DNA from: Candidatus Krumholzibacteriota bacterium
GTDB lineage: Bacteria > Krumholzibacteriota > Krumholzibacteriia > JAJRXK01
Length of the DNA stretch: 55,787 bases
Direction: 5' to 3'
NCBI GenBank assembly: GCA_024276305.1
Contig: JAJRXK010000068.1
Location: 1-55,787 of the forward strand
Position 1 is the stretch's first letter. The number at the start of each line of letters is the position of its first letter. Shown piece after piece: positions 1-55,787 of the stretch. Under the pieces are notes generated by a model that made no database searches, had not been told where the DNA came from, and saw only the letters and a program-made list of their open reading frames with translations. A program made the translations under genes and the position numbers.

Positions 1-285
1 CTGCGCCAGGGCCAGGAGCACCATGCCCCGCGCCTGACCCAATGTCAACGCACTGCGCACGTTCCGAGCGCTGAAGACCTTTTCCAGTCCCGCCTCGGTG
101 GGCTGGAACTCGCGCAGGACTCCTTCCAGGCCTTCGTAGATCGACAGAAGACGCAGCCCCAGGGCATCGCCGCTCCGACCGCGGCAGACTCCGTGGCCGA
201 GGTGGACGAAACGCGTGCCGCGCACTTCCACCACCCCCCATCCCAGATGGTGACTCCCCGGATCGATGCCCAGGATGCGTTCCAT
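1..285 (-). CDS. ruvC: Holliday junction endonuclease RuvC, N-terminal part (gene cut by window edge)
   Basis: The reading frame starts at ATG 285-283 and remains open to base 1, so about 95 N-terminal residues are visible. It opens with the RNase H-like strand MERILGIDPGSHHLGWGV, where Asp8 is the expected first catalytic acid. A second acidic residue lies in the segment GLEKVF (Glu68), as in RuvC. The following ARNVRSALTLGQARG segment is also typical of the family. RuvC resolves Holliday junctions together with RuvAB. The start codon shares one base with the yebC stop (TGATG), so translation is probably coupled. yebC-ruvC is a common bacterial gene pair. The C-terminal part, including the remaining active-site residues, lies outside the window. 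Confidence 0.93.
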   Translation of the reverse strand, partial: MERILGIDPGSHHLGWGVVEVRGTRFVHLGHGVCRGRSGDALGLRLLSIYEGLEGVLREFQPTEAGLEKVFSARNVRSALTLGQARGMVLLALAQ

Positions 286-1040
286 CAGAGTGCTTCCTGG
301 ATCTTTTCCATCTCCTCGTCGTCGATGTCGAAGTTCGCACTGATCTTTCGGACATCATCGAGATCGTCGAGAGCGCTGATCAGCTTCATCACCCCCAGGG
401 CCTCACTCCCCGAAACGTGGACCGTGGTCATGGGAATGTTTTCCAGATCCGCGCTCAAATGCTCGATCCCCGAATCCTCCAGGGCCTTCAGGACCGCATG
501 GAATTGGTCGCGAGGGGTGGTCACCACCACAATGCCATCCGTTGCTTCGACGTCCTCGGCCCCGGCATCGATGACCACTTCCATCACCCGATCCTCGTCC
601 GCGACCTGGGCGTCGATCTGGATCTGCCCCTTCTTCTCGAAGAGGTAGGCCACGCTCCCACTGCTGGCCATCTTGCCTCCGAACTTGTTGAAGGCATGGC
701 GGACATCCGCGGCGGTCCGATTCGTGTTGTCGGTGAGGGTCTCGACCATGATCGCGATGCCCCCGTGACCGTAGCCCTCGTAGGTCAACTCTTCGTAGGT
801 TGCGCCCTCGACCTCGCCGGTCCCCCGCTTGATGGCCCGATCGATGTTGTCATTGGGCATGTTCTGGGCTCGGGCGTTCTGGACCGCCGTGCGCAGAGCC
901 GGATTCAACTCGGGGTCTCCCCCGCCGTCCCGGGCCGCGATGGTGATTTCCTTGGCCAAGCGGGTGAACAGCTTGCCGCGTTTCGCGTCCGCCGCCCCTT
1001 TCTTGCGCTTGATCGTCGCCCACTTCGAATGACCGGACAC
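285..1040 (-). CDS. yebC: YebC/PmpR/TACO1-family protein
   Basis: The 251-residue protein starts with MSGHSKWATIKRKK, the diagnostic N-terminus of the YebC/TACO1 family, followed by ARGKLFTRLAKEI-like and ARAQNMPNDNIDRAIKRGTG-like segments. Family members are described as transcriptional regulators in some bacteria and as factors easing translation of difficult sequences (TACO1 in mitochondria). The start is GTG at 1040, preceded by AGAGGA with a 7-base spacing. The length is normal for the family. It lies 70 bases after the EF-G-like gene and overlaps ruvC by one base, so all three probably form one transcription unit. Confidence 0.95.
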   Translation of the reverse strand: MSGHSKWATIKRKKGAADAKRGKLFTRLAKEITIAARDGGGDPELNPALRTAVQNARAQNMPNDNIDRAIKRGTGEVEGATYEELTYEGYGHGGIAIMVETLTDNTNRTAADVRHAFNKFGGKMASSGSVAYLFEKKGQIQIDAQVADEDRVMEVVIDAGAEDVEATDGIVVVTTPRDQFHAVLKALEDSGIEHLSADLENIPMTTVHVSGSEALGVMKLISALDDLDDVRKISANFDIDDEEMEKIQEAL

Positions 1041-1074
1041 CTTCGATTCCTCTCGACTTGGTCCTGGACGAGAA

Positions 1075-1097
1075 CGGCCGCTCCCAAGGAGCGGCCG
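1075..1097 (-). terminator. GC-rich hairpin between the EF-G-like gene and yebC
   Basis: CGGCCGCTCC and GGAGCGGCCG form a perfect 10-bp stem around a 3-base loop, 14 bases past the stop codon of the EF-G-like gene. There is no T tract after it on the minus strand, so it may be an attenuator, mRNA-stabilising hairpin or weak terminator rather than a full intrinsic terminator. Confidence 0.5.
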
Positions 1098-1110
1098 CTC
1101 GAGAGATGGA

Positions 1111-3189
1111 TCAGCCTTCCTCGGCTTCCATCTTCGACTGCTCCACGATCTTCTTCACAAGCTCGCGGGGGACTTCCTCGTATCCCGCGAAGCTGCGAGT
1201 GTGCCGCGCCCGGCCCTGACTCATGGACCTCAGGCTCGTGCTGTAGCGATAGAGTTCCGCCAAGGGTACCTGCGCCCGCACTTCCTGCAAGTGTCCGATC
1301 GCCTCGGTCCCCTGAATCCTTCCCCGCCGCGAGCTCAAATCGCCCATCACATCGCCCATCACCTCTTCTGGCACCCGAACCGTCACGTTGTAGATAGGTT
1401 CGAGAAGGGTGGCCTTGCCATTCTTGAAGGCATCGCGCATCGCCAAGAATGCCGCCATCTTGAACGCCGCTTCCGACGAATCGACGTCGTGGTAGCCACC
1501 GTCGTAGAGTGTGGCCTTGAGATCGACCACCCGGTAGCCCGCGAGCGCACCCTTTTCCATCGTCTCTTCGAGGCCCTTGCGGACGGCGGGAATGAAACGG
1601 CTCGGTACCGCGCCCCCCACGATGGCATCCACGAACTCGAAGCCCGCTCCGCGCTCGTTCGGCTCGAATTTGATATGGACGTCGGCGAATTGTCCGCGTC
1701 CTCCGGACTGCTTCTTGTGGCGCGCGTGCACCTCAATGCTCGAAACCAGAGCCTCCCGATAGGGAATTCGCGGCTCGTGACGGGTGACTTCGACGCCGTA
1801 GCGACGAGCGAGCCGCTCCAGAATCACGTCGAAATGGGCTTCTCCCTGACCTTCCAGCACGATCTCGTGGGTCTCCTGATCCGTACCGAATCGGAAGGTC
1901 GGATCCTCGTCCCGGATTCTCGAGAGGCCCTGGGCCATCTTGTCGTCTTCCCCATCCTTCGCCGGACGGACCGCCACTCGTGAGCTCGGCTCTGGATAGA
2001 CGATCGGTGGTAAGGCCGCATCGACCGACTTGTCCCCGAGGGTGTCGCCGCAATGAGTCTCTTTCAGCTTCACCGCGGCGCCGAAATCTCCTGCTCCGAT
2101 GCGGTCGATCTTCTCGCGATTCTTTCCTTCGAGAGAAAAGAGTTGAGTGACGCGCTCGCTGCGATCGTGGGTCAGGTTGTGGTAGTCTTGGCCAGCTTCG
2201 ATGCTGCCTCCGAAGCAGCGCATGATGGAGAACTCACCGGCGTCCCGCTCGATGGAGACCTTGAACACCCGGGCCACGGTGGGAGCGCTCGCCCCCGCCG
2301 CAATCGTGCACTCCTCGCCGTTGCGCAGACCCGCGAGCTCGGTGCGGAAATCCGCGGGAGGCAGGTACTCCTTGATGCAGTGCAGGAGCGGGCGCATTCC
2401 GATCCCGCCATCCTGCGCGCTCACCGCGCAGACGGGATAGAAGGCGCGATCTCTCACTCCGATCTGAATGCCCTGAATGATCTCTTCGTAGGAGAGTTCT
2501 CCCTCCTCGAGGAATTTCTCCACCAGGGCATCATCGTGCTCGGCGGCGGCATTCAGGAGCTCTTCCCGGGCCTCTTCGTAGGCGGACTTCATCTCGTCGG
2601 GAATCGGCGTCTCGGTGGCCTTTCCGGCATCGTCATATTGGTAGGCCTTGCCTTCGGCCACATCGATCAACCCGCGGAAACTCTCGCCCTCGCCGATCGG
2701 AATCTGCACCGGAATCGCTTTGGGGGTCAGACGCTCGCGAATCTGAGCGTAGGCCGCCGCAAAGTCCGCGTGTTCCTTGTCCATCTTCGAGACCACGATG
2801 ATCGCGGGAAGTTCCTTCTCGTCCACGACTTCCCAGACCACCTCGGTCCCCACTTCGACTCCGGAGTCGGCCCGCACGAGGACCATGGCACTCTCCACCA
2901 CCGAAAGCGAGGCAATGAGCTCCCCGTGGAAGTCCTCGAATCCCGGAGTGTCGAGGAGGTTGAACTTCGTCTTCTCGTATTCGCAGGAGCCGATCGAAGT
3001 GTAAATCGTCGTCTTTCGATCGATTTCGTTCACATGGTAGTCAAGGTTGCTCGTCCCCTCGTCCACGCTCCCCATGCGACTGATCGCTCCGGTCTTGAAG
3101 AGAACGGCCTCGGCCAGAGTTGTCTTGCCCGCCCCTTGGTGGCCAACTAGGGCTAGATTGCGGATGTCTGCCGGCGCGTACTGTTTCAA
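1111..3189 (-). CDS. EF-G-like translational GTPase (FusA2 type, no catalytic His)
   Basis: A 692-residue protein with the five-domain layout of EF-G. The P-loop is at residues 16-23 (GHQGAGKT), unlike the AHVDHGKTT of canonical EF-G. Switch II reads DTPGFEDF (residues 80-87), so the His that activates GTP hydrolysis in EF-G (DTPGHVDF) is Phe here. The G4 motif is SKMD instead of NKMD, and the usual switch I RGIT is replaced by RKTT. These changes are typical of the EF-G-like (FusA2) branch, whose role is poorly defined; a canonical EF-G should be encoded elsewhere. The start is TTG at 3189 with a GGGAGG 8 bases upstream. A promoter lies at 3325-3354. Confidence 0.9.
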   Translation of the reverse strand: MKQYAPADIRNLALVGHQGAGKTTLAEAVLFKTGAISRMGSVDEGTSNLDYHVNEIDRKTTIYTSIGSCEYEKTKFNLLDTPGFEDFHGELIASLSVVESAMVLVRADSGVEVGTEVVWEVVDEKELPAIIVVSKMDKEHADFAAAYAQIRERLTPKAIPVQIPIGEGESFRGLIDVAEGKAYQYDDAGKATETPIPDEMKSAYEEAREELLNAAAEHDDALVEKFLEEGELSYEEIIQGIQIGVRDRAFYPVCAVSAQDGGIGMRPLLHCIKEYLPPADFRTELAGLRNGEECTIAAGASAPTVARVFKVSIERDAGEFSIMRCFGGSIEAGQDYHNLTHDRSERVTQLFSLEGKNREKIDRIGAGDFGAAVKLKETHCGDTLGDKSVDAALPPIVYPEPSSRVAVRPAKDGEDDKMAQGLSRIRDEDPTFRFGTDQETHEIVLEGQGEAHFDVILERLARRYGVEVTRHEPRIPYREALVSSIEVHARHKKQSGGRGQFADVHIKFEPNERGAGFEFVDAIVGGAVPSRFIPAVRKGLEETMEKGALAGYRVVDLKATLYDGGYHDVDSSEAAFKMAAFLAMRDAFKNGKATLLEPIYNVTVRVPEEVMGDVMGDLSSRRGRIQGTEAIGHLQEVRAQVPLAELYRYSTSLRSMSQGRARHTRSFAGYEEVPRELVKKIVEQSKMEAEEG

Positions 3190-3324
3190 GGCGCGTCCCT
3201 CCCGTGAGGATCTCGGTGGTTGGCGAGGCGGCCAGAGCTTCGGAGCACCCGTCGGCCCCTACCGCCTCGATTGGATGCGGAATTCCGGACCCGGCGCGAA
3301 TCTGGGATTCACCCAGGGCCTGCG

Positions 3325-3354
3325 ACCTTACCACCCTAAGAAAATGGGTGTCAA
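3325..3354 (-). promoter_or_regulatory. Sigma70-type promoter for the EF-G-like gene
   Basis: On the minus strand TTGACA (3354-3349) is followed after 18 bases by TAAGGT (3330-3325). It lies about 135 bases upstream of the TTG start of the EF-G-like gene, in the divergent intergenic region. Confidence 0.6.
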
Positions 3355-3485
3355 CGCGCCCTTGCCCGCCCCCCGAGATCACAAGAGTGGGAGCTTGGGT
3401 CTTTCCGAACCCCCTTGCCTACCACTATATTGGTACGCTCCAATGGGCCCCATGCCTTCCCGGGTGTGGGGTCCCCATTTGGATT

Positions 3486-3515
3486 TTGACACGCCTTTCC
3501 GGGTTCCGCTATCTT
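3486..3515 (+). promoter_or_regulatory. Sigma70-type promoter for the barrel protein gene
   Basis: TTGACA (3486-3491), an 18-base spacer, then TATCTT (3510-3515). Transcription would start near 3522, about 70 bases before the proposed TTG start. The rest of the 3190-3593 intergenic stretch shows only this and the divergent promoter at 3325-3354. Confidence 0.6.
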
Positions 3516-3593
3516 ACGGCGCCGGTCCAGACCGGCCGCTGTCCCGGATCAAGCCGTCATGGGCCCATGGCCCCCAGACTCGCGAGGACCAAT

Positions 3594-4406
3594 TTGTCAC
3601 CGGTAATCTCTCTCAAGCGCCAGGCACGGCTGTCCATGGGTCTTCCTCTGTGGGCGACCTTCCTCTTCCTGATCGTGGTCGGCCTGAGCTCCAAGGCCCT
3701 CGCGCAGGAGAGCGAAGAGGAGGAGAGCGAGCCTCTCTTCCAGGTGCAACGCATCGACATCCGCGTTTTCGGAGGAGTCAGTGGAGGCGAGCAGTATCTG
3801 AAGCTGCCTGCCATCACCGACCCGCTGACCAACGACACCGCCAAGGATCAGATCCTGGACTTCTCCGGGAACCCCGCCATCGACTCGGGCCTGGCCCAAG
3901 CTCCGGAGAAGGACCTCGAGTCGGGATACTTCGGAGGAGTCGACGCCGCGTTCTATCTCTCCGAGGCCTTTGGCTTCTTCCTCAGCGGCAGTCTGACCCG
4001 GGCCAATGCGGTGCTCACCGGCCAGACCGATCCCTTTGCTCCCCGGCGTGAATTCGATCGAACCAACGTCACCACCCTCTCGACTCGAGTGGGTGTGATC
4101 TATCAGATCGGCAAGGCCCGAAAACTCCCGATACGACCCTACGTCAGCTTGGCCTTCGGAGGCCTCCTCAACCGCTTCGACAATGTCGACGACATCACCG
4201 CCCTCTCCTTCGATTTGGGAGGAGGGGTGAGCTTCGCGCTGACCGAGACCCTTCGCGGTCAGATCGGGACCGGGATCCAATTCTACAGTTGGAAGACCGA
4301 TGAGGTGGCGCTCGACAAGACCATGATCATCCCCCAAGCCAGCGCGGGCATCGTCTGGCGATATACCGTACCCACCTTCGGTAGCGACAACGACGGGGAT
4401 TCCTGA
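3594..4406 (+). CDS. Predicted outer-membrane beta-barrel protein with signal peptide
   Basis: The protein has an N-terminal hydrophobic segment (LPLWATFLFLIVVGLSSKALAQ) that looks like a signal peptide ending ALA|Q. An acidic stretch (ESEEEESE) follows, then alternating polar/hydrophobic segments typical of small outer-membrane barrels. I place the start at TTG 3594 because GAGG lies 6 bases upstream and it gives a basic n-region (SLKRQAR). ATG 3636 would give a shorter signal peptide and has no clear ribosome binding site. The product is about 270 residues. It has its own promoter and a shared bidirectional terminator. No specific function can be assigned. Confidence 0.8.
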   Translation: MSPVISLKRQARLSMGLPLWATFLFLIVVGLSSKALAQESEEEESEPLFQVQRIDIRVFGGVSGGEQYLKLPAITDPLTNDTAKDQILDFSGNPAIDSGLAQAPEKDLESGYFGGVDAAFYLSEAFGFFLSGSLTRANAVLTGQTDPFAPRREFDRTNVTTLSTRVGVIYQIGKARKLPIRPYVSLAFGGLLNRFDNVDDITALSFDLGGGVSFALTETLRGQIGTGIQFYSWKTDEVALDKTMIIPQASAGIVWRYTVPTFGSDNDGDS

Positions 4407-4450
4407 TCCGACTTCTTCCCAGGCCGGTCCGCCGGCTGGAATACCAAGAG

Positions 4451-4487
4451 AAACGGGCGGCAGGAGTGAATCCTGCCGCCCGTTTTC
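4451..4487. terminator. Bidirectional intrinsic terminator
   Basis: A near-perfect 15-bp stem (AAACGGGCGGCAGGA pairing with TCCTGCCGCCCGTTT) closes a 5-base GTGAA loop. It is flanked by A and T runs on the two sides. It sits between the convergent barrel gene (+) and lysine-rich gene (-) and can stop transcription from both. Confidence 0.85.
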
Positions 4488-4532
4488 TCGTTCGAACGAT
4501 CTGGCCTCGGCCAGATCCACCAAGGACGTCGA

Positions 4533-4910
4533 TCAGCGCTTCTTGCGGGTGGTCGCCAGCTTCTTCCGCTTGACCGCAGTCTTCTTCTTGCGCTTGGTGG
4601 TGGCCTTCTTCCGCTTGACGGTCGTCTTCTTCCGCTTGGCGGTGGCCTTCTTCTTGCGCTTGACCGTGGTCTTCTTCTTGCGCTTGGTCGTAGCCTTCTT
4701 CTTGCGCTTGACCGTGGTCTTCTTCTTGCGCTTGGTGGTGGCCTTCTTCCGCTTGGTCGTGGCCTTCTTCCGCTTGGTCGTGGCCTTCTTGCGCTTCGTA
4801 GTGGCCTTCTTCCGCTTGGCGGTGGCCTTCTTCTTCTTGGTCGTGGACTTCTTCTTCTTCGCCCGGGACTTCCGCTTTGCAGCGGCAAGCAGGGTGATTC
4901 CGTCTTCCAT
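4533..4910 (-). CDS. Lysine-rich repeat protein, histone H1/AlgP-like DNA-binding protein
   Basis: A 125-residue protein made almost entirely of tandem KRKK(K)(A/T)T(T/V/A) units after a short leader (MEDGITLLAAAKRKSRAKK). Roughly 13 repeat units follow, and nearly all residues are Lys, Arg, Thr, Ala or Val. Such tails resemble the C-terminal domain of histone H1 and bacterial H1-like proteins (AlgP, HC1), which bind DNA or RNA non-specifically. The start at 4910 is chosen because GAGG lies 9 bases upstream and a promoter lies at 5045-5073. The frame is open further upstream, but that part is unlike the rest. The nucleoid-association role is inferred from composition only; it has no globular domain. 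Confidence 0.8.
   Translation of the reverse strand: MEDGITLLAAAKRKSRAKKKKSTTKKKKATAKRKKATTKRKKATTKRKKATTKRKKATTKRKKKTTVKRKKKATTKRKKKTTVKRKKKATAKRKKTTVKRKKATTKRKKKTAVKRKKLATTRKKR
4540..4860. repeat. Low-complexity tandem repeat coding for Lys/Arg/Thr units
   Basis: On the plus strand the stretch is built from repeated CTTCTTCCGCTTG and CTTCTTCTTGCGCTTG blocks separated by short GT-rich segments, giving units of about 21-24 bases. It encodes the KRKK-ATT units of the lysine-rich protein. The unit number is likely to vary by slippage or recombination, and assembly could collapse it. Confidence 0.85.
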
Positions 4911-5044
4911 AATCTTCAGCCTCGCTTGTGTGATGCAGCCTGATCGGGGACGCGCCCCGCTCACACGAAGTCCAATTCGGACATCGATTGCTCTACGATC
5001 CAGGATCAAAAGCAATCTCCGTACCTTTTTGGACACGCAACGGC

Positions 5045-5073
5045 ATTATTCGGAGCACTTTGGGGGGTGTCAA
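5045..5073 (-). promoter_or_regulatory. Sigma70-type promoter for the lysine-rich protein gene
   Basis: On the minus strand TTGACA (5073-5068), a 17-base spacer and AATAAT (5050-5045). Expected transcription start is near 5038, leaving a leader of about 128 bases. The rest of 4911-5254 has no gene I can support; it contains this promoter and a 16-bp palindrome at 5180-5195. Confidence 0.7.
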
Positions 5074-5179
5074 TACAAAAAGTGGTCTGTTGACCGATGT
5101 TTCGTCGACCCATTCAACCCCAGTTCAGAGATTCTCCACGTTCCAAACCACGGACATCTCGGGGTTGCAACGAAGAAGA

Positions 5180-5195
5180 ATGCACGAACGTGCAT
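5180..5195. other. Perfect 16-bp palindrome, possible operator
   Basis: ATGCACGAACGTGCAT reads the same on both strands (ATGCACG-AA-CGTGCAT with a two-base centre). It lies about 107 bases upstream of the -35 box of the lysine-rich gene and 60 bases past the tRNA-Leu terminator hairpin. It could be a dimeric regulator site, but no family is recognisable. Confidence 0.35.
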
Positions 5196-5254
5196 GACCA
5201 CTCCGCAACATCCCCTCCGCAAGTACACGCGACTTCGAAGCACTCGATACGACG

Positions 5255-5280
5255 AACGGCCTACCGAGTGGTAGGCCGTT
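5255..5280 (-). terminator. Terminator hairpin after tRNA-Leu
   Basis: AACGGCCTACC and GGTAGGCCGTT form an 11-bp perfect stem with a 4-base loop, 9 bases past the tRNA 3' end on the minus strand. The downstream sequence is TTCGTCGT, only moderately T-rich. Confidence 0.7.
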
Positions 5281-5288
5281 GGAATCGA

Positions 5289-5373
5289 TGGTGCTCGGGG
5301 CGGGATTTGAACCCGCACGGCTTTCGCCACTGCCCCCTCAAGACAGCGTGTCTACCAATTCCACCACCCGAGC
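5289..5373 (-). tRNA. tRNA-Leu (anticodon GAG)
   Basis: The minus strand folds as a class II tRNA. The acceptor stem GCTCGGG pairs with CCCGAGC, followed by discriminator A and an encoded CCA. The D-loop carries GGTGGAATTGGTAGAC, as in leucine tRNAs. The anticodon stem CTGTC/GGCAG holds the loop TTGAGGG (anticodon GAG). A long variable arm (GGCGAAAGCC) and the T arm GCGGG-TTCAAAT-CCCGC complete it. It begins 13 bases after the secG stop, so it is probably co-transcribed with secG and released by processing. Confidence 0.97.
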
Positions 5374-5386
5374 ACGAAAGAGTCGG

Positions 5387-5806
5387 TCAGCGCCCGTCGC
5401 CTCCAGCGTTGTCGGGAGGCGTCTCGACCGGAGACGGTGACGGCGCGGGCTGAGGCACGACATCGTCACTGCCCCCAGCTCCACTCCCACCGAGGTTCAC
5501 GGCCCCGGGGACTGCGGAGGCAGGGAGCGTCTGCTCGAGGATCTTGTCCACTTGGGTGTCATTGGCCGTGCCGCGACGCGCGGTGAAAATGGCGAGGCCC
5601 ATGCTGCTGACCATGAAGGCGACGCCCAACCAAATGGTGGCCTTGTGGAGCATCGTGGTCACGCCCCGGGCTCCGAACATCGCCTCACCGGCTCCGACTC
5701 CGCCGAAGGCTCCAGCCAGACCATTGCCTTTGCTGCGCTGCAGGAGAACGACGACGCAGAGGAAGAATGCGATGAGCAGATGCAAGAGAAAGAGAACGTA
5801 GTACAT
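5387..5806 (-). CDS. secG: Preprotein translocase subunit SecG
   Basis: A 139-residue membrane protein with a first transmembrane segment at residues 3-22 (VLFLLHLLIAFFLCVVVLLQ). It is followed by the SecG signature RSKGNGLAGAFGG and a second segment around residues 56-74 (WLGVAFMVSSMGLAIF). SecG assists SecYE in protein export. The C-terminal tail of about 60 residues is Pro/Gly/Ser-rich and longer than in E. coli. The start ATG 5806 has only a weak ribosome binding site (GCGGGA). The order tpiA-secG-tRNA-Leu is a known conserved arrangement. A promoter at 5876-5904 can drive secG and the tRNA independently of tpiA. Confidence 0.95.
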   Translation of the reverse strand: MYYVLFLLHLLIAFFLCVVVLLQRSKGNGLAGAFGGVGAGEAMFGARGVTTMLHKATIWLGVAFMVSSMGLAIFTARRGTANDTQVDKILEQTLPASAVPGAVNLGGSGAGGSDDVVPQPAPSPSPVETPPDNAGGDGR

Positions 5807-5875
5807 GGTATTCCCGCCGTTTTCGAAGGCTGAGCACCACCGTGGAGCCCACCGCCGCTTCGAAAGCAGAGAGCT

Positions 5876-5904
5876 AAGCTAGCAAGAGACCTTCGCGGTG
5901 TCAA
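5876..5904 (-). promoter_or_regulatory. Sigma70-type promoter for secG, -35 box overlapping the tpiA stop codon
   Basis: On the minus strand TTGACA (5904-5899), a 17-base spacer, then TAGCTT (5881-5876). The TGA stop codon of tpiA (5903-5901) is inside the -35 hexamer. The start of transcription would be near 5870, some 60 bases before secG. Confidence 0.65.
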
Positions 5905-6659
5905 ACGCCCCGCAGAATCCCCAGAAAACTCTCCACTTCGAGGCTCGCACCCCCGACCAGGGCCCCGTCCACATCCTCGATCTCCATGTATTCCGTGATG
6001 TTCGAGGGCTTCACACTGCCTCCGTAAAGGATCCGCAACGAAGCCGCGGTGTCGGGATCGAAGACCTCGGCCACCGCATTGCGGAGGGTGGCATGCACCT
6101 CGGCCACGTCCGCAGCGCTCGCATTCCGTCCGGTTCCGATGGCCCACACGGGTTCGTAGGCCAGAGTCAGAGCCTGAGGACTCTGCGATGGTCCATCGCG
6201 GAGCGCCCCCCGGAGCTGACCGACGACCACCGCCTCGGTCTCCCCCCTCCGTCGCTGCTCTTCGGTCTCTCCCACACAGAGAATGACTTCGAGGCCGGCG
6301 TCGACCGCCGCCCCCAACTTGGCCGCGAGAAGGTCATCCCCCTCGCCGAAGATCGCTCTCCTCTCGCTGTGCCCGACCAGCACCCACTTCATCCCCAACT
6401 CCCGCAACTGGGACGCGCAGACTCCGCCGGTCACGGCCCCCGGAGATTGGGCGACGCAGTCCTGCGCACCGACCCGGACCGAGGACCCTTCGAGAAGGTG
6501 CGCGACTTCGGACAAGTGCACGAAAGTGGGACAGACACCGACCTCGACCTCGAAGGTCTCCCCCGCCAGAGAACGTCCGAGTCCTCGGGCCAGACTTCTC
6601 GCCCGGGCCATGCTCAGGTTCATCTTCCAATTCCCGACAATGAGCGGTCTCCGCTGCAT
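5901..6659 (-). CDS. tpiA: Triosephosphate isomerase
   Basis: A 252-residue TIM-barrel enzyme that interconverts dihydroxyacetone phosphate and glyceraldehyde 3-phosphate. The active-site Lys12 is in GNWKMN, the catalytic His in the segment LVGHSERR and the catalytic Glu in LAYEPVWAIGTG. The C-terminal phosphate-binding motif LYGGSVKPSN is intact. The ATG start at 6659 is preceded by GGAGGTGAGGG. It follows pgk by 79 bases on the same strand, so the two glycolytic genes are probably transcribed together. Confidence 0.98.
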   Translation of the reverse strand: MQRRPLIVGNWKMNLSMARARSLARGLGRSLAGETFEVEVGVCPTFVHLSEVAHLLEGSSVRVGAQDCVAQSPGAVTGGVCASQLRELGMKWVLVGHSERRAIFGEGDDLLAAKLGAAVDAGLEVILCVGETEEQRRRGETEAVVVGQLRGALRDGPSQSPQALTLAYEPVWAIGTGRNASAADVAEVHATLRNAVAEVFDPDTAASLRILYGGSVKPSNITEYMEIEDVDGALVGGASLEVESFLGILRGV

Positions 6660-6738
6660 CCCTCACCTCCACCTCGGGTGCCCCGTGATCTGCGTCTTCG
6701 TCATCCGCGTCTCGGTAGCCCAGTCTCTGCTCTCTGCC

Positions 6739-7950
6739 TCAGACCGGCGCCGAACGGGCGTCGCTGAGGGCCTCGACTCCGGGCAGGCTCTTGCCGGCCA
6801 GGAACTCCAACGACGCTCCCCCGCCCGTCGACACGTGGGTGATGCGATTCTGCAGGTCGAGAGAGGTGATCGCGGCCACCGAGTCTCCACCTCCGACGAC
6901 GGTCCGACAACCGTGGTCCGTCGATCGCGCCACACTTCTGGCCACCGACCGAGTCCCCTTCGCGAAGGCTTCCATCTCGAAGACCCCCATGGGCCCATTC
7001 CAGAATACCGTCGCCGCGGACTCCAAATGCTCCGCAAAACGTCGACAGGTGCGAGTGCCGATGTCGAGTCCTCTCCACCCCTCGGGAATATCGGTCACCA
7101 GGACCTCTTGCTTCTGGGCGTGAGCGTCGAAACGATCCGCCACGACCACGTCTTCGGGCAGAATGATCTGGGTACTCGAAGACTTGGCCCGCTCGAGGAT
7201 GGCTTGGACGGTGTCCAACAGCGTCTCTTCGACCAGACTCTCGCCGACATCGAGCCCCAACGCTCGGAAGAAGGTGAAGGCCATTCCCCCACCGATGAGG
7301 ACGGAATCCACTTTCCCGATGAGGTTCTCGATGATCTCGATCTTCCCCGATACCTTGGCTCCTCCCAGGATCGCCAGGAAGGGTCGGCCCGGAGAGTAGA
7401 GCAACGAACCCAGGTTCTCGAGCTCCTTGTCCATGAGCAGACCGCTGGCCCTCTCCTCGAAGTGACGAGTCACTCCCACCGTCGAGGCGTGGGCGCGGTG
7501 GGCGGTCCCGAAGGCGTCGTTGACGTAGACATCTCCCAACTGCGCGAGATCGCGGGCAAAGTCTTCATCGTTCCGCGTCTCGGCCTCGTGGAATCGAAGA
7601 TTCTCGAGGAGGACCACTTCACCCGATCGGGCGGCATTTCCTGCCGCCACCGCGTTCTCTCCCACGCAATCCTCGGCAAAGCGCACCGGCGCAGAGAGGA
7701 GCTCTTGGAGGCGTTGCGCGACCGGACGCAAGCTGAGCTGTGGTTGCACTTTTCCCTTGGGGCGACCGAGGTGGCTCATCAATACCGGACGCGCTCCCTT
7801 CGAAAGCAGGAACTTCACCGTCGAGAGTGCGGCCCGCACCCGGGTGTCATCGGCGATCCGTCCCGCCTCGTTGATGGGCACGTTGAAGTCGACGCGCATG
7901 AGCACCCGTCGATCTCGGACCTCGATGTCTTGTACGGAGAGCTTCTTCAC
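6739..7950 (-). CDS. pgk: Phosphoglycerate kinase
   Basis: A 403-residue enzyme transferring phosphate between 1,3-bisphosphoglycerate and ADP in glycolysis. The N-terminal substrate-binding segment RVDFNVPIN, the LMSHLGRPKG segment, the hinge motif GGAKVSGKIE and the nucleotide-site motif GGGDSVAAI near the C-terminus are all present. The start is GTG at 7950 with a GGA about 5 bases upstream. A promoter lies at 8002-8031, overlapping the end of comF. Length is normal for a bacterial Pgk. Confidence 0.98.
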   Translation of the reverse strand: MKKLSVQDIEVRDRRVLMRVDFNVPINEAGRIADDTRVRAALSTVKFLLSKGARPVLMSHLGRPKGKVQPQLSLRPVAQRLQELLSAPVRFAEDCVGENAVAAGNAARSGEVVLLENLRFHEAETRNDEDFARDLAQLGDVYVNDAFGTAHRAHASTVGVTRHFEERASGLLMDKELENLGSLLYSPGRPFLAILGGAKVSGKIEIIENLIGKVDSVLIGGGMAFTFFRALGLDVGESLVEETLLDTVQAILERAKSSSTQIILPEDVVVADRFDAHAQKQEVLVTDIPEGWRGLDIGTRTCRRFAEHLESAATVFWNGPMGVFEMEAFAKGTRSVARSVARSTDHGCRTVVGGGDSVAAITSLDLQNRITHVSTGGGASLEFLAGKSLPGVEALSDARSAPV

Positions 7951-8001
7951 GAGATTCCGCCTTTGGCTGAGGCGTAGGGCCTCCTGGGAGTCGATTGCGG
8001 C

Positions 8002-8031
8002 AGTCTAGAAAGGCCCCGGTCCGGGTGTCAA
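8002..8031 (-). promoter_or_regulatory. Sigma70-type promoter for pgk, -35 box overlapping the comF stop codon
   Basis: On the minus strand TTGACA (8031-8026), 18-base spacer, TAGACT (8007-8002). The comF stop codon TGA (8030-8028) lies inside the -35 hexamer. Transcription would begin near 7995, about 45 bases before the GTG start of pgk. Confidence 0.7.
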
Positions 8032-8750
8032 GGATCCACCCAACGGGGCGAAGTCCGTGCGCCCGCCAAGGCGAGCACATGCAGCCGGTGGCGACGTGCG
8101 GCCAGAACCGAGAGGGCGGAGCGCAGCGTCGCTCCGGTCGTGACCTGGTCATCGACGAGGACGATGGCCTTCCGGCAGCTCAGCTGCGAGAGATCCCCGG
8201 TGCCGAATAGATTACGCACATTCTGGAGACGCCGCGCCTCGGAAGACATCCGAGCCTGGGCCGGCCCACTCCGGCGCCGACGCAACAACCGCACCCCCGT
8301 CACCGGGCACCCCTCCGCGGCGGCCGCCACCAGGAGGCGCTGGACGACCGAATCGCCCCTGGCTCGAAGCCGAGCTGCGTCGTCGGGAAGGCCCACCAGA
8401 ACGGAGGGCCCCAGGGAAGTCAGTCGCTCCCGGGCCCACCGTCCGAAATCCCGAGCCAGAGGATGAAGGAGGGGCCACTGCCCTTCGTACTTCACCGCGT
8501 GGAGGATGCGAAAGAACTCCGGACAATCCCGGTAGAGCCACTCCACCCCGACTCGGCCCTCCGATCCTCCCCCATCGACGCCCTCGCGTCGGGGCAGGGT
8601 CTCGAAACAGCTTCGGTGCAGGAGTGGACGTCCCCCGCCCTCCGGACGGATCCACTCTCTCCCGTCGTCGTATTCCCTTCCGCACACCGGACAACGGGGC
8701 GGCCAGAACAGGTCCGCCATCGCCGCGGCGATCGAAGACAGGATTCGCAC
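8028..8750 (-). CDS. comF: ComF-family phosphoribosyltransferase-like protein
   Basis: A 240-residue protein. An N-terminal zinc-finger-like region (PPRCPVCGREY, then HRSCFE) is followed by a PRTase fold whose PRPP-binding motif IVLVDDQVTTGATL is near residues 195-208. This is the ComF/GntX layout. ComF is needed for DNA uptake in naturally competent bacteria; in others its role is unclear. The GTG start at 8750 follows GGTGGA. The gene lies 51 bases after aroE and closes the radC-mre-rodA-aroE series. No other competence gene is in the window, so transformation is not implied. Confidence 0.88.
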   Translation of the reverse strand: MRILSSIAAAMADLFWPPRCPVCGREYDDGREWIRPEGGGRPLLHRSCFETLPRREGVDGGGSEGRVGVEWLYRDCPEFFRILHAVKYEGQWPLLHPLARDFGRWARERLTSLGPSVLVGLPDDAARLRARGDSVVQRLLVAAAAEGCPVTGVRLLRRRRSGPAQARMSSEARRLQNVRNLFGTGDLSQLSCRKAIVLVDDQVTTGATLRSALSVLAARRHRLHVLALAGARTSPRWVDP

Positions 8751-8801
8751 TCCACCCGTCCTCTCCGGGAGGCGGAACAGGAAGGAGGCTCGATCCGATT
8801 C

Positions 8802-9677
8802 TCACCAATCCAATCCCACGGCAGCGCCCATGACTGAGAGCGGAGGCAAGCCCCCGTACCACATGGAGAAGGAGAGCGCGGCCTGAGCCACGAGCATGGA
8901 CTTGCCGTCCTCGGCCCTCATCCCCCGCTGCCGCGCGAGGAGGATCCACGCGCTCGGCTCCCTCCCATAGCTCATGTCGTAGACCACGAGCTGGGAATCG
9001 GCGGCCTCGAGCGAGACCGGAAGTGGATCTCCCCGGCTCAGCCCGAGGGGAGTGCAGTTCACCGCCAACCGAGCGCCTTCGAGGGCCTGCGGCTTCAGAG
9101 GCACGACACTCCCTCCCATTTCCTCGGCCCATTGCGCGGCCTCGACACGGCGCACCGCGACCCGCAGATCGCGTGCCCCGAGAGCCCGGAGAGAATGCAC
9201 CGCGGCCCGGGCTGCACCGCCGCCCCCCAAGACCACGACCCGCCGCAGGACCGAGGAGAGGTCCCGACCCAGCATGCGTTCGAGGGCCATCGCGAAACCG
9301 CGGGAATCGGTGTTGTGGGCCACCCACTGGTCATCGGACCGGACCAGGGTGTTGGAAGCTCCCACCTCCTCGACTTCGGCGGAACGGCGTTCCACCCACG
9401 AGACCACCCTTTGCTTGTGCGGCAAGGTGATGTTCAGACCGCGCACCGCCGATTCCCGGGCCGACCGCAGGCAAGCCCCGAAGTCCTCGGCCCCGACCTC
9501 TATGCGTTCGTAGCCCTCGGTGCGACCCAGAGCCTCCAGCGCCGCTCGGTGGAGGATCGGACTCGAGGAATGGGCGATCGGCTGGCCCAACACCGCCAGT
9601 GCCGGCCATTCGGCCACTCCTCCGTCGTCGCGGCGGAGTTCTCCGGCCCGGAAGCGAAGGAATCCAGATTCAGACAT
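8802..9677 (-). CDS. aroE: Shikimate dehydrogenase
   Basis: A 291-residue enzyme that reduces 3-dehydroshikimate with NADPH in aromatic amino-acid synthesis. The substrate-binding motif HSSSPILHRAAL, the catalytic Lys in NITLPHKQ, the catalytic Asp in AHNTDSRGF and the nucleotide-binding GGGGAARA are present. An N-terminal extension of about 20 residues precedes the usual VLGQPIAHS start. The ATG at 9677 overlaps the last 8 bases of rodA, so the genes are probably coupled. Confidence 0.96.
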   Translation of the reverse strand: MSESGFLRFRAGELRRDDGGVAEWPALAVLGQPIAHSSSPILHRAALEALGRTEGYERIEVGAEDFGACLRSARESAVRGLNITLPHKQRVVSWVERRSAEVEEVGASNTLVRSDDQWVAHNTDSRGFAMALERMLGRDLSSVLRRVVVLGGGGAARAAVHSLRALGARDLRVAVRRVEAAQWAEEMGGSVVPLKPQALEGARLAVNCTPLGLSRGDPLPVSLEAADSQLVVYDMSYGREPSAWILLARQRGMRAEDGKSMLVAQAALSFSMWYGGLPPLSVMGAAVGLDW

Positions 9678-10941
9678 CCGACCACCGAGCCGAGACGTTG
9701 AAGAGCAATCCCATCATCAGACAACTCACCAACATCGAGCTCCCCCCCTTCGAGAAGAAGGGGAGGGGAAGTCCGGTGACCGGGAGCAGCCCCACAGTGA
9801 TGCTCACGTTCACCAGAACCTGAAATGCGAAGTAACTGGCCACCCCCACCGCGACCAGGCTGCCAAAGGGGCGCCGCACCACGGTGGCAACTCGCAGCGC
9901 TCTCCAGATGACCACGTAGAAGAGCCCCAGAATGAGAATGGCCCCGATGAGACCGAATTCCTCGCCGACCACGCTGAAGATGAAATCGGTGTGGCGCTCG
10001 GGCAGAAAAGCCAATCCCTTTTGGGTCCCCGCGAGAAAGCCCTTTCCGAAGAGCCCGCCCGATCCGATGGCGACCTTGCTCTGGAAGGTCTGGTAGCCAT
10101 AGTTGAGACGGTCCGCGTCGCTGGGATTGAAAAAGGTGAGAATCCGAGCCTGCTGATAGGGTTGGAGCTTCTCCCACACCAGAGGAATGGCCAATCCGGT
10201 CATGATATTCGCGAAGGCCAGCCCAATGCTGGGAAGCAAATAGAGCCGCAGATAGTAGAGGACCACCAGCAGTACCAGAACGTAGATGACCCAGGGCCAG
10301 ATCACGTCGACCACTCGATCGCTGTAGAACATCACCAGGGCCGAGAAGGCCGGCGATGCCAGGGCGAAGAGGAAGCTCATGCGCACGCCCGCCCAGAACA
10401 ACATCGGAATCGCAATCGCCGGAAAGACCAATGCGGTCCCGAGATCGGGCTGTTGAGCCACGAGGAGAAAGGCCGGCGCCAGAATTGCGAAGGCCCCAGT
10501 GACCAGAAAGGTGGGGCCCCGCTTGCCGTGACTCGCCAGGAAACGAGCCAAGGCCAGGACCAGTCCCACCTTGGCCAACTCCGAAGGCTGGAGAGAGAGC
10601 CCCCCCACGATCAGCCACCGACGCCCTCCCCCCACTTCCCGCCCCAACACGAGAACCAGAAGAATGAGGGCGAGCGAGAGCGCATAAGAGGTGTAGGCGA
10701 GGGTATCGAAGTGGCGGTAGGGAATGGCCGCGCAGGCCAAGGCCGCCAGGATGCCGACTCCGACCCAGAGCAGCTGGCCCTCGAAGACCGACCTCGCCAC
10801 CGTGGACGGAACGACCTGATCCAGAGCCGAGAAGTCCACTGTGCAACTGAAGACTGCCGCCAGACCAATGGCCATGAGGAGGAGCCAGGCCCCGATGGCC
10901 CAACCATCGGAACGCAGAAGGGTGCGAGTGACAGTGGTCAT
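9670..10941 (-). CDS. rodA: Rod-shape SEDS glycosyltransferase RodA
   Basis: A 423-residue polytopic membrane protein of the SEDS (FtsW/RodA/SpoVE) family, which polymerises peptidoglycan glycan strands during cell elongation. About ten transmembrane segments are visible. Family segments include GGRRWLIVGGLSLQPSELAKV near the middle and a C-terminal segment LPLPFFSKGGSSMLVSCLMMG. Its ATG overlaps the PBP2 stop in an ATGA junction, giving the standard PBP2-RodA pairing. Confidence 0.95.
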   Translation of the reverse strand: MTTVTRTLLRSDGWAIGAWLLLMAIGLAAVFSCTVDFSALDQVVPSTVARSVFEGQLLWVGVGILAALACAAIPYRHFDTLAYTSYALSLALILLVLVLGREVGGGRRWLIVGGLSLQPSELAKVGLVLALARFLASHGKRGPTFLVTGAFAILAPAFLLVAQQPDLGTALVFPAIAIPMLFWAGVRMSFLFALASPAFSALVMFYSDRVVDVIWPWVIYVLVLLVVLYYLRLYLLPSIGLAFANIMTGLAIPLVWEKLQPYQQARILTFFNPSDADRLNYGYQTFQSKVAIGSGGLFGKGFLAGTQKGLAFLPERHTDFIFSVVGEEFGLIGAILILGLFYVVIWRALRVATVVRRPFGSLVAVGVASYFAFQVLVNVSITVGLLPVTGLPLPFFSKGGSSMLVSCLMMGLLFNVSARWSDV

Positions 10942-12728
10942 CGACTCTCTCCCAATGCGGGAATGGGCTCGCCCCGCTTCAGATGGAAATAGGCATCGAG
11001 GACCTCGCGCACCAGGGGAGCGGCCACCGCGCCCCCGTGCCCCGCCTTCTCGACGATGAGCGCCACCGCCACGTCCGGATCCTCACTGGGGGCGTAGGCC
11101 ACGAACCATGCATGGTCCTCGCCTGAACTGTTCTCCGCCGTTCCGGTCTTCCCCGAGATCTCGACTCCAGCCACCCGCGCCAAGCCCCCGGTCCCGCGCT
11201 CCTCGGCCACGACCCCCCGAAGGGCCCGCTTGAGGAACCGGCGCACTCGCTCGGAACAAATCGGTTCCTGCGACCGGACCACCCGGCGGACATCCCGGTT
11301 GCCATAGGCCGACTCGGTGACCAAACAGGTGTGAGGCCGGTAGAGATAGCCATCGCCTCCGACCGCAGCGAGGGTTCGGGCCATTTGGAGTGGAGTTGCG
11401 AGCAACTCTCCCTGCCCGATGGCGAGATTGAGCTTCACTCCCGCCGTCCACCGCCTGCGCCCGAAGGCCTTGTCATACCAGGCCGAATCGGGCACCAACC
11501 CCGAGGCATCGGAGAAGAATTCTACATCTGTGGATCGCCCCAGTCCGAATCGGCGCGCGGTGTCGGCCAACTCGTCCACGGTCAGCTCTTGGATCAGCTG
11601 GTAGAAGTAGACATCGCAACTCTGGATGATCGCGCCCTCCAGGTCGAGGGAGCCGTGCCCATTGAGGTCCCAACAGTGGAAGTCCCGATCTCCGAAGCGG
11701 TACTTCCCGGTGCAGGGCTGAAAACGAGTGGTGGGGCGTACCCGATTGCGTTCGAGCGCGGCCGCCGCGGTGATGATCTTGAAGGGACTCCCCGGAGGAT
11801 AGGCCCCCCGAAAGGCGCGGTTGAACATCCTCTTGTCGGGGTCCTCGAGAATCTCCTTCATCCGGTCGGAACTGATTCCCGCAACGAATTCATTGGGGTC
11901 ATAAGTCGGCGAGCTGGCCACCGCCAGCAAGTCTCCGGTGCGAACCTCCATCACCACACAGGCTCCCACCTTTCCCCTCAGCAGTTCCTCCACCCTCGCC
12001 TGCAGCCGGTAGTCGGTGGTGAGGAAGAGACGGGATCCCCCCAGCGGAGGAACGGTGAGCGCCGCCACGTCCCCCACGATGTGGCCCGCGGCATTCACTT
12101 CGACCCCTCTCTTGCCATGACTTCCGCGGAGCAACCGCTCGGCCGCGCTCTCGATCCCCAGGCGTCCGATCATGTCGCCCGGTCGATAGTGGGAATCCGA
12201 TTCTGTTTCCTCCCGCCTCACCTCGCCGAGGTAGCCGAGGAGATGAGCGGCCAAGGAGCCGAAGGGATAGGAGCGTCGGGGACCGACGGTGACCTGAACC
12301 TGCGGAAGAACCAGTCGATGCTCTTCCACCACTGCGACCTGCTCCGGAGTGGCGCGACGAACCAGAGTCACCCGGTCCGGTTCGTTCGATGCCGCGATCC
12401 TCTGCTCCAAGGTGGCTGGATCGAGTTCCAGAAGGCTGGCGAAGCGCGCAATGGTCGAGTCTGCACCGGCCAACAATCGCCGAGGATAGGTGATCCGCGC
12501 CTGGTAGACGTTCTCTGCCAATTCCTCGCCACTGCGGTCGGCCACGATCCCTCGAGGGGCCGGCACCCGGTATTGATCCTGTCGATTGCGTCGGGCCAAT
12601 TCTTCGAAGTGGCGATACTGGAGGACCTGCATGGAGAACAACGACAGAGCCACGGCCAGGAACGAAGCCCCCACGAGCGCCAGGAGAACCTGGGCCCGCC
12701 ACTGCCGCCTCCGCTCATCCACGATCAC
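10938..12728 (-). CDS. mrdA: Penicillin-binding protein 2 (elongation transpeptidase)
   Basis: A 596-residue class B PBP with one N-terminal membrane anchor (about residues 14-33), a dimerisation/pedestal domain (RGIVADRSGEELAEN) and a transpeptidase domain. Catalytic motifs are the SxxK Ser in YPPGSPFKI, SCD in the segment IQSCDVYFYQ and KTG in EISGKTGTAE. It cross-links peptidoglycan with RodA during rod elongation. The start is GTG at 12728, overlapping the end of mreD by 14 bases. Confidence 0.96.
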   Translation of the reverse strand: MIVDERRRQWRAQVLLALVGASFLAVALSLFSMQVLQYRHFEELARRNRQDQYRVPAPRGIVADRSGEELAENVYQARITYPRRLLAGADSTIARFASLLELDPATLEQRIAASNEPDRVTLVRRATPEQVAVVEEHRLVLPQVQVTVGPRRSYPFGSLAAHLLGYLGEVRREETESDSHYRPGDMIGRLGIESAAERLLRGSHGKRGVEVNAAGHIVGDVAALTVPPLGGSRLFLTTDYRLQARVEELLRGKVGACVVMEVRTGDLLAVASSPTYDPNEFVAGISSDRMKEILEDPDKRMFNRAFRGAYPPGSPFKIITAAAALERNRVRPTTRFQPCTGKYRFGDRDFHCWDLNGHGSLDLEGAIIQSCDVYFYQLIQELTVDELADTARRFGLGRSTDVEFFSDASGLVPDSAWYDKAFGRRRWTAGVKLNLAIGQGELLATPLQMARTLAAVGGDGYLYRPHTCLVTESAYGNRDVRRVVRSQEPICSERVRRFLKRALRGVVAEERGTGGLARVAGVEISGKTGTAENSSGEDHAWFVAYAPSEDPDVAVALIVEKAGHGGAVAAPLVREVLDAYFHLKRGEPIPALGESR

Positions 12729-13224
12729 TCCGCTGTGAGAAGTTTGCGACCCACCCTCCCTGGATCCAAGCGCTCGCCACCAACACCAAGGCGCCGACCG
12801 CAGCCGTGTAGATCGCCGTGGGTACCGCGTGGAGAAAGAACATGGGAAAGAAGCGCGGAAGGTCGAGGCGGGTGTAAAGGAGCAGATAGAGAAAATCGTG
12901 CATCAGAACCGTGGCCGCGATGAATCCCACATTCCACAGGGGAGTATCCACGACGACATTCTCGGAGATCTTCCCCACCACATTGCCCACCACCGACTTC
13001 GCCAACATGTTCATGCCCAGCGTATGGGGGACGAAGATGTCCTGAAAACTCCCCGTCGCAAAACCGAGCAGCGTGCCTCCCGCCGCCCCGCTCTTCTGGG
13101 CCAGAAAGATGAGCAGCAGCAGAGGAAGATCCGGACGATTTCCCCAGAGCTCGAAGTACTGCACCACCGACACCTGCAACAACAGGGTCAGAAGAATCGC
13201 AACCAGAGTCCGCATCCAAGTCAT
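12715..13224 (-). CDS. mreD: Rod-shape-determining membrane protein MreD
   Basis: A 169-residue membrane protein with about five transmembrane segments, starting MTWMRTLVAILLTLLLQ. MreD links MreC to the cytoplasmic MreB/PBP2/RodA machinery. The family is weakly conserved, so the call rests on hydrophobicity, length and its place between mreC and PBP2. The ATG at 13224 forms an ATGA overlap with the mreC stop, which supports this start over upstream in-frame starts. Confidence 0.9.
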   Translation of the reverse strand: MTWMRTLVAILLTLLLQVSVVQYFELWGNRPDLPLLLLIFLAQKSGAAGGTLLGFATGSFQDIFVPHTLGMNMLAKSVVGNVVGKISENVVVDTPLWNVGFIAATVLMHDFLYLLLYTRLDLPRFFPMFFLHAVPTAIYTAAVGALVLVASAWIQGGWVANFSQRSDRG

Positions 13225-14090
13225 GGCTCCACCGCCTCGACGGCGGTCGAAGAGCCACTGCTGTCGGCTTCCGAACGGAACATGTCTCCCGGCCGAAAGT
13301 ACCATGGCCCGGGTCGAGTCACGAGATAGACTCGATCGAGAGCGTTGAACCGAACCGCCGGTTCGATCTGCACTTTGAGGAAGAGATCCGACGAAGAGAA
13401 TCGGACGGACTTGACCTTCCCCACCTCTATCCCGCGCGGAACGCTCTTTCCCAATCCGCTGGTGAAGACGCGATCTCCATTGGACACTTCCGAACCGAGG
13501 GGAACATTGTCCATGCTGAAACCCCGGCCGTTGTATGCCAAGATCCCGTTCACTCCACTCGACGCCACTTCAACGCTGATCCGAGACTCCTGACTGGTGA
13601 GCAACTGGACCCTTGCGGTGGTAGGAGAGAGCACCTGGGTCACTCGCCCCACAAGCCCCCGTTCATTGACCACCGGCGTGAGGACCGCGCAGTCGCTCTC
13701 ATCCTCGAAGCGCACCACCGCCTGAATGGGAATCCGACCGTCGAGAAGCTCGATCACCGTCGCGGGCCGAAGTTGGCCTCGGTGACGCTCGTAGAATCCG
13801 GCTCGCCGCTCGAGTTCCTCGATGCGATCCCTTCGGGCCTCGACATAAGCCGCGTCGACCCGCAGGGCAGTGAGTCGGGTCCGCAACTCGTCGTTCTCGC
13901 TGCGCAGGGTCCGGAGATCGGCCATGAACTGAAAGACATTCTCCACCGGTGTGGCCACGAAGTGAGCCCACTTGGTGGCCCTCTGAACCCGGAGATCCTC
14001 GCCCCAACTCATGACCCAGAGCGAAAGCCCAACGCAGACCACGAGGACGATGCGATCCGAGTTCCTGGTGAGGCCCTCGGGTCTTTGCAT
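13221..14090 (-). CDS. mreC: Rod-shape-determining protein MreC
   Basis: A 289-residue protein with one N-terminal membrane segment (about residues 14-30), a coiled-coil-prone stretch (residues 55-95, rich in Leu/Glu/Arg) and the periplasmic beta-domains of MreC with GLVGRVTQVLSPTTARVQLLT. It organises the elongation complex in the periplasm by binding PBP2. It starts 1 base after the mreB stop. The C-terminal 30 residues are Ser/Glu/Val-rich and probably flexible. Confidence 0.94.
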   Translation of the reverse strand: MQRPEGLTRNSDRIVLVVCVGLSLWVMSWGEDLRVQRATKWAHFVATPVENVFQFMADLRTLRSENDELRTRLTALRVDAAYVEARRDRIEELERRAGFYERHRGQLRPATVIELLDGRIPIQAVVRFEDESDCAVLTPVVNERGLVGRVTQVLSPTTARVQLLTSQESRISVEVASSGVNGILAYNGRGFSMDNVPLGSEVSNGDRVFTSGLGKSVPRGIEVGKVKSVRFSSSDLFLKVQIEPAVRFNALDRVYLVTRPGPWYFRPGDMFRSEADSSGSSTAVEAVEP

Positions 14091-14091
14091 G

Positions 14092-15162
14092 TCAGTCCTT
14101 GCCGCTGTGGATGATCACGTCCTCGTAGGCACCAATGTCATCGAGGATCTTTCCGGTACCGAGGACCACGCAGAAGAGAGGGTCGTCCACGGTGTTGATG
14201 GGCAGATTGGTCGCTTCCCGAAAGAGATCCGACAGTCCTCTCAACAGCGATCCCCCGCCGGTGATCACGATGCCACGGTCCACGATGTCCGCCGCCAATT
14301 CGGGCGGAGTCTGCTCCAGAGAACTCTTGAGCGCATCCACCATCTGGGACAGAGGCTCCTGGAGAGAAGTCCGAATTTCCTGGCTGCTGATCTTGAGGGT
14401 CTTGGGGATCCCCGCCACGAGGTCCCGCCCCTTGACCTCCATCTCGATCTCTTGCTCGAGGGCATAGGCGCTGCCGATTTCCTTCTTGATGAGTTCGGCG
14501 GTCTGATCCCCGATCAGGAGGTTGTAGTTCTTCTTGAGATGGCTGACGATCGCGTCATCCATCTCGTCGCCTCCGACTCGGATCGAGGTGTCGCAGACAA
14601 TACCGTTGAGCGCGATGACCGCAATCTCGCTGGTACCTCCGCCGATGTCGATGATCATGTTCCCGCTGGGCTGATCCACGGGAAGACCGACTCCGATGGC
14701 GGCGGCAATGGGCTCGGCCACCAAGAACACTTCCCGCGCCCCCGCATGCTTCGCCGAATCCCTCACCGCTCTCTTCTCGACCTCCGTGATCCCGCTCGGA
14801 ACACAGATGATGATTCGGGGTGCGATGAAGTGCCGCTTGCGCTGCGCCATCTGAATGAACTCGCGCAACATGTGCTCGGTGACGTCGAAGTCCGCAATCA
14901 CCCCATCCTTCAGGGGTCGAATGGCCTCGATCTTGTCGGGAGTCTTTCCCAACATCGCCTTGGCCGCGTGTCCGACGGCATGCACCTTGCGCGTGGTCCG
15001 ATCCACCGCGACCACACTGGGCTCGTTCAACACGATCCCCTTGCCCTTGATGTAGACCAGGGTATTGGCGGTTCCCAGATCGATCGCGATATCGTTGTTG
15101 AACAGGCCTGTGAATCGGTTCCAGAGTCCCGGCTTGTTCGCGGTATTCAGAGACATCGACAC
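14092..15162 (-). CDS. mreB: Actin-like cell-shape protein MreB
   Basis: A 356-residue actin homologue. The phosphate-1 motif IAIDLGTANTLVYIKGKG follows an N-terminal amphipathic-type leader. Further motifs are IIDIGGGTSEIAV (phosphate 2) and IVITGGGSLLRGL (adenosine region). MreB filaments guide sidewall synthesis. The start is either GTG 15162 or ATG 15156; GAGGAAGAA precedes the GTG by about 5 bases. It sits 15 bases after radC and heads the mreBCD genes. Confidence 0.97.
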   Translation of the reverse strand: MSMSLNTANKPGLWNRFTGLFNNDIAIDLGTANTLVYIKGKGIVLNEPSVVAVDRTTRKVHAVGHAAKAMLGKTPDKIEAIRPLKDGVIADFDVTEHMLREFIQMAQRKRHFIAPRIIICVPSGITEVEKRAVRDSAKHAGAREVFLVAEPIAAAIGVGLPVDQPSGNMIIDIGGGTSEIAVIALNGIVCDTSIRVGGDEMDDAIVSHLKKNYNLLIGDQTAELIKKEIGSAYALEQEIEMEVKGRDLVAGIPKTLKISSQEIRTSLQEPLSQMVDALKSSLEQTPPELAADIVDRGIVITGGGSLLRGLSDLFREATNLPINTVDDPLFCVVLGTGKILDDIGAYEDVIIHSGKD

Positions 15163-15177
15163 TTCTTCCTCATCGAG

Positions 15178-15852
15178 CTAGAGAATCCGTCGTTCCCGCA
15201 GGCTGACCCATCGATCTTCGCCGAGCACCACATGATCGAGCAGCTCGACTCCCAGCGTTTCTCCGCAACGTCGCAGCCGACGCGTCAACCGGACGTCTTC
15301 CTCACTCGGCTCAGGGTCGCCCGAGGGATGATTGTGCGCAAGGACGATTGCCGCCGCAGCAGCCTCGATTGCCCCCCGAAAGATCTCACGCGGCTGAACA
15401 CTGGCCGAGTTCAGCGAACCTAGAGCAACCAGTTCTGCGCGCAAGACCTGATGTCGTGCTCCGAGGTGAAGAACCCCCACCGCCTCCTGGGAGAGCCCAT
15501 CGAGGAGGGGGGCGAAATAGCGGACCGCATCCTCGGGACCTTCCACTACATCCAGGGCCCGCGGTCGCGCCCTCTGCGCTCGACGCCCCAGCTCGAAGGC
15601 CGCCGCCACCGCCGCCGACCGGGCCGGGCCCCATCCCGGTTCGGCCGCGAACACCCCGGGGTGCAGGAGGGAGAGCTCCCGAAGCCCTCCGAAGCGGTCG
15701 AAGACGCGGTGGGCAAGAGTCACCGCGCTGCTTCCGCTCCGACCCGCCCCCAGGACGAGAGCCAACAGCTCGACGGCGGAAAGTGCCGCAACTCCGAGAC
15801 GATGGCATCGTTCTCTCGGCCTCTCCTCCGCCGGAAGGGAATCTGGTCGCAT
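15178..15852 (-). CDS. radC: RadC/JAB-domain protein
   Basis: The chosen start ATG 15852 gives 224 residues beginning MRPDSLPAEERPRERC, matching the usual RadC N-terminus. A helix-hairpin-helix-like region (LSAVELLALVLGAG) comes first. The JAB/MPN metalloprotease-like domain carries the motif HNHPSGDPEPSEED, with the HxH...S...D zinc-site pattern intact. Despite the historic name, a role in DNA repair is not established. The frame is open upstream to GTG 15957, but that part is not RadC-like. A possible promoter at 15966-15994 would serve radC and the mre genes. Confidence 0.92.
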   Translation of the reverse strand: MRPDSLPAEERPRERCHRLGVAALSAVELLALVLGAGRSGSSAVTLAHRVFDRFGGLRELSLLHPGVFAAEPGWGPARSAAVAAAFELGRRAQRARPRALDVVEGPEDAVRYFAPLLDGLSQEAVGVLHLGARHQVLRAELVALGSLNSASVQPREIFRGAIEAAAAAIVLAHNHPSGDPEPSEEDVRLTRRLRRCGETLGVELLDHVVLGEDRWVSLRERRIL

Positions 15853-15965
15853 GGCCTGAGACGGGAGGTCGGGTCGAGATGCGGTCGGAATCGAGGGCGG
15901 GAACGCTGGTCCGCTCGGGACCGAAGTTCTTGGAACGCAACCATCTAGCCGACGCACGCGGGCGC

Positions 15966-15994
15966 AGAGTAGCAGACCGCCAGGGGCCTTACAA
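15966..15994 (-). promoter_or_regulatory. Candidate promoter for the radC-mreBCD-PBP2-rodA-aroE-comF unit
   Basis: On the minus strand TTGTAA (15994-15989), a 17-base spacer and TACTCT (15971-15966). The hexamers match the consensus only moderately. Position and spacing agree with the other promoters in the window, and no other promoter is visible upstream of radC. Confidence 0.4.
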
Positions 15995-16071
15995 CCTCCC
16001 GTTCGCCGGTCCTCGGAGGCGGGAGACTCGGAAGGGGCCGACGGCCCGATCCTTGCCCCTGCTTCGAAAAT

Positions 16072-16090
16072 GCGTCTCGACTCGAGACGC
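16072..16090 (+). promoter_or_regulatory. Hairpin in the leader of aspartate kinase
   Basis: GCGTCTCGA and TCGAGACGC form a perfect 9-bp inverted repeat around one base, ending 37 bases before the TTG start. It could be a palindromic operator or a leader hairpin. It is not followed by a T run on the plus strand, so it is not a classical terminator. The rest of 15995-16126 holds nothing else I recognise. Confidence 0.4.
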
Positions 16091-16126
16091 TTCCGGCGGC
16101 ATTCTACGGGCTGTGAGGAGGGGACC

Positions 16127-17332
16127 TTGGTTCAACGAGTGTTGAAATTCGGAGGATCTTCGCTCGCCGACACCGACCGCATCGACGCGGCCGCGGCCAG
16201 GATCCAGGAGGTTCTCGCGGCGGGGGTACGCCCCATCGTGGTGGTCTCCGCCATGCACGGAATCACCAGCCGGCTCCTGGCCCTCTCCCGTCGCTTGCGT
16301 CCCAGCGCCTCCGGCCCCGAACTCGACCGTCTCCTGGCCACCGGGGAGATGCAGGTCGCGGCCCTCCTCGCCCTGGCCCTGCACCAACGCGGTGTGGTGG
16401 CGCGGTCCTTCGACGGGGGCGAGGCGGGGATCACCACCGACGACTGCCACGGACGGGCCCGGATTCTGAGGGTCGATCCCTCCTCCCTCGCAGACTCCCT
16501 CGATCGAGGAGAGGTTCCGGTGGTGGCCGGGTTCCAAGGAGTGAATTCCTGCGGGCAGGTGACCACCCTGGGCCGAGGAGGTGCGGACATCACCGCCATG
16601 GCCCTCGGCCGTGCGCACCAGGCAGATCAGGTGGTCATCTTTCGCGACCGCGAAGGGGTGCACAGCACCGATCCCAAACTGTTGGCCCTGACCTACCGAC
16701 TCGACCGTCTGATCTACGACGAGCTCATCGACCTGGCCGAAGCGGGAACTCCGATCGTCCATCCCCAAGCCCTCGAAATGGCTCGGGCGCACCGACAACG
16801 GGTCGTGGTCCGAGGTCTCACCGAGGGTTCCGACGCGACGGTGGTCGGCGACGAGAGCTGCGTCCAGAATCTGCCGGTGTGGAGCGTTTCGCTCAGCGAT
16901 CCAGTGGCCCTCATCTCCGCCGACTCCTTCCCCCACGACGTGCCGGTCCTCGCCGGCCTTCTCAACCTCCTCGAATCCACGGATCTGCCGGTGGACGCTT
17001 GCTTCCAGGCTACGGACTCCGATTCGGGTCTCTGTCTCGCGGTGACCGTACCCGACGAAGAGGCCAACAACATCCGGCAACAACTCGAAGACTTCCTCCA
17101 CGACCAGCCGCGGGTCCGGGTCGCCGTCGAACGACGGCGCCAACGAGTGGCACTGGTGGGCAAAGGGGTGGCGAGTCGAAAGGTGGAGATGGCCGTCGAG
17201 AGAGTCGAACAGCGGCTCGGTCCCCCCATGGGAACCTACCGGGGCCCACACCATCGCGGCTTCATCGTTCCACAGTCGGTGGGAGGAAGCTGGCTCGCCT
17301 CATTGCACCAAGAACTCATTCATCCCGCTTGA
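16127..17332 (+). CDS. Aspartate kinase with C-terminal ACT region
   Basis: A protein of about 401 residues phosphorylating aspartate, the first step to lysine, threonine and methionine. The N-terminal signature is LKFGGSSLAD. The kinase domain shows VVSAMHGIT, LLATGEMQVAALLALAL, FQGVNSCGQVTTLGRGGAD and FRDREGVHSTDP. The last ~130 residues are compatible with tandem ACT domains that sense end products. The start is TTG 16127 because GAGGAG lies 6 bases upstream and the protein then begins one residue before VQRVLKFGGSS, as expected. Its 3' end overlaps the convergent rhomboid gene by 13 bases. Confidence 0.93.
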   Translation: MVQRVLKFGGSSLADTDRIDAAAARIQEVLAAGVRPIVVVSAMHGITSRLLALSRRLRPSASGPELDRLLATGEMQVAALLALALHQRGVVARSFDGGEAGITTDDCHGRARILRVDPSSLADSLDRGEVPVVAGFQGVNSCGQVTTLGRGGADITAMALGRAHQADQVVIFRDREGVHSTDPKLLALTYRLDRLIYDELIDLAEAGTPIVHPQALEMARAHRQRVVVRGLTEGSDATVVGDESCVQNLPVWSVSLSDPVALISADSFPHDVPVLAGLLNLLESTDLPVDACFQATDSDSGLCLAVTVPDEEANNIRQQLEDFLHDQPRVRVAVERRRQRVALVGKGVASRKVEMAVERVEQRLGPPMGTYRGPHHRGFIVPQSVGGSWLASLHQELIHPA

Positions 17333-18573
17333 ACCGGCCGACCGACGGGCCTGCGAAGCGGCGCAGACCGAAGCCTTTCGACTTCCTGCTCGAGCAGAGG
17401 CCGAAGCGCACTCTCGGGAAAGGCTTGGACTGTCTCCTCCAAGATTTCCAGAGCCCGTCCACGTTGGTCGTGGCGAGTGGCCAGCAGCGTCGCCGCTCTC
17501 GCCATGGCATGGTCTGCCCTTCCGCAGTGGCGATGGAAGCGTGCGTAGTCGAGGTGTGCAGTCGCCGCCTCCACCGGACGTCCGAGCTTCTCCAACCAGA
17601 ATGCGATGTGTCGCTGGGCTTCGGCGGACAGATGGAAGACTTGATTCGAACGACGTCCCTCGAGGTAGAGATCGCAGGCGGTCTCGATGTCCTCTTCCCT
17701 CACCAGGCCCTCGACTTCCTCTCGCATGAGGCGAAGAGCTCGTCCACGGTCGCCTTGCATCTCCAGAGCCCGGACGAGTTCGACCCTGGCCCGCCGGTCG
17801 TGCGGACACTCCTGGAGGTATTGGTCGAGCAAACCGACCGCGGCATGGAAGTTCCCCTGTTCGCGGGCCCGGTCGGCCCCGTAGACCATCCGATCCAGAC
17901 GAGCTCTCGCCGGCATCCGCAGGCTCAGGGCCAGGAAACACCCCATGACCAATCCGCCGAGATGAGCACCATAGGCCGTGCCCGCCCCCGATCCCTGAAC
18001 CCAGTAGAGCACCACCTGCAGGAGCACCCAGAGCAACAGTCCCACCACTGCCGGCAGGCGAACCACGCCGGTGCGATTGACACCCTGCAGAGGTAGGAAG
18101 GCCCAGTATGCCAATCGGATTCCGGCGTAGGGAAAGCGCAGCAGAAAGAATCCCAACAGGCCACTGATCGCTCCGCTCGCTCCCACAACCCCCATCCATC
18201 CCAACTGAGGAGATGTGTGCAGGACCAGAGCTCCCTGGACCAGGTTTCCGAGATATCCCGTGCCCAGGAAGACCACCAGCAGGCCCACTCGGCCCACCGC
18301 CTTCTCCAGTGCGGGAGCGAAGACGATGAAATAGACCAGGTTTCCGATCAGATGAGCCCACCCGCCATGGAGGAAGATCGCAGTCAAGGGGTGGAGCAGA
18401 TCCGTCTGCGCCGGCCGATAGGCATAGGAGAACCAACGCACATCGAGCCAGCCGCGCAGTGGCACGCTCAGCACGAAGATCGCAGTCATGAGCACCGCCA
18501 GAGAGAGACTCATCCAGGGGATCCGCGGACGCGGGACGTCGACGCCGATGGGGTAGTAGTAGAAGAAGTACAT
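17320..18573 (-). CDS. Rhomboid-family intramembrane protease with C-terminal TPR-like domain
   Basis: A 417-residue protein. The first ~225 residues form a six-helix rhomboid domain. The N-terminal MYFFYYYPIGVDVPR is typical of one bacterial rhomboid subgroup. The loop motif HGGWAHLIGNLVYF, the catalytic Ser in GASGAISGLLG and the catalytic His in GAHLGGLVMG are intact. The remaining ~190 residues are soluble, helical and TPR-like (for example REQGNFHAAVGLLDQYLQEC). It should cleave transmembrane substrates in the inner membrane, with the TPR part perhaps binding partners. The ribosome binding site at ATG 18573 is poor. It is convergent with aspartate kinase. Confidence 0.92.
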   Translation of the reverse strand: MYFFYYYPIGVDVPRPRIPWMSLSLAVLMTAIFVLSVPLRGWLDVRWFSYAYRPAQTDLLHPLTAIFLHGGWAHLIGNLVYFIVFAPALEKAVGRVGLLVVFLGTGYLGNLVQGALVLHTSPQLGWMGVVGASGAISGLLGFFLLRFPYAGIRLAYWAFLPLQGVNRTGVVRLPAVVGLLLWVLLQVVLYWVQGSGAGTAYGAHLGGLVMGCFLALSLRMPARARLDRMVYGADRAREQGNFHAAVGLLDQYLQECPHDRRARVELVRALEMQGDRGRALRLMREEVEGLVREEDIETACDLYLEGRRSNQVFHLSAEAQRHIAFWLEKLGRPVEAATAHLDYARFHRHCGRADHAMARAATLLATRHDQRGRALEILEETVQAFPESALRPLLEQEVERLRSAPLRRPVGRPVQAG

Positions 18574-18680
18574 GGCCTCGTCCGAGGGAGAAGAGGGTCT
18601 CTCTCAGACTTCCTGCGCAAAGCACGTTCCAACCAAAGCCGGCGGCGCTCGGATTCGGCGCGGAGGGCGACGGGGAAGCC

Positions 18681-19517
18681 TCAGACCTCCGTGGGAGCGA
18701 CGATCCCCGCCCAGAGCGACGGACCCAGAGCAGGGCTACCCTCCCACGGCCGCCGGACTGCGCAGAGTCGCCCGGAGAGTAGGGTGTTTTTTCCCAACTC
18801 CTCCTCTTTGACCTGTCCACTGCAGTGGAGAATCCGTCCCCCTCCCACCCACAGGGCGACGTGATCGACCGGATCCGAAAAGAAGAGCAGATCCCCCACC
18901 TTCCACTGGTCGGCACGGGTTTCGATCGATGGGCCGACCTCGAGCTGATCCCGGGAGTCTCGCGGCAGAGCTCGACCCAGAAGGGCGTAGAGATATTGGA
19001 CGAAGCCGCTGCAGTCGAAGCCCAGAGGCGAACGGCCTCCCCACCGGTAGGGCGTTCCGACCAACATCTGCCCGTATCTCCGGAGCTCAGAGGGAGAGGT
19101 CTCCGTCCCGAAGTCCATCCTCTCGAAGTCCTCGATCCAACCCTCCGTCCCCCAGGTGGTTCGGACGAGACATCTCCCCGGGCGCAGGGGACCTTCTTCC
19201 TCCGGCTCGAGCAGGGGGAGGCCCAAGATCAGAGGCCCCGCCGAGCGATGATCCGAGAACCACAGGGTCCCCAGAGGGCGAGAGTAACGGCCGATCACCC
19301 GGCCCGGATGAGAGGGCCACGGCACGCAATTCCAATCGTGGATCCAACCGCAGTAACCGTCTTCCGAACGGATTCGCAGCCAGTTTCCATCGCGGCCCAG
19401 AACTTCCAGCCGCTCTCCAGCTCGGGCCTCGCTCACCATGGCTGCGGTGTGTCGCGGCTCCTCTCGCATGGGCTCGACAAGAGTCACCAATCCGCACCAT
19501 CGTTGGTCCGTCTTCAC
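18681..19517 (-). CDS. NlpC/P60 peptidase with SH3-like N-terminal region
   Basis: A 278-residue protein. The N-terminal half carries SH3-like segments (VLGRDGNWLRIRSEDGYCGWIHDWN, and a second around TTWGTEGWIED). The C-terminal half is an NlpC/P60 cysteine peptidase: catalytic Cys in FDCSGFVQY, His in PVDHVALWVGG and a third polar residue in ILHCSG. Related two-SH3 NlpC/P60 proteins cleave between D-gamma-glutamyl and diamino acids of muropeptides. No clear signal peptide is visible, so a cytoplasmic muropeptide-recycling role is possible. GTG 19517 directly follows the GWxTD gene stop (TGAGTG), with GGAGG 5 bases upstream. Confidence 0.9.
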   Translation of the reverse strand: MKTDQRWCGLVTLVEPMREEPRHTAAMVSEARAGERLEVLGRDGNWLRIRSEDGYCGWIHDWNCVPWPSHPGRVIGRYSRPLGTLWFSDHRSAGPLILGLPLLEPEEEGPLRPGRCLVRTTWGTEGWIEDFERMDFGTETSPSELRRYGQMLVGTPYRWGGRSPLGFDCSGFVQYLYALLGRALPRDSRDQLEVGPSIETRADQWKVGDLLFFSDPVDHVALWVGGGRILHCSGQVKEEELGKNTLLSGRLCAVRRPWEGSPALGPSLWAGIVAPTEV

Positions 19518-20855
19518 TCAGTCCTCCTCCCACCAGACGAGACGATAGTTCCCAGTCCCCGTCGAATCCTGGAAGTAGTAGACCAGGCCCACCTCGCGGT
19601 AGCGCCACACCTGGTAGCTGGCGAAGGAATCGTAGCGGGAGTTCCCCTCCTCGATGGAATCGGGAGCGCCCAGGCGAATGTAGACTCGTCCGCGGTCACT
19701 GAGGACTCCATCGCCGAAGCCGTCGACGAGCTTCTCCCTCACGTAGCGCACACGGTGGAAGTGCTCCACCAGAGCCTCGTTCACCGAGGTGGTCGGGTCG
19801 GGATCTCGGCGGTCCCAGAACTCCCACCATAGGCCATCCCGCTCGCTGACCTTCGCCGCTCGCAGCCTCGCGTATTCCTCGTCGGTGGCGATTTCCTTCA
19901 CCGGGATGAGTACGGACTTCCAAGACGCGTCATTCGTGAGGTCGAGACCGGCATTGACCAGAGTAGTGGAGACTTCCTTCGCTCCGTCCACCACCACGTC
20001 CAGGTCGTTGAGCCCATGGGCGAAGGCTCGAGTCGGCAAACGCAGGAGGACCGAAGTCACGTAGCCCTGTCGGCTCAGATCCAGATCTCGAACGAAACGG
20101 GCGGTGTCGGCCCCGGCCGGAGTCACCCGAAGATGGAGCGTGAAGATCGAGTCGGTGGAGTCCTCACGAAGGTCGAAGACCCGTACGAAGAGCCAGGGCT
20201 CTCCGGTGGAGACGTCGAAGCGACCGTCGGCCTGGCGGCGAAAGAGCTCTGGATCGGGCAGCGCTCGTCCCATCACCTCCACATCCGTGGGCATCGCCGT
20301 GAAGGCCTCTCGCTTGCGATAGAGCGCGAGCTCTCCGACCGTGAGCTTGCCGTCCCGGATGGAGCTGAGCCGCAGAGGGAGATCCCTCCGGGCGCGACGC
20401 GAACTCCGATCGATCTCCACGGTGACTTCGAGGTGCGGGGGACGCTCGGGGTCACGAGCCTCGAGATCCGCGAGGTCGAGGCTCATGGTGGTCCGGGCCA
20501 CTTTCGAGGCGCGGGTCGAAGCGTAGTCGGGCACCTCCACCCGGCCGGTCCACTCCCGGAGGTGGCGGGGCCCTCGAGAATCGACCTGCACGGCCCGAAT
20601 CCGGTAGGAACTCGCGTAGCCCTGAGCTTCGCGAAAAAAGACCAGATTTCGGTAGGGGATCGAGACGCTGAGGGTGGCCACGCTCTGTCCGCGATCTCCC
20701 ACTCCGGTGAGGGCTTCGGCCTCGAAGAAGGGCCTCTGCTCCTCGCGGGAGGGTCCCATTCCCCGGCCAAGAGCGGCGCAACCGCAGAGGGATCCCACCA
20801 GGATCGATCCCAGGCCTACCCAGGACACCATGAGTGCCGCGGCGCTTCGCTTCAC
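19518..20855 (-). CDS. GWxTD-domain lipoprotein
   Basis: A 445-residue protein with a lipoprotein-type signal (VGSLCGC, lipidated Cys about residue 26). A beta-rich middle part follows. The C-terminal ~100 residues match the GWxTD domain: EFWDRRDPDPTTSVNEA, then VLSDRGRVYIRLGAPDSIE and VWRYREVGLVYYFQD. The name-giving motif is degenerate here (GVLSD). GWxTD proteins occur in diderm phyla such as Acidobacteriota and FCB candidates; their function is unknown. The start is GTG 20855 with a weak ribosome binding site. A second GWxTD gene is at 25355-26845. Confidence 0.85.
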   Translation of the reverse strand: MKRSAAALMVSWVGLGSILVGSLCGCAALGRGMGPSREEQRPFFEAEALTGVGDRGQSVATLSVSIPYRNLVFFREAQGYASSYRIRAVQVDSRGPRHLREWTGRVEVPDYASTRASKVARTTMSLDLADLEARDPERPPHLEVTVEIDRSSRRARRDLPLRLSSIRDGKLTVGELALYRKREAFTAMPTDVEVMGRALPDPELFRRQADGRFDVSTGEPWLFVRVFDLREDSTDSIFTLHLRVTPAGADTARFVRDLDLSRQGYVTSVLLRLPTRAFAHGLNDLDVVVDGAKEVSTTLVNAGLDLTNDASWKSVLIPVKEIATDEEYARLRAAKVSERDGLWWEFWDRRDPDPTTSVNEALVEHFHRVRYVREKLVDGFGDGVLSDRGRVYIRLGAPDSIEEGNSRYDSFASYQVWRYREVGLVYYFQDSTGTGNYRLVWWEED

Positions 20856-20991
20856 ATTCCGCTACCGACTGGAGGGGTGGAGGCCGATCAGATCCGATCC
20901 GACCATCGCCTGTCGGCGGGCCGGAGTCCTCGGGCATGATGCGGCGAATGGCTGGCCGATGCAAGCGGTAGCGCGGGCCAGATCTCGGGCC

Positions 20992-22467
20992 TCAGAGCCC
21001 CCCTCCGACCGCGCGAGACAGCTGATTGCGCAATTTGAGAATGTTGATCTGCGCATCCACCAGATCACGTCGGGCCTGGGCCAGATTCACCTGGGCGGTG
21101 ATCACGTCGAGCGATGTGCCCGCGCCCACCCGGAAGCGCTCGGTCGCCAGCCGCAAGTCCTCTTGGGATTGTTCCACCGTGACCGACGACACCTCGTGGC
21201 TTTCGATGGCCTCGACCAAGTTGTTCCGCAACTGCACGATCTCGAGTTCCACATCGAGTTGCTTCTGCCGGAGGTCGTATTCCGCTTTCCGACGATTCGC
21301 CACCGCCCGACGCGTTTGGGCCTTGGTCTGGAATCGATCGAAGATATTCCACTGACCCTGGATCCCCCAGGTATAGGAAGTGTTCTCGGTCGCACCGAAT
21401 CGGAAAGGAGTCTCGGCCTTGTTGCGCGCGGTATTGGCGAAGACCTCGATGGAGGGCCAATAGCCCGCCCGCGCGGTGGTCACCGCGGCCCGACTCGCCT
21501 CCAGACTCAGCCGGGCCGCGGCCAGGTCTCGGCGTCGCTCCGTCGCCCGGGCGAGGAGAGCCTCCAGATCCGGCGCAATCTCGTGAGTAACCTCGTCCAT
21601 CTCCGCCTGGATCTCGAAGTGCCTCGCCTGGCGCAGTCCCATCGCATGGGCCAGAGCGGCGAAGGCATTGCGCTCGCCATTTCGTTCTCGCACGGTATCG
21701 AGTTTGGTCTGCTGATGTCGCACCTTCGCCTGCAAGACATCACTGCGCGTGCTGATCCCCAGCTCGAAGTAGGTCTGGGCCCGTTCCAATTCCTGACGCG
21801 CGAGTTCCTCGGCGTCGATGGCCACCTTCACCCGCTGCTTGGCGCCCACGAGGTCGAAGAAGGCATTGGTCACTTCCTCCCGGACCACCGTGGCCTGATA
21901 CTCCTCCGTGGCCACCGAGGCCGAAAGAGCGGCATTTGCCCGGTTGCGCTCCGAGAATCGCGAGAAGCCGCTGAACACCGTCCAGTTGGTCTGCAGGGTC
22001 TGCCCCGAAAAGGTCTGAAGAATCGTAGAATCTTCGGTGCGGCCGGGCACCGGAGCGGTGAAGGTCTGGAAGGCCTGCTGGCCTCCGATGGTCAGGGGCA
22101 GCGCATTGCCCGACGCGTCCTCGAAGACCACCGGGGCCGAGAAGCGGTCGAAGACGAGCTGATCCTTGTCCGTCCGCTCCTGCCGCTGCCAAAAGCCCGT
22201 GAGGTTCAGATTGGGCAGGAAGGCCCCCAACGCAGCTCTTCGATCGACGGCCGCACTGCGCGTGTCCTCTTCGAGGCGGCCCAGGAGGTTGGAACTCAAG
22301 GTGGCCACCCGCACGCACTGGTCGAGGGTCACCGGCGCGTCGGAATAGAGCTTCTGCATTTCGGGGTGAAGAGCTTCCAGGCGATCCGAGAGCTGCGCCT
22401 GGCTGGAGGTCGCCAGTGCTGCACTACTGATCAGCGACCACACAATGAGACGGCGAAATGAAACCAT
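20992..22467 (-). CDS. TolC-family outer-membrane efflux protein
   Basis: A 491-residue protein with a signal peptide (SLISSAALATSSQAQ). It has the long alternating helical repeats of TolC/OEP proteins, for example the duplicated patterns around LRNNLVEAIESHEVSSVTVEQSQ and AQVNLAQARRDLVDAQINIL. It would form the outer-membrane exit duct of a tripartite efflux pump or type I secretion system. No adaptor or inner-membrane pump gene is next to it, so its partners lie elsewhere. The ATG start has AGGA 6 bases upstream. It follows the tonB terminator. Confidence 0.93.
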   Translation of the reverse strand: MVSFRRLIVWSLISSAALATSSQAQLSDRLEALHPEMQKLYSDAPVTLDQCVRVATLSSNLLGRLEEDTRSAAVDRRAALGAFLPNLNLTGFWQRQERTDKDQLVFDRFSAPVVFEDASGNALPLTIGGQQAFQTFTAPVPGRTEDSTILQTFSGQTLQTNWTVFSGFSRFSERNRANAALSASVATEEYQATVVREEVTNAFFDLVGAKQRVKVAIDAEELARQELERAQTYFELGISTRSDVLQAKVRHQQTKLDTVRERNGERNAFAALAHAMGLRQARHFEIQAEMDEVTHEIAPDLEALLARATERRRDLAAARLSLEASRAAVTTARAGYWPSIEVFANTARNKAETPFRFGATENTSYTWGIQGQWNIFDRFQTKAQTRRAVANRRKAEYDLRQKQLDVELEIVQLRNNLVEAIESHEVSSVTVEQSQEDLRLATERFRVGAGTSLDVITAQVNLAQARRDLVDAQINILKLRNQLSRAVGGGL

Positions 22468-22597
22468 GCTGATTCCTCGTCGAGATCCATCGACGGGATC
22501 CCGCTAGAGATGAGGGAGGGCCGGGAGCCCCTGCTCCCCAGCCTGCCAACACTACGGTGAGAGGAGAAGCATGTTACAGACTTCGCCGACCGGCCAC

Positions 22598-22628
22598 AAA
22601 AAAGCCGAGGCCCGGTGAGACCTCGGCC
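22598..22628 (-). terminator. Intrinsic terminator after tonB
   Basis: On the minus strand GCCGAGG and CCTCGGC arms (22627-22621 and 22610-22604) close a 10-base loop and are followed by TTTTTT (22603-22598). It sits 23 bases past the tonB stop. The rest of 22468-22597 holds only a weak possible promoter for tolC (TTGTGG, 17 bases, TAACAT), which I do not count. Confidence 0.85.
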
Positions 22629-22651
22629 AAGAGAAGAGACCGACGATCGCT

Positions 22652-23320
22652 CTAGAAGAGGGTGAAGGTGTAGGGAAGGGTCACCCAGACCTCCACCGGG
22701 ACATCACGCTGCTTGCCCGGAGTGAAGACCACTCTTCTTGCCGCGGCCAGGGCCGCGCTGTCGAGAGCGCTGTGCACGCTCTGAGAGACCCGTGCGTCCT
22801 TCACCCGACCATCGGTCCCCACCAGCACATCGACCCGAACCGTTCCCTCCAGACCCGCCTCCCGGGCGAACTCCGAATACTGCGGAGGAAACCACTGCAC
22901 GATGGTCGGCTTGGTATCGAAGGCCACGAAGCCATTCCCCGATCCCCCGGCACCTCCGGTAGGGAGCGAGTTGAAGTCGGCAAAGTCCTCCACCAGGGTA
23001 TCCGCGATCTCGACGTCGTCCTCGACCTCGGCATCGGGAGCGGCCTCGATCGGCACCTGCGGTTTGGGCAGCTCTTCCGGAGGAGGCGGGATGTCCACCG
23101 CATCGGGAATGTCCATCACCTCGATGGTGTCTTCCTTCAGGGTGTAAGGAGTGATCACGAGCTCGGGACTGAAGAGAAACACCAGGGTGAAGATCACGAA
23201 GGACACCAGCAGAGCCCAACGCATGTATACGGGATAACGCGCCTTGAAACGGGCGTTCTCCGTCGCCAGGGCTGCGGCCCGCCACCCGGCCGTATCGGTT
23301 ACGTGCGTCGACCCGGACAT
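22652..23320 (-). CDS. tonB: TonB-family energy transducer
   Basis: A 222-residue protein with a cytoplasmic leader and one membrane anchor near residues 33-52 (ALLVSFVIFTLVFLF). A Pro-rich periplasmic linker (DIPPPPEELPKPQVPIEAAP) and a C-terminal TonB domain follow (residues ~140-222; REAGLEGTVRVDVLVGTDG, VFTPGKQRDVPVEVWVTLPY). It passes energy from ExbB/ExbD to TonB-dependent receptors; the receptor at 30695-33712 is an obvious client. AGGAGATCC precedes ATG 23320. It lies 7 bases after the second exbD. Confidence 0.94.
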   Translation of the reverse strand: MSGSTHVTDTAGWRAAALATENARFKARYPVYMRWALLVSFVIFTLVFLFSPELVITPYTLKEDTIEVMDIPDAVDIPPPPEELPKPQVPIEAAPDAEVEDDVEIADTLVEDFADFNSLPTGGAGGSGNGFVAFDTKPTIVQWFPPQYSEFAREAGLEGTVRVDVLVGTDGRVKDARVSQSVHSALDSAALAAARRVVFTPGKQRDVPVEVWVTLPYTFTLF

Positions 23321-23327
23321 GGATCTC

Positions 23328-23747
23328 CTAGTACTTGACTTGGCCGCTCTCGACCTTGTTGTTGAACGAGATGCGAACGGCGCTGACCTTCTTGAGTTCT
23401 TCCATGATGTCGTTCATCACTTCGTAATCCGTGTGAACGTCGGTCTCGAAAGCGACGATGTTACTGGGATTCTGCTTCATCTTGGTCACCATCAACTGCG
23501 CCACCTGGGGCGCCTGCATGAGAGCATCGTCGACCGAGATCCTCCCATTGGCATCGACGTAGACCCTGGAAATGTCGTCTCGCTTCACTTCCAGACCACT
23601 CTCCGCACGAGGCAATTCGACCGGCAAACCGTCCTCGGTCTTGAAGACCGTCGTCACCATGAAGAAGATGAGCAGAAGGAAGACAATGTCCCCCATCGAC
23701 GCGGTGGGAATCGAATTCGTTCCCTTGATGTTCTTCTCGAACTTCAT
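23328..23747 (-). CDS. exbD: ExbD/TolR-family protein (second copy)
   Basis: A 139-residue protein with one transmembrane helix carrying the conserved membrane Asp in SMGDIVFLLLIFFMV, followed by a periplasmic domain with the YVDANGRISVDD-type pattern. It should form the proton-conducting ring partner of ExbB. The start at 23747 (MKFEKNIKG) fits the family N-terminus. Two exbD genes in a row are common in FCB-type bacteria and probably make a mixed ExbD dimer. Confidence 0.94.
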   Translation of the reverse strand: MKFEKNIKGTNSIPTASMGDIVFLLLIFFMVTTVFKTEDGLPVELPRAESGLEVKRDDISRVYVDANGRISVDDALMQAPQVAQLMVTKMKQNPSNIVAFETDVHTDYEVMNDIMEELKKVSAVRISFNNKVESGQVKY

Positions 23748-23755
23748 CCTCGCCC

Positions 23756-24175
23756 CTACTCTTCCTTCATCTTGATCGAGACCTTGCGGCACTTGGCCAA
23801 ACGCACTTCGTCGAGCACCGCCGCAAACACGCCATAGTCGGACTTGGGATGATTGCTGAGCATCACGATGAGCTTGGGATTCTCCGCGAGCCGGCGCTCG
23901 AGCTCCCGCTGGATCGCATTCACCCGCATGGGCCGCCGATCGACAGTAATGATGTTGTTGTCGTCGATTTCGATATTGGTGACATCCGACTCCTTCACCT
24001 TGATCGAATCGTCTTGGTTTTCCTGGGCCGCGGGCAGGGCGAAGGGCATCCCGATATCCTGCTGGAAGACCGTGACCACCATGAAGTAGATGAGCAACAG
24101 GAAGACGATGTCCGAGATACTGGACATGTTCATCTCTTCCTGTGCTTTCGACACGCGCCGAATCTTGACGGCCAT
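23756..24175 (-). CDS. exbD: ExbD/TolR-family protein (first copy)
   Basis: A 139-residue ExbD with the membrane helix SISDIVFLLLIYFMVV carrying the conserved Asp. The periplasmic domain includes IIPVD-like and NPKLIVMLSNHPKSDYG segments. It differs clearly from the second copy, so this is an old duplication rather than a recent one. GAGAGGTGAG precedes the ATG. It lies between exbB and the second exbD with short gaps of 36 and 8 bases. Confidence 0.94.
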   Translation of the reverse strand: MAVKIRRVSKAQEEMNMSSISDIVFLLLIYFMVVTVFQQDIGMPFALPAAQENQDDSIKVKESDVTNIEIDDNNIITVDRRPMRVNAIQRELERRLAENPKLIVMLSNHPKSDYGVFAAVLDEVRLAKCRKVSIKMKEE

Positions 24176-24211
24176 CTCACCTCTCCCCGTCGGGGGCCCG
24201 AAGGCTGGAGT

Positions 24212-25075
24212 CTAGTTGCCTCCGAGCTGCGTCAGCTCCTCGACCAGTTCGGCCGAGGTCTCTTCCATCTCGATGATGAAGCGGTCGATGATCGAGAGGA
24301 AGGCACTGTGACCCAAGCTGGCCGGAATCGCGACCACCAGGCCGGTCGCGGTGGTGATCAGAGCCTCCGAGATCCCGCTGGCCACGAGCTTCGCATTCAC
24401 ATTGTCGGCATTGGCAATGGCCTCGAAGGCCCGGATCATTCCGGATACGGTCCCCAGAAAGCCGAGCAGCGGCGCCACATTGGCCACCGAGGCCAAGGCC
24501 ACGAGTCCCCGCTCGAGGAAGGCCATTTCGATGGTGCCCGAAGTCTCGATCGCCTTTTCCACCGCGGAGGCGCCGCGGTCGGCCCGCAACAGACCGCTGT
24601 GCAGAATGGCAGCAATGGGTCCCCGGGTCCGCTCACAGACCTGGGCGGCCTCGGTCACGCCCTCGGATCGGAGAGTGGTGATCACGCTGCCGATGAGACG
24701 ACGCGTGTTGGTGCGGGCCCGTGCGAGGGTGAACCCTCGCTCCAAGATGATCGCCAAGCCGACGATCGCCGCGGCCAACAGGAACCACATGAAGTTTCCA
24801 CCGGCGATGAAGAGCTGGCCCGCGCCGCTCTGCCCGATCATGGTGGTCTCCAACCAGCCCATGAGACCCTCGGCCGGCTCCTCGACCTTCACCAATTCGT
24901 CCACGGAATCGGAAGTGGACCAGGCCAGGGAGTCCGAGGTGTTCATGACGCCTTCGATGTTGAGTTCGTCATCGACCTGAACTTCGTCCTGCGCCATAGC
25001 CGGAGCAGTGAAGAGTGCCAGCAACGTCAGGATTCCGAAGAAGCGAGCGCTCTGAAACAGACCTTTGCGAGCCAT
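24212..25075 (-). CDS. exbB: ExbB/MotA/TolQ proton-channel family protein with signal peptide
   Basis: A 287-residue protein. Residues 1-28 are a signal peptide (LLALFTAPAMAQ), followed by an acidic periplasmic stretch of about 55 residues that E. coli ExbB lacks. The channel domain follows, with three membrane helices (FMWFLLAAAIVGLAIILERG; VANVAPLLGFLGTVSGMI; LITTATGLVVAIPASLGHS). The start at ATG 25075 is chosen because it gives a proper signal peptide. A strong promoter lies at 25242-25271. It works with the two ExbD and TonB downstream. Confidence 0.94.
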   Translation of the reverse strand: MARKGLFQSARFFGILTLLALFTAPAMAQDEVQVDDELNIEGVMNTSDSLAWSTSDSVDELVKVEEPAEGLMGWLETTMIGQSGAGQLFIAGGNFMWFLLAAAIVGLAIILERGFTLARARTNTRRLIGSVITTLRSEGVTEAAQVCERTRGPIAAILHSGLLRADRGASAVEKAIETSGTIEMAFLERGLVALASVANVAPLLGFLGTVSGMIRAFEAIANADNVNAKLVASGISEALITTATGLVVAIPASLGHSAFLSIIDRFIIEMEETSAELVEELTQLGGN

Positions 25076-25241
25076 GGCAGGTCTCGTCCTTTCGCGGGAA
25101 GAAAACCCGATCGCATCGCCGACCGGATGAAACGTACACACAGAGAGAGGGCCTGCGGGCCCTGGATTCTCCGTCAAGATCTCGCTCGAAAATGGCTCAG
25201 GATCGCCCCGAACGGTGCCGTTTCGAGCACAAACAGGCGGA

Positions 25242-25271
25242 AGTATAGCCACGGCCTTCGCGCAGTGTCAA
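25242..25271 (-). promoter_or_regulatory. Strong sigma70-type promoter for exbB-exbD-exbD-tonB
   Basis: On the minus strand TTGACA (25271-25266), 18-base spacer, TATACT (25247-25242). Transcription would begin near 25235, giving a leader of about 160 bases. The stretch 25272-25354, up to the stop of the upstream GWxTD gene, shows no clear terminator. Confidence 0.8.
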
Positions 25272-25354
25272 CCTCTGCCAGAACCTGGCCCAATTTAGGG
25301 GTAGAGACCATGGACCTGCAACCCCCAGGGGCAAGAAATTCCGCCTCGAGCCCC

Positions 25355-26845
25355 TCAGCGGCGGGTGGCCACGTTGGAGTACTCCAGACGGTAGGAGCCG
25401 TCTCCCGTCCGATCGACGAAGAGAAAGCGATAGCCAATGTTCTCGGACCAGTTCTCGACCTCGTCGAAGAGTGGATCCCCGTTGAAGTCGTACTCCCAGA
25501 GCTCGAAACTCCCCTCGCTTCCCACTCTTCCGCGGAGACGCCGGCGCTCGCGGGAAGCGATTTGATCGCGCTCCGTGGCCCGAGCTCCGCCTCCCAGGGC
25601 GTCATCCTTCGAGGCCTGCTCTCGCGCGGTCACTCCCTCGAACTCGATCTGGTAGCGATCATGGACCCGGGTGATGGCGGACTCGAGATCATCGTCGTTG
25701 CTGGGCAGAACCCTCACATCGCGATCCTTGGGCGGTCCCAGACGGACATAGGTCCGCCCCCGATCGGTCAAGGGGCCGGGCAACAGCGATTCCCCGAAGA
25801 AGCGCCAGGCGAAGGCCATGCGCTCCCGGAAACGATCGTAGACCTCATTGCGGCTGGTCCCGGGGGTGGGATCGTGCCCTTCCCAGAAGTCCGCGAGCAT
25901 CGCGGTCTGGGCGGCCCGGGGCAGCTTCTGGAAGCGGTCGAGGGTTTCGTCGTCGAAGAGCAACTTCGCATCGAGGAGCAGATCGCCGCCCGCATCTGCG
26001 AAGCGTCCCATCTTCCAGACCACGGTGAACTCGTACTCCCGGGGTGATTCCTCCTGGATCCATGTCGGCCTCAGGCGCAGGACATAGTTTCCCTCGGGAA
26101 AGGTCGCCAACGGAAGACGGTAGAGACGAGCCTCCACTTCCCCCCGGCCCTCGAATCGCAGCGTCTGCCGATCCATTCCCCCGTAGACCGGATCGAGAAC
26201 CTCCACTTCGAGAGTTCGCGCCACGCCGGTCGGTGTTCCTCGAATCTCGAAATAGGCATCCAGGGTATCCTGGACCACCCCGTAGAGGCGCTCCGGGTTG
26301 GGAAGAGATGCGTCCGCGGCGCCCAGGCGGAACTCGGGATCGCTCATGGTCGGGGTCGAGGCTGCGACCGGAACTCGAAGGACGCCGTTGGCGGTGGCGT
26401 GAATCCGGCGGCGGCGTCCCTCCCGCGAAGCCTGGCGATCGGTGACTTCCACGGTGACCGCCCAATTCCCCGCTCCGATCCGCAGCGGGATCTCGATCAG
26501 CTCGAAGCGTTGAGAACTCTGGGCCACCTCGAGAGTGGGAGCCTGGAACTCGTAGACCTGGGTGGTGTCGACCGCGACCATCCCCTCGCGTGCCACTTTC
26601 AACCGCAATTCGACCTCCGCCTGGAGCGGATGACCGTAGGCCGGCCGGAATCGCATCTGGTGATGATCGAGACGAAGAGTGAAATCGACCCTCGTGGTCT
26701 CCCCCTCCTGGGGGAAGACCGGCATGTCAGCCACGAACTCGAAGTCGCCCTGTCCCGCCAGGGGAGACCTCAGGCCCGCCTGGGCCGGAGAGACCGCAGC
26801 GAGAAGCAGCAGGCCCGGAAGGATGCAGGCTCGAGTGGACTTCAT
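25355..26845 (-). CDS. GWxTD-domain secreted protein
   Basis: A 496-residue protein with a Sec signal peptide (LPGLLLLAAVSPAQAG). A beta-rich N-terminal two-thirds comes next. The GWxTD domain starts near residue 319 (FWEGHDPTPGTSRNEV) with PLTDRGRTYVRLGPPKD and ends in FELWEYDFNG and YRFLFVDRTGDGSYRLEY. A charged insert of about 60 residues splits the domain. Unlike the copy at 19518-20855 it has no lipobox. It follows the PorV-like gene by 118 bases and precedes the exbB promoter, so it ends the receptor operon. Function unknown. Confidence 0.85.
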   Translation of the reverse strand: MKSTRACILPGLLLLAAVSPAQAGLRSPLAGQGDFEFVADMPVFPQEGETTRVDFTLRLDHHQMRFRPAYGHPLQAEVELRLKVAREGMVAVDTTQVYEFQAPTLEVAQSSQRFELIEIPLRIGAGNWAVTVEVTDRQASREGRRRRIHATANGVLRVPVAASTPTMSDPEFRLGAADASLPNPERLYGVVQDTLDAYFEIRGTPTGVARTLEVEVLDPVYGGMDRQTLRFEGRGEVEARLYRLPLATFPEGNYVLRLRPTWIQEESPREYEFTVVWKMGRFADAGGDLLLDAKLLFDDETLDRFQKLPRAAQTAMLADFWEGHDPTPGTSRNEVYDRFRERMAFAWRFFGESLLPGPLTDRGRTYVRLGPPKDRDVRVLPSNDDDLESAITRVHDRYQIEFEGVTAREQASKDDALGGGARATERDQIASRERRRLRGRVGSEGSFELWEYDFNGDPLFDEVENWSENIGYRFLFVDRTGDGSYRLEYSNVATRR

Positions 26846-26903
26846 GGTCAGGACCTTTCTCCGAGGAGAGCCGGGGGGTGATGCGCGGTGGCCCCAACCA
26901 CAG

Positions 26904-26929
26904 CAGCCGACCCCATCCGAGGTCGGCTG
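26904..26929 (-). terminator. Hairpin between the PorV-like and GWxTD genes
   Basis: CAGCCGACC and GGTCGGCTG form a 9-bp stem around an 8-base loop, 34 bases past the PorV-like gene stop. The following minus-strand sequence is CTGTGGTTGGGG, not a clean T run, so partial termination or mRNA protection is more likely than full stop. Confidence 0.5.
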
Positions 26930-26963
26930 TCGCGGCCGTGAGCGCTCCGATGGGACGAGGCGA

Positions 26964-27917
26964 TCAGTATGCGAAGGACACGGAGACTCGGTGCACGCCT
27001 TCGAGATCCGTCATGTCCACCCAGCTGTAGTCGAGGTTGACCCAGCTCCTCGCTCCGGTATTCACCCGGAACCCGGCGCCGGCAGCCATCCCGTCGGTAT
27101 CGTAGTTCAGGTTGTATCCGCCCCGGAGGAAGAAGCGATTGTCCAACTGATACTCGACTCCGAAATTCGCTCGCTCGGCATTGTCCACGGGGTGCTGGAA
27201 CTCCGAGGAGGCAATGACCTTCTGCCGCCCGGTTCGAATCGGCTCGAATGCGAACCCGACCTTGAACATGGTGGGCAAGCGGGCCGGCCGCTCGTCGAAT
27301 TGCACTTCACTCCCCAGGCTCGTGATCGACATCCCGATCTTCATGCCCCGGATCCCGATCCGGTAGAGGATCCCCACATCGGCAAACATCGAGTTCACCG
27401 AGAAGTCCGCGAGTCCCAGATGGAGATAGGAGAAGGTGATGCCCGCCGAGAACTTGTCGGTGAAGAAGCGCGAGTAGGTCAGACCCAGGGTGCTCATCCC
27501 CGAATCGAATTGGCGTCCCGTTCCCTCCTGCTCCCGCGCGGTCCGCTCGATCATGGGATCCATCCAGAGCGCCCGGGCACTGAAAGCCAGTGTTCCGGGA
27601 ATACTCCGCGGGTTGAAGACATAAGCCACATGACTCAGCTTGATGTCCGCGGGCCACTGGGTCTGGCTGATCGCGAGCTGACTACCACGCACCCCTACAA
27701 TCCCTGCCGGATTCCAATACACAGCTTCCGCACCGTCGCCGATCGCGGTGAATGCGGAGCCCATCCCCGTGGCGCGAGCCGAGGGACCGATCTTGAGGAA
27801 CTGGGCCCCGAAGGTACCCACCTTCTCGAAGATCTCCGCCGCATTCGCCGGTGCCAGAGCACCCGCGAGAATGCCGATCGTCAACACGGCAGCCGGAACA
27901 ATCTTACGCAGCATCAT
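26964..27917 (-). CDS. PorV/PorQ-family outer-membrane barrel protein
   Basis: A 317-residue protein with a signal peptide (ILAGALAPANAAE). The family signature FLKIGPSARATGMGSAFTAIGDGAEAVYWNPAG is near residues 40-72, followed by repeated amphipathic beta strands. In Bacteroidota PorV is a T9SS component that shuttles substrates with a C-terminal sorting domain to the surface; PorQ/UPF0164 relatives are less defined. The start ATG 27917 is chosen from two adjacent ATGs because GGAGG lies 7 bases upstream. Its position just after a gene with a FlgD/T9SS-like tail suggests the two act together; this is an inference. Confidence 0.87.
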   Translation of the reverse strand: MMLRKIVPAAVLTIGILAGALAPANAAEIFEKVGTFGAQFLKIGPSARATGMGSAFTAIGDGAEAVYWNPAGIVGVRGSQLAISQTQWPADIKLSHVAYVFNPRSIPGTLAFSARALWMDPMIERTAREQEGTGRQFDSGMSTLGLTYSRFFTDKFSAGITFSYLHLGLADFSVNSMFADVGILYRIGIRGMKIGMSITSLGSEVQFDERPARLPTMFKVGFAFEPIRTGRQKVIASSEFQHPVDNAERANFGVEYQLDNRFFLRGGYNLNYDTDGMAAGAGFRVNTGARSWVNLDYSWVDMTDLEGVHRVSVSFAY

Positions 27918-27983
27918 CGAAGAACCTCCGCTCACATGCGAGCGTCTGCGGACCCGCGGGCCCGTCCTTTCGAGCGACGAACC

Positions 27984-30692
27984 CTAGCGAACGACCACGA
28001 ATCGACCGACCACTCGGTCGAAAGCGCTGTCGTTCGACTCGACAGAAAACAGATAGATACCGCTGACCACTTCCTGCCCATTCCGGGACACCAAGTTCCA
28101 GAAGGCAGAGCCATTCCCATTCGTGCCATCATGCTCAACGGTCTGCACCAGATCTCCGGCCAGAGTGAAGATCTTGACCGTATTCCGCGCCCGCGGAAGA
28201 TTCGTGAACATCACACGAACCCCCGTGGGGTCATCTCCATCCGGATTCAACTGGGAGAAATCCGCGAGCGACTCTCGAGTCGCCGGATTCGGCACCACGT
28301 AGACATCCTGCCCCAAGCGATCCCGTTCCTCCGCGGTCTGCGCGTCCGAAGTCGGGATCGCAAAGGCAAAGTTGCTCTGGGGATCGCCAGCCAAACCGGG
28401 ACCCACCGCCTTGGCTCCGTCCGGCACCTTCTCCGCGGTGAAATCCGAAGCGGTCACCGAGTAGAAGTAGTAGATCCCGTTGTGCACGGTTTGGTCAACG
28501 TACTCGTAGAATCTCACGCCGGTCTGATCCCAGTAGAAGGTGTCCAGGGCGGCGTAGTTGCCCTCCCAATTCTGCAACTCGGGGAACTTCAGACCGATCG
28601 GGGTGATCTCCCCGTTGGCCCCGAAGTAGCGCACGAAGAGAGCGGGATCGATCGTCGGCGAGAGGAAGGAGAACTCCGGATCGGCCAGAATGTCCTTCAT
28701 CAACTCGGCACCGTCCGCCAGACGAATCGCCTCTTCCGAGCCCGGGCGCAGCTGCTTGGGGACATAGCTGATGACGTCGAGACCGGTGTTCGCCCCCAGC
28801 GGGAGATTCTGCACCACGGTGTCGTTGCCGATCTCTCGGGTGTCCTCGAAGAAGTCGACTTTGTCGAATTCCGCAATCAGCTTCCAGAGCTTGGACTCGG
28901 GTCCGTTCTCGATCGAACTGCCGAAGGGCCGGTCCCACCCATCCGCGCGCCAGATCTTGTAGCTCTCGAAATCGATCTCCTGCAATCGGACATCGGGAAT
29001 CAACTGACTGATGTTGTCGAAGAAGACATGCACCCGTCCATTGGTCTCCCAGAGTCTCATGTGCGGTGCGGGCGGCGCCAGACCCACGAGCCAGGGGACT
29101 TGGAACTCCTTGCCTCCCACTCCCGTGCATCCCGCCAGCTCTTCCAGCGCGAGTCCGGTGCTCTCGAGGTTGCAGGATTCGTTGCCACGGCGGGCCTCGA
29201 AATCACAATCGAGGTCGACGTAGATGCAACCATCTTCATCGAGATCCGCCGCCGAGATCGGAGTCGGAGGATTGGGACCCTGTAGAACCGTACTGTCCAG
29301 AATGCAATCCTGGAAGATCTCGAAGATCGCAGTGGGGGTATCGAAGTCGTCCTGACAGATCTTGGTCTCCCACCCGTTGATCCCCGTCGAAGGATCGATG
29401 TCTCGATCGAAGTAGGCCCCGTAATAGGTGAGCGCCGCCTCCGCCGCGTTGCGGAGCATGGGGTCGAGGCCCGCGCCGACCACGAAGGCCGCCTGAATCA
29501 CCAGGGTCTGTCCGGGATCGAGAGGGTTGAAGGGGCCCGAGCCCATCAGGAAGCGAAAATCGTTCTTCTTCCCATCGAGGAACAGAGCTGGCGTCTGGTC
29601 GATCTCGATCCGCGACAAGAGCTCGTAGCGCTCCGCATCGTTGGTCGGGTCCCCCCCGCGCTCGAAGGGCTGATTGCCGCTGAAGGCCTGGAAGGTCGTG
29701 ATCCCAACTTTCGGTGGAGCCCTCTCTCCCGACGCATCGACGGGATGGTTCAAGAACAACATCCCGAAGAAGCCCGGTGATTGCCCCCCATCGCCGTCCG
29801 CATCGTACATCGCTCCCACCGACAGGGGCACGACCGAGTTGTCCAGAGCCCGGACATTTCGCCGCGCGAAGGTCACCAGATCGTCTTCCGCGATCCCGGA
29901 TCCACCGCGAGGGCCCACATCGCAATCCGCGAAGATACCCAAGTAGACATCCTGGAGGGCGGAAACCCCGATGTTGGTGATCTCGAACTGAAAGCCGACG
30001 AAATCGTCGACGTTCTCGTTCTCCCACTGGAAGCTCTGTTGGAGAACTTGGATGTTGAGCGGATCGTGATCCGGGAAGAGCTCCTCGGCCAAGGCAGTGT
30101 TGTCCCGCATCACGGTGCTGAAGTGCTGATTGCTGATGGCCGCGAAATCCTCGTCGATGAGGCCATCCCCATCATCGTCTACGGCGTTGAGGGGATCCTC
30201 GTTGAACAGACCGTCCCCGTCGTCGTCCTCACCGGGATCGGGATAGCGCGCCCCTCCAACCGCCCCCTGGAAGGTCTCGTAGATCGTATCGAGGGGATCA
30301 TCGGGATTCGCCAGGATCTCGGGCGTGAACTGCCCCGTACTCACCAAGGGCACGCCATTCTTGACGGCGCCGATCCAAACTCCAGCCGCCCACAGATAGT
30401 CCACGCCGCTGCCGGCCGGCCACATCGCCGAGGGCGCATCGGAGAAGGTGGCCTGTCGACTGGGCTGCGAACCGATGAGTCCCCAATTGGTGATGTTGAC
30501 CTGGAGCTCACCCACGTTGTGGACGAACTCGCCCTTCAGAGCGAACTCCCCATGACTGTCCTTCGAAAGGATCAAATCGATGGGTTCGGAACCCTTGTAT
30601 TCGGCATGCGCCGCCGGTATCCCAAGGACCAGCACGGCGATTGCGCTCCACAGGAACGGAAAGCGGGTCATTCTTGTCTCCCTCGCTTTCAT
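27984..30692 (-). CDS. Large secreted protein with Ca-binding-like repeats and FlgD/T9SS-like C-terminal domain
   Basis: A 902-residue protein with a signal peptide of about 30 residues (FLWSAIAVLVLGIPAAHA). Around residues 170-200 are two acidic DDDGDGL-type repeats that resemble thrombospondin-3/EF-like calcium sites. The last ~65 residues (RNTVKIFTLAGDLVQTV, then WNLVSRNGQEVVSGIYLFSV) match the FlgD Ig-like/T9SS sorting-tail pattern seen in FCB bacteria. The start ATG 30692 lies 2 bases after the receptor stop with GGAGG 8 bases upstream, so it is coupled to the receptor gene. It is probably a surface or exported partner of the receptor. The substrate is unknown. Confidence 0.8.
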   Translation of the reverse strand: MKARETRMTRFPFLWSAIAVLVLGIPAAHAEYKGSEPIDLILSKDSHGEFALKGEFVHNVGELQVNITNWGLIGSQPSRQATFSDAPSAMWPAGSGVDYLWAAGVWIGAVKNGVPLVSTGQFTPEILANPDDPLDTIYETFQGAVGGARYPDPGEDDDGDGLFNEDPLNAVDDDGDGLIDEDFAAISNQHFSTVMRDNTALAEELFPDHDPLNIQVLQQSFQWENENVDDFVGFQFEITNIGVSALQDVYLGIFADCDVGPRGGSGIAEDDLVTFARRNVRALDNSVVPLSVGAMYDADGDGGQSPGFFGMLFLNHPVDASGERAPPKVGITTFQAFSGNQPFERGGDPTNDAERYELLSRIEIDQTPALFLDGKKNDFRFLMGSGPFNPLDPGQTLVIQAAFVVGAGLDPMLRNAAEAALTYYGAYFDRDIDPSTGINGWETKICQDDFDTPTAIFEIFQDCILDSTVLQGPNPPTPISAADLDEDGCIYVDLDCDFEARRGNESCNLESTGLALEELAGCTGVGGKEFQVPWLVGLAPPAPHMRLWETNGRVHVFFDNISQLIPDVRLQEIDFESYKIWRADGWDRPFGSSIENGPESKLWKLIAEFDKVDFFEDTREIGNDTVVQNLPLGANTGLDVISYVPKQLRPGSEEAIRLADGAELMKDILADPEFSFLSPTIDPALFVRYFGANGEITPIGLKFPELQNWEGNYAALDTFYWDQTGVRFYEYVDQTVHNGIYYFYSVTASDFTAEKVPDGAKAVGPGLAGDPQSNFAFAIPTSDAQTAEERDRLGQDVYVVPNPATRESLADFSQLNPDGDDPTGVRVMFTNLPRARNTVKIFTLAGDLVQTVEHDGTNGNGSAFWNLVSRNGQEVVSGIYLFSVESNDSAFDRVVGRFVVVR

Positions 30693-30694
30693 GA

Positions 30695-33600
30695 TCAGAA
30701 CCTCCAGCCCAGGCCGAGTCGGAATAGTCGATGTTGACTGAAGACCCGGGGGTCATTGATCGGAACGAAGTCGTCTCTTGCATCACCGTCGACATCCGCG
30801 AGGTAGGCGCCGCCGAACTTTCCCGTCTCGGTGAGATAGGAGAGGCCCGCGTTCTGCGCGAGGATGGAACCCGGCGCCAACCCGGGCTGAATCCGGGCCA
30901 CACCATCCTGATTCAACAGGTTCAGGCCTTGAAGGTAGAGAGTGAGGCTCTGCCCGTAGACATTCACATTCCGCTCCGCCTGAATGCGCAGGTCGAACTC
31001 GGCAGGCAGCCGCTCGCTGTTCTCGAGCAGTGGATCCTGCCGCCGCTCGAATCGGAAGAAGGGCGTCCACGGGAACCCACTCCCGTAGTCGAAGACCAGC
31101 GATGCCGCCCACGCCCCCTGCTCGGCCAAGCGCAATTGCATGGCGACGCTGTGACGTTGATCCCAGTCCAGCGGGAGCTCCTGATTGGGAAGGAACTCCA
31201 ACCCATTGGGGTTCGTTCCGAACTGCTGATCCGACGCCACGCCGTCCGCGAAGGCATAGGTGTAGGCGATGTCGAATGCCCACCGATTGTGGAAACGACG
31301 TTCGAGAGTCAGCTCGACTCCCCGAGAGTTGCCATAGGCCCGATTGACATAGCGGTTGAGGGTGTTTCCCGTGGCCTCATCGGTGATTTGCGTCGCGGAC
31401 ACCAAGCCGAAGATGTCACGGTTGTAGACCGCGAATTGGAGCGCGAGAAAGTCGTTGAACTGGTGCTTGATCCCGGTCTGGTACTGAATCGTGGTCATCT
31501 CGTCGAGATTCGGATTCCCCAGGGTCAAGTTGTTGCCCACCGGATCCTGACTCGCGAAGAGAACGTCACGCCCCGGGAACTGGACGAATCGTCCGTAGTG
31601 AAAGTTGAACCCATCCCGCTCGGTGATCGGGAAGGCGAAGCCGAGCCGAGGACTGAACTGATGCTTGTACTTGAACACATTCGCATCGAGTTCCTCGCTG
31701 GACAGAATCACCTGACCCGCGCTTCCGGGACTGAACATGTCCCAGCGGAATCCTCCATTGATGACCATGCCCTCGTACTCCCACCGGTCCTGGAGGTAGA
31801 ACGAAGCCTCGGGGTTGTAGGAGTGGAAGATGTTCCGGGCCGCGCCCTGCTGCACCGCTCCAGTGAAACGGTTGATGGTGTCGATTCCTGGCGATGAGAG
31901 CAGTCTACGACGCAGATCGTTGTAGTCGATCCGCAGGCCCATCTTCATCTTGTGGCCTTCATAACGATTGCTCGTGATATCGAAACGCGCCGAGTACTGC
32001 TTGGTGTTCTGATCGTTGTAGACCGGCCAATCGCTCCCATCGGTGACGAAGAAGGGGTTGTCCGGATCCGTCGTGTAGTCGCGGTTGAGATCGTACTGTT
32101 GGCTGAGCCCGCCGAAGGGCCCCGGACTGTCGATGCCGCCATGAAGGAAGTCGACCGGCAACTTGCTGTCGCTCACCGTCTGGAGATTGTCGAATTCCAG
32201 ACGCGCCAACTTCAACTCGTAGAAGGTGTCGTCGTTGATCGTCTGACGCCACACGAGCTTGGTCTGACTCGAGAACGAGGTCGACTGGGGACCCTGGTTC
32301 GCCGCGTTGAAGGCAACGTAGCTGGAGTCTTCCTCCTCCGTCGAGAACAGGCTCTGATCGTAGCGAGCGCCCACGAATACCGGCTGCGCAATGGCCAAAC
32401 GAATCTCGCCGCGAATGTCGCGCATCTGAATGGTCGGAGTGGGCTGACGCTGACTGCTGCTCGCCCCGGGCACCAGCACCGCCTGAGTCACCGCATTGCT
32501 GCTGAGATTCTCCACCCAGGGGCCATAGTAGAAGGTGCCATAACGCCCGCCGAATTCCAGACCATCGCCGGTCTGCTCCAACAGCGGCAATCGGACCAGC
32601 TGCCGGGTGTATCCCTGCACATTCCAATTGGGCAGGAATGCTTCGGTCCGGGTGTAGCTCCCGATGAACTCGGCGGTCAGCTTGTGATCCTGGTCGAAGG
32701 TATAGGCCAGCTTGAGCGAGCCTTTGACGTCATTGACCTGGCGACGCCGAAACTTGAAGAGTTGCTGTCCCAGGAGCTCGACTTTGGTCTCCGGGCGATC
32801 CGCGGAGTTGAAGTTCTCCTGATCCGCAAAGCGAAAGTCCCCGGAAATGAAGTAGGTGAGCTTGTCGACGAAGGACGGGCCACCGAATCCCAGCTCGAGG
32901 CGGTCGTAATTGGTGAAGGTTCGGTCTTGGCGGCCGAAGTCGTCGGTCGTGAACCGGGCGTTGAACTCGAACTTCTCGGGATTCCCCTCTTTGGTCTGAA
33001 TGTCCACCACCCCGGAAAGGGCGTTCCCGTACTCCGGATCCTGTCCACCGGTCACGGTCTGGATATTCGCCACCGAGAAGGTACTCACACTCAGTGCGCC
33101 GCCACCGAGGGGATCATCCACGGCGACACCATCGACGCGGAAGGAAATCTCTCCACTACGGCCACCACGAACGTGGAGCTCGCCGTTGCGCGAGACGACC
33201 CCCGCCTGTCTCGAAACCGCCTCTTCCACGGTGTCGACCGCGTAGTCCGTCAGATCCTCATTGGTGATGGTATAAGATGTCTCGGTGTCCTTCACTTCGA
33301 CCATGACCGACCGACCGGTCACCTGGAATTCTTCGAAGGTCTTCACCACCGTGACTTCGAGGTCGAAGTTCAGAGTCACCGTCTGTCCTGCAGTCACCGT
33401 TACCGGCAACTCCACCGGCTTGTAACCCAAATAGAGAGCCTTGATCGTGTAATCGCCCGCCGGCACGCCTCGCAAGAAGTACTTCCCGCCGCCGATGGAC
33501 ATCGCGCCCCATACCGCAGACTTGTTCGTCGTGCTGGTCAACACCACGTTCGCATAGTCGAGCCGCTCACCGGTCTCCACATTGCGCACCGTACCGTTGA

Positions 33601-33712
33601 TGTCGCCGACGCCCTGAGCCCACGCTCCACTCGGCATCCACACCAACGTGCACACCGTCACCAACACCGACAAGACAGTGCACAATGCACCGGACCCAAT
33701 GCTCTTGGGCAT
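30695..33712 (-). CDS. TonB-dependent receptor with N-terminal carboxypeptidase-regulatory-like domain
   Basis: A 1,005-residue outer-membrane receptor. A signal peptide (to about residue 32, AWA|Q) is followed by a CarboxypepD_reg-like domain (GDINGTVRNVETGERLDYANVVL, GVPAGDYTIKALYLGYKP). A plug domain follows (EEAVSRQAGVVSRNGELHVRGGRSGEISFRVDGV; IQTVTGGQDPEYGNALSGVVDIQTKEG). Then a long barrel ends in the Phe-terminal strand FRLGLGWRF expected for BAM insertion. This is a SusC-like/OmpA-TBDR architecture. The start ATG 33712 has AAGGAG 7 bases upstream. A consensus promoter is at 34042-34070. The substrate cannot be told; no SusD is adjacent. Confidence 0.93.
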   Translation of the reverse strand: MPKSIGSGALCTVLSVLVTVCTLVWMPSGAWAQGVGDINGTVRNVETGERLDYANVVLTSTTNKSAVWGAMSIGGGKYFLRGVPAGDYTIKALYLGYKPVELPVTVTAGQTVTLNFDLEVTVVKTFEEFQVTGRSVMVEVKDTETSYTITNEDLTDYAVDTVEEAVSRQAGVVSRNGELHVRGGRSGEISFRVDGVAVDDPLGGGALSVSTFSVANIQTVTGGQDPEYGNALSGVVDIQTKEGNPEKFEFNARFTTDDFGRQDRTFTNYDRLELGFGGPSFVDKLTYFISGDFRFADQENFNSADRPETKVELLGQQLFKFRRRQVNDVKGSLKLAYTFDQDHKLTAEFIGSYTRTEAFLPNWNVQGYTRQLVRLPLLEQTGDGLEFGGRYGTFYYGPWVENLSSNAVTQAVLVPGASSSQRQPTPTIQMRDIRGEIRLAIAQPVFVGARYDQSLFSTEEEDSSYVAFNAANQGPQSTSFSSQTKLVWRQTINDDTFYELKLARLEFDNLQTVSDSKLPVDFLHGGIDSPGPFGGLSQQYDLNRDYTTDPDNPFFVTDGSDWPVYNDQNTKQYSARFDITSNRYEGHKMKMGLRIDYNDLRRRLLSSPGIDTINRFTGAVQQGAARNIFHSYNPEASFYLQDRWEYEGMVINGGFRWDMFSPGSAGQVILSSEELDANVFKYKHQFSPRLGFAFPITERDGFNFHYGRFVQFPGRDVLFASQDPVGNNLTLGNPNLDEMTTIQYQTGIKHQFNDFLALQFAVYNRDIFGLVSATQITDEATGNTLNRYVNRAYGNSRGVELTLERRFHNRWAFDIAYTYAFADGVASDQQFGTNPNGLEFLPNQELPLDWDQRHSVAMQLRLAEQGAWAASLVFDYGSGFPWTPFFRFERRQDPLLENSERLPAEFDLRIQAERNVNVYGQSLTLYLQGLNLLNQDGVARIQPGLAPGSILAQNAGLSYLTETGKFGGAYLADVDGDARDDFVPINDPRVFSQHRLFRLGLGWRF

Positions 33713-34041
33713 TTCTGAACTCCTTCGTTCAGCCCGAATCTTCGGGAATGCGCTTCTCGGGGGACGGAGCGAAGCACACGCTCTCATATTCATGTCCACC
33801 TTCCACACGGCGAAACCAGACTTCGTCGGTCCGAGGAGTTCGAACGGTGGGGACGGCATCTCTCGACATCGCCTCGGGAAGGCGGCGATCTCTCCATCGC
33901 AAGAAAGGGATCCTGGCCCCTCTCGCCTGCAGCTCCACTTTCCGAAATCCACAACTAATGCCCACCGCGGGGGACGACTCCGCGGCACAAACCCAAGCAC
34001 AGCGTTTCCGAGGGCGCTGCAGGTTCTGACGTCACGAGCGC
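33713..34041 (-). other. Long 5' leader of the receptor operon
   Basis: About 320 bases lie between the predicted transcription start and the receptor ATG. Two GC-rich hairpins can be drawn (CAGCGCCC...CGCTG-like near 34005-34025 and CCGCGG...CCGCGG near 33962-33985). I looked for a cobalamin riboswitch, which often precedes TonB receptors, and did not recognise one. No supported gene lies here. Confidence 0.4.
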
Positions 34042-34070
34042 AATATATAGATCGCAAAAATGGCTGTCAA
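34042..34070 (-). promoter_or_regulatory. Near-consensus sigma70-type promoter for the receptor operon
   Basis: On the minus strand TTGACA (34070-34065), a 17-base spacer rich in T, and TATATT (34047-34042). Transcription would begin near 34035. It is one of the strongest-looking promoters in the window and sits downstream of the peptide-transporter genes. Confidence 0.8.
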
Positions 34071-34149
34071 CCCACGGCTATACTCCGAAAATCCTTGCAA
34101 TCTCAGAGTTTGCACCTCGGGCCCCGCGAGGTCGGACCGACCGAGGGCT

Positions 34150-34944
34150 TCAACCACCAAGGCGGGGGACGCTTTCGAGCAGAGCTCGAGTCGCTGCGCT
34201 GCGAGGCGACGAGACCAGGTCTTCCGCCAGCCCCTCCTCCACCACTCGGCCCCGGTCCATGACCGCAATGCGGTGGCTCAGATGCTGGACCACCGCGAGG
34301 TCGTGAGCGATGAACAGATAGCTCACTCCGAACTCCAACTGAATGTCCTGCAAGAGGTTGAGAACCTGAGCCTGCACGCTCACATCGAGGGCGGAGACCG
34401 GCTCATCGGCCACCACCAAGCGAGGCCGGGGTGCCAAGGCCCGCGCGATTCCCAACCTCTGTCGCTGCCCCCCGCTGAATTCGTGGGGGTAGCGGCGAGC
34501 GTGATCCGCCTCGAGGCCCACCCTCTCGAGCAACCCCACCACCCGGTCCTGGCGATCGCGAGGACTGCCGATCCCGTGGACCTCCAGGGCCTCGGCGATG
34601 GCATCGCCCACCGTCATCCGAGGGTTGAGGCTGCCGTAGGGATCTTGGAAGACGATCTGAAGATTCCGTCGGAAGCGACGGAGCGCCTTCCCCCGCAGGG
34701 CCAGAAGGTCCTCGCCCGCAAGGGTGATCCGGCCCGAAGTGGGTTCGATGAGCCGCAGGATACACCGACCGATGGTGGTCTTGCCGCAACCCGATGGCCC
34801 CACGAGACCCAGAGTTTCGCCCACCCCGATGGTGAAACTGACTCCATCGACCGCGACCGTCTCCCCTGCCCTACGCCCCAGAATTCCCCGTCGCAACGCA
34901 AAGACCTTGCGCAGATCCCGTACCTCCAGCAGCGCTTCAGGCAT
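34150..34944 (-). CDS. Peptide/nickel-type ABC transporter ATP-binding protein (OppF-like)
   Basis: A 264-residue ATPase. Walker A is GPSGCGKTT, the Q-loop is in [16 protein letters not shown], the signature is [16 protein letters not shown], Walker B is [13 protein letters not shown] and the H-loop is FIAHDLAVV. The start ATG 34944 has GGAGG 7 bases upstream and overlaps the OppD-like stop by 8 bases. The usual C-terminal oligopeptide extension with a Cys-rich motif is missing, so this copy is shorter than the typical ~320 residues. It powers import with the OppD-like ATPase. Confidence 0.93.
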
Positions 34945-35953
34945 CGGGCCACCTCCCTGCCTCCCGCACCCTCTCCGCCTCGAAGCAGGCCACCGCATGC
35001 CCCGCCCCCAAGCTCTGCATTTCCGGGCGCTCCTGGCCACAGCGGGCCGTCGCGAAGGGGCATCGAGGGTGGAAGGCGCAGCCCTGGGGACGATGGGCGG
35101 GATCGGGCACACTGCCCTCGATCAGAGACAAGCGCCGGCGCCGATCCCCCAGACGGGGGCGGCAGGCGAAGAGACCCAGAGTGTAGGGATGGGCCGCTTC
35201 GGCCACGAGCTGCGCGGTCTTGGCGGACTCCACGATCCGGCCGGAGTACATCACCAGAATCCGATTCGATCGCTGGGAGACCAATGCCAAGTCGTGAGTG
35301 ATGTGCAGGAGACTCATCGCCCGCTCTTCCTGCAAACGCTCCAGGAGATCGAGGATCCGTGCCTGCACCGTGACGTCCAACGCGGTGGTCGGTTCGTCGG
35401 CCAGAAGCAGATCCGGAGAGCAGGCGATCGCCATCGCAATCATCACCCGCTGCCGCATTCCCCCCGAGAGCTCGTGGGGATATTGACCCGCCCGCCGGGC
35501 GGGGTGATCCATTCCCACCTCTTCCAATAGGGAGATCGCCCGATCCCGGGCCTGCTGCCGCGAGAGCCCCAGATGGACCTGCATTCCCTCGGCGATTTGA
35601 TCGCCACATTGGAAGACCGGATTCAACGAGGTCATGGGCTCCTGGAAGACCATCGAAATGCGCCGGCCTCTCCACTTGCGCAGCCGATCGATGTCCATCG
35701 CCAGCAGATCCTCTCCCCGGAAAAGCGCCCGTCCCCGACGAATGTGGGCGGCACCTCGAGGGTGGAGTCGAAGGAGGGCCAGCGCAGTGAGGCTCTTTCC
35801 ACAACCGGATTCCCCTACCACTCCCACCGATTCCCGGGATCCGACCTCGAAACTCACGCCGTCCACCGGCGTCGACACCATGCCATCGCGGGGAATCTCG
35901 ACCACCAAGTCTTCGACTCGCAACAACGGCCCCCCTCCTTGGTCCGCGGTCAT
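34937..35953 (-). CDS. Peptide/nickel-type ABC transporter ATP-binding protein (OppD-like)
   Basis: A 338-residue ATPase. Walker A is [10 protein letters not shown], the Q-loop is in [12 protein letters not shown], the signature is [16 protein letters not shown], Walker B is [12 protein letters not shown] and the H-loop is HITHDLALV. The C-terminal oligopeptide-transporter region includes [14 protein letters not shown], the Cys-rich motif that binds an iron-sulfur cluster in some homologues. The start ATG 35953 has GGGAGG 6 bases upstream and follows the OppC-like stop by one base. Confidence 0.95.
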
Positions 35954-35954
35954 C

Positions 35955-36989
35955 TCAATCCTCCCGCGGTCCGAGTTCCCCCAGGCGCCGGTCGTAGGCA
36001 TCTCGCAATCCATCGCCCAAGAGGTTGTAACCCACCACCGTCACCACGATCGCCAATCCGGGAAAGGTCGAAACCCACCACGCATCGAGCATGGTGTGCC
36101 GTCCACCGCGGATCAGCATACCCCAACTGACATTGGGGTCGGTGATCCCCAGACCCAAGAAGCTCAAGAAGCTCTCCGCCAGAATCGTATTGCCCACTCG
36201 CAGTGCCGCCGCCGCCACGATGGGCGCGACGGCCGCCGGTAGAACATGCTTCCAAAGCAGTTGGAGTGGGGGCACGCCCACCGTGCGGGCCGCCAGAACA
36301 TAGTCCTGCTCGCGGATCTGCAACACGCTCCCCCGGACGAGCCTCGCCACCCCCATCCAACCGGTGGTTCCCAGGACCACCACGATCCAGAAGGGACTCG
36401 GAGTGGTGAGCGCGGCCAGAAGCAGGACCAAGAAGATCCGCGGAAAGGCCAGGACCAGGTCGGTGAAACGCATGAGCAGAGCGTCGACCACTCCCCCCGA
36501 CCACCCCGCCGCGGCGCCGAGGGTGGTCCCGATCACCACACTCAAGATCACGCTCAGGGTCGCCACTGCCAAGGTCACCCGTGCTCCGTGGAGAACCCGG
36601 CTGTAGAGATCTCGTCCCAACAAGTCCGTCCCCATCCAGTGATCCCACGAAGGAGCGAGGTAGCGCTCGGTCACCGTATCTCCGAGCTCCACCGGTGAAT
36701 GCGAGGTCAGCAGAGGCGCGAAGACGGCGGCGGCATGAAGGAGGATCACCAGGAAGAGACCCGCCCGAGCCGTGGGCTCGGTCAGGTGCGCATAGCCTGC
36801 TTTCAGCCACCGGGCTCCGGCGCCCTTCCACGCCCCCACCGCCATCACCAAGGCCAGGACCACCAACAGCCGAGCTCCCCCACCCCGCTCCCCGGACAGA
36901 ATCGCCCATGCCATCCGGGGGCGCAGGACCAGTCCCACCGACGGAACGGTCAAGAGGACTCGAGTGAGAAAGAGCAAGGGGGCCATCAC
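35955..36989 (-). CDS. Peptide/nickel-type ABC transporter permease (OppC-like)
   Basis: A 344-residue inner-membrane permease. After an N-terminal region with extra hydrophobic segments (residues 1-60) comes the OppC_N-type stretch (LTSHSPVELGD), then GTDLLGRDLYSRVLHGARVTL, typical of OppC/DppC. The EAA loop is near EQDYVLAARTVGVPPLQLLWKHVLP. GTG 36989 directly follows the oppB stop; the next codon is ATG. The N-terminal extra hydrophobic region is longer than usual. Confidence 0.94.
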   Translation of the reverse strand: MMAPLLFLTRVLLTVPSVGLVLRPRMAWAILSGERGGGARLLVVLALVMAVGAWKGAGARWLKAGYAHLTEPTARAGLFLVILLHAAAVFAPLLTSHSPVELGDTVTERYLAPSWDHWMGTDLLGRDLYSRVLHGARVTLAVATLSVILSVVIGTTLGAAAGWSGGVVDALLMRFTDLVLAFPRIFLVLLLAALTTPSPFWIVVVLGTTGWMGVARLVRGSVLQIREQDYVLAARTVGVPPLQLLWKHVLPAAVAPIVAAAALRVGNTILAESFLSFLGLGITDPNVSWGMLIRGGRHTMLDAWWVSTFPGLAIVVTVVGYNLLGDGLRDAYDRRLGELGPRED

Positions 36990-37954
36990 TCACCGAACTC
37001 GGATGCGGGGATCGACGAGACCGTAGCCCACATCGGCCAGGAGATTCCCCAGCACCACCAACGAGGCCGAGATCATGGTGGTGGCGAGGATGATCGGGTA
37101 GTCCCGGGCAAAGATGGCATCGACCGTCAATCTCCCCATGCCCGGCCATCCGAAGACCACTTCGGTGGCCATCGCCCCACTCAAGACGAAGGGCAGTCCG
37201 AGTCCCACCAGGGTCACCAGAGGGATCGCCGCATTCCGAAGGGCATGTTTCCAGAACACCACTCGGGGGGGAGTCCTTTGCTGCGCGCGGTTCTCACGAA
37301 GTCCTCATGGAGGGTCTCGAGCATCGAACCCCGCATGAAGCGGGCGACTCCGGCGGTGCCGGAGAGGCCCAGCACCAACAGGGGAAGCACCATGTGCCGA
37401 CTGGTGTCGGCCAACCATGCCCCGGCCTGGGACCAGGAGAAGGCCAGCTCTCCCGCCCCCGCGCTGGGCAGCCAACGCAGCTGGTAGCAGAAGAGGAGCT
37501 GGAGCATGAGCCCCAGCCAAAAGGTGGGAATGCTGTAGATCGCCAGGCTGATCACGTCCACCGCCCGCCCGCGCTGGCTCCCCCGGCGAGTGGCCGCAAA
37601 GACTCCCAGCACCGTTCCCACCGAGTAGTGCAGGAGGAGGGCGAGAATCGAGAGCCTCAGGGTCATGGGAATGGTCTCCCGCAGGATCTCGGCCACCGGA
37701 CGCTGCTGCTGCAACGAGATCCCGAGGTCGCCTCGCAAGGTCGAAACGAGCCAATGTCCATATTGATCGAGGAGGGGCCGGTCCAATCCCAGACTGCTGC
37801 GCAGGTGGGCCACGTCCTCCGCACTCATGTCGGGCTGGACCATGAGATCAACGGGGTCCCCGGGAACGATGTGGACGAGGGCGAAGGTCAGCGTGAGCAC
37901 TCCCCACAATAGCACCAGGGCCACCAGAATTCGACGCGCCAAGTAGATCAGCAT
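36990..37954 (-). pseudogene. Peptide/nickel-type ABC transporter permease (OppB-like), frameshifted
   Basis: Two overlapping frames together make a full OppB/DppB permease. The first (37954 to about 37265) has MLIYLARRILVALVLLWGVLTLTFAL and runs to RTARSKGLPP in the EAA loop. The rest (about 37262 to 36990) continues RVVFWKHALRNAAIPLVTLVGLGLP, then VVFGWPGMGRLTVDAIFARDYPI. Adding one C to the C7 run (G7 on the plus strand, 37265-37271) joins them into about 321 residues with the normal family sequence. Without it the protein ends about 16 residues later and lacks the last two helices. This may be a sequencing error, phase variation or real inactivation; the intact downstream genes favour the first two. 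Confidence 0.85.
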
Positions 37955-38176
37955 GGATTCCTCTCCGAATCCTCCGAAACTTCGGGTGGCGCCGACGCAG
38001 CGTCAAGGAACGATTGGGACCATCCCGCCACCCGGCAGGATCCTCGTCCCACCCCGGAAAAAATGCTCAAGGCGCCGCGGCGCCGGTCGATACCCCTGGC
38101 GACGCCACCTTCCCACCGGAAGGTCCCCGTGGATCTGCCTGATGCTCGTCCTCGCGCTGCATGCGGAGCATGATCC
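37955..38176. other. Divergent intergenic region between the peptide transporter and the lipoprotein gene
   Basis: This 222-base gap separates the minus-strand transporter genes from the plus-strand lipoprotein gene. I find no convincing promoter in either direction. It contains a 14-bp palindrome GGCGCCGCGGCGCC (38071-38084). A small hairpin CATGC-GGA-GCATG (38160-38172) places the Shine-Dalgarno GGAG of the next gene in its loop. Confidence 0.4.
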
Positions 38177-40210
38177 GTGGACCCAATTCCACCGACGCCC
38201 CTCCGGGGCGCGGTTCTCGCGGTGACTCTCGCCCTCCTCGGCGGGTGTACGATCGAGAACCCTGAACTCCCGACCTTCGAGAGCGAGTGGCTCATCCCCC
38301 TGGGGACGACGATCAAGACCGTCGACGAGCTCCTCGGCAATCAGCCCTCCGTGGTCAGCGGCCCCGATGGGGTCCTGTCGCTGCAGAGTGACGGCCAACT
38401 CGACGGAGTGGCTCTCGGAGACCGACTCGACCTCCGCCTCGGAGCGATGTCGACCACTGCCCAGATCGGCAGCATCGACCTACCTGCTTCGTCTCCCATT
38501 TCTTTCGACTACCGCCTGGGCGACCTCTATCCGGCCGCCAATGGCCTGGCCGGCTCGAGCCTGCCCGTGCCCCCCTTCACCTTCGGAATGACCTCCACTC
38601 CCCAGGACCTTCCGGGATTCACCTCGGCCACCATCGCCAGTGGAGGGATCCAGATCGACGTCCGCAACGGCCTGCCGGTGAGTGTGGGCGGGAGTGCTCC
38701 CCCCGAACAGATCCAGATCGACCTCGTCGACTCGCGAACCGGCAGCGTCCTCGGCTCGGTGACCGTCGCTGCGGCCATCGCGGCCGGGGGGCAGACCCGG
38801 GAATTCCTCGACCTGGCCGGGGTCACCGTTCCGGACAGCGTCGCCGTCCGTCTCTCGGGCGGAAGCTCCGGATCGGGGGGCACCGCGGTGACCATCGACC
38901 CCAATGTGAGTCTCGCCATCGACGTCCAGACCACGGCCCTGGTGGTCAGCGCGGCGGAGGCTCCCATCGGAGCCCAGTCCTTCCAGGACAGCACCAATCT
39001 GACCCTCCCGGATTCGATCCGGATTCAGACCGCCACCATCGCCAGCGGATCCCTCGACCTCACCTTGCGCAACGACCTCCCGGTGGACATCGACGCGGTC
39101 CTGAGGATCGATCGCCTCTTCGACTCCGCAGGCCAAGCCTTCCGCCTTCCCCTCACCGTCAGCGCCGCGAGCAGCGCCCGCCAGGTCGTCGACCTGGCTC
39201 CCTACCACTTCGACTTCGCCACCCAACTCGGTCAACAGCTCGATGTGATGGTGGACATCAGCACCCCGGGAAGCGGCGGGAGCTCGGTCACCATTCGCTC
39301 CGGGGACCAGGTGAGTCTGGACATCGCTCCCATTGCCCTGCTTCTGCAGAGCGTGACCGGAGTCCTCGACCCCATCGGCTTCGACCTCGCCACCACCACC
39401 ACCACCCTCGACCTGCCGGCCGACCTCCAGGACCTGCAACTCTCTCGGGCCGAACTGGTGCTGGCTCTGCAGACCACTCTGGGCATGGGTGCGGTGATCG
39501 ACCTTCACTTGGCCGGCCAGAGCCGCGACGGCACGGTGGTGCCCCTCGACATCCGGGTCGACCTCCCGCCAGCCCCCTCCGGCGAGCAACTCGTCCACAA
39601 TGTGGTGATCAACGAGACCAACAGCACCATCCTCGACTTCCTCAACAACCTGCCGACCACCATCGACGTCAGCGGTCGTGCGACGGTCGGCGATGGAGTG
39701 ACCCTGGGAGAAGTGGCCGTCGACGACACGATCTCGGCCCGTTACTCGATCCGGGCGCCGCTGACCGTGGCCATCCTGGCCCAAGTCATCGACATCGAGG
39801 CCAGCGCCATCACTCTCGACCCCGAGATCCGCGACCAGATCGACCAGCGAGTGGTCTCCCTCGACCTCCAGGCCGAGATTCGCTCTTCCCTTCCCATCGA
39901 GGCCCGGGCGTGGATCGGACTCGGCGCCGACTCCACCGCGGTCCACGACAATCCTCAGCTCCAGCTCGGACCCATCGACATTCCCGCGGCCGGTGCTCTC
40001 CGCAACGACGGCACGCGGCCGATGGCCACCGCCGAGTCCCAGGTCCTCGTCCAGAACGCCGACATTCCGGTGGTCACCCAGCCGCAGCTCTTCCAGGGAC
40101 TGCGGGTGGAGATTCCGGGGACCGACGGCAACTTCGTGACCATTCGGGGCAGCGACTATCTGGAGATTCGCGGCTTCCTTCGCGCTCAGCTGAAAGTGGG
40201 GAAGTTCTGA
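38177..40210 (+). CDS. Large lipoprotein with repeated beta-rich modules, function unknown
   Basis: A 677-residue protein with a clear lipobox (LLGGC, lipidated Cys24). The mature part has at least two related modules of about 130 residues. Each contains ATIASG(G/S) followed by (V/L)RN(G/D)LPV, and later a GSGG(T/S)xVTI segment (near residues 235 and 370). A third, weaker copy includes FLNNLPTTIDVSG. Composition is high in Asp, Thr, Val and Ser and almost free of Cys. The pattern suggests tandem Ig-like or LEA14-like beta sandwiches; I do not recognise a family. GTG 38177 has GGAG 8 bases upstream. It overlaps the downstream barrel gene by one base. Confidence 0.82.
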   Translation: MDPIPPTPLRGAVLAVTLALLGGCTIENPELPTFESEWLIPLGTTIKTVDELLGNQPSVVSGPDGVLSLQSDGQLDGVALGDRLDLRLGAMSTTAQIGSIDLPASSPISFDYRLGDLYPAANGLAGSSLPVPPFTFGMTSTPQDLPGFTSATIASGGIQIDVRNGLPVSVGGSAPPEQIQIDLVDSRTGSVLGSVTVAAAIAAGGQTREFLDLAGVTVPDSVAVRLSGGSSGSGGTAVTIDPNVSLAIDVQTTALVVSAAEAPIGAQSFQDSTNLTLPDSIRIQTATIASGSLDLTLRNDLPVDIDAVLRIDRLFDSAGQAFRLPLTVSAASSARQVVDLAPYHFDFATQLGQQLDVMVDISTPGSGGSSVTIRSGDQVSLDIAPIALLLQSVTGVLDPIGFDLATTTTTLDLPADLQDLQLSRAELVLALQTTLGMGAVIDLHLAGQSRDGTVVPLDIRVDLPPAPSGEQLVHNVVINETNSTILDFLNNLPTTIDVSGRATVGDGVTLGEVAVDDTISARYSIRAPLTVAILAQVIDIEASAITLDPEIRDQIDQRVVSLDLQAEIRSSLPIEARAWIGLGADSTAVHDNPQLQLGPIDIPAAGALRNDGTRPMATAESQVLVQNADIPVVTQPQLFQGLRVEIPGTDGNFVTIRGSDYLEIRGFLRAQLKVGKF

Positions 40211-41487
40211 TGACCGCCCGCCACCTCTCCTCCCGTATTTCGATCGCTCTGCTCCTGGGAGCGATCCTGGTGCTGCCCCAGGTCTCTCGAGCGGGCACCA
40301 AGACCTCCGTCCGGGCCGCCTCCATGGGCGGTGCCTACACTGCAGTCGCCGAAGGGGTGCAGGCCACTCGTTGGAATCCGGCCAACCTCGCCTTCGAGGG
40401 GAGTTCCGATTTCGGGATCGAACTCTTTTCCGCTCGGGCCGGAGTGGCCAACAATGGCATCGACCTCGATCTCTACAACCGCACCGCAGGCGCCCACCTC
40501 GACGACTCCGACAAACGAGCCATCCTGGCTTCGATCCCCTCCGACGGTCTGAACACCAGCCTCGAGGCCGGCGCGTCGATCCTCGGGGTCCACTTCGGCC
40601 GCATGGCCCTGAGCTTTTCGGGAGAGGGGGCCGCCTATTCCAAGCTCCCCCACGATGTCTTCCAACTGGTGCTCATGGGCAATGCCGCTTCGGACTCCAT
40701 CGACTTCTCACAGGCCGAAGGCGAAGCCATCAGCTATGCGTCGGTCCGGTTGAGTGCGGCCTCGTCCCTGGGCGAGACGGCCTTCGGCCGTCTCCACGTG
40801 GGGATGACCCTGAGCTATCTCGAGGGCTTGGCCTACGGACGACTGGAAAAAGTCCAGGGGTCGCTGGTGACCCGACCCAGTGGGATCCTCGGAGAGGCCT
40901 CGGCTCTGCTCACCACCGCCCAGCGCGGACAGGGTCTGGGCCTGGATCTGGGAGTGGCCACGGAGTGGAACTCGCAGTGGAGAGCGGGAATGACCTTGGA
41001 GAATGCCTACGGCCGAATCCAGTTCAACTCGAATCTCGAACGGCGGAGCTTCGTCGCCACCACCGACACCCTCGACGTGATCACCGTCCAGGAAACCTCC
41101 AGCGCCGACAGTCTCTACAGCACCAGCGACTTGGTCGAAAGCATCGATCCCTTCCACGTCGACCTGCCCCGGATCCTGCGCTTCGGCCTCGCGCGCACCG
41201 GGGAGCGCAGCGTCGTGGCCCTCGAATACGAGCAGGGATTCTCCCGCCGTGCGGGGGCCTCCACCACTCCCTTTGCCGCCATCGGTGCGGAGTGGCGAGG
41301 ACTCGGTTGGCTACCTCTGCGAGTGGGCATCAGCGGCGGTGGACTTCGGGGATCGAGCGCATCCGCCGGCATCGGCTTGCGCTTGGCCAGTTTCCGCCTG
41401 GATCTGGCCGCCGCCACCGTCGGCCAACTCTGGCCGGGCAATCCCCGCGGAATCGTAGTCGGCATCGGCACGGGGCTGGAGTTCTGA
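40210..41487 (+). CDS. Predicted outer-membrane barrel protein (PorV/FadL-like or DUF5723-like)
   Basis: A 425-residue protein with a signal peptide (IALLLGAILVLPQVSRAG). The segment SVRAASMGGAYTAVAEGVQATRWNPANLAF, near residues 33-62, is the kind of N-terminal motif found in PorV, FadL and related barrels. Many alternating strands follow, ending in VVGIGTGLEF, a Phe-terminal strand for outer-membrane insertion. The ATG overlaps the lipoprotein stop (TGATG), so the two are almost certainly made together. The partner lipoprotein probably docks on or near this barrel. Substrate unknown. Confidence 0.85.
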   Translation: MTARHLSSRISIALLLGAILVLPQVSRAGTKTSVRAASMGGAYTAVAEGVQATRWNPANLAFEGSSDFGIELFSARAGVANNGIDLDLYNRTAGAHLDDSDKRAILASIPSDGLNTSLEAGASILGVHFGRMALSFSGEGAAYSKLPHDVFQLVLMGNAASDSIDFSQAEGEAISYASVRLSAASSLGETAFGRLHVGMTLSYLEGLAYGRLEKVQGSLVTRPSGILGEASALLTTAQRGQGLGLDLGVATEWNSQWRAGMTLENAYGRIQFNSNLERRSFVATTDTLDVITVQETSSADSLYSTSDLVESIDPFHVDLPRILRFGLARTGERSVVALEYEQGFSRRAGASTTPFAAIGAEWRGLGWLPLRVGISGGGLRGSSASAGIGLRLASFRLDLAAATVGQLWPGNPRGIVVGIGTGLEF

Positions 41488-41495
41488 GTCAGAAC
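41481..41495. terminator. Inverted repeat at the convergent gene junction
   Basis: GTTCTGA-G-TCAGAAC is a perfect 7-bp inverted repeat that includes the TGA stop of the barrel gene. It fills most of the 12-base gap to the stop of the convergent minus-strand gene. Too short for a strong terminator, but no other one is visible here. Confidence 0.3.
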
Positions 41496-41499
41496 TTCC

Positions 41500-42213
41500 T
41501 CATCCCAGGGCCTGATCCAGGGCCTCGGCCAAAGCGGCGGCGAAGTCCTCGGGAGAGATCGAAATCCCACCACCGATCTGCGACAGATCGGTGGTGCGGG
41601 AAGCCAGAGCGGTCACGGTCGGGTCCTCGTCTCGGCTGAGATCGGCGATGCGCAGATGCCCGGGTCCGCAGAGAAGACTGCCGTGCTGAAGGAAGGCCCG
41701 ACGCCCCCTTCGCAGAGCACTGCCCACGAGCTTGCGTCCGCCCACCGTGATCTCGTGGCCGCCGGCGGCGGAAAAGCAGGCGAATCCCATCGGTCGGCCA
41801 CCGCCGCCTCGGTCACAGTGCACGCCGAAGCGAGCGAGGGCCGCGACCAACGCCCCGGCAACGGAGTCGTAGATCTCCCCGACACTCTCTCCGAAGACCG
41901 AGGAACCAAGCGGAGCGGCCACTGCGTAGGTGATCTCCTGGTCGTGAAGCACCGCCGCCCCTCCGGTCGGCCGCCTCACCACATCCAAGCCGCAAGCTGC
42001 GAACCGCTCCCGTTGGTCCGGGGTGATCCGCTGATGAAACCCCAGCGACAGCGCCGGCGGAGACCACGCGTAGACCCGCAAGAAGGGCGAGCGCCGCTCG
42101 CCCTCCTCGACCGACCGCCACAGGGCGCGATCCCGGTCCATATTGATCGCAGCGCAGGCAGGCGCATCGACCCGATACTCGATCGCGCCCGTCGATTCGA
42201 CCCTAGTCCCCAT
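41500..42213 (-). CDS. Lipoate-protein ligase / octanoyl-[GcvH] transferase (LipM/LplA type)
   Basis: A 237-residue protein of the BPL/LPL catalytic-domain family. The motif VVRRPTGGAAVLHDQEITYAV and the Lys in GGRKLVGSALRR are intact. The segment GFACFSAAG has the Cys expected at the active site of LipM-type octanoyltransferases, whereas LplA ligases use Lys only. LipM moves octanoate from ACP to GcvH. The gene starts at ATG 42213, overlapping gcvH by 11 bases, so its likely target is the GcvH just upstream. A lipoate ligase role cannot be excluded. Confidence 0.85.
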   Translation of the reverse strand: MGTRVESTGAIEYRVDAPACAAINMDRDRALWRSVEEGERRSPFLRVYAWSPPALSLGFHQRITPDQRERFAACGLDVVRRPTGGAAVLHDQEITYAVAAPLGSSVFGESVGEIYDSVAGALVAALARFGVHCDRGGGGRPMGFACFSAAGGHEITVGGRKLVGSALRRGRRAFLQHGSLLCGPGHLRIADLSRDEDPTVTALASRTTDLSQIGGGISISPEDFAAALAEALDQALG

Positions 42214-42580
42214 CGACCATGGCGTCGTAGGCGGCGGCATCCATCAGGGTTTCGAGCTCGCTCCCGTCGGGACGGAGCTTCACCAACCAACCGTGGTCGA
42301 AGGGGGCTTCGTTGACCTTCTCCGGATGGTCGACCACGGCCCCATTGACTTCGACCACGACCCCACCCACCGGCGTGTACAATTCCTCCACTGCCTTCAC
42401 CGTCTCGATGGTACCGAGGGAATCTCCCGGCGCCAATTCTGCTCCCTCTTCGGGAAGTTCGAGAAAGACGATGTCTCCGAGTTCGTCCGCCGCGTGGTCG
42501 GTGATCCCGATGACCATCGTATCTCCATCGGGTCGGACCCACTCGTGTTGGGGACTGTACTTTCGATCTTCGGGCCGCAT
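42203..42580 (-). CDS. gcvH: Glycine cleavage system H protein
   Basis: A 125-residue lipoyl carrier protein. The lipoyl-lysine is in the segment IETVKAVEELYTPVGG (near residue 62). The family start YSPQHEWVRPDG and the GITDHAADELGDIVFLELPEEG stretch are typical. It shuttles the methylamine intermediate between P, T and L proteins. The ATG at 42580 has AAAGG 7 bases upstream. It follows gcvT by 39 bases and overlaps the lipoyl-transfer gene. gcvP and the L protein are not in the window. Confidence 0.97.
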   Translation of the reverse strand: MRPEDRKYSPQHEWVRPDGDTMVIGITDHAADELGDIVFLELPEEGAELAPGDSLGTIETVKAVEELYTPVGGVVVEVNGAVVDHPEKVNEAPFDHGWLVKLRPDGSELETLMDAAAYDAMVDGD

Positions 42581-42619
42581 GCATCTGCCTTTCTGCAGGA
42601 GTTGGAGTCGAAGCTGGAC

Positions 42620-43729
42620 TCAGTCTTTCACGTGAGACGGCACGAAGGGGAGCTTCACCCGCTCGGCCGGAACCTGCTTGCCGCGAATGTCCACCGACAG
42701 CGGCGCATCGCCGAGGCCGACGGCGATCCGAGCCAGACCGATCCCCGATTCGAGGGTGGGAGAGAACCCCCCGCTGGTCACGTGCCCCACCACCTCGCCC
42801 CCGGCGAGGACCGCCGCATTCTGACGGGGGATGTGACGACCCTCGACCTCGAGTCCCACCGTCCGTCGCGAGATTCCCGCCTCCTTGGCCTGCAGGAGTG
42901 CATCTCGTCCCACGAATTCGCCGGCTCGGGGTCGGACCACCCAACCGATCCCCGCTTCATAGGGCAATGTCGTCTCGTCGAGCTCGTGTCCGTAGAGCGA
43001 GTAGCCCGCTTCGAGACGAAGGGTATCCCGTGCACCCAAGCCGATCGGAGCCAGGCCACAGGATGCACCCGCCTCCACGATCTCCTCCCAGATCTCGGGG
43101 GCCTGTGACGCGGGGAGATAGACCTCGAAGCCGAGTTCACCGGTGTAACCGGTTCGACTCACCAAGAGCTCGATCCCCTCGAGGTCGACCTGAGCCGCCC
43201 GGTAGTATTCGAGGCCGAGCACCCGACCCAAGTGCCCGGACAGGCGTGGCCACTTCTCCAGGACTTCGCGCACTCGCGGACCCTGCAATGCGAAGAGAGC
43301 AGTGGCCTCGCTGCGATCTTCCATCCGCGCTCCCGCACCGAGATGGCCCTCGACCCAGGCCGAGATCTTGGAGTGATTGGCCGCATTGCACACCAGCCAG
43401 AAGACCTCGTCCGAGAGGCAATAGACCAAGAGATCGTCGAGGACTCCCCCCGCTTCGTTGCACATCGCGGTGTAGACCACCTGTCCCGGCTCGAGGGAGG
43501 CGACGTCGTTGGTCACCAGTCGGTGGACCTCCGCGCGGGCCGCGCCCCCCCGCACTTCGAGCTCTCCCATGTGGCTCACGTCGAACATGCCGCATTGGTG
43601 CCGAACCCGACGATGCTCGGCCAGGACGCCTTCGTAACGAATGGGCATCTCGTATCCGGCGAACTCCACCATCTTGCCGCCGTGGGAACGGTGCCAGTCG
43701 GCAAGTGGAGTCTGCTTGGCTTGGATCAT
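42620..43729 (-). CDS. gcvT: Glycine cleavage system T protein (aminomethyltransferase)
   Basis: A 369-residue folate-dependent enzyme that releases ammonia and forms methylene-tetrahydrofolate from the aminomethyl-loaded H protein. The N-terminal MIQAKQTPLADWHRSHGGKMVEFAGYEMPIRY, the FDVSHMGE motif, TNDVASLEPGQ, SRTGYTGELGFE and the glycine-rich C-terminal part match GcvT. The start ATG 43729 overlaps the uvrA stop in an ATGA junction, which argues against the longer upstream frame. Confidence 0.96.
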   Translation of the reverse strand: MIQAKQTPLADWHRSHGGKMVEFAGYEMPIRYEGVLAEHRRVRHQCGMFDVSHMGELEVRGGAARAEVHRLVTNDVASLEPGQVVYTAMCNEAGGVLDDLLVYCLSDEVFWLVCNAANHSKISAWVEGHLGAGARMEDRSEATALFALQGPRVREVLEKWPRLSGHLGRVLGLEYYRAAQVDLEGIELLVSRTGYTGELGFEVYLPASQAPEIWEEIVEAGASCGLAPIGLGARDTLRLEAGYSLYGHELDETTLPYEAGIGWVVRPRAGEFVGRDALLQAKEAGISRRTVGLEVEGRHIPRQNAAVLAGGEVVGHVTSGGFSPTLESGIGLARIAVGLGDAPLSVDIRGKQVPAERVKLPFVPSHVKD

Positions 43730-46584
43730 GGTGCACCTGTGGGCGGAAGTCCGAGGGAGCGCCGAAGCATGGCTCCGGTATGCGACGCCGCACACTCTAA
43801 GACCGTCGGGAGGTCCCCCGCAACCACCACCTCGCCGCCACCATCCCCGCCTTCGGGACCCAGGTCGAGGATCCAATCTGCGGCCAGGATCATCTCGAGG
43901 TCGTGCTCGATCACCACCACGGTGTTCCCCAGGTCCACCAGACGCTGCAAGACCGCCAGGAGCATCTGCACATCCTGGTGGTGCAAGCCGGTGGTCGGCT
44001 CATCGAGAAGGAAGAGCGTTCGGCCGCTGGCCGGACGGCTGAGTTCCTTGGCCAGTTTGAGCCGCTGGGCCTCTCCTCCGCTCACCGTGCTGGCCCGCTG
44101 CCCCAGACGCAGATAGCCCAGCCCCACCGACTCCAAGGTGGCCAGGATTCGTTCCAGGGCCGGAATCGCAGCCAGACGTTCCCGCATCTCCTCGACGCTC
44201 AGTCCCAGATACTCTGCGATGTTGAGACCCTTGTAGGTCACCTCCAGAGTCTGACGATCGAAACGTTTGCCCTGGCAGACATCGCAGACCACTTGGACCT
44301 CGGGGAGGAAGTCCATCCCCAACGAGCGCATCCCCACTCCCCCGCAGGCCTCGCACCGCCCCCCCTTGGTGTTGAAGGAAAAGCGCCCCGCACCGAATCC
44401 CCTCGCCTTCGCCTGGGGGGTCTGAGCGAAGAGCTGTCGGAGGTGGGTGTAGACCCCGGTGAAGGTCGCCGGCGTGCTGCGGGGACTGCGTCCGATGGGC
44501 AGTTGATCGATGAGAATGACTTTGTCCAGATGCTCGGCGCCTTCGACTGCCTCGAAGGAACCGGGCCGAGCCGTCGCCCGGTGGTATCGCCTCGACAACT
44601 CCCGGTGGATGACGTGGTGCACCAGAGTGCTCTTGCCACTGCCCGACACCCCGGTGATCGCCACCAAGCGCCCCAGAGGAATTGCGGCGTCGACCCCCCG
44701 CAGATTGCGATCGTGCACACCCCTGAAGTGCAGCCAACGCGAAGAGGGCTCCCGGGAGGACGGCAACTTCAGACACTGGGCCTGCTTCAACCAGCGTCCG
44801 GTGGGCGAGGACTCGTTCTGGGCCAACTCCTCCGGTGCCGATGCTCCCACCACCTCGCCTCCGTGTTCGCCCGCCCCCGGACCGATGTCGATGACGTGGT
44901 CGGCGGCTCGAATGATGTCCACGTCATGCTCCACGACCACCACCGTATTGCCGCGATCCCGCAGTTTTCGAAGCAGGTGAATGAGCCGCTCGGTGTCGCG
45001 GGCGTGGAGACCGATGCTGGGTTCGTCCAGCACGTAGAGCGCCCCGGTGAGTTCGGCCGCAGCCTGACTCGCCAGGCGCACTCGCTGTCCCTCTCCCCCG
45101 CTGAGAGTATCTGCAGACCTCGCCAGCGTGAGATAGCCGACCCCGGCATCCACCAAGAAGGTCACCCGCCGCTTCACCTGGGACAACAGAGTCTCCGCGA
45201 TCGAGGCCCGCGCGCCCTCGAAGCGCATCTCCGCCAGGAGCCGTTGGACTTCGACGATGGGAGCTGCGCACAATTCGTCGATGCTGGTGCCGGCGACCCG
45301 CACCGAACGCGCCAAGGCACTGAAGCGGGTCCCGCCGCATTCCGTGCAGCTCTCCTCGGCCATGAATTCCTCGCACCAACGCCGAATGCGCTCGCTGTTG
45401 GTCGCCTCCCACCTCCGTCGAATCAGGGACCGGAGTCCCTCGAAGTCTCCCAGGAAACTCTCGTGACCCCGGAGGGAACTCCTCCACGAATTCCACCGTG
45501 CAGTGTGGGTTCCTCCCAGGATCAATTCCCGCACTTCGGCATCCAGTTCCCCGAAGGGCGTCTCCAACGAAAAGCCGATTCGCTCGGCCAAGAATTCGAG
45601 TTGTTCGTTCACAAAGCTCGGACTCCGACCCCGCAAGGGAGCTAGCCCCCCCTCCACAATCGACAGCTCCGGATCGGGAACCAGGAGTTCGTCCCGCACT
45701 TCCTTGCGATGCCCCATTCCGTGGCAACCGGGGCAGGCCCCCGCCGGGGTGTTGAAGCTGAAGAGCCGGGGCTCCAGGGATTCCATCGACTCCCCCTCGG
45801 CATCCACGGCCACTTTGCGGCTGTAGCGCAACTCTCGCCCCTTCGCGAGGAGGAGGGAGAGACTGCCCTCCCCCACCTCCAGCGCCATCTCTGCGCTGGC
45901 CCGCAATCGCGAAGCCTTGCCCTTCCCGATCACCCAGCGATCGATGACCACATCGAGGTCATGCCGCCGTCCCTTGTCGAGGGCATCCACTTCGTCCAGG
46001 CGCCGCACCTCGCCATCGACCCGGATGCGCGCGAATCCGCGTTTTCGCAGGGACTCGAGGAGCGCCCGGTGCTGCCCACGCCGACTCCGCAAGACCGGAG
46101 CGAGAAGAGTGACGCGGGCCCCCTCCTCGAGTTCCTCCAGATCTGCCAGGATCTGATCGAGATCCGCACTTCGGATCCCCGTCTCCTGGTCGCCTCGAGC
46201 CAGGACTCCCAAGCGCGCGAAGAGCACTCTCAAGAAGGGCAGAATCTCGGTGATGGTTCCCACCGTGCTCCGGGGGCTGCGTCCCAGCCCCTTCTGCTCG
46301 ATGGCCAGAGCGGGACTGAGCCCCTCCACGCGATCCACATCGGGCTTGGGAACTTGCTCCAGGAACTGGCGTGCGTAGGCGGAGAGACTCTCCAGATATC
46401 GCCGCTGTCCTTCGGCGTAGAGGGTGTCGAAGGCCAGGCTGCTCTTGCCCGATCCGCTCGGTCCGGTGATCACCACGAATCGATGACGGGGGATGGTCAC
46501 GTCGATGTTCTTCAGGTTGTGCTGGCGCACTCCCCGCAGAACGATGGCCTCGCGGACACGTGGGTCGGGCTCAGTTCTGGTCAT
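43726..46584 (-). CDS. uvrA: Excinuclease ABC subunit A
   Basis: A 952-residue DNA damage recognition ATPase of nucleotide excision repair. Both ABC cassettes are present: Walker A GPSGSGKSSLAF and GVSGSGKSTLVHH; signatures TLSGGEGQRVRLA and TVSGGEAQRLKLA; Walker B YVLDEPSIGLH and FLLDEPTTGLH. Zinc-finger Cys pairs are in ACPGCHGMG, CTECGG and CEACGG...CDVCQGK. The start ATG 46584 lies 14 bases inside the upstream TPR gene. It feeds directly into gcvT by an ATGA overlap. Confidence 0.98.
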   Translation of the reverse strand: MTRTEPDPRVREAIVLRGVRQHNLKNIDVTIPRHRFVVITGPSGSGKSSLAFDTLYAEGQRRYLESLSAYARQFLEQVPKPDVDRVEGLSPALAIEQKGLGRSPRSTVGTITEILPFLRVLFARLGVLARGDQETGIRSADLDQILADLEELEEGARVTLLAPVLRSRRGQHRALLESLRKRGFARIRVDGEVRRLDEVDALDKGRRHDLDVVIDRWVIGKGKASRLRASAEMALEVGEGSLSLLLAKGRELRYSRKVAVDAEGESMESLEPRLFSFNTPAGACPGCHGMGHRKEVRDELLVPDPELSIVEGGLAPLRGRSPSFVNEQLEFLAERIGFSLETPFGELDAEVRELILGGTHTARWNSWRSSLRGHESFLGDFEGLRSLIRRRWEATNSERIRRWCEEFMAEESCTECGGTRFSALARSVRVAGTSIDELCAAPIVEVQRLLAEMRFEGARASIAETLLSQVKRRVTFLVDAGVGYLTLARSADTLSGGEGQRVRLASQAAAELTGALYVLDEPSIGLHARDTERLIHLLRKLRDRGNTVVVVEHDVDIIRAADHVIDIGPGAGEHGGEVVGASAPEELAQNESSPTGRWLKQAQCLKLPSSREPSSRWLHFRGVHDRNLRGVDAAIPLGRLVAITGVSGSGKSTLVHHVIHRELSRRYHRATARPGSFEAVEGAEHLDKVILIDQLPIGRSPRSTPATFTGVYTHLRQLFAQTPQAKARGFGAGRFSFNTKGGRCEACGGVGMRSLGMDFLPEVQVVCDVCQGKRFDRQTLEVTYKGLNIAEYLGLSVEEMRERLAAIPALERILATLESVGLGYLRLGQRASTVSGGEAQRLKLAKELSRPASGRTLFLLDEPTTGLHHQDVQMLLAVLQRLVDLGNTVVVIEHDLEMILAADWILDLGPEGGDGGGEVVVAGDLPTVLECAASHTGAMLRRSLGLPPTGAP

Positions 46585-49500
46585 CGGTTGCGGTCGCGAG
46601 ACGGTCGAGGCGGCGCTTCGCTTCGCCTCCCCACTGGCTCCTCTCCCCGTGAGTTCGGATCACCTTCTGGTAGATCCTCACTGCAGCATCCCGGTTGCCC
46701 ATCTTCTCGTAGACTTCGGCGGCCTTCAATTGGGCCGTCACCGGCAACTGCCCCTCCTTCGGAAAGAGATAGGGGATCCGCAGAAAGCCCGCGGCTGCTT
46801 CGTCGTAACGCTGCAATTGGGCCAAGGAATCGGCGATCCAGAATTGGGCGTAGGCCTGTCCCTCCTCGTCGAGGTAGGGCATCACTCGGCGATAGGCCTC
46901 GATGGCGATGTCGTATTGACCGAGTTCGTGGTGACAGTAGGCGATATTGGAGAGCACCTTCTCGGCGCCCTCCCGTTCCGGGTAGCGTTCGAGGAGCGAG
47001 TGATAGCGCTCGAGCGCTTCGTCGTAGCGGGACATGCGACGCCAGGCCAGAGCTTCGGCGGAGAGAGCATCCGCAGCCCGAGGATGGTCGGGAAAGTCTT
47101 CCGACACCCGCGCGAATCCCTCCTGCGCCCGCTCGACTTCCCCCTCTCTCATCTGCAGCGAAGAGAGCTGGTAGAGTCCGTCCGCAGTCCATCGAGAAGA
47201 GGGACGAGGCTCGATCGCCGCTTCGAATTCGGCCCGCGCCTCCTCCAGATTCCCGGACTTCGCAGCCAGCACACCCCGTTGATAGTGCGCTCGAGCCAGG
47301 AGTTCGGGAGACCGAGCCGTCTCCACCACGAAGGCGAAGGACTCCTCTGCGGCCTCGCGGTCCCCCGCCGCGGCGAAGGCCTCCCCCAACTCGCAACGCA
47401 ACTCCGCCACCAACGGAGCCTGATCCGGGGCCGCCACCCGCAGGGACTCCCACACTCTCAAGGCCTCTTCCTGCCGCTGCGCTCCGCTGAGCGCCCGCAC
47501 CCGGATGGCCTGGGCCTCCACGCCGGGGTCCTCTTCCGTCAGCTCGTCGAGGGCACGCAGCGCCTCCCGGAAGTGTCCCTGTTCGTATTCCAATCGGGCG
47601 ATGGTCCGGCCCGTACCTTCGGCCACCGCCCGCTCGGGATCCACCTCCTGCAGACGTCGAAGAGTCGCCACCGCAGTGCTGTCCTCTCCGGCGCTCGACT
47701 CGATCTGGGCCAAACGGGAGAGGGCTCGCCCCTCGTAGTCAGAGTTCTGGGTCCGTTGGAGAAGTCGTCGCAGGGCCTCTTGGGCCGGCCCGACCTTGCC
47801 CTCGCGGTGCAGGGCGGTCCCCAGGCGATAGAGTGCATCGTCGAGATAGACGGTGTCAGGATAGCGATCGATCAATTCCCGGTAGCGCGAGACCGCGCGG
47901 TCGGCATGGCCTCCCAGCAACGCGCAGTCGCCTGCCAGCAACAGAGCGCGCTGCCCCCGCACACTCTGAGGATAGGCCGCGGCGAAGGTCAGGTAGAGGT
48001 CGTAGGCCGCGCCGTAATTCTGCTGAGCTCGGTGAGCTTCGGCCAGTCCATAACGAGCGGCCGCGGCGAGATCCGACGCCGGCGCTCGATCGAGAATACG
48101 GCTCAGCTCTCGTGCCGCCTTCACGGGCTGCTTCTGCTCGAGCAGCAACTGTCCCCTCGCATATCGCAACTGCAGCTCCCGGAGTTGTGGGGGCCGCGCC
48201 TTCAGCTCGGTCTCGAGCCGTGCGAGGCGCTCCTCCACCGGAGCCGGACTGAGTTCCACCGCGCGCCAGACCAGCCAAGCATGGTCATCGGCCTCCGTTT
48301 CCGCGTCGAGGGCCCGATCCAGACGCTGGCGTGTCGCTTCCAGACCCCGCGCGCTCCGGTTGACCGACTCCGCGGGTCCCACCGCGCCCAGTAGGGGCAT
48401 GCGGTCCGCATCGAAGAGCCAGGGAGCCTGCGGCCGTGCGGCCTCCGAAAGATCCAGACCGAGGAGAGCCACTCGGGCGCGACCATCCCAGGGCGCCGCT
48501 CCCGCTCTGGCCGCGGCATCGCTGAGAACCTGACGGGCCTGGTCCCAATGCCGACGGGCCACTTCCTCCTGGCCTGCCAACCCGGCCTCGAGGGCCTCCG
48601 CCAGGTGAGTGCGGGCCAGCTCCCACCCCGCTCGTGATCGGAGAGAGGGAGCTGCATCACCCCCGCGCAGAGCCTGCTCGAAGGAGGCCACAGCCCCCTC
48701 CACATCGCCCAGTCGTTCTCGGAGGATGACCCCGATCTCCACCGCACGAGCCGCCGGATCGTCGATGGGTCGGGCGGCCAACTCGGCCAGGGCGCGGGCG
48801 GCCTCGGCCGGCTGAACATGGGCCCGGCGACGCAACTGGCGCAGCAGCCCTCGCGCCTCGACGGCAGACTCGGTCCGCGGATGTTCCCGGACCAGTCGCT
48901 CTGCGGTTGCCACCGCGGAACTCCTCCGCCCCGCCATCTCCGACGCTCGACTGGCCAGAAGCAAGGCTTTCGACTGGAGTTCTTCGTCCCCGCCCACATC
49001 CACCGCCCGTTGGGCGAGGTCGGCCGCCAGCGCCGCCTCCTTCGAGGCCAGAGCGCATTCGGCCTGGCGGAGCAGCGCCAGGCCGCGGAGGGAGTCGTCC
49101 TCCGCGACCGACTCCGCGTGACGGAAGCTGCGCAGCGCGGCCTCGAAGTCGCCCTCTCCGGCCTGCCACTCTCCCAGAATCCGGCTCGCCTCCCACCGCA
49201 CCCGTGGGTCTTCGGCCCGCCAGAGCGCTTGGAGTTCCTCCACTCCCTCCTCGCGCCGTCCGAGATCCGCGCGTGCCAACACCAGCCTTGCCCTCTCCGA
49301 GGCGGGTCCGTCGCCGAAGGTCTCCAAGTACTCCTCCGCGGCCTTGCGTCCGCGGTCCGGGTCCCCGACCCGGAGGGCGAGGTCTCCCAGCTCCAACAAC
49401 GCTCGCTCCACCTGCTCCGCACTGGCCCCTTCCCGAGCGATGGCCTGATATTGGTCCATTGCCTTCTCGGGCTGCGTGTCGCCCAGGATCGCGGCCAGAC

Positions 49501-50275
49501 CAAAGCGGGCCCGCCCCCTCAGGAGGGGAGCCGTCTCCAGATCGAGCACGGATTCGAAGCGTTGCGTCGCCGCCGGCAAGTCCCCGGATTTCACCAGGAG
49601 TTGGGCCGATCGCAGGAGGGCGAAGCCCGCGATGGGTTGATCCGGGTAGAGCCGAGCCACCGAGTCGAAGCGCTCCACCGCCACCGAATCCGATTCCGCG
49701 CGCTGCGCGAGGACTCCCAAATCGAAGCGAGCCCGAGCTCCCACCTCGACGGCGGCCTTGCCCGCGATCAACCGGCGGAGCATGGACCGAGCCTCGGCAT
49801 CCTGGCGGAGCGCCATGAGCGCCTCGCCGAGACCCAGGCGAGCGGCATCGATGCGGTCGGAGGCCGGATAGGCTTGAAGAAGGGAGCGATAGGCGTCGGC
49901 GGCGGCCTCCCACTCCTGAGCCTCGGTCAGGAGTTCGGCCCGACGATAGGCGGCTCGAGCCGCGACTTCCGAGGCTGGAAAGTGGGCCAACAGCGCTTCG
50001 TAGTCGGCCTGCGCGGCGGTGTTCTGTCCCAACTCTTCGTGGATTCGTCCCGCCTCCAACCAGGCGAGGGGAGCCCGAGGATCGTCACGGAAATTGCGAG
50101 CGAATTCCTCGAGCTGCCCGGCGGCCACGTCGACCATGCCGTCGGCGCGAAGACGGTCGATGAACTTCCACTCCCGGTCTGCACCCCCCGCCGGAGTCTC
50201 CTCCGCGAGACCCGCGGCCGAAGTGCAGACCAGCACCAGGCCTACGACGATCCAGAATCTCTGGCGACAGAACAT
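46571..50275 (-). CDS. Giant periplasmic TPR-repeat protein
   Basis: A 1,234-residue protein with a signal peptide (IVVGLVLVCTSAAGLAEE) and no other membrane segment. Almost the whole chain is made of TPR/Sel1-like helical hairpins, with typical units such as GQNTAAQADYEALLAHFPASEVA, GHADRAVSRYRELIDRYPDTVYLDDALYRLG and YDEALERYHSLLERYPE. The last repeats resemble YbgF/BamD-type TPRs. It should act as a large protein-binding scaffold in the periplasm. The start ATG 50275 has AAGGAG upstream. It lies between asnS and uvrA and overlaps uvrA by 14 bases. No specific partner can be named. Confidence 0.87.
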   Translation of the reverse strand: MFCRQRFWIVVGLVLVCTSAAGLAEETPAGGADREWKFIDRLRADGMVDVAAGQLEEFARNFRDDPRAPLAWLEAGRIHEELGQNTAAQADYEALLAHFPASEVAARAAYRRAELLTEAQEWEAAADAYRSLLQAYPASDRIDAARLGLGEALMALRQDAEARSMLRRLIAGKAAVEVGARARFDLGVLAQRAESDSVAVERFDSVARLYPDQPIAGFALLRSAQLLVKSGDLPAATQRFESVLDLETAPLLRGRARFGLAAILGDTQPEKAMDQYQAIAREGASAEQVERALLELGDLALRVGDPDRGRKAAEEYLETFGDGPASERARLVLARADLGRREEGVEELQALWRAEDPRVRWEASRILGEWQAGEGDFEAALRSFRHAESVAEDDSLRGLALLRQAECALASKEAALAADLAQRAVDVGGDEELQSKALLLASRASEMAGRRSSAVATAERLVREHPRTESAVEARGLLRQLRRRAHVQPAEAARALAELAARPIDDPAARAVEIGVILRERLGDVEGAVASFEQALRGGDAAPSLRSRAGWELARTHLAEALEAGLAGQEEVARRHWDQARQVLSDAAARAGAAPWDGRARVALLGLDLSEAARPQAPWLFDADRMPLLGAVGPAESVNRSARGLEATRQRLDRALDAETEADDHAWLVWRAVELSPAPVEERLARLETELKARPPQLRELQLRYARGQLLLEQKQPVKAARELSRILDRAPASDLAAAARYGLAEAHRAQQNYGAAYDLYLTFAAAYPQSVRGQRALLLAGDCALLGGHADRAVSRYRELIDRYPDTVYLDDALYRLGTALHREGKVGPAQEALRRLLQRTQNSDYEGRALSRLAQIESSAGEDSTAVATLRRLQEVDPERAVAEGTGRTIARLEYEQGHFREALRALDELTEEDPGVEAQAIRVRALSGAQRQEEALRVWESLRVAAPDQAPLVAELRCELGEAFAAAGDREAAEESFAFVVETARSPELLARAHYQRGVLAAKSGNLEEARAEFEAAIEPRPSSRWTADGLYQLSSLQMREGEVERAQEGFARVSEDFPDHPRAADALSAEALAWRRMSRYDEALERYHSLLERYPEREGAEKVLSNIAYCHHELGQYDIAIEAYRRVMPYLDEEGQAYAQFWIADSLAQLQRYDEAAAGFLRIPYLFPKEGQLPVTAQLKAAEVYEKMGNRDAAVRIYQKVIRTHGERSQWGGEAKRRLDRLATATDDQN

Positions 50276-50286
50276 GCCACTCCTTG

Positions 50287-50312
50287 CCTCCCGATCCCTG
50301 GACAGCGGGAGG
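50287..50312 (-). terminator. Hairpin between asnS and the TPR gene
   Basis: CCTCCCG and CGGGAGG form a 7-bp stem with a 12-base loop, 15 bases past the asnS stop and just before the ribosome binding site of the TPR gene. There is no T run. It may stabilise the mRNA or reduce read-through. Confidence 0.4.
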
Positions 50313-50327
50313 AGTACGGGGTTGCGA

Positions 50328-51635
50328 TCAGGGACCGAGGCGATGGATCAGACGCGGGAAGGGAATGGCCTCGCGCAAGTGCCGGATCCCCGACACATAG
50401 GTCACCATCCGCTCCAGACCGAGTCCGAATCCCGCGTGAGGGAACGAGCCGTAGCGGCGCAGATCGAAATACCAACCGAAGGCCTCTGGAGGCAATCCGT
50501 GCTTCTCGACTTGAGCCTCGAGATAGGCCAAGTCGCTCGCCCGCTCGCCCCCGCCGATGATCTCGCCATAACCCTCGGGCGCGAGGACGTCCATGGACAG
50601 GGAGAGCCTCTCGTCCTGGGGATCACGGCCCATGTAGAAGGCCTTGATCGCGGCCGGAAAACGGTGCACCACGAAGGGACGGTCGAATTGTTCGGCCAAC
50701 TTGGTCTCGTCCGGGGATCCGAAGTCCCCTCCCCACTCGAAGTCGTGACCCAGGGCATTCAATTGTCGCACCGCGTCGTCGTAACTCAGCCGAGGGAAGG
50801 GAGCGACCACCTTCTCGAGCATGGACACGTCGCGGTCGAGAGTGCCCTCGAGAAGGTCCCGATGTTCCTCGACCGAACGTCCGACCAGGTACTCGAAGAA
50901 CTCCTCCGCGAGCTGCATCATGTCGTCGAGGTCGGCGAAGGCCACTTCGGGTTCGACCATCCAGAATTCGGTGAGATGCCGCCGAGTCTTGCTCTTCTCC
51001 GCCCGAAAGGTGGGGCCGAAGCAATAGGCCTTTCCCACCGCGGCTGCGGCCGCTTCCATGTAGAGTTGACCGCTCTGGGAGAGGTAGGCCTTCTGCCCGA
51101 AGTACTCCGTTTCGAAAAGGGTCGTCGTACCCTCGCATGCATTGGGAGTGAAGATGGGAGCGTCGACCTGCGTGAATCCACGGGAGTGGAAGAAGTCGTG
51201 GATCGCCCGCTCGAGAGTGTGCCGGATCTTCAACAATGCGTGCTGCTTCGAACTGCGCAACCAGAGGTGACGACGATCGAGCAGAAACTCCGCTCCGTGT
51301 TCTTTGGGAGTGATGGGATAGTCCACACTGGGCGAGAGTACTTGCAGCTCCCGCGCCTGCATTTCATAACCCCCGGGCGCCCGTTGATCGGCCTGGACGA
51401 TTCCCCGCAATTCGATCGAGGACTCCTGGGTCAGCGAGACCGCTCGTTCCCACATCGCATCGTCCACCTCACCCCGGGTGATGACGGCCTGACAGATTCC
51501 GGTTCCGTCCCGCACCACGCAGAAGACGAGCTTCTTCATCACTCGATTCTTCTGCACCCATCCGCGCAGCGTAACCTCCTCGCCGGCATGGTCGGCGATT
51601 TCGTGGATCCAAGTGTGCAGATGATCGATGGCCAT
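50328..51635 (-). CDS. asnS: Asparaginyl-tRNA synthetase
   Basis: A 435-residue class IIb synthetase. An N-terminal OB-fold anticodon-binding domain ([24 protein letters not shown]) is followed by the catalytic core: motif 2 [21 protein letters not shown] and motif 3 [15 protein letters not shown]. The insertion pattern and the EFWMVEPE segment indicate AsnRS rather than AspRS. The ATG 51635 has AAGGA 6 bases upstream. It follows trkA by 29 bases. Confidence 0.96.
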
Positions 51636-51664
51636 GGTATGTCCTTGGAGTCGATGACTCCGGT

Positions 51665-52363
51665 TCAGATACGATCCAGCGCGGAGGTGGCCCCCACGAG
51701 GCTCAGGGTGTCTCCCTCGGCGACGAGAGTGTCGTCGGAGGGGATGGGAATGCGCTGCAACGGGTCCGTTGCGTTCTCCGGATCCTCTTGCTGAGCGCCA
51801 GAATCCGAGGAGGTCTGACGCCGGGTGAGCTGCAAGATAAGGATTTCCTCCCCACAGGCCTGCCGCAATTCCCCCAACGACCTTCCGTCACGCTCGGACC
51901 CGACCACGTATTGGCGAAGCTCGTAGCCCTCGGGGAGGTCGATGAAGTCCATGACATCGTGACGCAGGAGACCCTGAGCCGCCCGAACTCCCATCTCCTC
52001 CTCGGGATTGAGGACCTCGTGGGCCCCGATCATCGAGAGGATTCTGCGCTGGGTGTCGTCGTAGGCCCGAGCCACGATGTGGGGCAAGGACATCTGCTGC
52101 AGGATTGCAGTGATGAGGACCGTGGCCTCGAAGTGCTCCCCGATTGCGACCACCGCCGCATCCATCTGATCGACCGCATATCCCCGCAACTGTTCGGTCG
52201 AGGTGGCATCGAAGGCCACCGCCGCACTCACTCGATCGGCGATTTCCTCCACCAGGTCCAGGTCCCGATCCACCGCCAGCACTTCCACTCCGGCCTCGGC
52301 CAGGGTGAGCGCAACACTGCGTCCAAAGCGTCCCAGACCGATCACCGCGATCTGATGTGCCAT
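51665..52363 (-). CDS. K+ uptake regulatory protein TrkA/KtrA
   Basis: A 232-residue protein with one RCK_N Rossmann domain ([21 protein letters not shown], acidic AVDRD after strand 2, VVAIGE) and one C-terminal RCK_C domain (residues ~140-225). This is the single-unit KtrA layout, which gates the partner channel by binding nucleotides. The start ATG 52363 gives the classic [15 protein letters not shown]-terminus; the frame is open far upstream, but that part is antisense to other genes. A strong promoter lies at 52453-52481, between trkH and trkA. Confidence 0.95.
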
Positions 52364-52452
52364 GAAGGTCCAGCCTTGATTGAGTGTGCTTCGACCCGCG
52401 GGCGAATCCCCGAGCCCCGGGAGGACCATTCCCCCTTCGGAAAAGAGCGGCC

Positions 52453-52481
52453 AGTATAGGAGACCCCTTGGGGCCTGACAA
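52453..52481 (-). promoter_or_regulatory. Strong sigma70-type promoter for trkA and downstream genes
   Basis: On the minus strand TTGTCA (52481-52476), 17-base spacer, TATACT (52458-52453). Transcription would begin near 52446 and could cover trkA, asnS, the TPR gene, uvrA, gcvT, gcvH and the lipoyl-transfer gene, which follow with very short gaps or overlaps. Confidence 0.75.
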
Positions 52482-52500
52482 CCCAACCACTCGGTGTGGA

Positions 52501-54276
52501 TCAACCCACCGGAACTCGCTGGCGAGGATGGCGTACTCGACCCGCACGGGGAAGGACCACCGCCAGCGCGACGGTCAGCGGTCCCACCCGGCCCACGAAC
52601 ATCAGCAGAATGACGATCCACCGCGACGCCGAAGAGAGTTCGGAGGTGATCCCCGTCGACAACCCCGTGGTGCAGAGGGCCGAAACCGTCTCGAAGGCCA
52701 AGGAGAGGAAGGACCCGCTCTCCAACCACAACAGCACCATGAGGGCCACCACCACCCCCAACCCCGCCACCAGGGCCAACGACAGGGCTTCCCGCACATT
52801 CTGTTCGTCCACCGCCCGCCCGAAGAGCAGAACTTCGCGTTCTCCCCGCACCATCGACCGCACCGTCGCCAGTAGGACCGACACCGTGGTCACCTTGATC
52901 CCTCCGGCGGTGCCTCCAGGGGCGCCACCGACGAACATGAGGAGCATCAACAGGAGCAAGGCCCCTTCGGAGAGCGACGCGATGTCCACGGTGTTGAAGC
53001 CCGCCGTCCTCGCGGTCACGGATTGGAAGAGGGCGGCCATGGCTCGTGGCCCCCACGAAAGCTGCGACAACCCCCCCCCTCGGTCGAGAAGGAGAAGAAA
53101 CCCCGCTCCCCCCAACCAGAGTGCGAAGGAAGCAACCCACACCACCCGAACTCCGCTCGCCAGGGGACGGTAGTGCCCGGCCCGGCGTCCGCGCCACCAG
53201 ATCAGGGTCGCGGCGAGGGTCGGTACTCCGATGCTCCCCAGGGCGATGAGGGTGGCCACCACCGCATTGACCGCGGGCGAGGCAGTGGCCGATGCGAGAT
53301 TGTCGGAGAAGGTCGAGAAGCCCGCGTTGCAGAAAGCGGAGACGCTGTGGAAGATCGCGTGCCACCACCCCCGCTCCCCATCGAGGTGGCGCATGGGAAC
53401 CCAGAGCAGGAGTGCGCCCGCGGCCTCGATCACCACCGTCCAGGTCACCAGCCTGCGCAGCAACCGAGCCACATGGGACGCCACATCGGCCTGGAGGAGG
53501 TCCGCGAGGACACTCCTCTCTCGAATCCCCAGGCCCGGTCCCAGGGTCACCGCGAGAAAACCGGTGAGGGCCATGATCCCCAGTCCCCCCAGTTGGATGA
53601 GCACCAGGATCAGAGCTTGTCCCACCGGGGTGAAAGCCTCCGCGGTGTCGACGACGGTCAGTCCGGTGACGCAGACCGCGCTGGTGGCCGTGAACAGCGC
53701 GTCGAGCCAGCTCAATTCGACTCCCGGGGCGGTAGCCCGGGGAAGACGGAGCAGCGCGGTCCCCAACAGGATGAGCACCAGGAACAAGGCTCCCACCAAC
53801 CGGGCGGGGCGAACCCGCCATTGCGCCAGCTGTCGATTCAGCCGGGCCGCCTCCAGCAGCAGGGCCATCCACAGCCAGGCCTGCAAGCCCACCACATAGA
53901 CCCCGAGCACTCCCACCAACGGCAAGCGCGAGAGGACTCGAGCGCCCTCCAGATGTCCGGTGCTCTCGAGGAGGGCCTCGACTCCGATACCCAGCAGGAG
54001 AGCCAGGACCGGTCCCCGACGGCGGAGGTAGCGCAGGCGCCGCCGGGCCAGGGAAAGCCCCAGTCCGACTTCGACCAGGATCAGCCCCGCGGCCCCCACC
54101 GTGAGTCGTCCGATCAGCGCGATCCGGGCGGGGGTTGGGGGGTATCCCAGCTGCAATGCCAGGATCCCCAGACCCACCGCCGCCGCCATCGCCAGGACCG
54201 CGCGCCGGGCCTGCAGTCGCCGATGAGCGGATGGCCGCGAAAGAGCCGCCGAAAGCGACGAGGAGGGGTGTTCCAC
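52501..54276 (-). CDS. TrkH/KtrB-family K+ transporter subunit with extended N-terminus
   Basis: A membrane protein of about 591 residues. The N-terminal ~150 residues add about four transmembrane segments not present in short KtrB. The channel part has the four pore loops with the filter glycines: SAVCVTGLTVVD, SAFCNAGFSTF, TARTAGFNTVD and SALCTTGLSTG. It takes up K+ (or K+/Na+) together with the TrkA/KtrA subunit downstream. The start is uncertain: GTG 54276 has AAAGGA about 11 bases upstream; the frame is open to 54414. Divergent from the last gene of the window. Confidence 0.92.
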   Translation of the reverse strand: MEHPSSSLSAALSRPSAHRRLQARRAVLAMAAAVGLGILALQLGYPPTPARIALIGRLTVGAAGLILVEVGLGLSLARRRLRYLRRRGPVLALLLGIGVEALLESTGHLEGARVLSRLPLVGVLGVYVVGLQAWLWMALLLEAARLNRQLAQWRVRPARLVGALFLVLILLGTALLRLPRATAPGVELSWLDALFTATSAVCVTGLTVVDTAEAFTPVGQALILVLIQLGGLGIMALTGFLAVTLGPGLGIRERSVLADLLQADVASHVARLLRRLVTWTVVIEAAGALLLWVPMRHLDGERGWWHAIFHSVSAFCNAGFSTFSDNLASATASPAVNAVVATLIALGSIGVPTLAATLIWWRGRRAGHYRPLASGVRVVWVASFALWLGGAGFLLLLDRGGGLSQLSWGPRAMAALFQSVTARTAGFNTVDIASLSEGALLLLMLLMFVGGAPGGTAGGIKVTTVSVLLATVRSMVRGEREVLLFGRAVDEQNVREALSLALVAGLGVVVALMVLLWLESGSFLSLAFETVSALCTTGLSTGITSELSSASRWIVILLMFVGRVGPLTVALAVVLPRAGRVRHPRQRVPVG

Positions 54277-54436
54277 CGAGAAGCCGATCCTTTCCCGTGT
54301 CGGGCACGGTCCTTGCGCTCTCCGACCGACGGCAAGGTCCTCTCCACCGCCGGTCGGACGACCGCGGGAAGGAGGTCCGAGAATTCGGCCGAAGCATAGC
54401 CACGAGGACCTCAACGGTCACGAAAGAAGCGGTGCA

Positions 54437-55787
54437 TTGAGGGAACGGTCCTCTACCCCTAGCCCGTGCGGCAGATTCTGCCCCCGTCTTCGCTGGGGCA
54501 TTCTGCTGGTGGTCGCGGTCACGGCCATGCCTTCTGCTGCCCTTGGAGCCGCGTCCTCCCCCGTCCAGGACAAGGATCCGGACCAATGGAGTCGCTTGCT
54601 CCAAGTCCACGCCTACGATGCCGCCGATGCCCGGAGCCGCTACCTCGAGGGCAAGGCCCTCTTCGAAGCCGGAGATCACATCGCGGCCATGAAGAGCCTG
54701 GAGGAATCGGCCCGTCTCGACCGCAGCTTCGTTCCTCCCTTGGACCTCCGAGCTTGGATCCTGCTCCGAGAGGGAGATCCCGCCTTCCTCGGGGAATTCG
54801 TCGATGCCCTCTCCCGACGGCTTCGGGGATACCGCAACCAGAGCTTCCTGGCCGGGAACCTGCTCCTGGGCCTGGATCTGGCCCTGCTCATCGCCTTCTT
54901 CTGGATCTACCTCGGACTCCTGCTGCGTTATCTCCCCTTCGTCCACCACGGATTGGCCGCACGGGTGGATCGAGACCACCATCTCGAGGGCCGGATGCGC
55001 CTGCTCTGGATTCCCCTTCTGGCCACCCTCGCGTTGGGATGGGGAGTGGTGGTGTGGATCGCGGCCACGACCCCTCTGCTGTGGCTCCACGGCGAGCGTC
55101 GAACGCGGATCCTCTTGGCCAGCTTCCTCCTCTTCTTCGCCACCCAGGGTCTGCGTTCGGGGCCCTTCGGAGCCGCGCTGGTCGGAAGCGACCCCACCAG
55201 CATTCCCGCACTGGTCGAGCGATCGGCCTACGAGGCCCCGACCGAGGCTCTCCTCCAGGACATCGAGGACCAACGGGCGAGACGCAGGCCCGACTCTGCG
55301 GACCTCCTCTTGGCCCGCGGGCTGGTCCAGGCCCGACGGGGGGACTTTCTCTGGAGCAATGAATCCTTTCTCGCGAACCTCGAAGAACGACCCGGCGACG
55401 CCGTCAGCACGAACAATGTCGCCTGCAACCATTTCTTCTTGGGCAATGTCGACCGCGCGGTCGCGGGCTTTCAGCGGAGTGTCGCTCTCGACTCCACCCG
55501 GGCGACTCCCTACTACAATCTCGGTCAGGCCTACACTCAGAAGCTCTTCTTGCGGGAGGGAGGCGAGGCCCTCCGCGAAGCGGTGCGTTTGGGATTCGAT
55601 CCCTCACGACAGTACGAGCCCCTTCCTCGGGGAGCCGTCTACTTCCTTCGGCCCTCGACCCAACAGCTGTGGACCATCGCCTGGAAACACCGAGGGGACA
55701 TCACCCCGGCCGATCTTCTCCACTCCCAGCAGCGATGGACCGGGGTGCCCTCCGGTCACATCAGCTATTGGCTCATGGGATCGCTCC
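54437..55787 (+). CDS. Membrane protein with TPR repeats (3' end outside window)
   Basis: About 450 codons are visible and the frame is open at the window end. A TTG at 54437 would give a basic n-region followed by a signal segment (WGILLVVAVTAMPSAALGA); ATG 54527 would leave the signal out, so the upstream TTG (or GTG 54509) is more likely. After a TPR-like stretch (YLEGKALFEAGDHIAAMKSL) come three to four membrane helices (LLLGLDLALLIAFFWIYLG; LLWIPLLATLALGWGVVVW; ILLASFLLFFATQG). A second TPR-like region follows (FLGNVDRAVAGFQRSVALDSTRATPYYNLGQAYTQK). It resembles membrane-TPR proteins of unknown role. The ribosome binding site is weak. Confidence 0.75.
   Translation, partial: MRERSSTPSPCGRFCPRLRWGILLVVAVTAMPSAALGAASSPVQDKDPDQWSRLLQVHAYDAADARSRYLEGKALFEAGDHIAAMKSLEESARLDRSFVPPLDLRAWILLREGDPAFLGEFVDALSRRLRGYRNQSFLAGNLLLGLDLALLIAFFWIYLGLLLRYLPFVHHGLAARVDRDHHLEGRMRLLWIPLLATLALGWGVVVWIAATTPLLWLHGERRTRILLASFLLFFATQGLRSGPFGAALVGSDPTSIPALVERSAYEAPTEALLQDIEDQRARRRPDSADLLLARGLVQARRGDFLWSNESFLANLEERPGDAVSTNNVACNHFFLGNVDRAVAGFQRSVALDSTRATPYYNLGQAYTQKLFLREGGEALREAVRLGFDPSRQYEPLPRGAVYFLRPSTQQLWTIAWKHRGDITPADLLHSQQRWTGVPSGHISYWLMGSL

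Follow-up and report, generated by a model that had tools for sequence, protein, structure and literature searches.

A class-wide TonB receptor block in Krumholzibacteriota with a candidate type IX-exported surface protein and a PorV/PorQ-family barrel

Could a TonB-dependent receptor work with a surface subunit that is exported by type IX secretion (T9SS) and held in place by a barrel of its own? This question is raised by a gene block in a Candidatus Krumholzibacteriota bacterium, from a phylum that has received little study, which we examined in a window of 55,787 nt (contig JAJRXK010000068.1, assembly GCA_024276305.1). A TonB-dependent receptor, a large secreted protein with a distinctive C-terminal tail (the tail protein), a PorV/PorQ-family barrel and a GWxTD protein lie in this order on the minus strand, and are followed by ExbB-ExbD-ExbD-TonB and then TolC (Table 1); the closest named relatives are Krumholzibacteriota. 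The original prediction had described the first four as same-direction genes of these families, and the open reading frames are indeed there. Its observation that the second gene begins 2 bases after the first is true if the tail gene starts at ATG 30692, 2 bases past the receptor stop and with GGAGG 8 bases upstream, but ATG 30671 is also a possible start. Gene calls and preferred starts are those of our own codon-usage caller. Upstream of the receptor, under a promoter separate from the receptor's, are the genes of a Dpp/Opp-type ABC importer, of which one ATPase (34937-36013) was identified by Pfam and the others were named by eye and position. They are often conserved neighbours: of the 27 visible loci in relatives, 20 have an ATPase homolog immediately before the receptor gene.

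Table 1. Features of the block and its flanks, with positions in the window
Feature	Position	Strand	Basis
TonB-dependent receptor, N-terminal carboxypeptidase-regulatory-like domain and plug, 1005 aa from ATG	30695..33712	-	ORF and families
Large secreted tail protein, 902 aa	27984..30692	-	ORF and families
Tail domain at the C-terminus of the 902-aa protein (aa ~796-902)	27987..28307	-	Profiles and low-confidence model
PorV/PorQ-family outer-membrane barrel, 323 aa	26964..27935	-	NF033709 (PorV_fam) 188.1 bits, cut-off 90
GWxTD-domain secreted protein, 496 aa	25355..26845	-	TIGR04514 57.8 bits, cut-off 28
ExbB/TolQ proton-channel protein, ORF from GTG 25252 (gene caller prefers ATG 25075)	24212..25252	-	ORF and families
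ExbD 1	23756..24175	-	PF02472 85.6 bits
ExbD 2 (gene caller prefers start 23747)	23328..23792	-	PF02472 82.9 bits
TonB	22652..23320	-	TIGR01352 60.3 bits, cut-off 27.1
TolC-family outer-membrane efflux protein	20992..22467	-	PF02321 181.2 bits; syntenic in relatives
Dpp/Opp-type ABC importer genes: two ATPases, permease C, permease B (split, two frames)	34150..37954	-	
Sigma-70-like promoter upstream of receptor, TTGACA-17-TATATT, 11/12	34042..34070	-	
Sigma-70-like promoter upstream of ExbB, TTGACA-18-TATACT, 11/12	25242..25271	-	
Terminator-like hairpin and T run between TonB and TolC	22603..22628	-	

The receptor matched the TonB_dep_Rec_b-barrel (71.3 bits, cut-off 27), Plug (28.8 bits, cut-off 23.9) and CarboxypepD_reg (57.7 bits, cut-off 32.3) models, and no receptor-subfamily model over cut-off. 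A carboxypeptidase-like N-terminal domain on the TonB receptor and a large secreted partner encoded alongside make up the anatomy of SusC-SusD, and the block resembles that pair in both respects. SusC/SusD identity was nevertheless rejected: the receptor had no match to the SusC/RagA model (TIGR04056) at E<=0.1, and no SusD family was found for the 902-aa protein at E<=0.1 or in Pfam at E<=0.01 for 20 members of its family. Unlike SusD, the partner here has a signal peptide without a lipobox (by eye), and it comes with a T9SS-like tail and a PorV-family barrel. The GWxTD protein had no Pfam family over cut-off; a second GWxTD protein, at 19518-20855, scored 73.3 bits with TIGR04514, and a search of the open-access literature on GWxTD found no paper.

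T9SS core genes are present in the genome. SprA scored 468.3 bits (cut-off 200) and PorU 448.7 bits (cut-off 420), each summed over pieces in one frame. All 38 genomes scanned had a SprA match at E<=0.001, which in 36, this one included, was over cut-off; none of 14 control genomes had a SprA match, and none of the 14 was over cut-off for PorU. TIGR04183, a T9SS tail model, had 63 matches in the genome, 60 of them over cut-off, and matched 2 of the 14 controls. Since SprA and PorU are present, along with these 63 type A-like tail matches, the argument against T9SS export that the original prediction had named, absence of core genes together with a FlgD_ig-only tail, fails. No paper on type IX secretion in Krumholzibacteriota was found in the open-access literature. 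The window also encodes a TPR protein at 46571-50275, which we rejected as PorW/SprE (a generic TPR match, 105.6 bits against a cut-off of 250).

Of ten regions compared in the 902-aa protein, which has no known N-terminal family, the tail shows the strongest conservation. A search of 80 genomes of the phylum found the protein's family in every one, with no known domain apart from the tail. On its own, this tail missed the TIGR04183 cut-off of 23 (15.4 bits as the whole protein, 21.3 as the tail fragment), the whole protein missed that of FlgD_ig (16.4 bits, cut-off 27), and the PorZ model NF052228 matched its C-terminal part only, at 28.6 bits against a cut-off of 260. Across an alignment of 48 tails, the 902-aa protein and 47 relatives, the PorZ model matched 48 (in the C-terminal part, as displayed for the 902-aa protein), TIGR04183 38 at E<=0.01 (scores against the cut-off not displayed) and the FlgD model 30. 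The alignment was drawn from 52 tail-family matches, 49 of them at least 700 aa, and excludes the short L112 and L102 rows. Profile-profile comparison of the family tail with classic tails gave 96.2%. At the site of the near-invariant lysine reported for type A tails (PMC10994853), which we placed by eye, 38 tails have K, 9 have R (the 902-aa protein among them) and 1 has Y, so that 47 of 48 have a basic residue, and the tail ends the protein.

The best PDB sequence match of the tail was the PorU CTD (E 0.0053). In a VIA comparison with 1,000 chains realigned, the top row was the PorZ CTD (Z 7.9, 29% identity); the remaining 49 of the best 50 rows had at most 19% identity, and rows within 1 Z unit of the top include unrelated Ig folds. 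The first Foldseek row was flagellar FlgD, with no row at E 0.001. As far as a weak model (mean pLDDT 48.8, seven predicted strands in the last ~110 residues) can tell, FlgD and the tail domains of PorZ and PorU are among the nearest known structures. A full-length AlphaFold2 model from three sequences was discarded (pLDDT 29.2), and viral-contig scans with the tail and with the whole tail protein found no relatives. The FlgD/T9SS-like tail of the original prediction thus holds for the family, which matches T9SS models, but not at the cut-offs for this protein's own tail; that the tail is T9SS-CTD-like at the family level, and not FlgD-only, is supported by these comparisons.

Judged by its scores, the barrel is a PorV/PorQ-family paralog and equivalent to neither PorV nor PorQ, as it missed the cut-offs of both equivalog models (NF033710, 69.3 bits, cut-off 250; NF033711, 73.8 bits, cut-off 220). 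Its best PDB match was PorV (6h3i_F, E 5.3e-5). A PorV-like barrel beside porU (PorV_fam, 183.4 bits, cut-off 90) was the better PorV match: with 127.6 bits it also missed the NF033710 cut-off of 250 but was the best match to that model among seven PorV-family proteins scanned. The predicted family of the block barrel was right, and the closer match to PorV itself lies elsewhere in the genome.

The receptor-to-TolC block is syntenic across the class. We counted neighbours in 37 relative loci, with the barrel ortholog (at least 49% identity in 36 of 37 relatives) as anchor. Of the 30 loci in which 3.5 kb could be seen, 29 have the receptor upstream of the barrel. The tail protein adjoins the barrel in 27 of 32 (26 upstream, 1 downstream), and by distance rules a GWxTD gene and ExbB are near it in 33 of 35 and 32 of 33, respectively. 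One GWxTD miss and one ExbB miss are due to the distance rule itself: both come from G003, which was scored as lacking GWxTD, ExbB, ExbD and TonB, and where the genes are visible on inspection. No TonB match was found in the block of G004, G008, G011 and G025, and G007 and G011 have ExbB in the block and no ExbD or TonB match. The gene order is kept nearly unchanged across the class, beyond what chance would give, but five of the 32 loci, and apparently also G019 near a contig end, have the receptor and barrel without an adjacent tail protein.

Transcription signals recur along with the genes. The region has 4 promoter-like sites against 2.0 expected, two of them at 11/12, and 8 terminator-like sites against 8.0 expected by chance. 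Where our caller placed a gene away from a contig end (24-35 of the 37 loci per gene), 23 of 26 relative loci have a promoter site of at least 10/12 in the 400 bp before the receptor, and 20 of 29 have a site before ExbB, as compared with 1 of 121 for the tail protein, barrel, GWxTD protein and TolC pooled and 91 of 3000 random stretches. A separate promoter-like site, in line with the promoter proposed for ExbB/ExbD/TonB, is found here and recurs in relatives. Because its family is in all 80 genomes and has no known domain besides the tail, and because the promoter site is near consensus, the tail protein is probably abundant and important.

We consider that the block encodes a class-wide TonB uptake module whose surface subunit is exported by T9SS and held by its own PorV/PorQ-like barrel, a reading to which we give a probability of about 0.5. 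We infer the export and retention of the tail protein, its partnership with the receptor, the ligand and the roles of the GWxTD and Dpp-type proteins as follows. The 902-aa protein would be made with a Sec signal and, by means of its C-terminal Ig-like tail, leave through the SprA translocon in the outer membrane. The neighbouring barrel would then catch it and keep it, tail uncleaved, beside the receptor, in the manner of PorZ on PorQ, where it may gather or gate ligand at the surface. Asp-rich motifs can bind Ca2+, and the Asp-rich repeats at aa ~155-183 suggest Ca2+-stabilised surface domains in this protein. The receptor would import the ligand, powered by ExbB-ExbD-ExbD-TonB, with the GWxTD protein as a putative secreted partner, and the upstream Dpp-type importer may carry the product, possibly peptides, over the inner membrane. 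The proposal of cargo and shuttle is partly supported, by SprA, PorU, the family tail and the class-wide block, and our reading also draws on the second set and the swapped tails described below. Against both stand the sub-threshold score of this protein's own tail, the FlgD matches in the family, the barrel's miss of the PorV and PorQ cut-offs, the five loci with no adjacent tail protein, and scans, without a positive control, in which no GldL, GldM or GldN was over cut-off. A recycling shuttle explains the data no better than retention on the barrel does.

Known systems offer partial parallels. In the PorZ-PorQ attachment complex of P. gingivalis (PMC5562754), as described there, a surface protein delivered by T9SS retains its CTD and is held by a barrel, an arrangement like the one proposed here; the tail is also like PorZ in matching its model throughout the family and in having its CTD at the top of the VIA list. 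Unlike PorZ-PorQ, the block barrel reaches neither the PorQ nor the PorV cut-off, the tail protein has no PorZ body, and the neighbours of the pair are a TonB receptor, ExbBD/TonB and a GWxTD protein rather than porU. The role reported for PorZ is LPS delivery to the sortase (PMC8545088). Type B CTD substrates of Flavobacterium johnsoniae and their cognate PorP/SprF shuttles (PMC12618676) are similarly encoded by adjacent tail and barrel genes as specific pairs, whereas the tail here is type A/PorZ-like and the barrel of the PorV/PorQ family. The ExbB-ExbD-ExbD-TonB order is shared with FSU_2400-2403 of Fibrobacter succinogenes, an FCB relative with T9SS tails (PMC6851124); its authors linked these genes to cellodextrin uptake, with a MalA-like receptor not identified, and, unlike in this block, PorV is not mentioned in the text of that paper.

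Alternatively, the 902-aa protein may be ordinary T9SS cargo of the porU-side PorV, its tail cleaved by PorU and the protein anchored or released, while the block barrel serves the receptor in some other way. The adjacency of tail protein and barrel in most loci argues against this, as does a second conserved set in which a tail protein lies near the barrel. In the same genome, C101 has the order tail protein-lipoprotein-like gene-receptor-barrel, and such sets occur in 7 relative loci (L149-L155, chosen for matching barrel), 6 of which have the tail protein. In gene trees the two sets part at an old split, and the main-block receptor falls in the type-1 clade. The tree of tail proteins covers 15 of 16 rows, as the G002 locus lacks a second copy, and the positions of three long outgroup barrels are uncertain. 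More broadly, 5 of 7 over-cut-off PorV-family genes in this genome share a locus with a protein whose tail we judged T9SS-like, and a sixth lies beside porU. Only the C2 tail of these five is over the TIGR04183 cut-off, and among the TIGR04183 matches listed a tail lies within 3 kb of 1 of 7 barrels. A random-placement statistic (63 TIGR04183 hits; 5 of 7 within 3 kb, P ~2e-4) was set aside because four of the five tails are below the cut-off and the null is unmatched. In addition, conservation of the tail is strong and all 48 rows resemble PorZ, unlike 12 P. gingivalis cargo CTDs, for which no significant sequence similarity is reported (PMC11285876). What favours ordinary cargo is the porU-side barrel's rank as best PorV match, the report that one PorV serves all type A tails in Bacteroidota (PMC12618676), and the receptor-barrel pairs that persist where the tail protein is missing; we find it unlikely.

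A reading without any T9SS is quite unlikely: the tail would be an Ig scaffold of the FlgD type, on a protein of the periplasm or outer membrane, and the barrel a FadL-like hydrophobic-ligand channel beside an ordinary receptor. Both FlgD_ig and TIGR04183 are sub-threshold for the 902-aa protein, the FlgD model and Foldseek results given above agree with this view, and the barrel matches FadL/TodX weakly (25.5 bits, cut-off 29.7 missed). On the tail fragment, however, PorZ (30.7 bits) and TIGR04183 (21.3) outscore FlgD (18.6), the barrel is over cut-off as a PorV/PorQ-family protein, and SprA and PorU are present. Moreover, 14 paralogs share parts of the N-terminal body, and their swapped tails all match TIGR04183 at E<=0.01 (32.4 bits for the first member, cut-off 23; E<=0.01 only for the others). 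Sixteen homologs had a tail that differed or could not be read; L148, with no usable C-terminus, and a short L102 ORF that enters a masked stretch were left out, which gave these 14.

GldLM and ExbBD are related proton-driven motors, and ExbB-ExbD-ExbD-TonB might power T9SS instead of or besides the receptor, replacing GldLM and pulling barrel-bound tail proteins from SprA. The core-gene search had succeeded for SprA and PorU, but no GldL, GldM or GldN was over cut-off in the 38 SprA-matching genomes, in scans whose 14 control genomes were all without a SprA match and in which a positive control was absent. GldL had weak matches in 3 of the 38 genomes, and none of the 14 controls was matched; a looser-E GldM scan gave one control below cut-off. 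A further locus, C96, encodes a protein of 2249 aa whose tail is weakly T9SS-like, along with a PorV-family barrel, a TPR protein and then a second ExbB-ExbD-ExbD-TonB, with no receptor among the called genes from tail protein to TonB, as this idea would have it. The C96 TPR protein was, however, rejected as PorW/SprE (a generic TPR match, 107.2 bits against a cut-off of 250), the TonB of the main block sits with a TonB-dependent receptor, the standard partner of TonB, and G007 and G011 have no ExbD or TonB match and G004, G008 and G025 no TonB match. This replacement is very unlikely, and we are just as doubtful that a Krumholzibacteriota T9SS without GldLM draws on ExbB-ExbD-ExbD-TonB energy for both display of the 902-aa protein and nutrient uptake.

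Least probable is that the block forms an export or envelope-biogenesis set whose receptor-like barrel is no importer. In its favour, 31 of the 37 loci have TolC, followed in 26 of these 31 by an ABC ATPase match (the one scanned most like MacB/LolD), 0 of 29 loci have a promoter site of at least 10/12 before TolC, and genes after the C101 set resemble an ABC exporter (by eye). Against it, all 29 loci measured leave 125 bp or more between TolC and the called gene before it, in the window a terminator-like hairpin separates TolC from TonB and no ABC ATPase adjoins it, and the receptor and TonB are importer genes by family.

The uptake module with a barrel-held surface subunit, which we prefer, would have implications beyond this locus. 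SprA without detected GldL, GldM or GldN raises the question of how T9SS is powered in these bacteria. PorV-family barrels here seem to be reserved for certain tail proteins of the type A-like kind and are tied to TonB receptors; such dedicated barrels would extend the idea of cognate shuttles and give a T9SS-built counterpart of SusCD.

The original prediction placed a TonB receptor, a secreted protein with a FlgD/T9SS-like ending, a PorV/PorQ barrel and a GWxTD protein on one strand, and the four ORFs lie there (Table). Profile searches identified the first as a TonB-dependent receptor that carries both a carboxypeptidase-regulatory-like domain and a plug, and the fourth as a GWxTD protein (57.8 bits, cut-off 28), and found ExbB, two ExbD and TonB genes downstream, as foreseen, followed by TolC. 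The barrel belongs to the PorV/PorQ family (188.1 bits, cut-off 90); it did not qualify as PorV itself. In the second protein (902 aa), only the last ~100 residues were recognisable: two of the proposed models match this tail, each below its cut-off (FlgD_ig 16.4 of 27 bits; T9SS type A, TIGR04183, 15.4 of 23), and the body matched no Pfam family or PDB chain.

ExbB does have the promoter-like site of its own that had been proposed for it. Sites matching at least 10 of 12 consensus positions were present in the 400 bp before the receptor in 23 of 26 loci and before ExbB in 20 of 29, against 91 of 3,000 random 400-bp stretches from the same loci; counts were 0/24 before the tail protein, 0/33 before the barrel, 1/35 before GWxTD and 0/29 before TolC. 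Because promoter sites recur before the receptor and ExbB, receptor through GWxTD behaves as a single transcription unit, with another running from ExbB onward. A terminator-like hairpin lies 3' of TonB; such sites overall are just as common in shuffles.

Coordinates of features in the window and in other sequences
Feature	Sequence	Coordinates	Strand	Remark
Four ORFs, receptor to GWxTD	Window	25355-33712	minus	
Promoter-like site upstream of receptor	Window	34070-34042	minus	11/12
Promoter-like site upstream of ExbB	Window	25271-25242		11/12
Second GWxTD protein, after TolC	Window	19518-20855	minus	73.3 bits
DppB-like permease	Window	36990-37954	minus	Two frames: 37214-37954 and 36990-37262
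Divergent pair	Window	38177-41487	plus	677-aa lipoprotein-like gene without family; barrel, PorV_fam 31.2/90 (sub-threshold)
SprA	Own genome, contig 49 (L062)	7723-14562		2279 aa
Contig 96 set	Own genome (L066)	3353-17435	one direction	
Tandem array	Relative G029, contig 41 (L119)	6550-17834		Four tail-protein family copies

Several neighbours of the block were also recorded. After the second GWxTD protein come an NlpC/P60-SH3 protein and a rhomboid-TPR protein. Of the 31 relative loci with TolC, 26 have an ABC ATPase match behind it, and none adjoins TolC in the window. Since it is divided between two reading frames, the DppB-like permease upstream is either disrupted or contains an assembly error. 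A gene resembling the 677-aa lipoprotein-like gene by eye holds the same position in loci L060 and L061.

Searched in isolation, the window tail scored higher with the PorZ model (30.7, CTD part) and TIGR04183 (21.3) than with FlgD (18.6), while still missing the TIGR04183 cut-off of 23. Across 48 family tails at E<=0.01, PorZ matched 48, PorU 41, TIGR04183 38 and FlgD 30, and the best PDB match of the tail-family profile was the PorU CTD (E 0.0053). A weak structural model of residues 716-902, built from three sequences (mean pLDDT 48.8), has seven strands in the last ~110 residues; with it, Foldseek gave FlgD and PorU in its first rows, none under E 0.001, and VIA placed the PorZ CTD first (Z 7.9, rmsd 2.5, 85 residues, 29% identity), the other 49 rows among the matches listed having at most 19% identity yet similar Z. 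Passages of PMC10994853 describe a lysine near the C-terminus as almost invariant among type A CTDs; at that site, placed by eye, the 48 rows have K in 38, R in nine including the window, and Y in one. Among ten regions compared, the tail has the highest conservation (0.68 versus 0.32-0.64). Counted from just before the PNP motif it spans ~104 residues, closer to the 96 and 108 of the retained PorZ and PorU CTDs than to the 67-88 of cleaved CTDs in the lengths excerpted from PMC11285876. In relatives, 14 paralogs share N-terminal body stretches (within ~aa 10-547) and carry another kind of tail, which in most of them contains PNPFN and in all 14 matches TIGR04183 at E<=0.01. As paralogs with a common body have swapped tails, the two tail types probably do the same job, and this natural swap is the strongest sign of it.

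The check proposed for T9SS export of the tail protein was a search for core genes elsewhere in the genome (3.55 Mb, 119 contigs), where SprA (468.3 bits summed over pieces) and the PorU sortase exceed their cut-offs. SprA matched at E<=0.001 in all 38 genomes of the genus, family and class, our own included, and exceeded the cut-off in 36; none of 14 control genomes matched. TIGR04183 has 63 matches in the genome, 60 over cut-off, and matches in two of 14 controls. GldM, GldL and GldN were nowhere over cut-off in the 38 genomes (GldL gave three weak matches below it), an absence that is not proven because no control matched SprA and the panel thus lacked a positive control. The barrel directly adjoining porU is of the PorV family (PorV model 127.6 versus PorQ 59). 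SprA, on a different contig from porU, adjoins two genes resembling LptF/LptG permeases and lies upstream of genes resembling rimP, nusA and infB, all by eye.

A search of 80 genomes of the phylum, all from one class, found the tail protein family in every one. Two named relatives are Candidatus Krumholzibacteriota MAGs, with 63% and 47% identity over the tail protein, and the window is assigned to that phylum on their account. A barrel ortholog with at least 49% identity occurs in 36 of 37 relatives (the exception, G030, is 65% complete), other barrels at E<=1e-20 reaching at most 37% among the matches listed. With this ortholog as anchor and distance rules applied to 37 loci (36 relatives plus L061), gene order proved conserved: the receptor lies upstream of the barrel in 29 of the 30 loci long enough to show it, G026 being the exception, and the tail protein adjoins the barrel in 27 of 32. 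The five relatives missing it from the block (G012, G015, G022, G025 and G027; families f6 and f8) have tail-family members elsewhere in the genome, except for G012, where just a weak match is left. GWxTD was counted in 33/35 loci (G013 shows none), ExbB in 32/33, ExbD in 29/32 (no match in G007 and G011) and TonB in 25/30 (no match in G004, G008, G011 and G025), G003 being counted as lacking all four through the distance rules alone, with the genes visible in its locus. The G007 and G011 loci (L088, L089) keep ExbB and TolC with no ExbD or TonB match between. TolC is found in 31 of 37 loci; of the six others, five run out of sequence first, and that of G015 does not. Among 27 visible loci, 20 have Dpp-type ATPase homologs ahead of the receptor, and the seven that lack them belong to families f3 and f7.

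A second set on contig 101 comprises a tail protein (658 aa), a lipoprotein-like gene, a receptor, a barrel and another lipoprotein-like gene, the tail protein, receptor and barrel being homologs of their window counterparts. Seven relative loci, chosen for their matching barrel, all have receptor, barrel and both lipoprotein-like genes, and six the tail protein. In trees of eight genomes (15 of 16 rows for the tail protein) the two sets form separate clades for receptor and tail protein (support 100/100 for either clade) and barrel (100/100 and 96/91). The trio was thus inherited twice in parallel, and one duplication of the whole trio would fit. A third arrangement, on contig 96, has a 2249-aa protein whose tail is weakly T9SS-like (TIGR04183 19.5/23), a PorV-family barrel, a TPR protein, ExbB, two ExbD and TonB; none of the genes called in this set is a receptor. 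Of the seven PorV-family genes that exceed the cut-off, five lie in a locus that also has a tail protein (contigs 2, 53 (the window), 96, 101 and 112), the TIGR04183 cut-off being exceeded on contig 2 only; the sixth adjoins porU, and the seventh, on contig 99, has no such neighbour.

We read the block as a probable TonB uptake system in which the 902-aa protein would be a surface subunit delivered via T9SS and held by a dedicated PorV/PorQ-like barrel; export, retention and ligand we infer from sequence. PorZ held by PorQ, as excerpted from PMC5562754, is the nearest functional parallel, and the pairing of type B tails and their cognate PorP/SprF barrels, in passages of PMC12618676, the nearest genetic one. 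The parts were not assigned as PorV, PorQ, PorZ or SusCD, as they failed the tests for membership. In the open PMC literature, no paper combined Krumholzibacteriota with type IX secretion or mentioned GWxTD; excerpts of PMC11285876 have T9SS as possibly present in other FCB phyla. Two things appear to be undescribed there: what powers a T9SS with GldL/M/N undetected, and the association, conserved across the class, between a type A/PorZ-like tail protein, a PorV-family barrel of its own and a TonB receptor.
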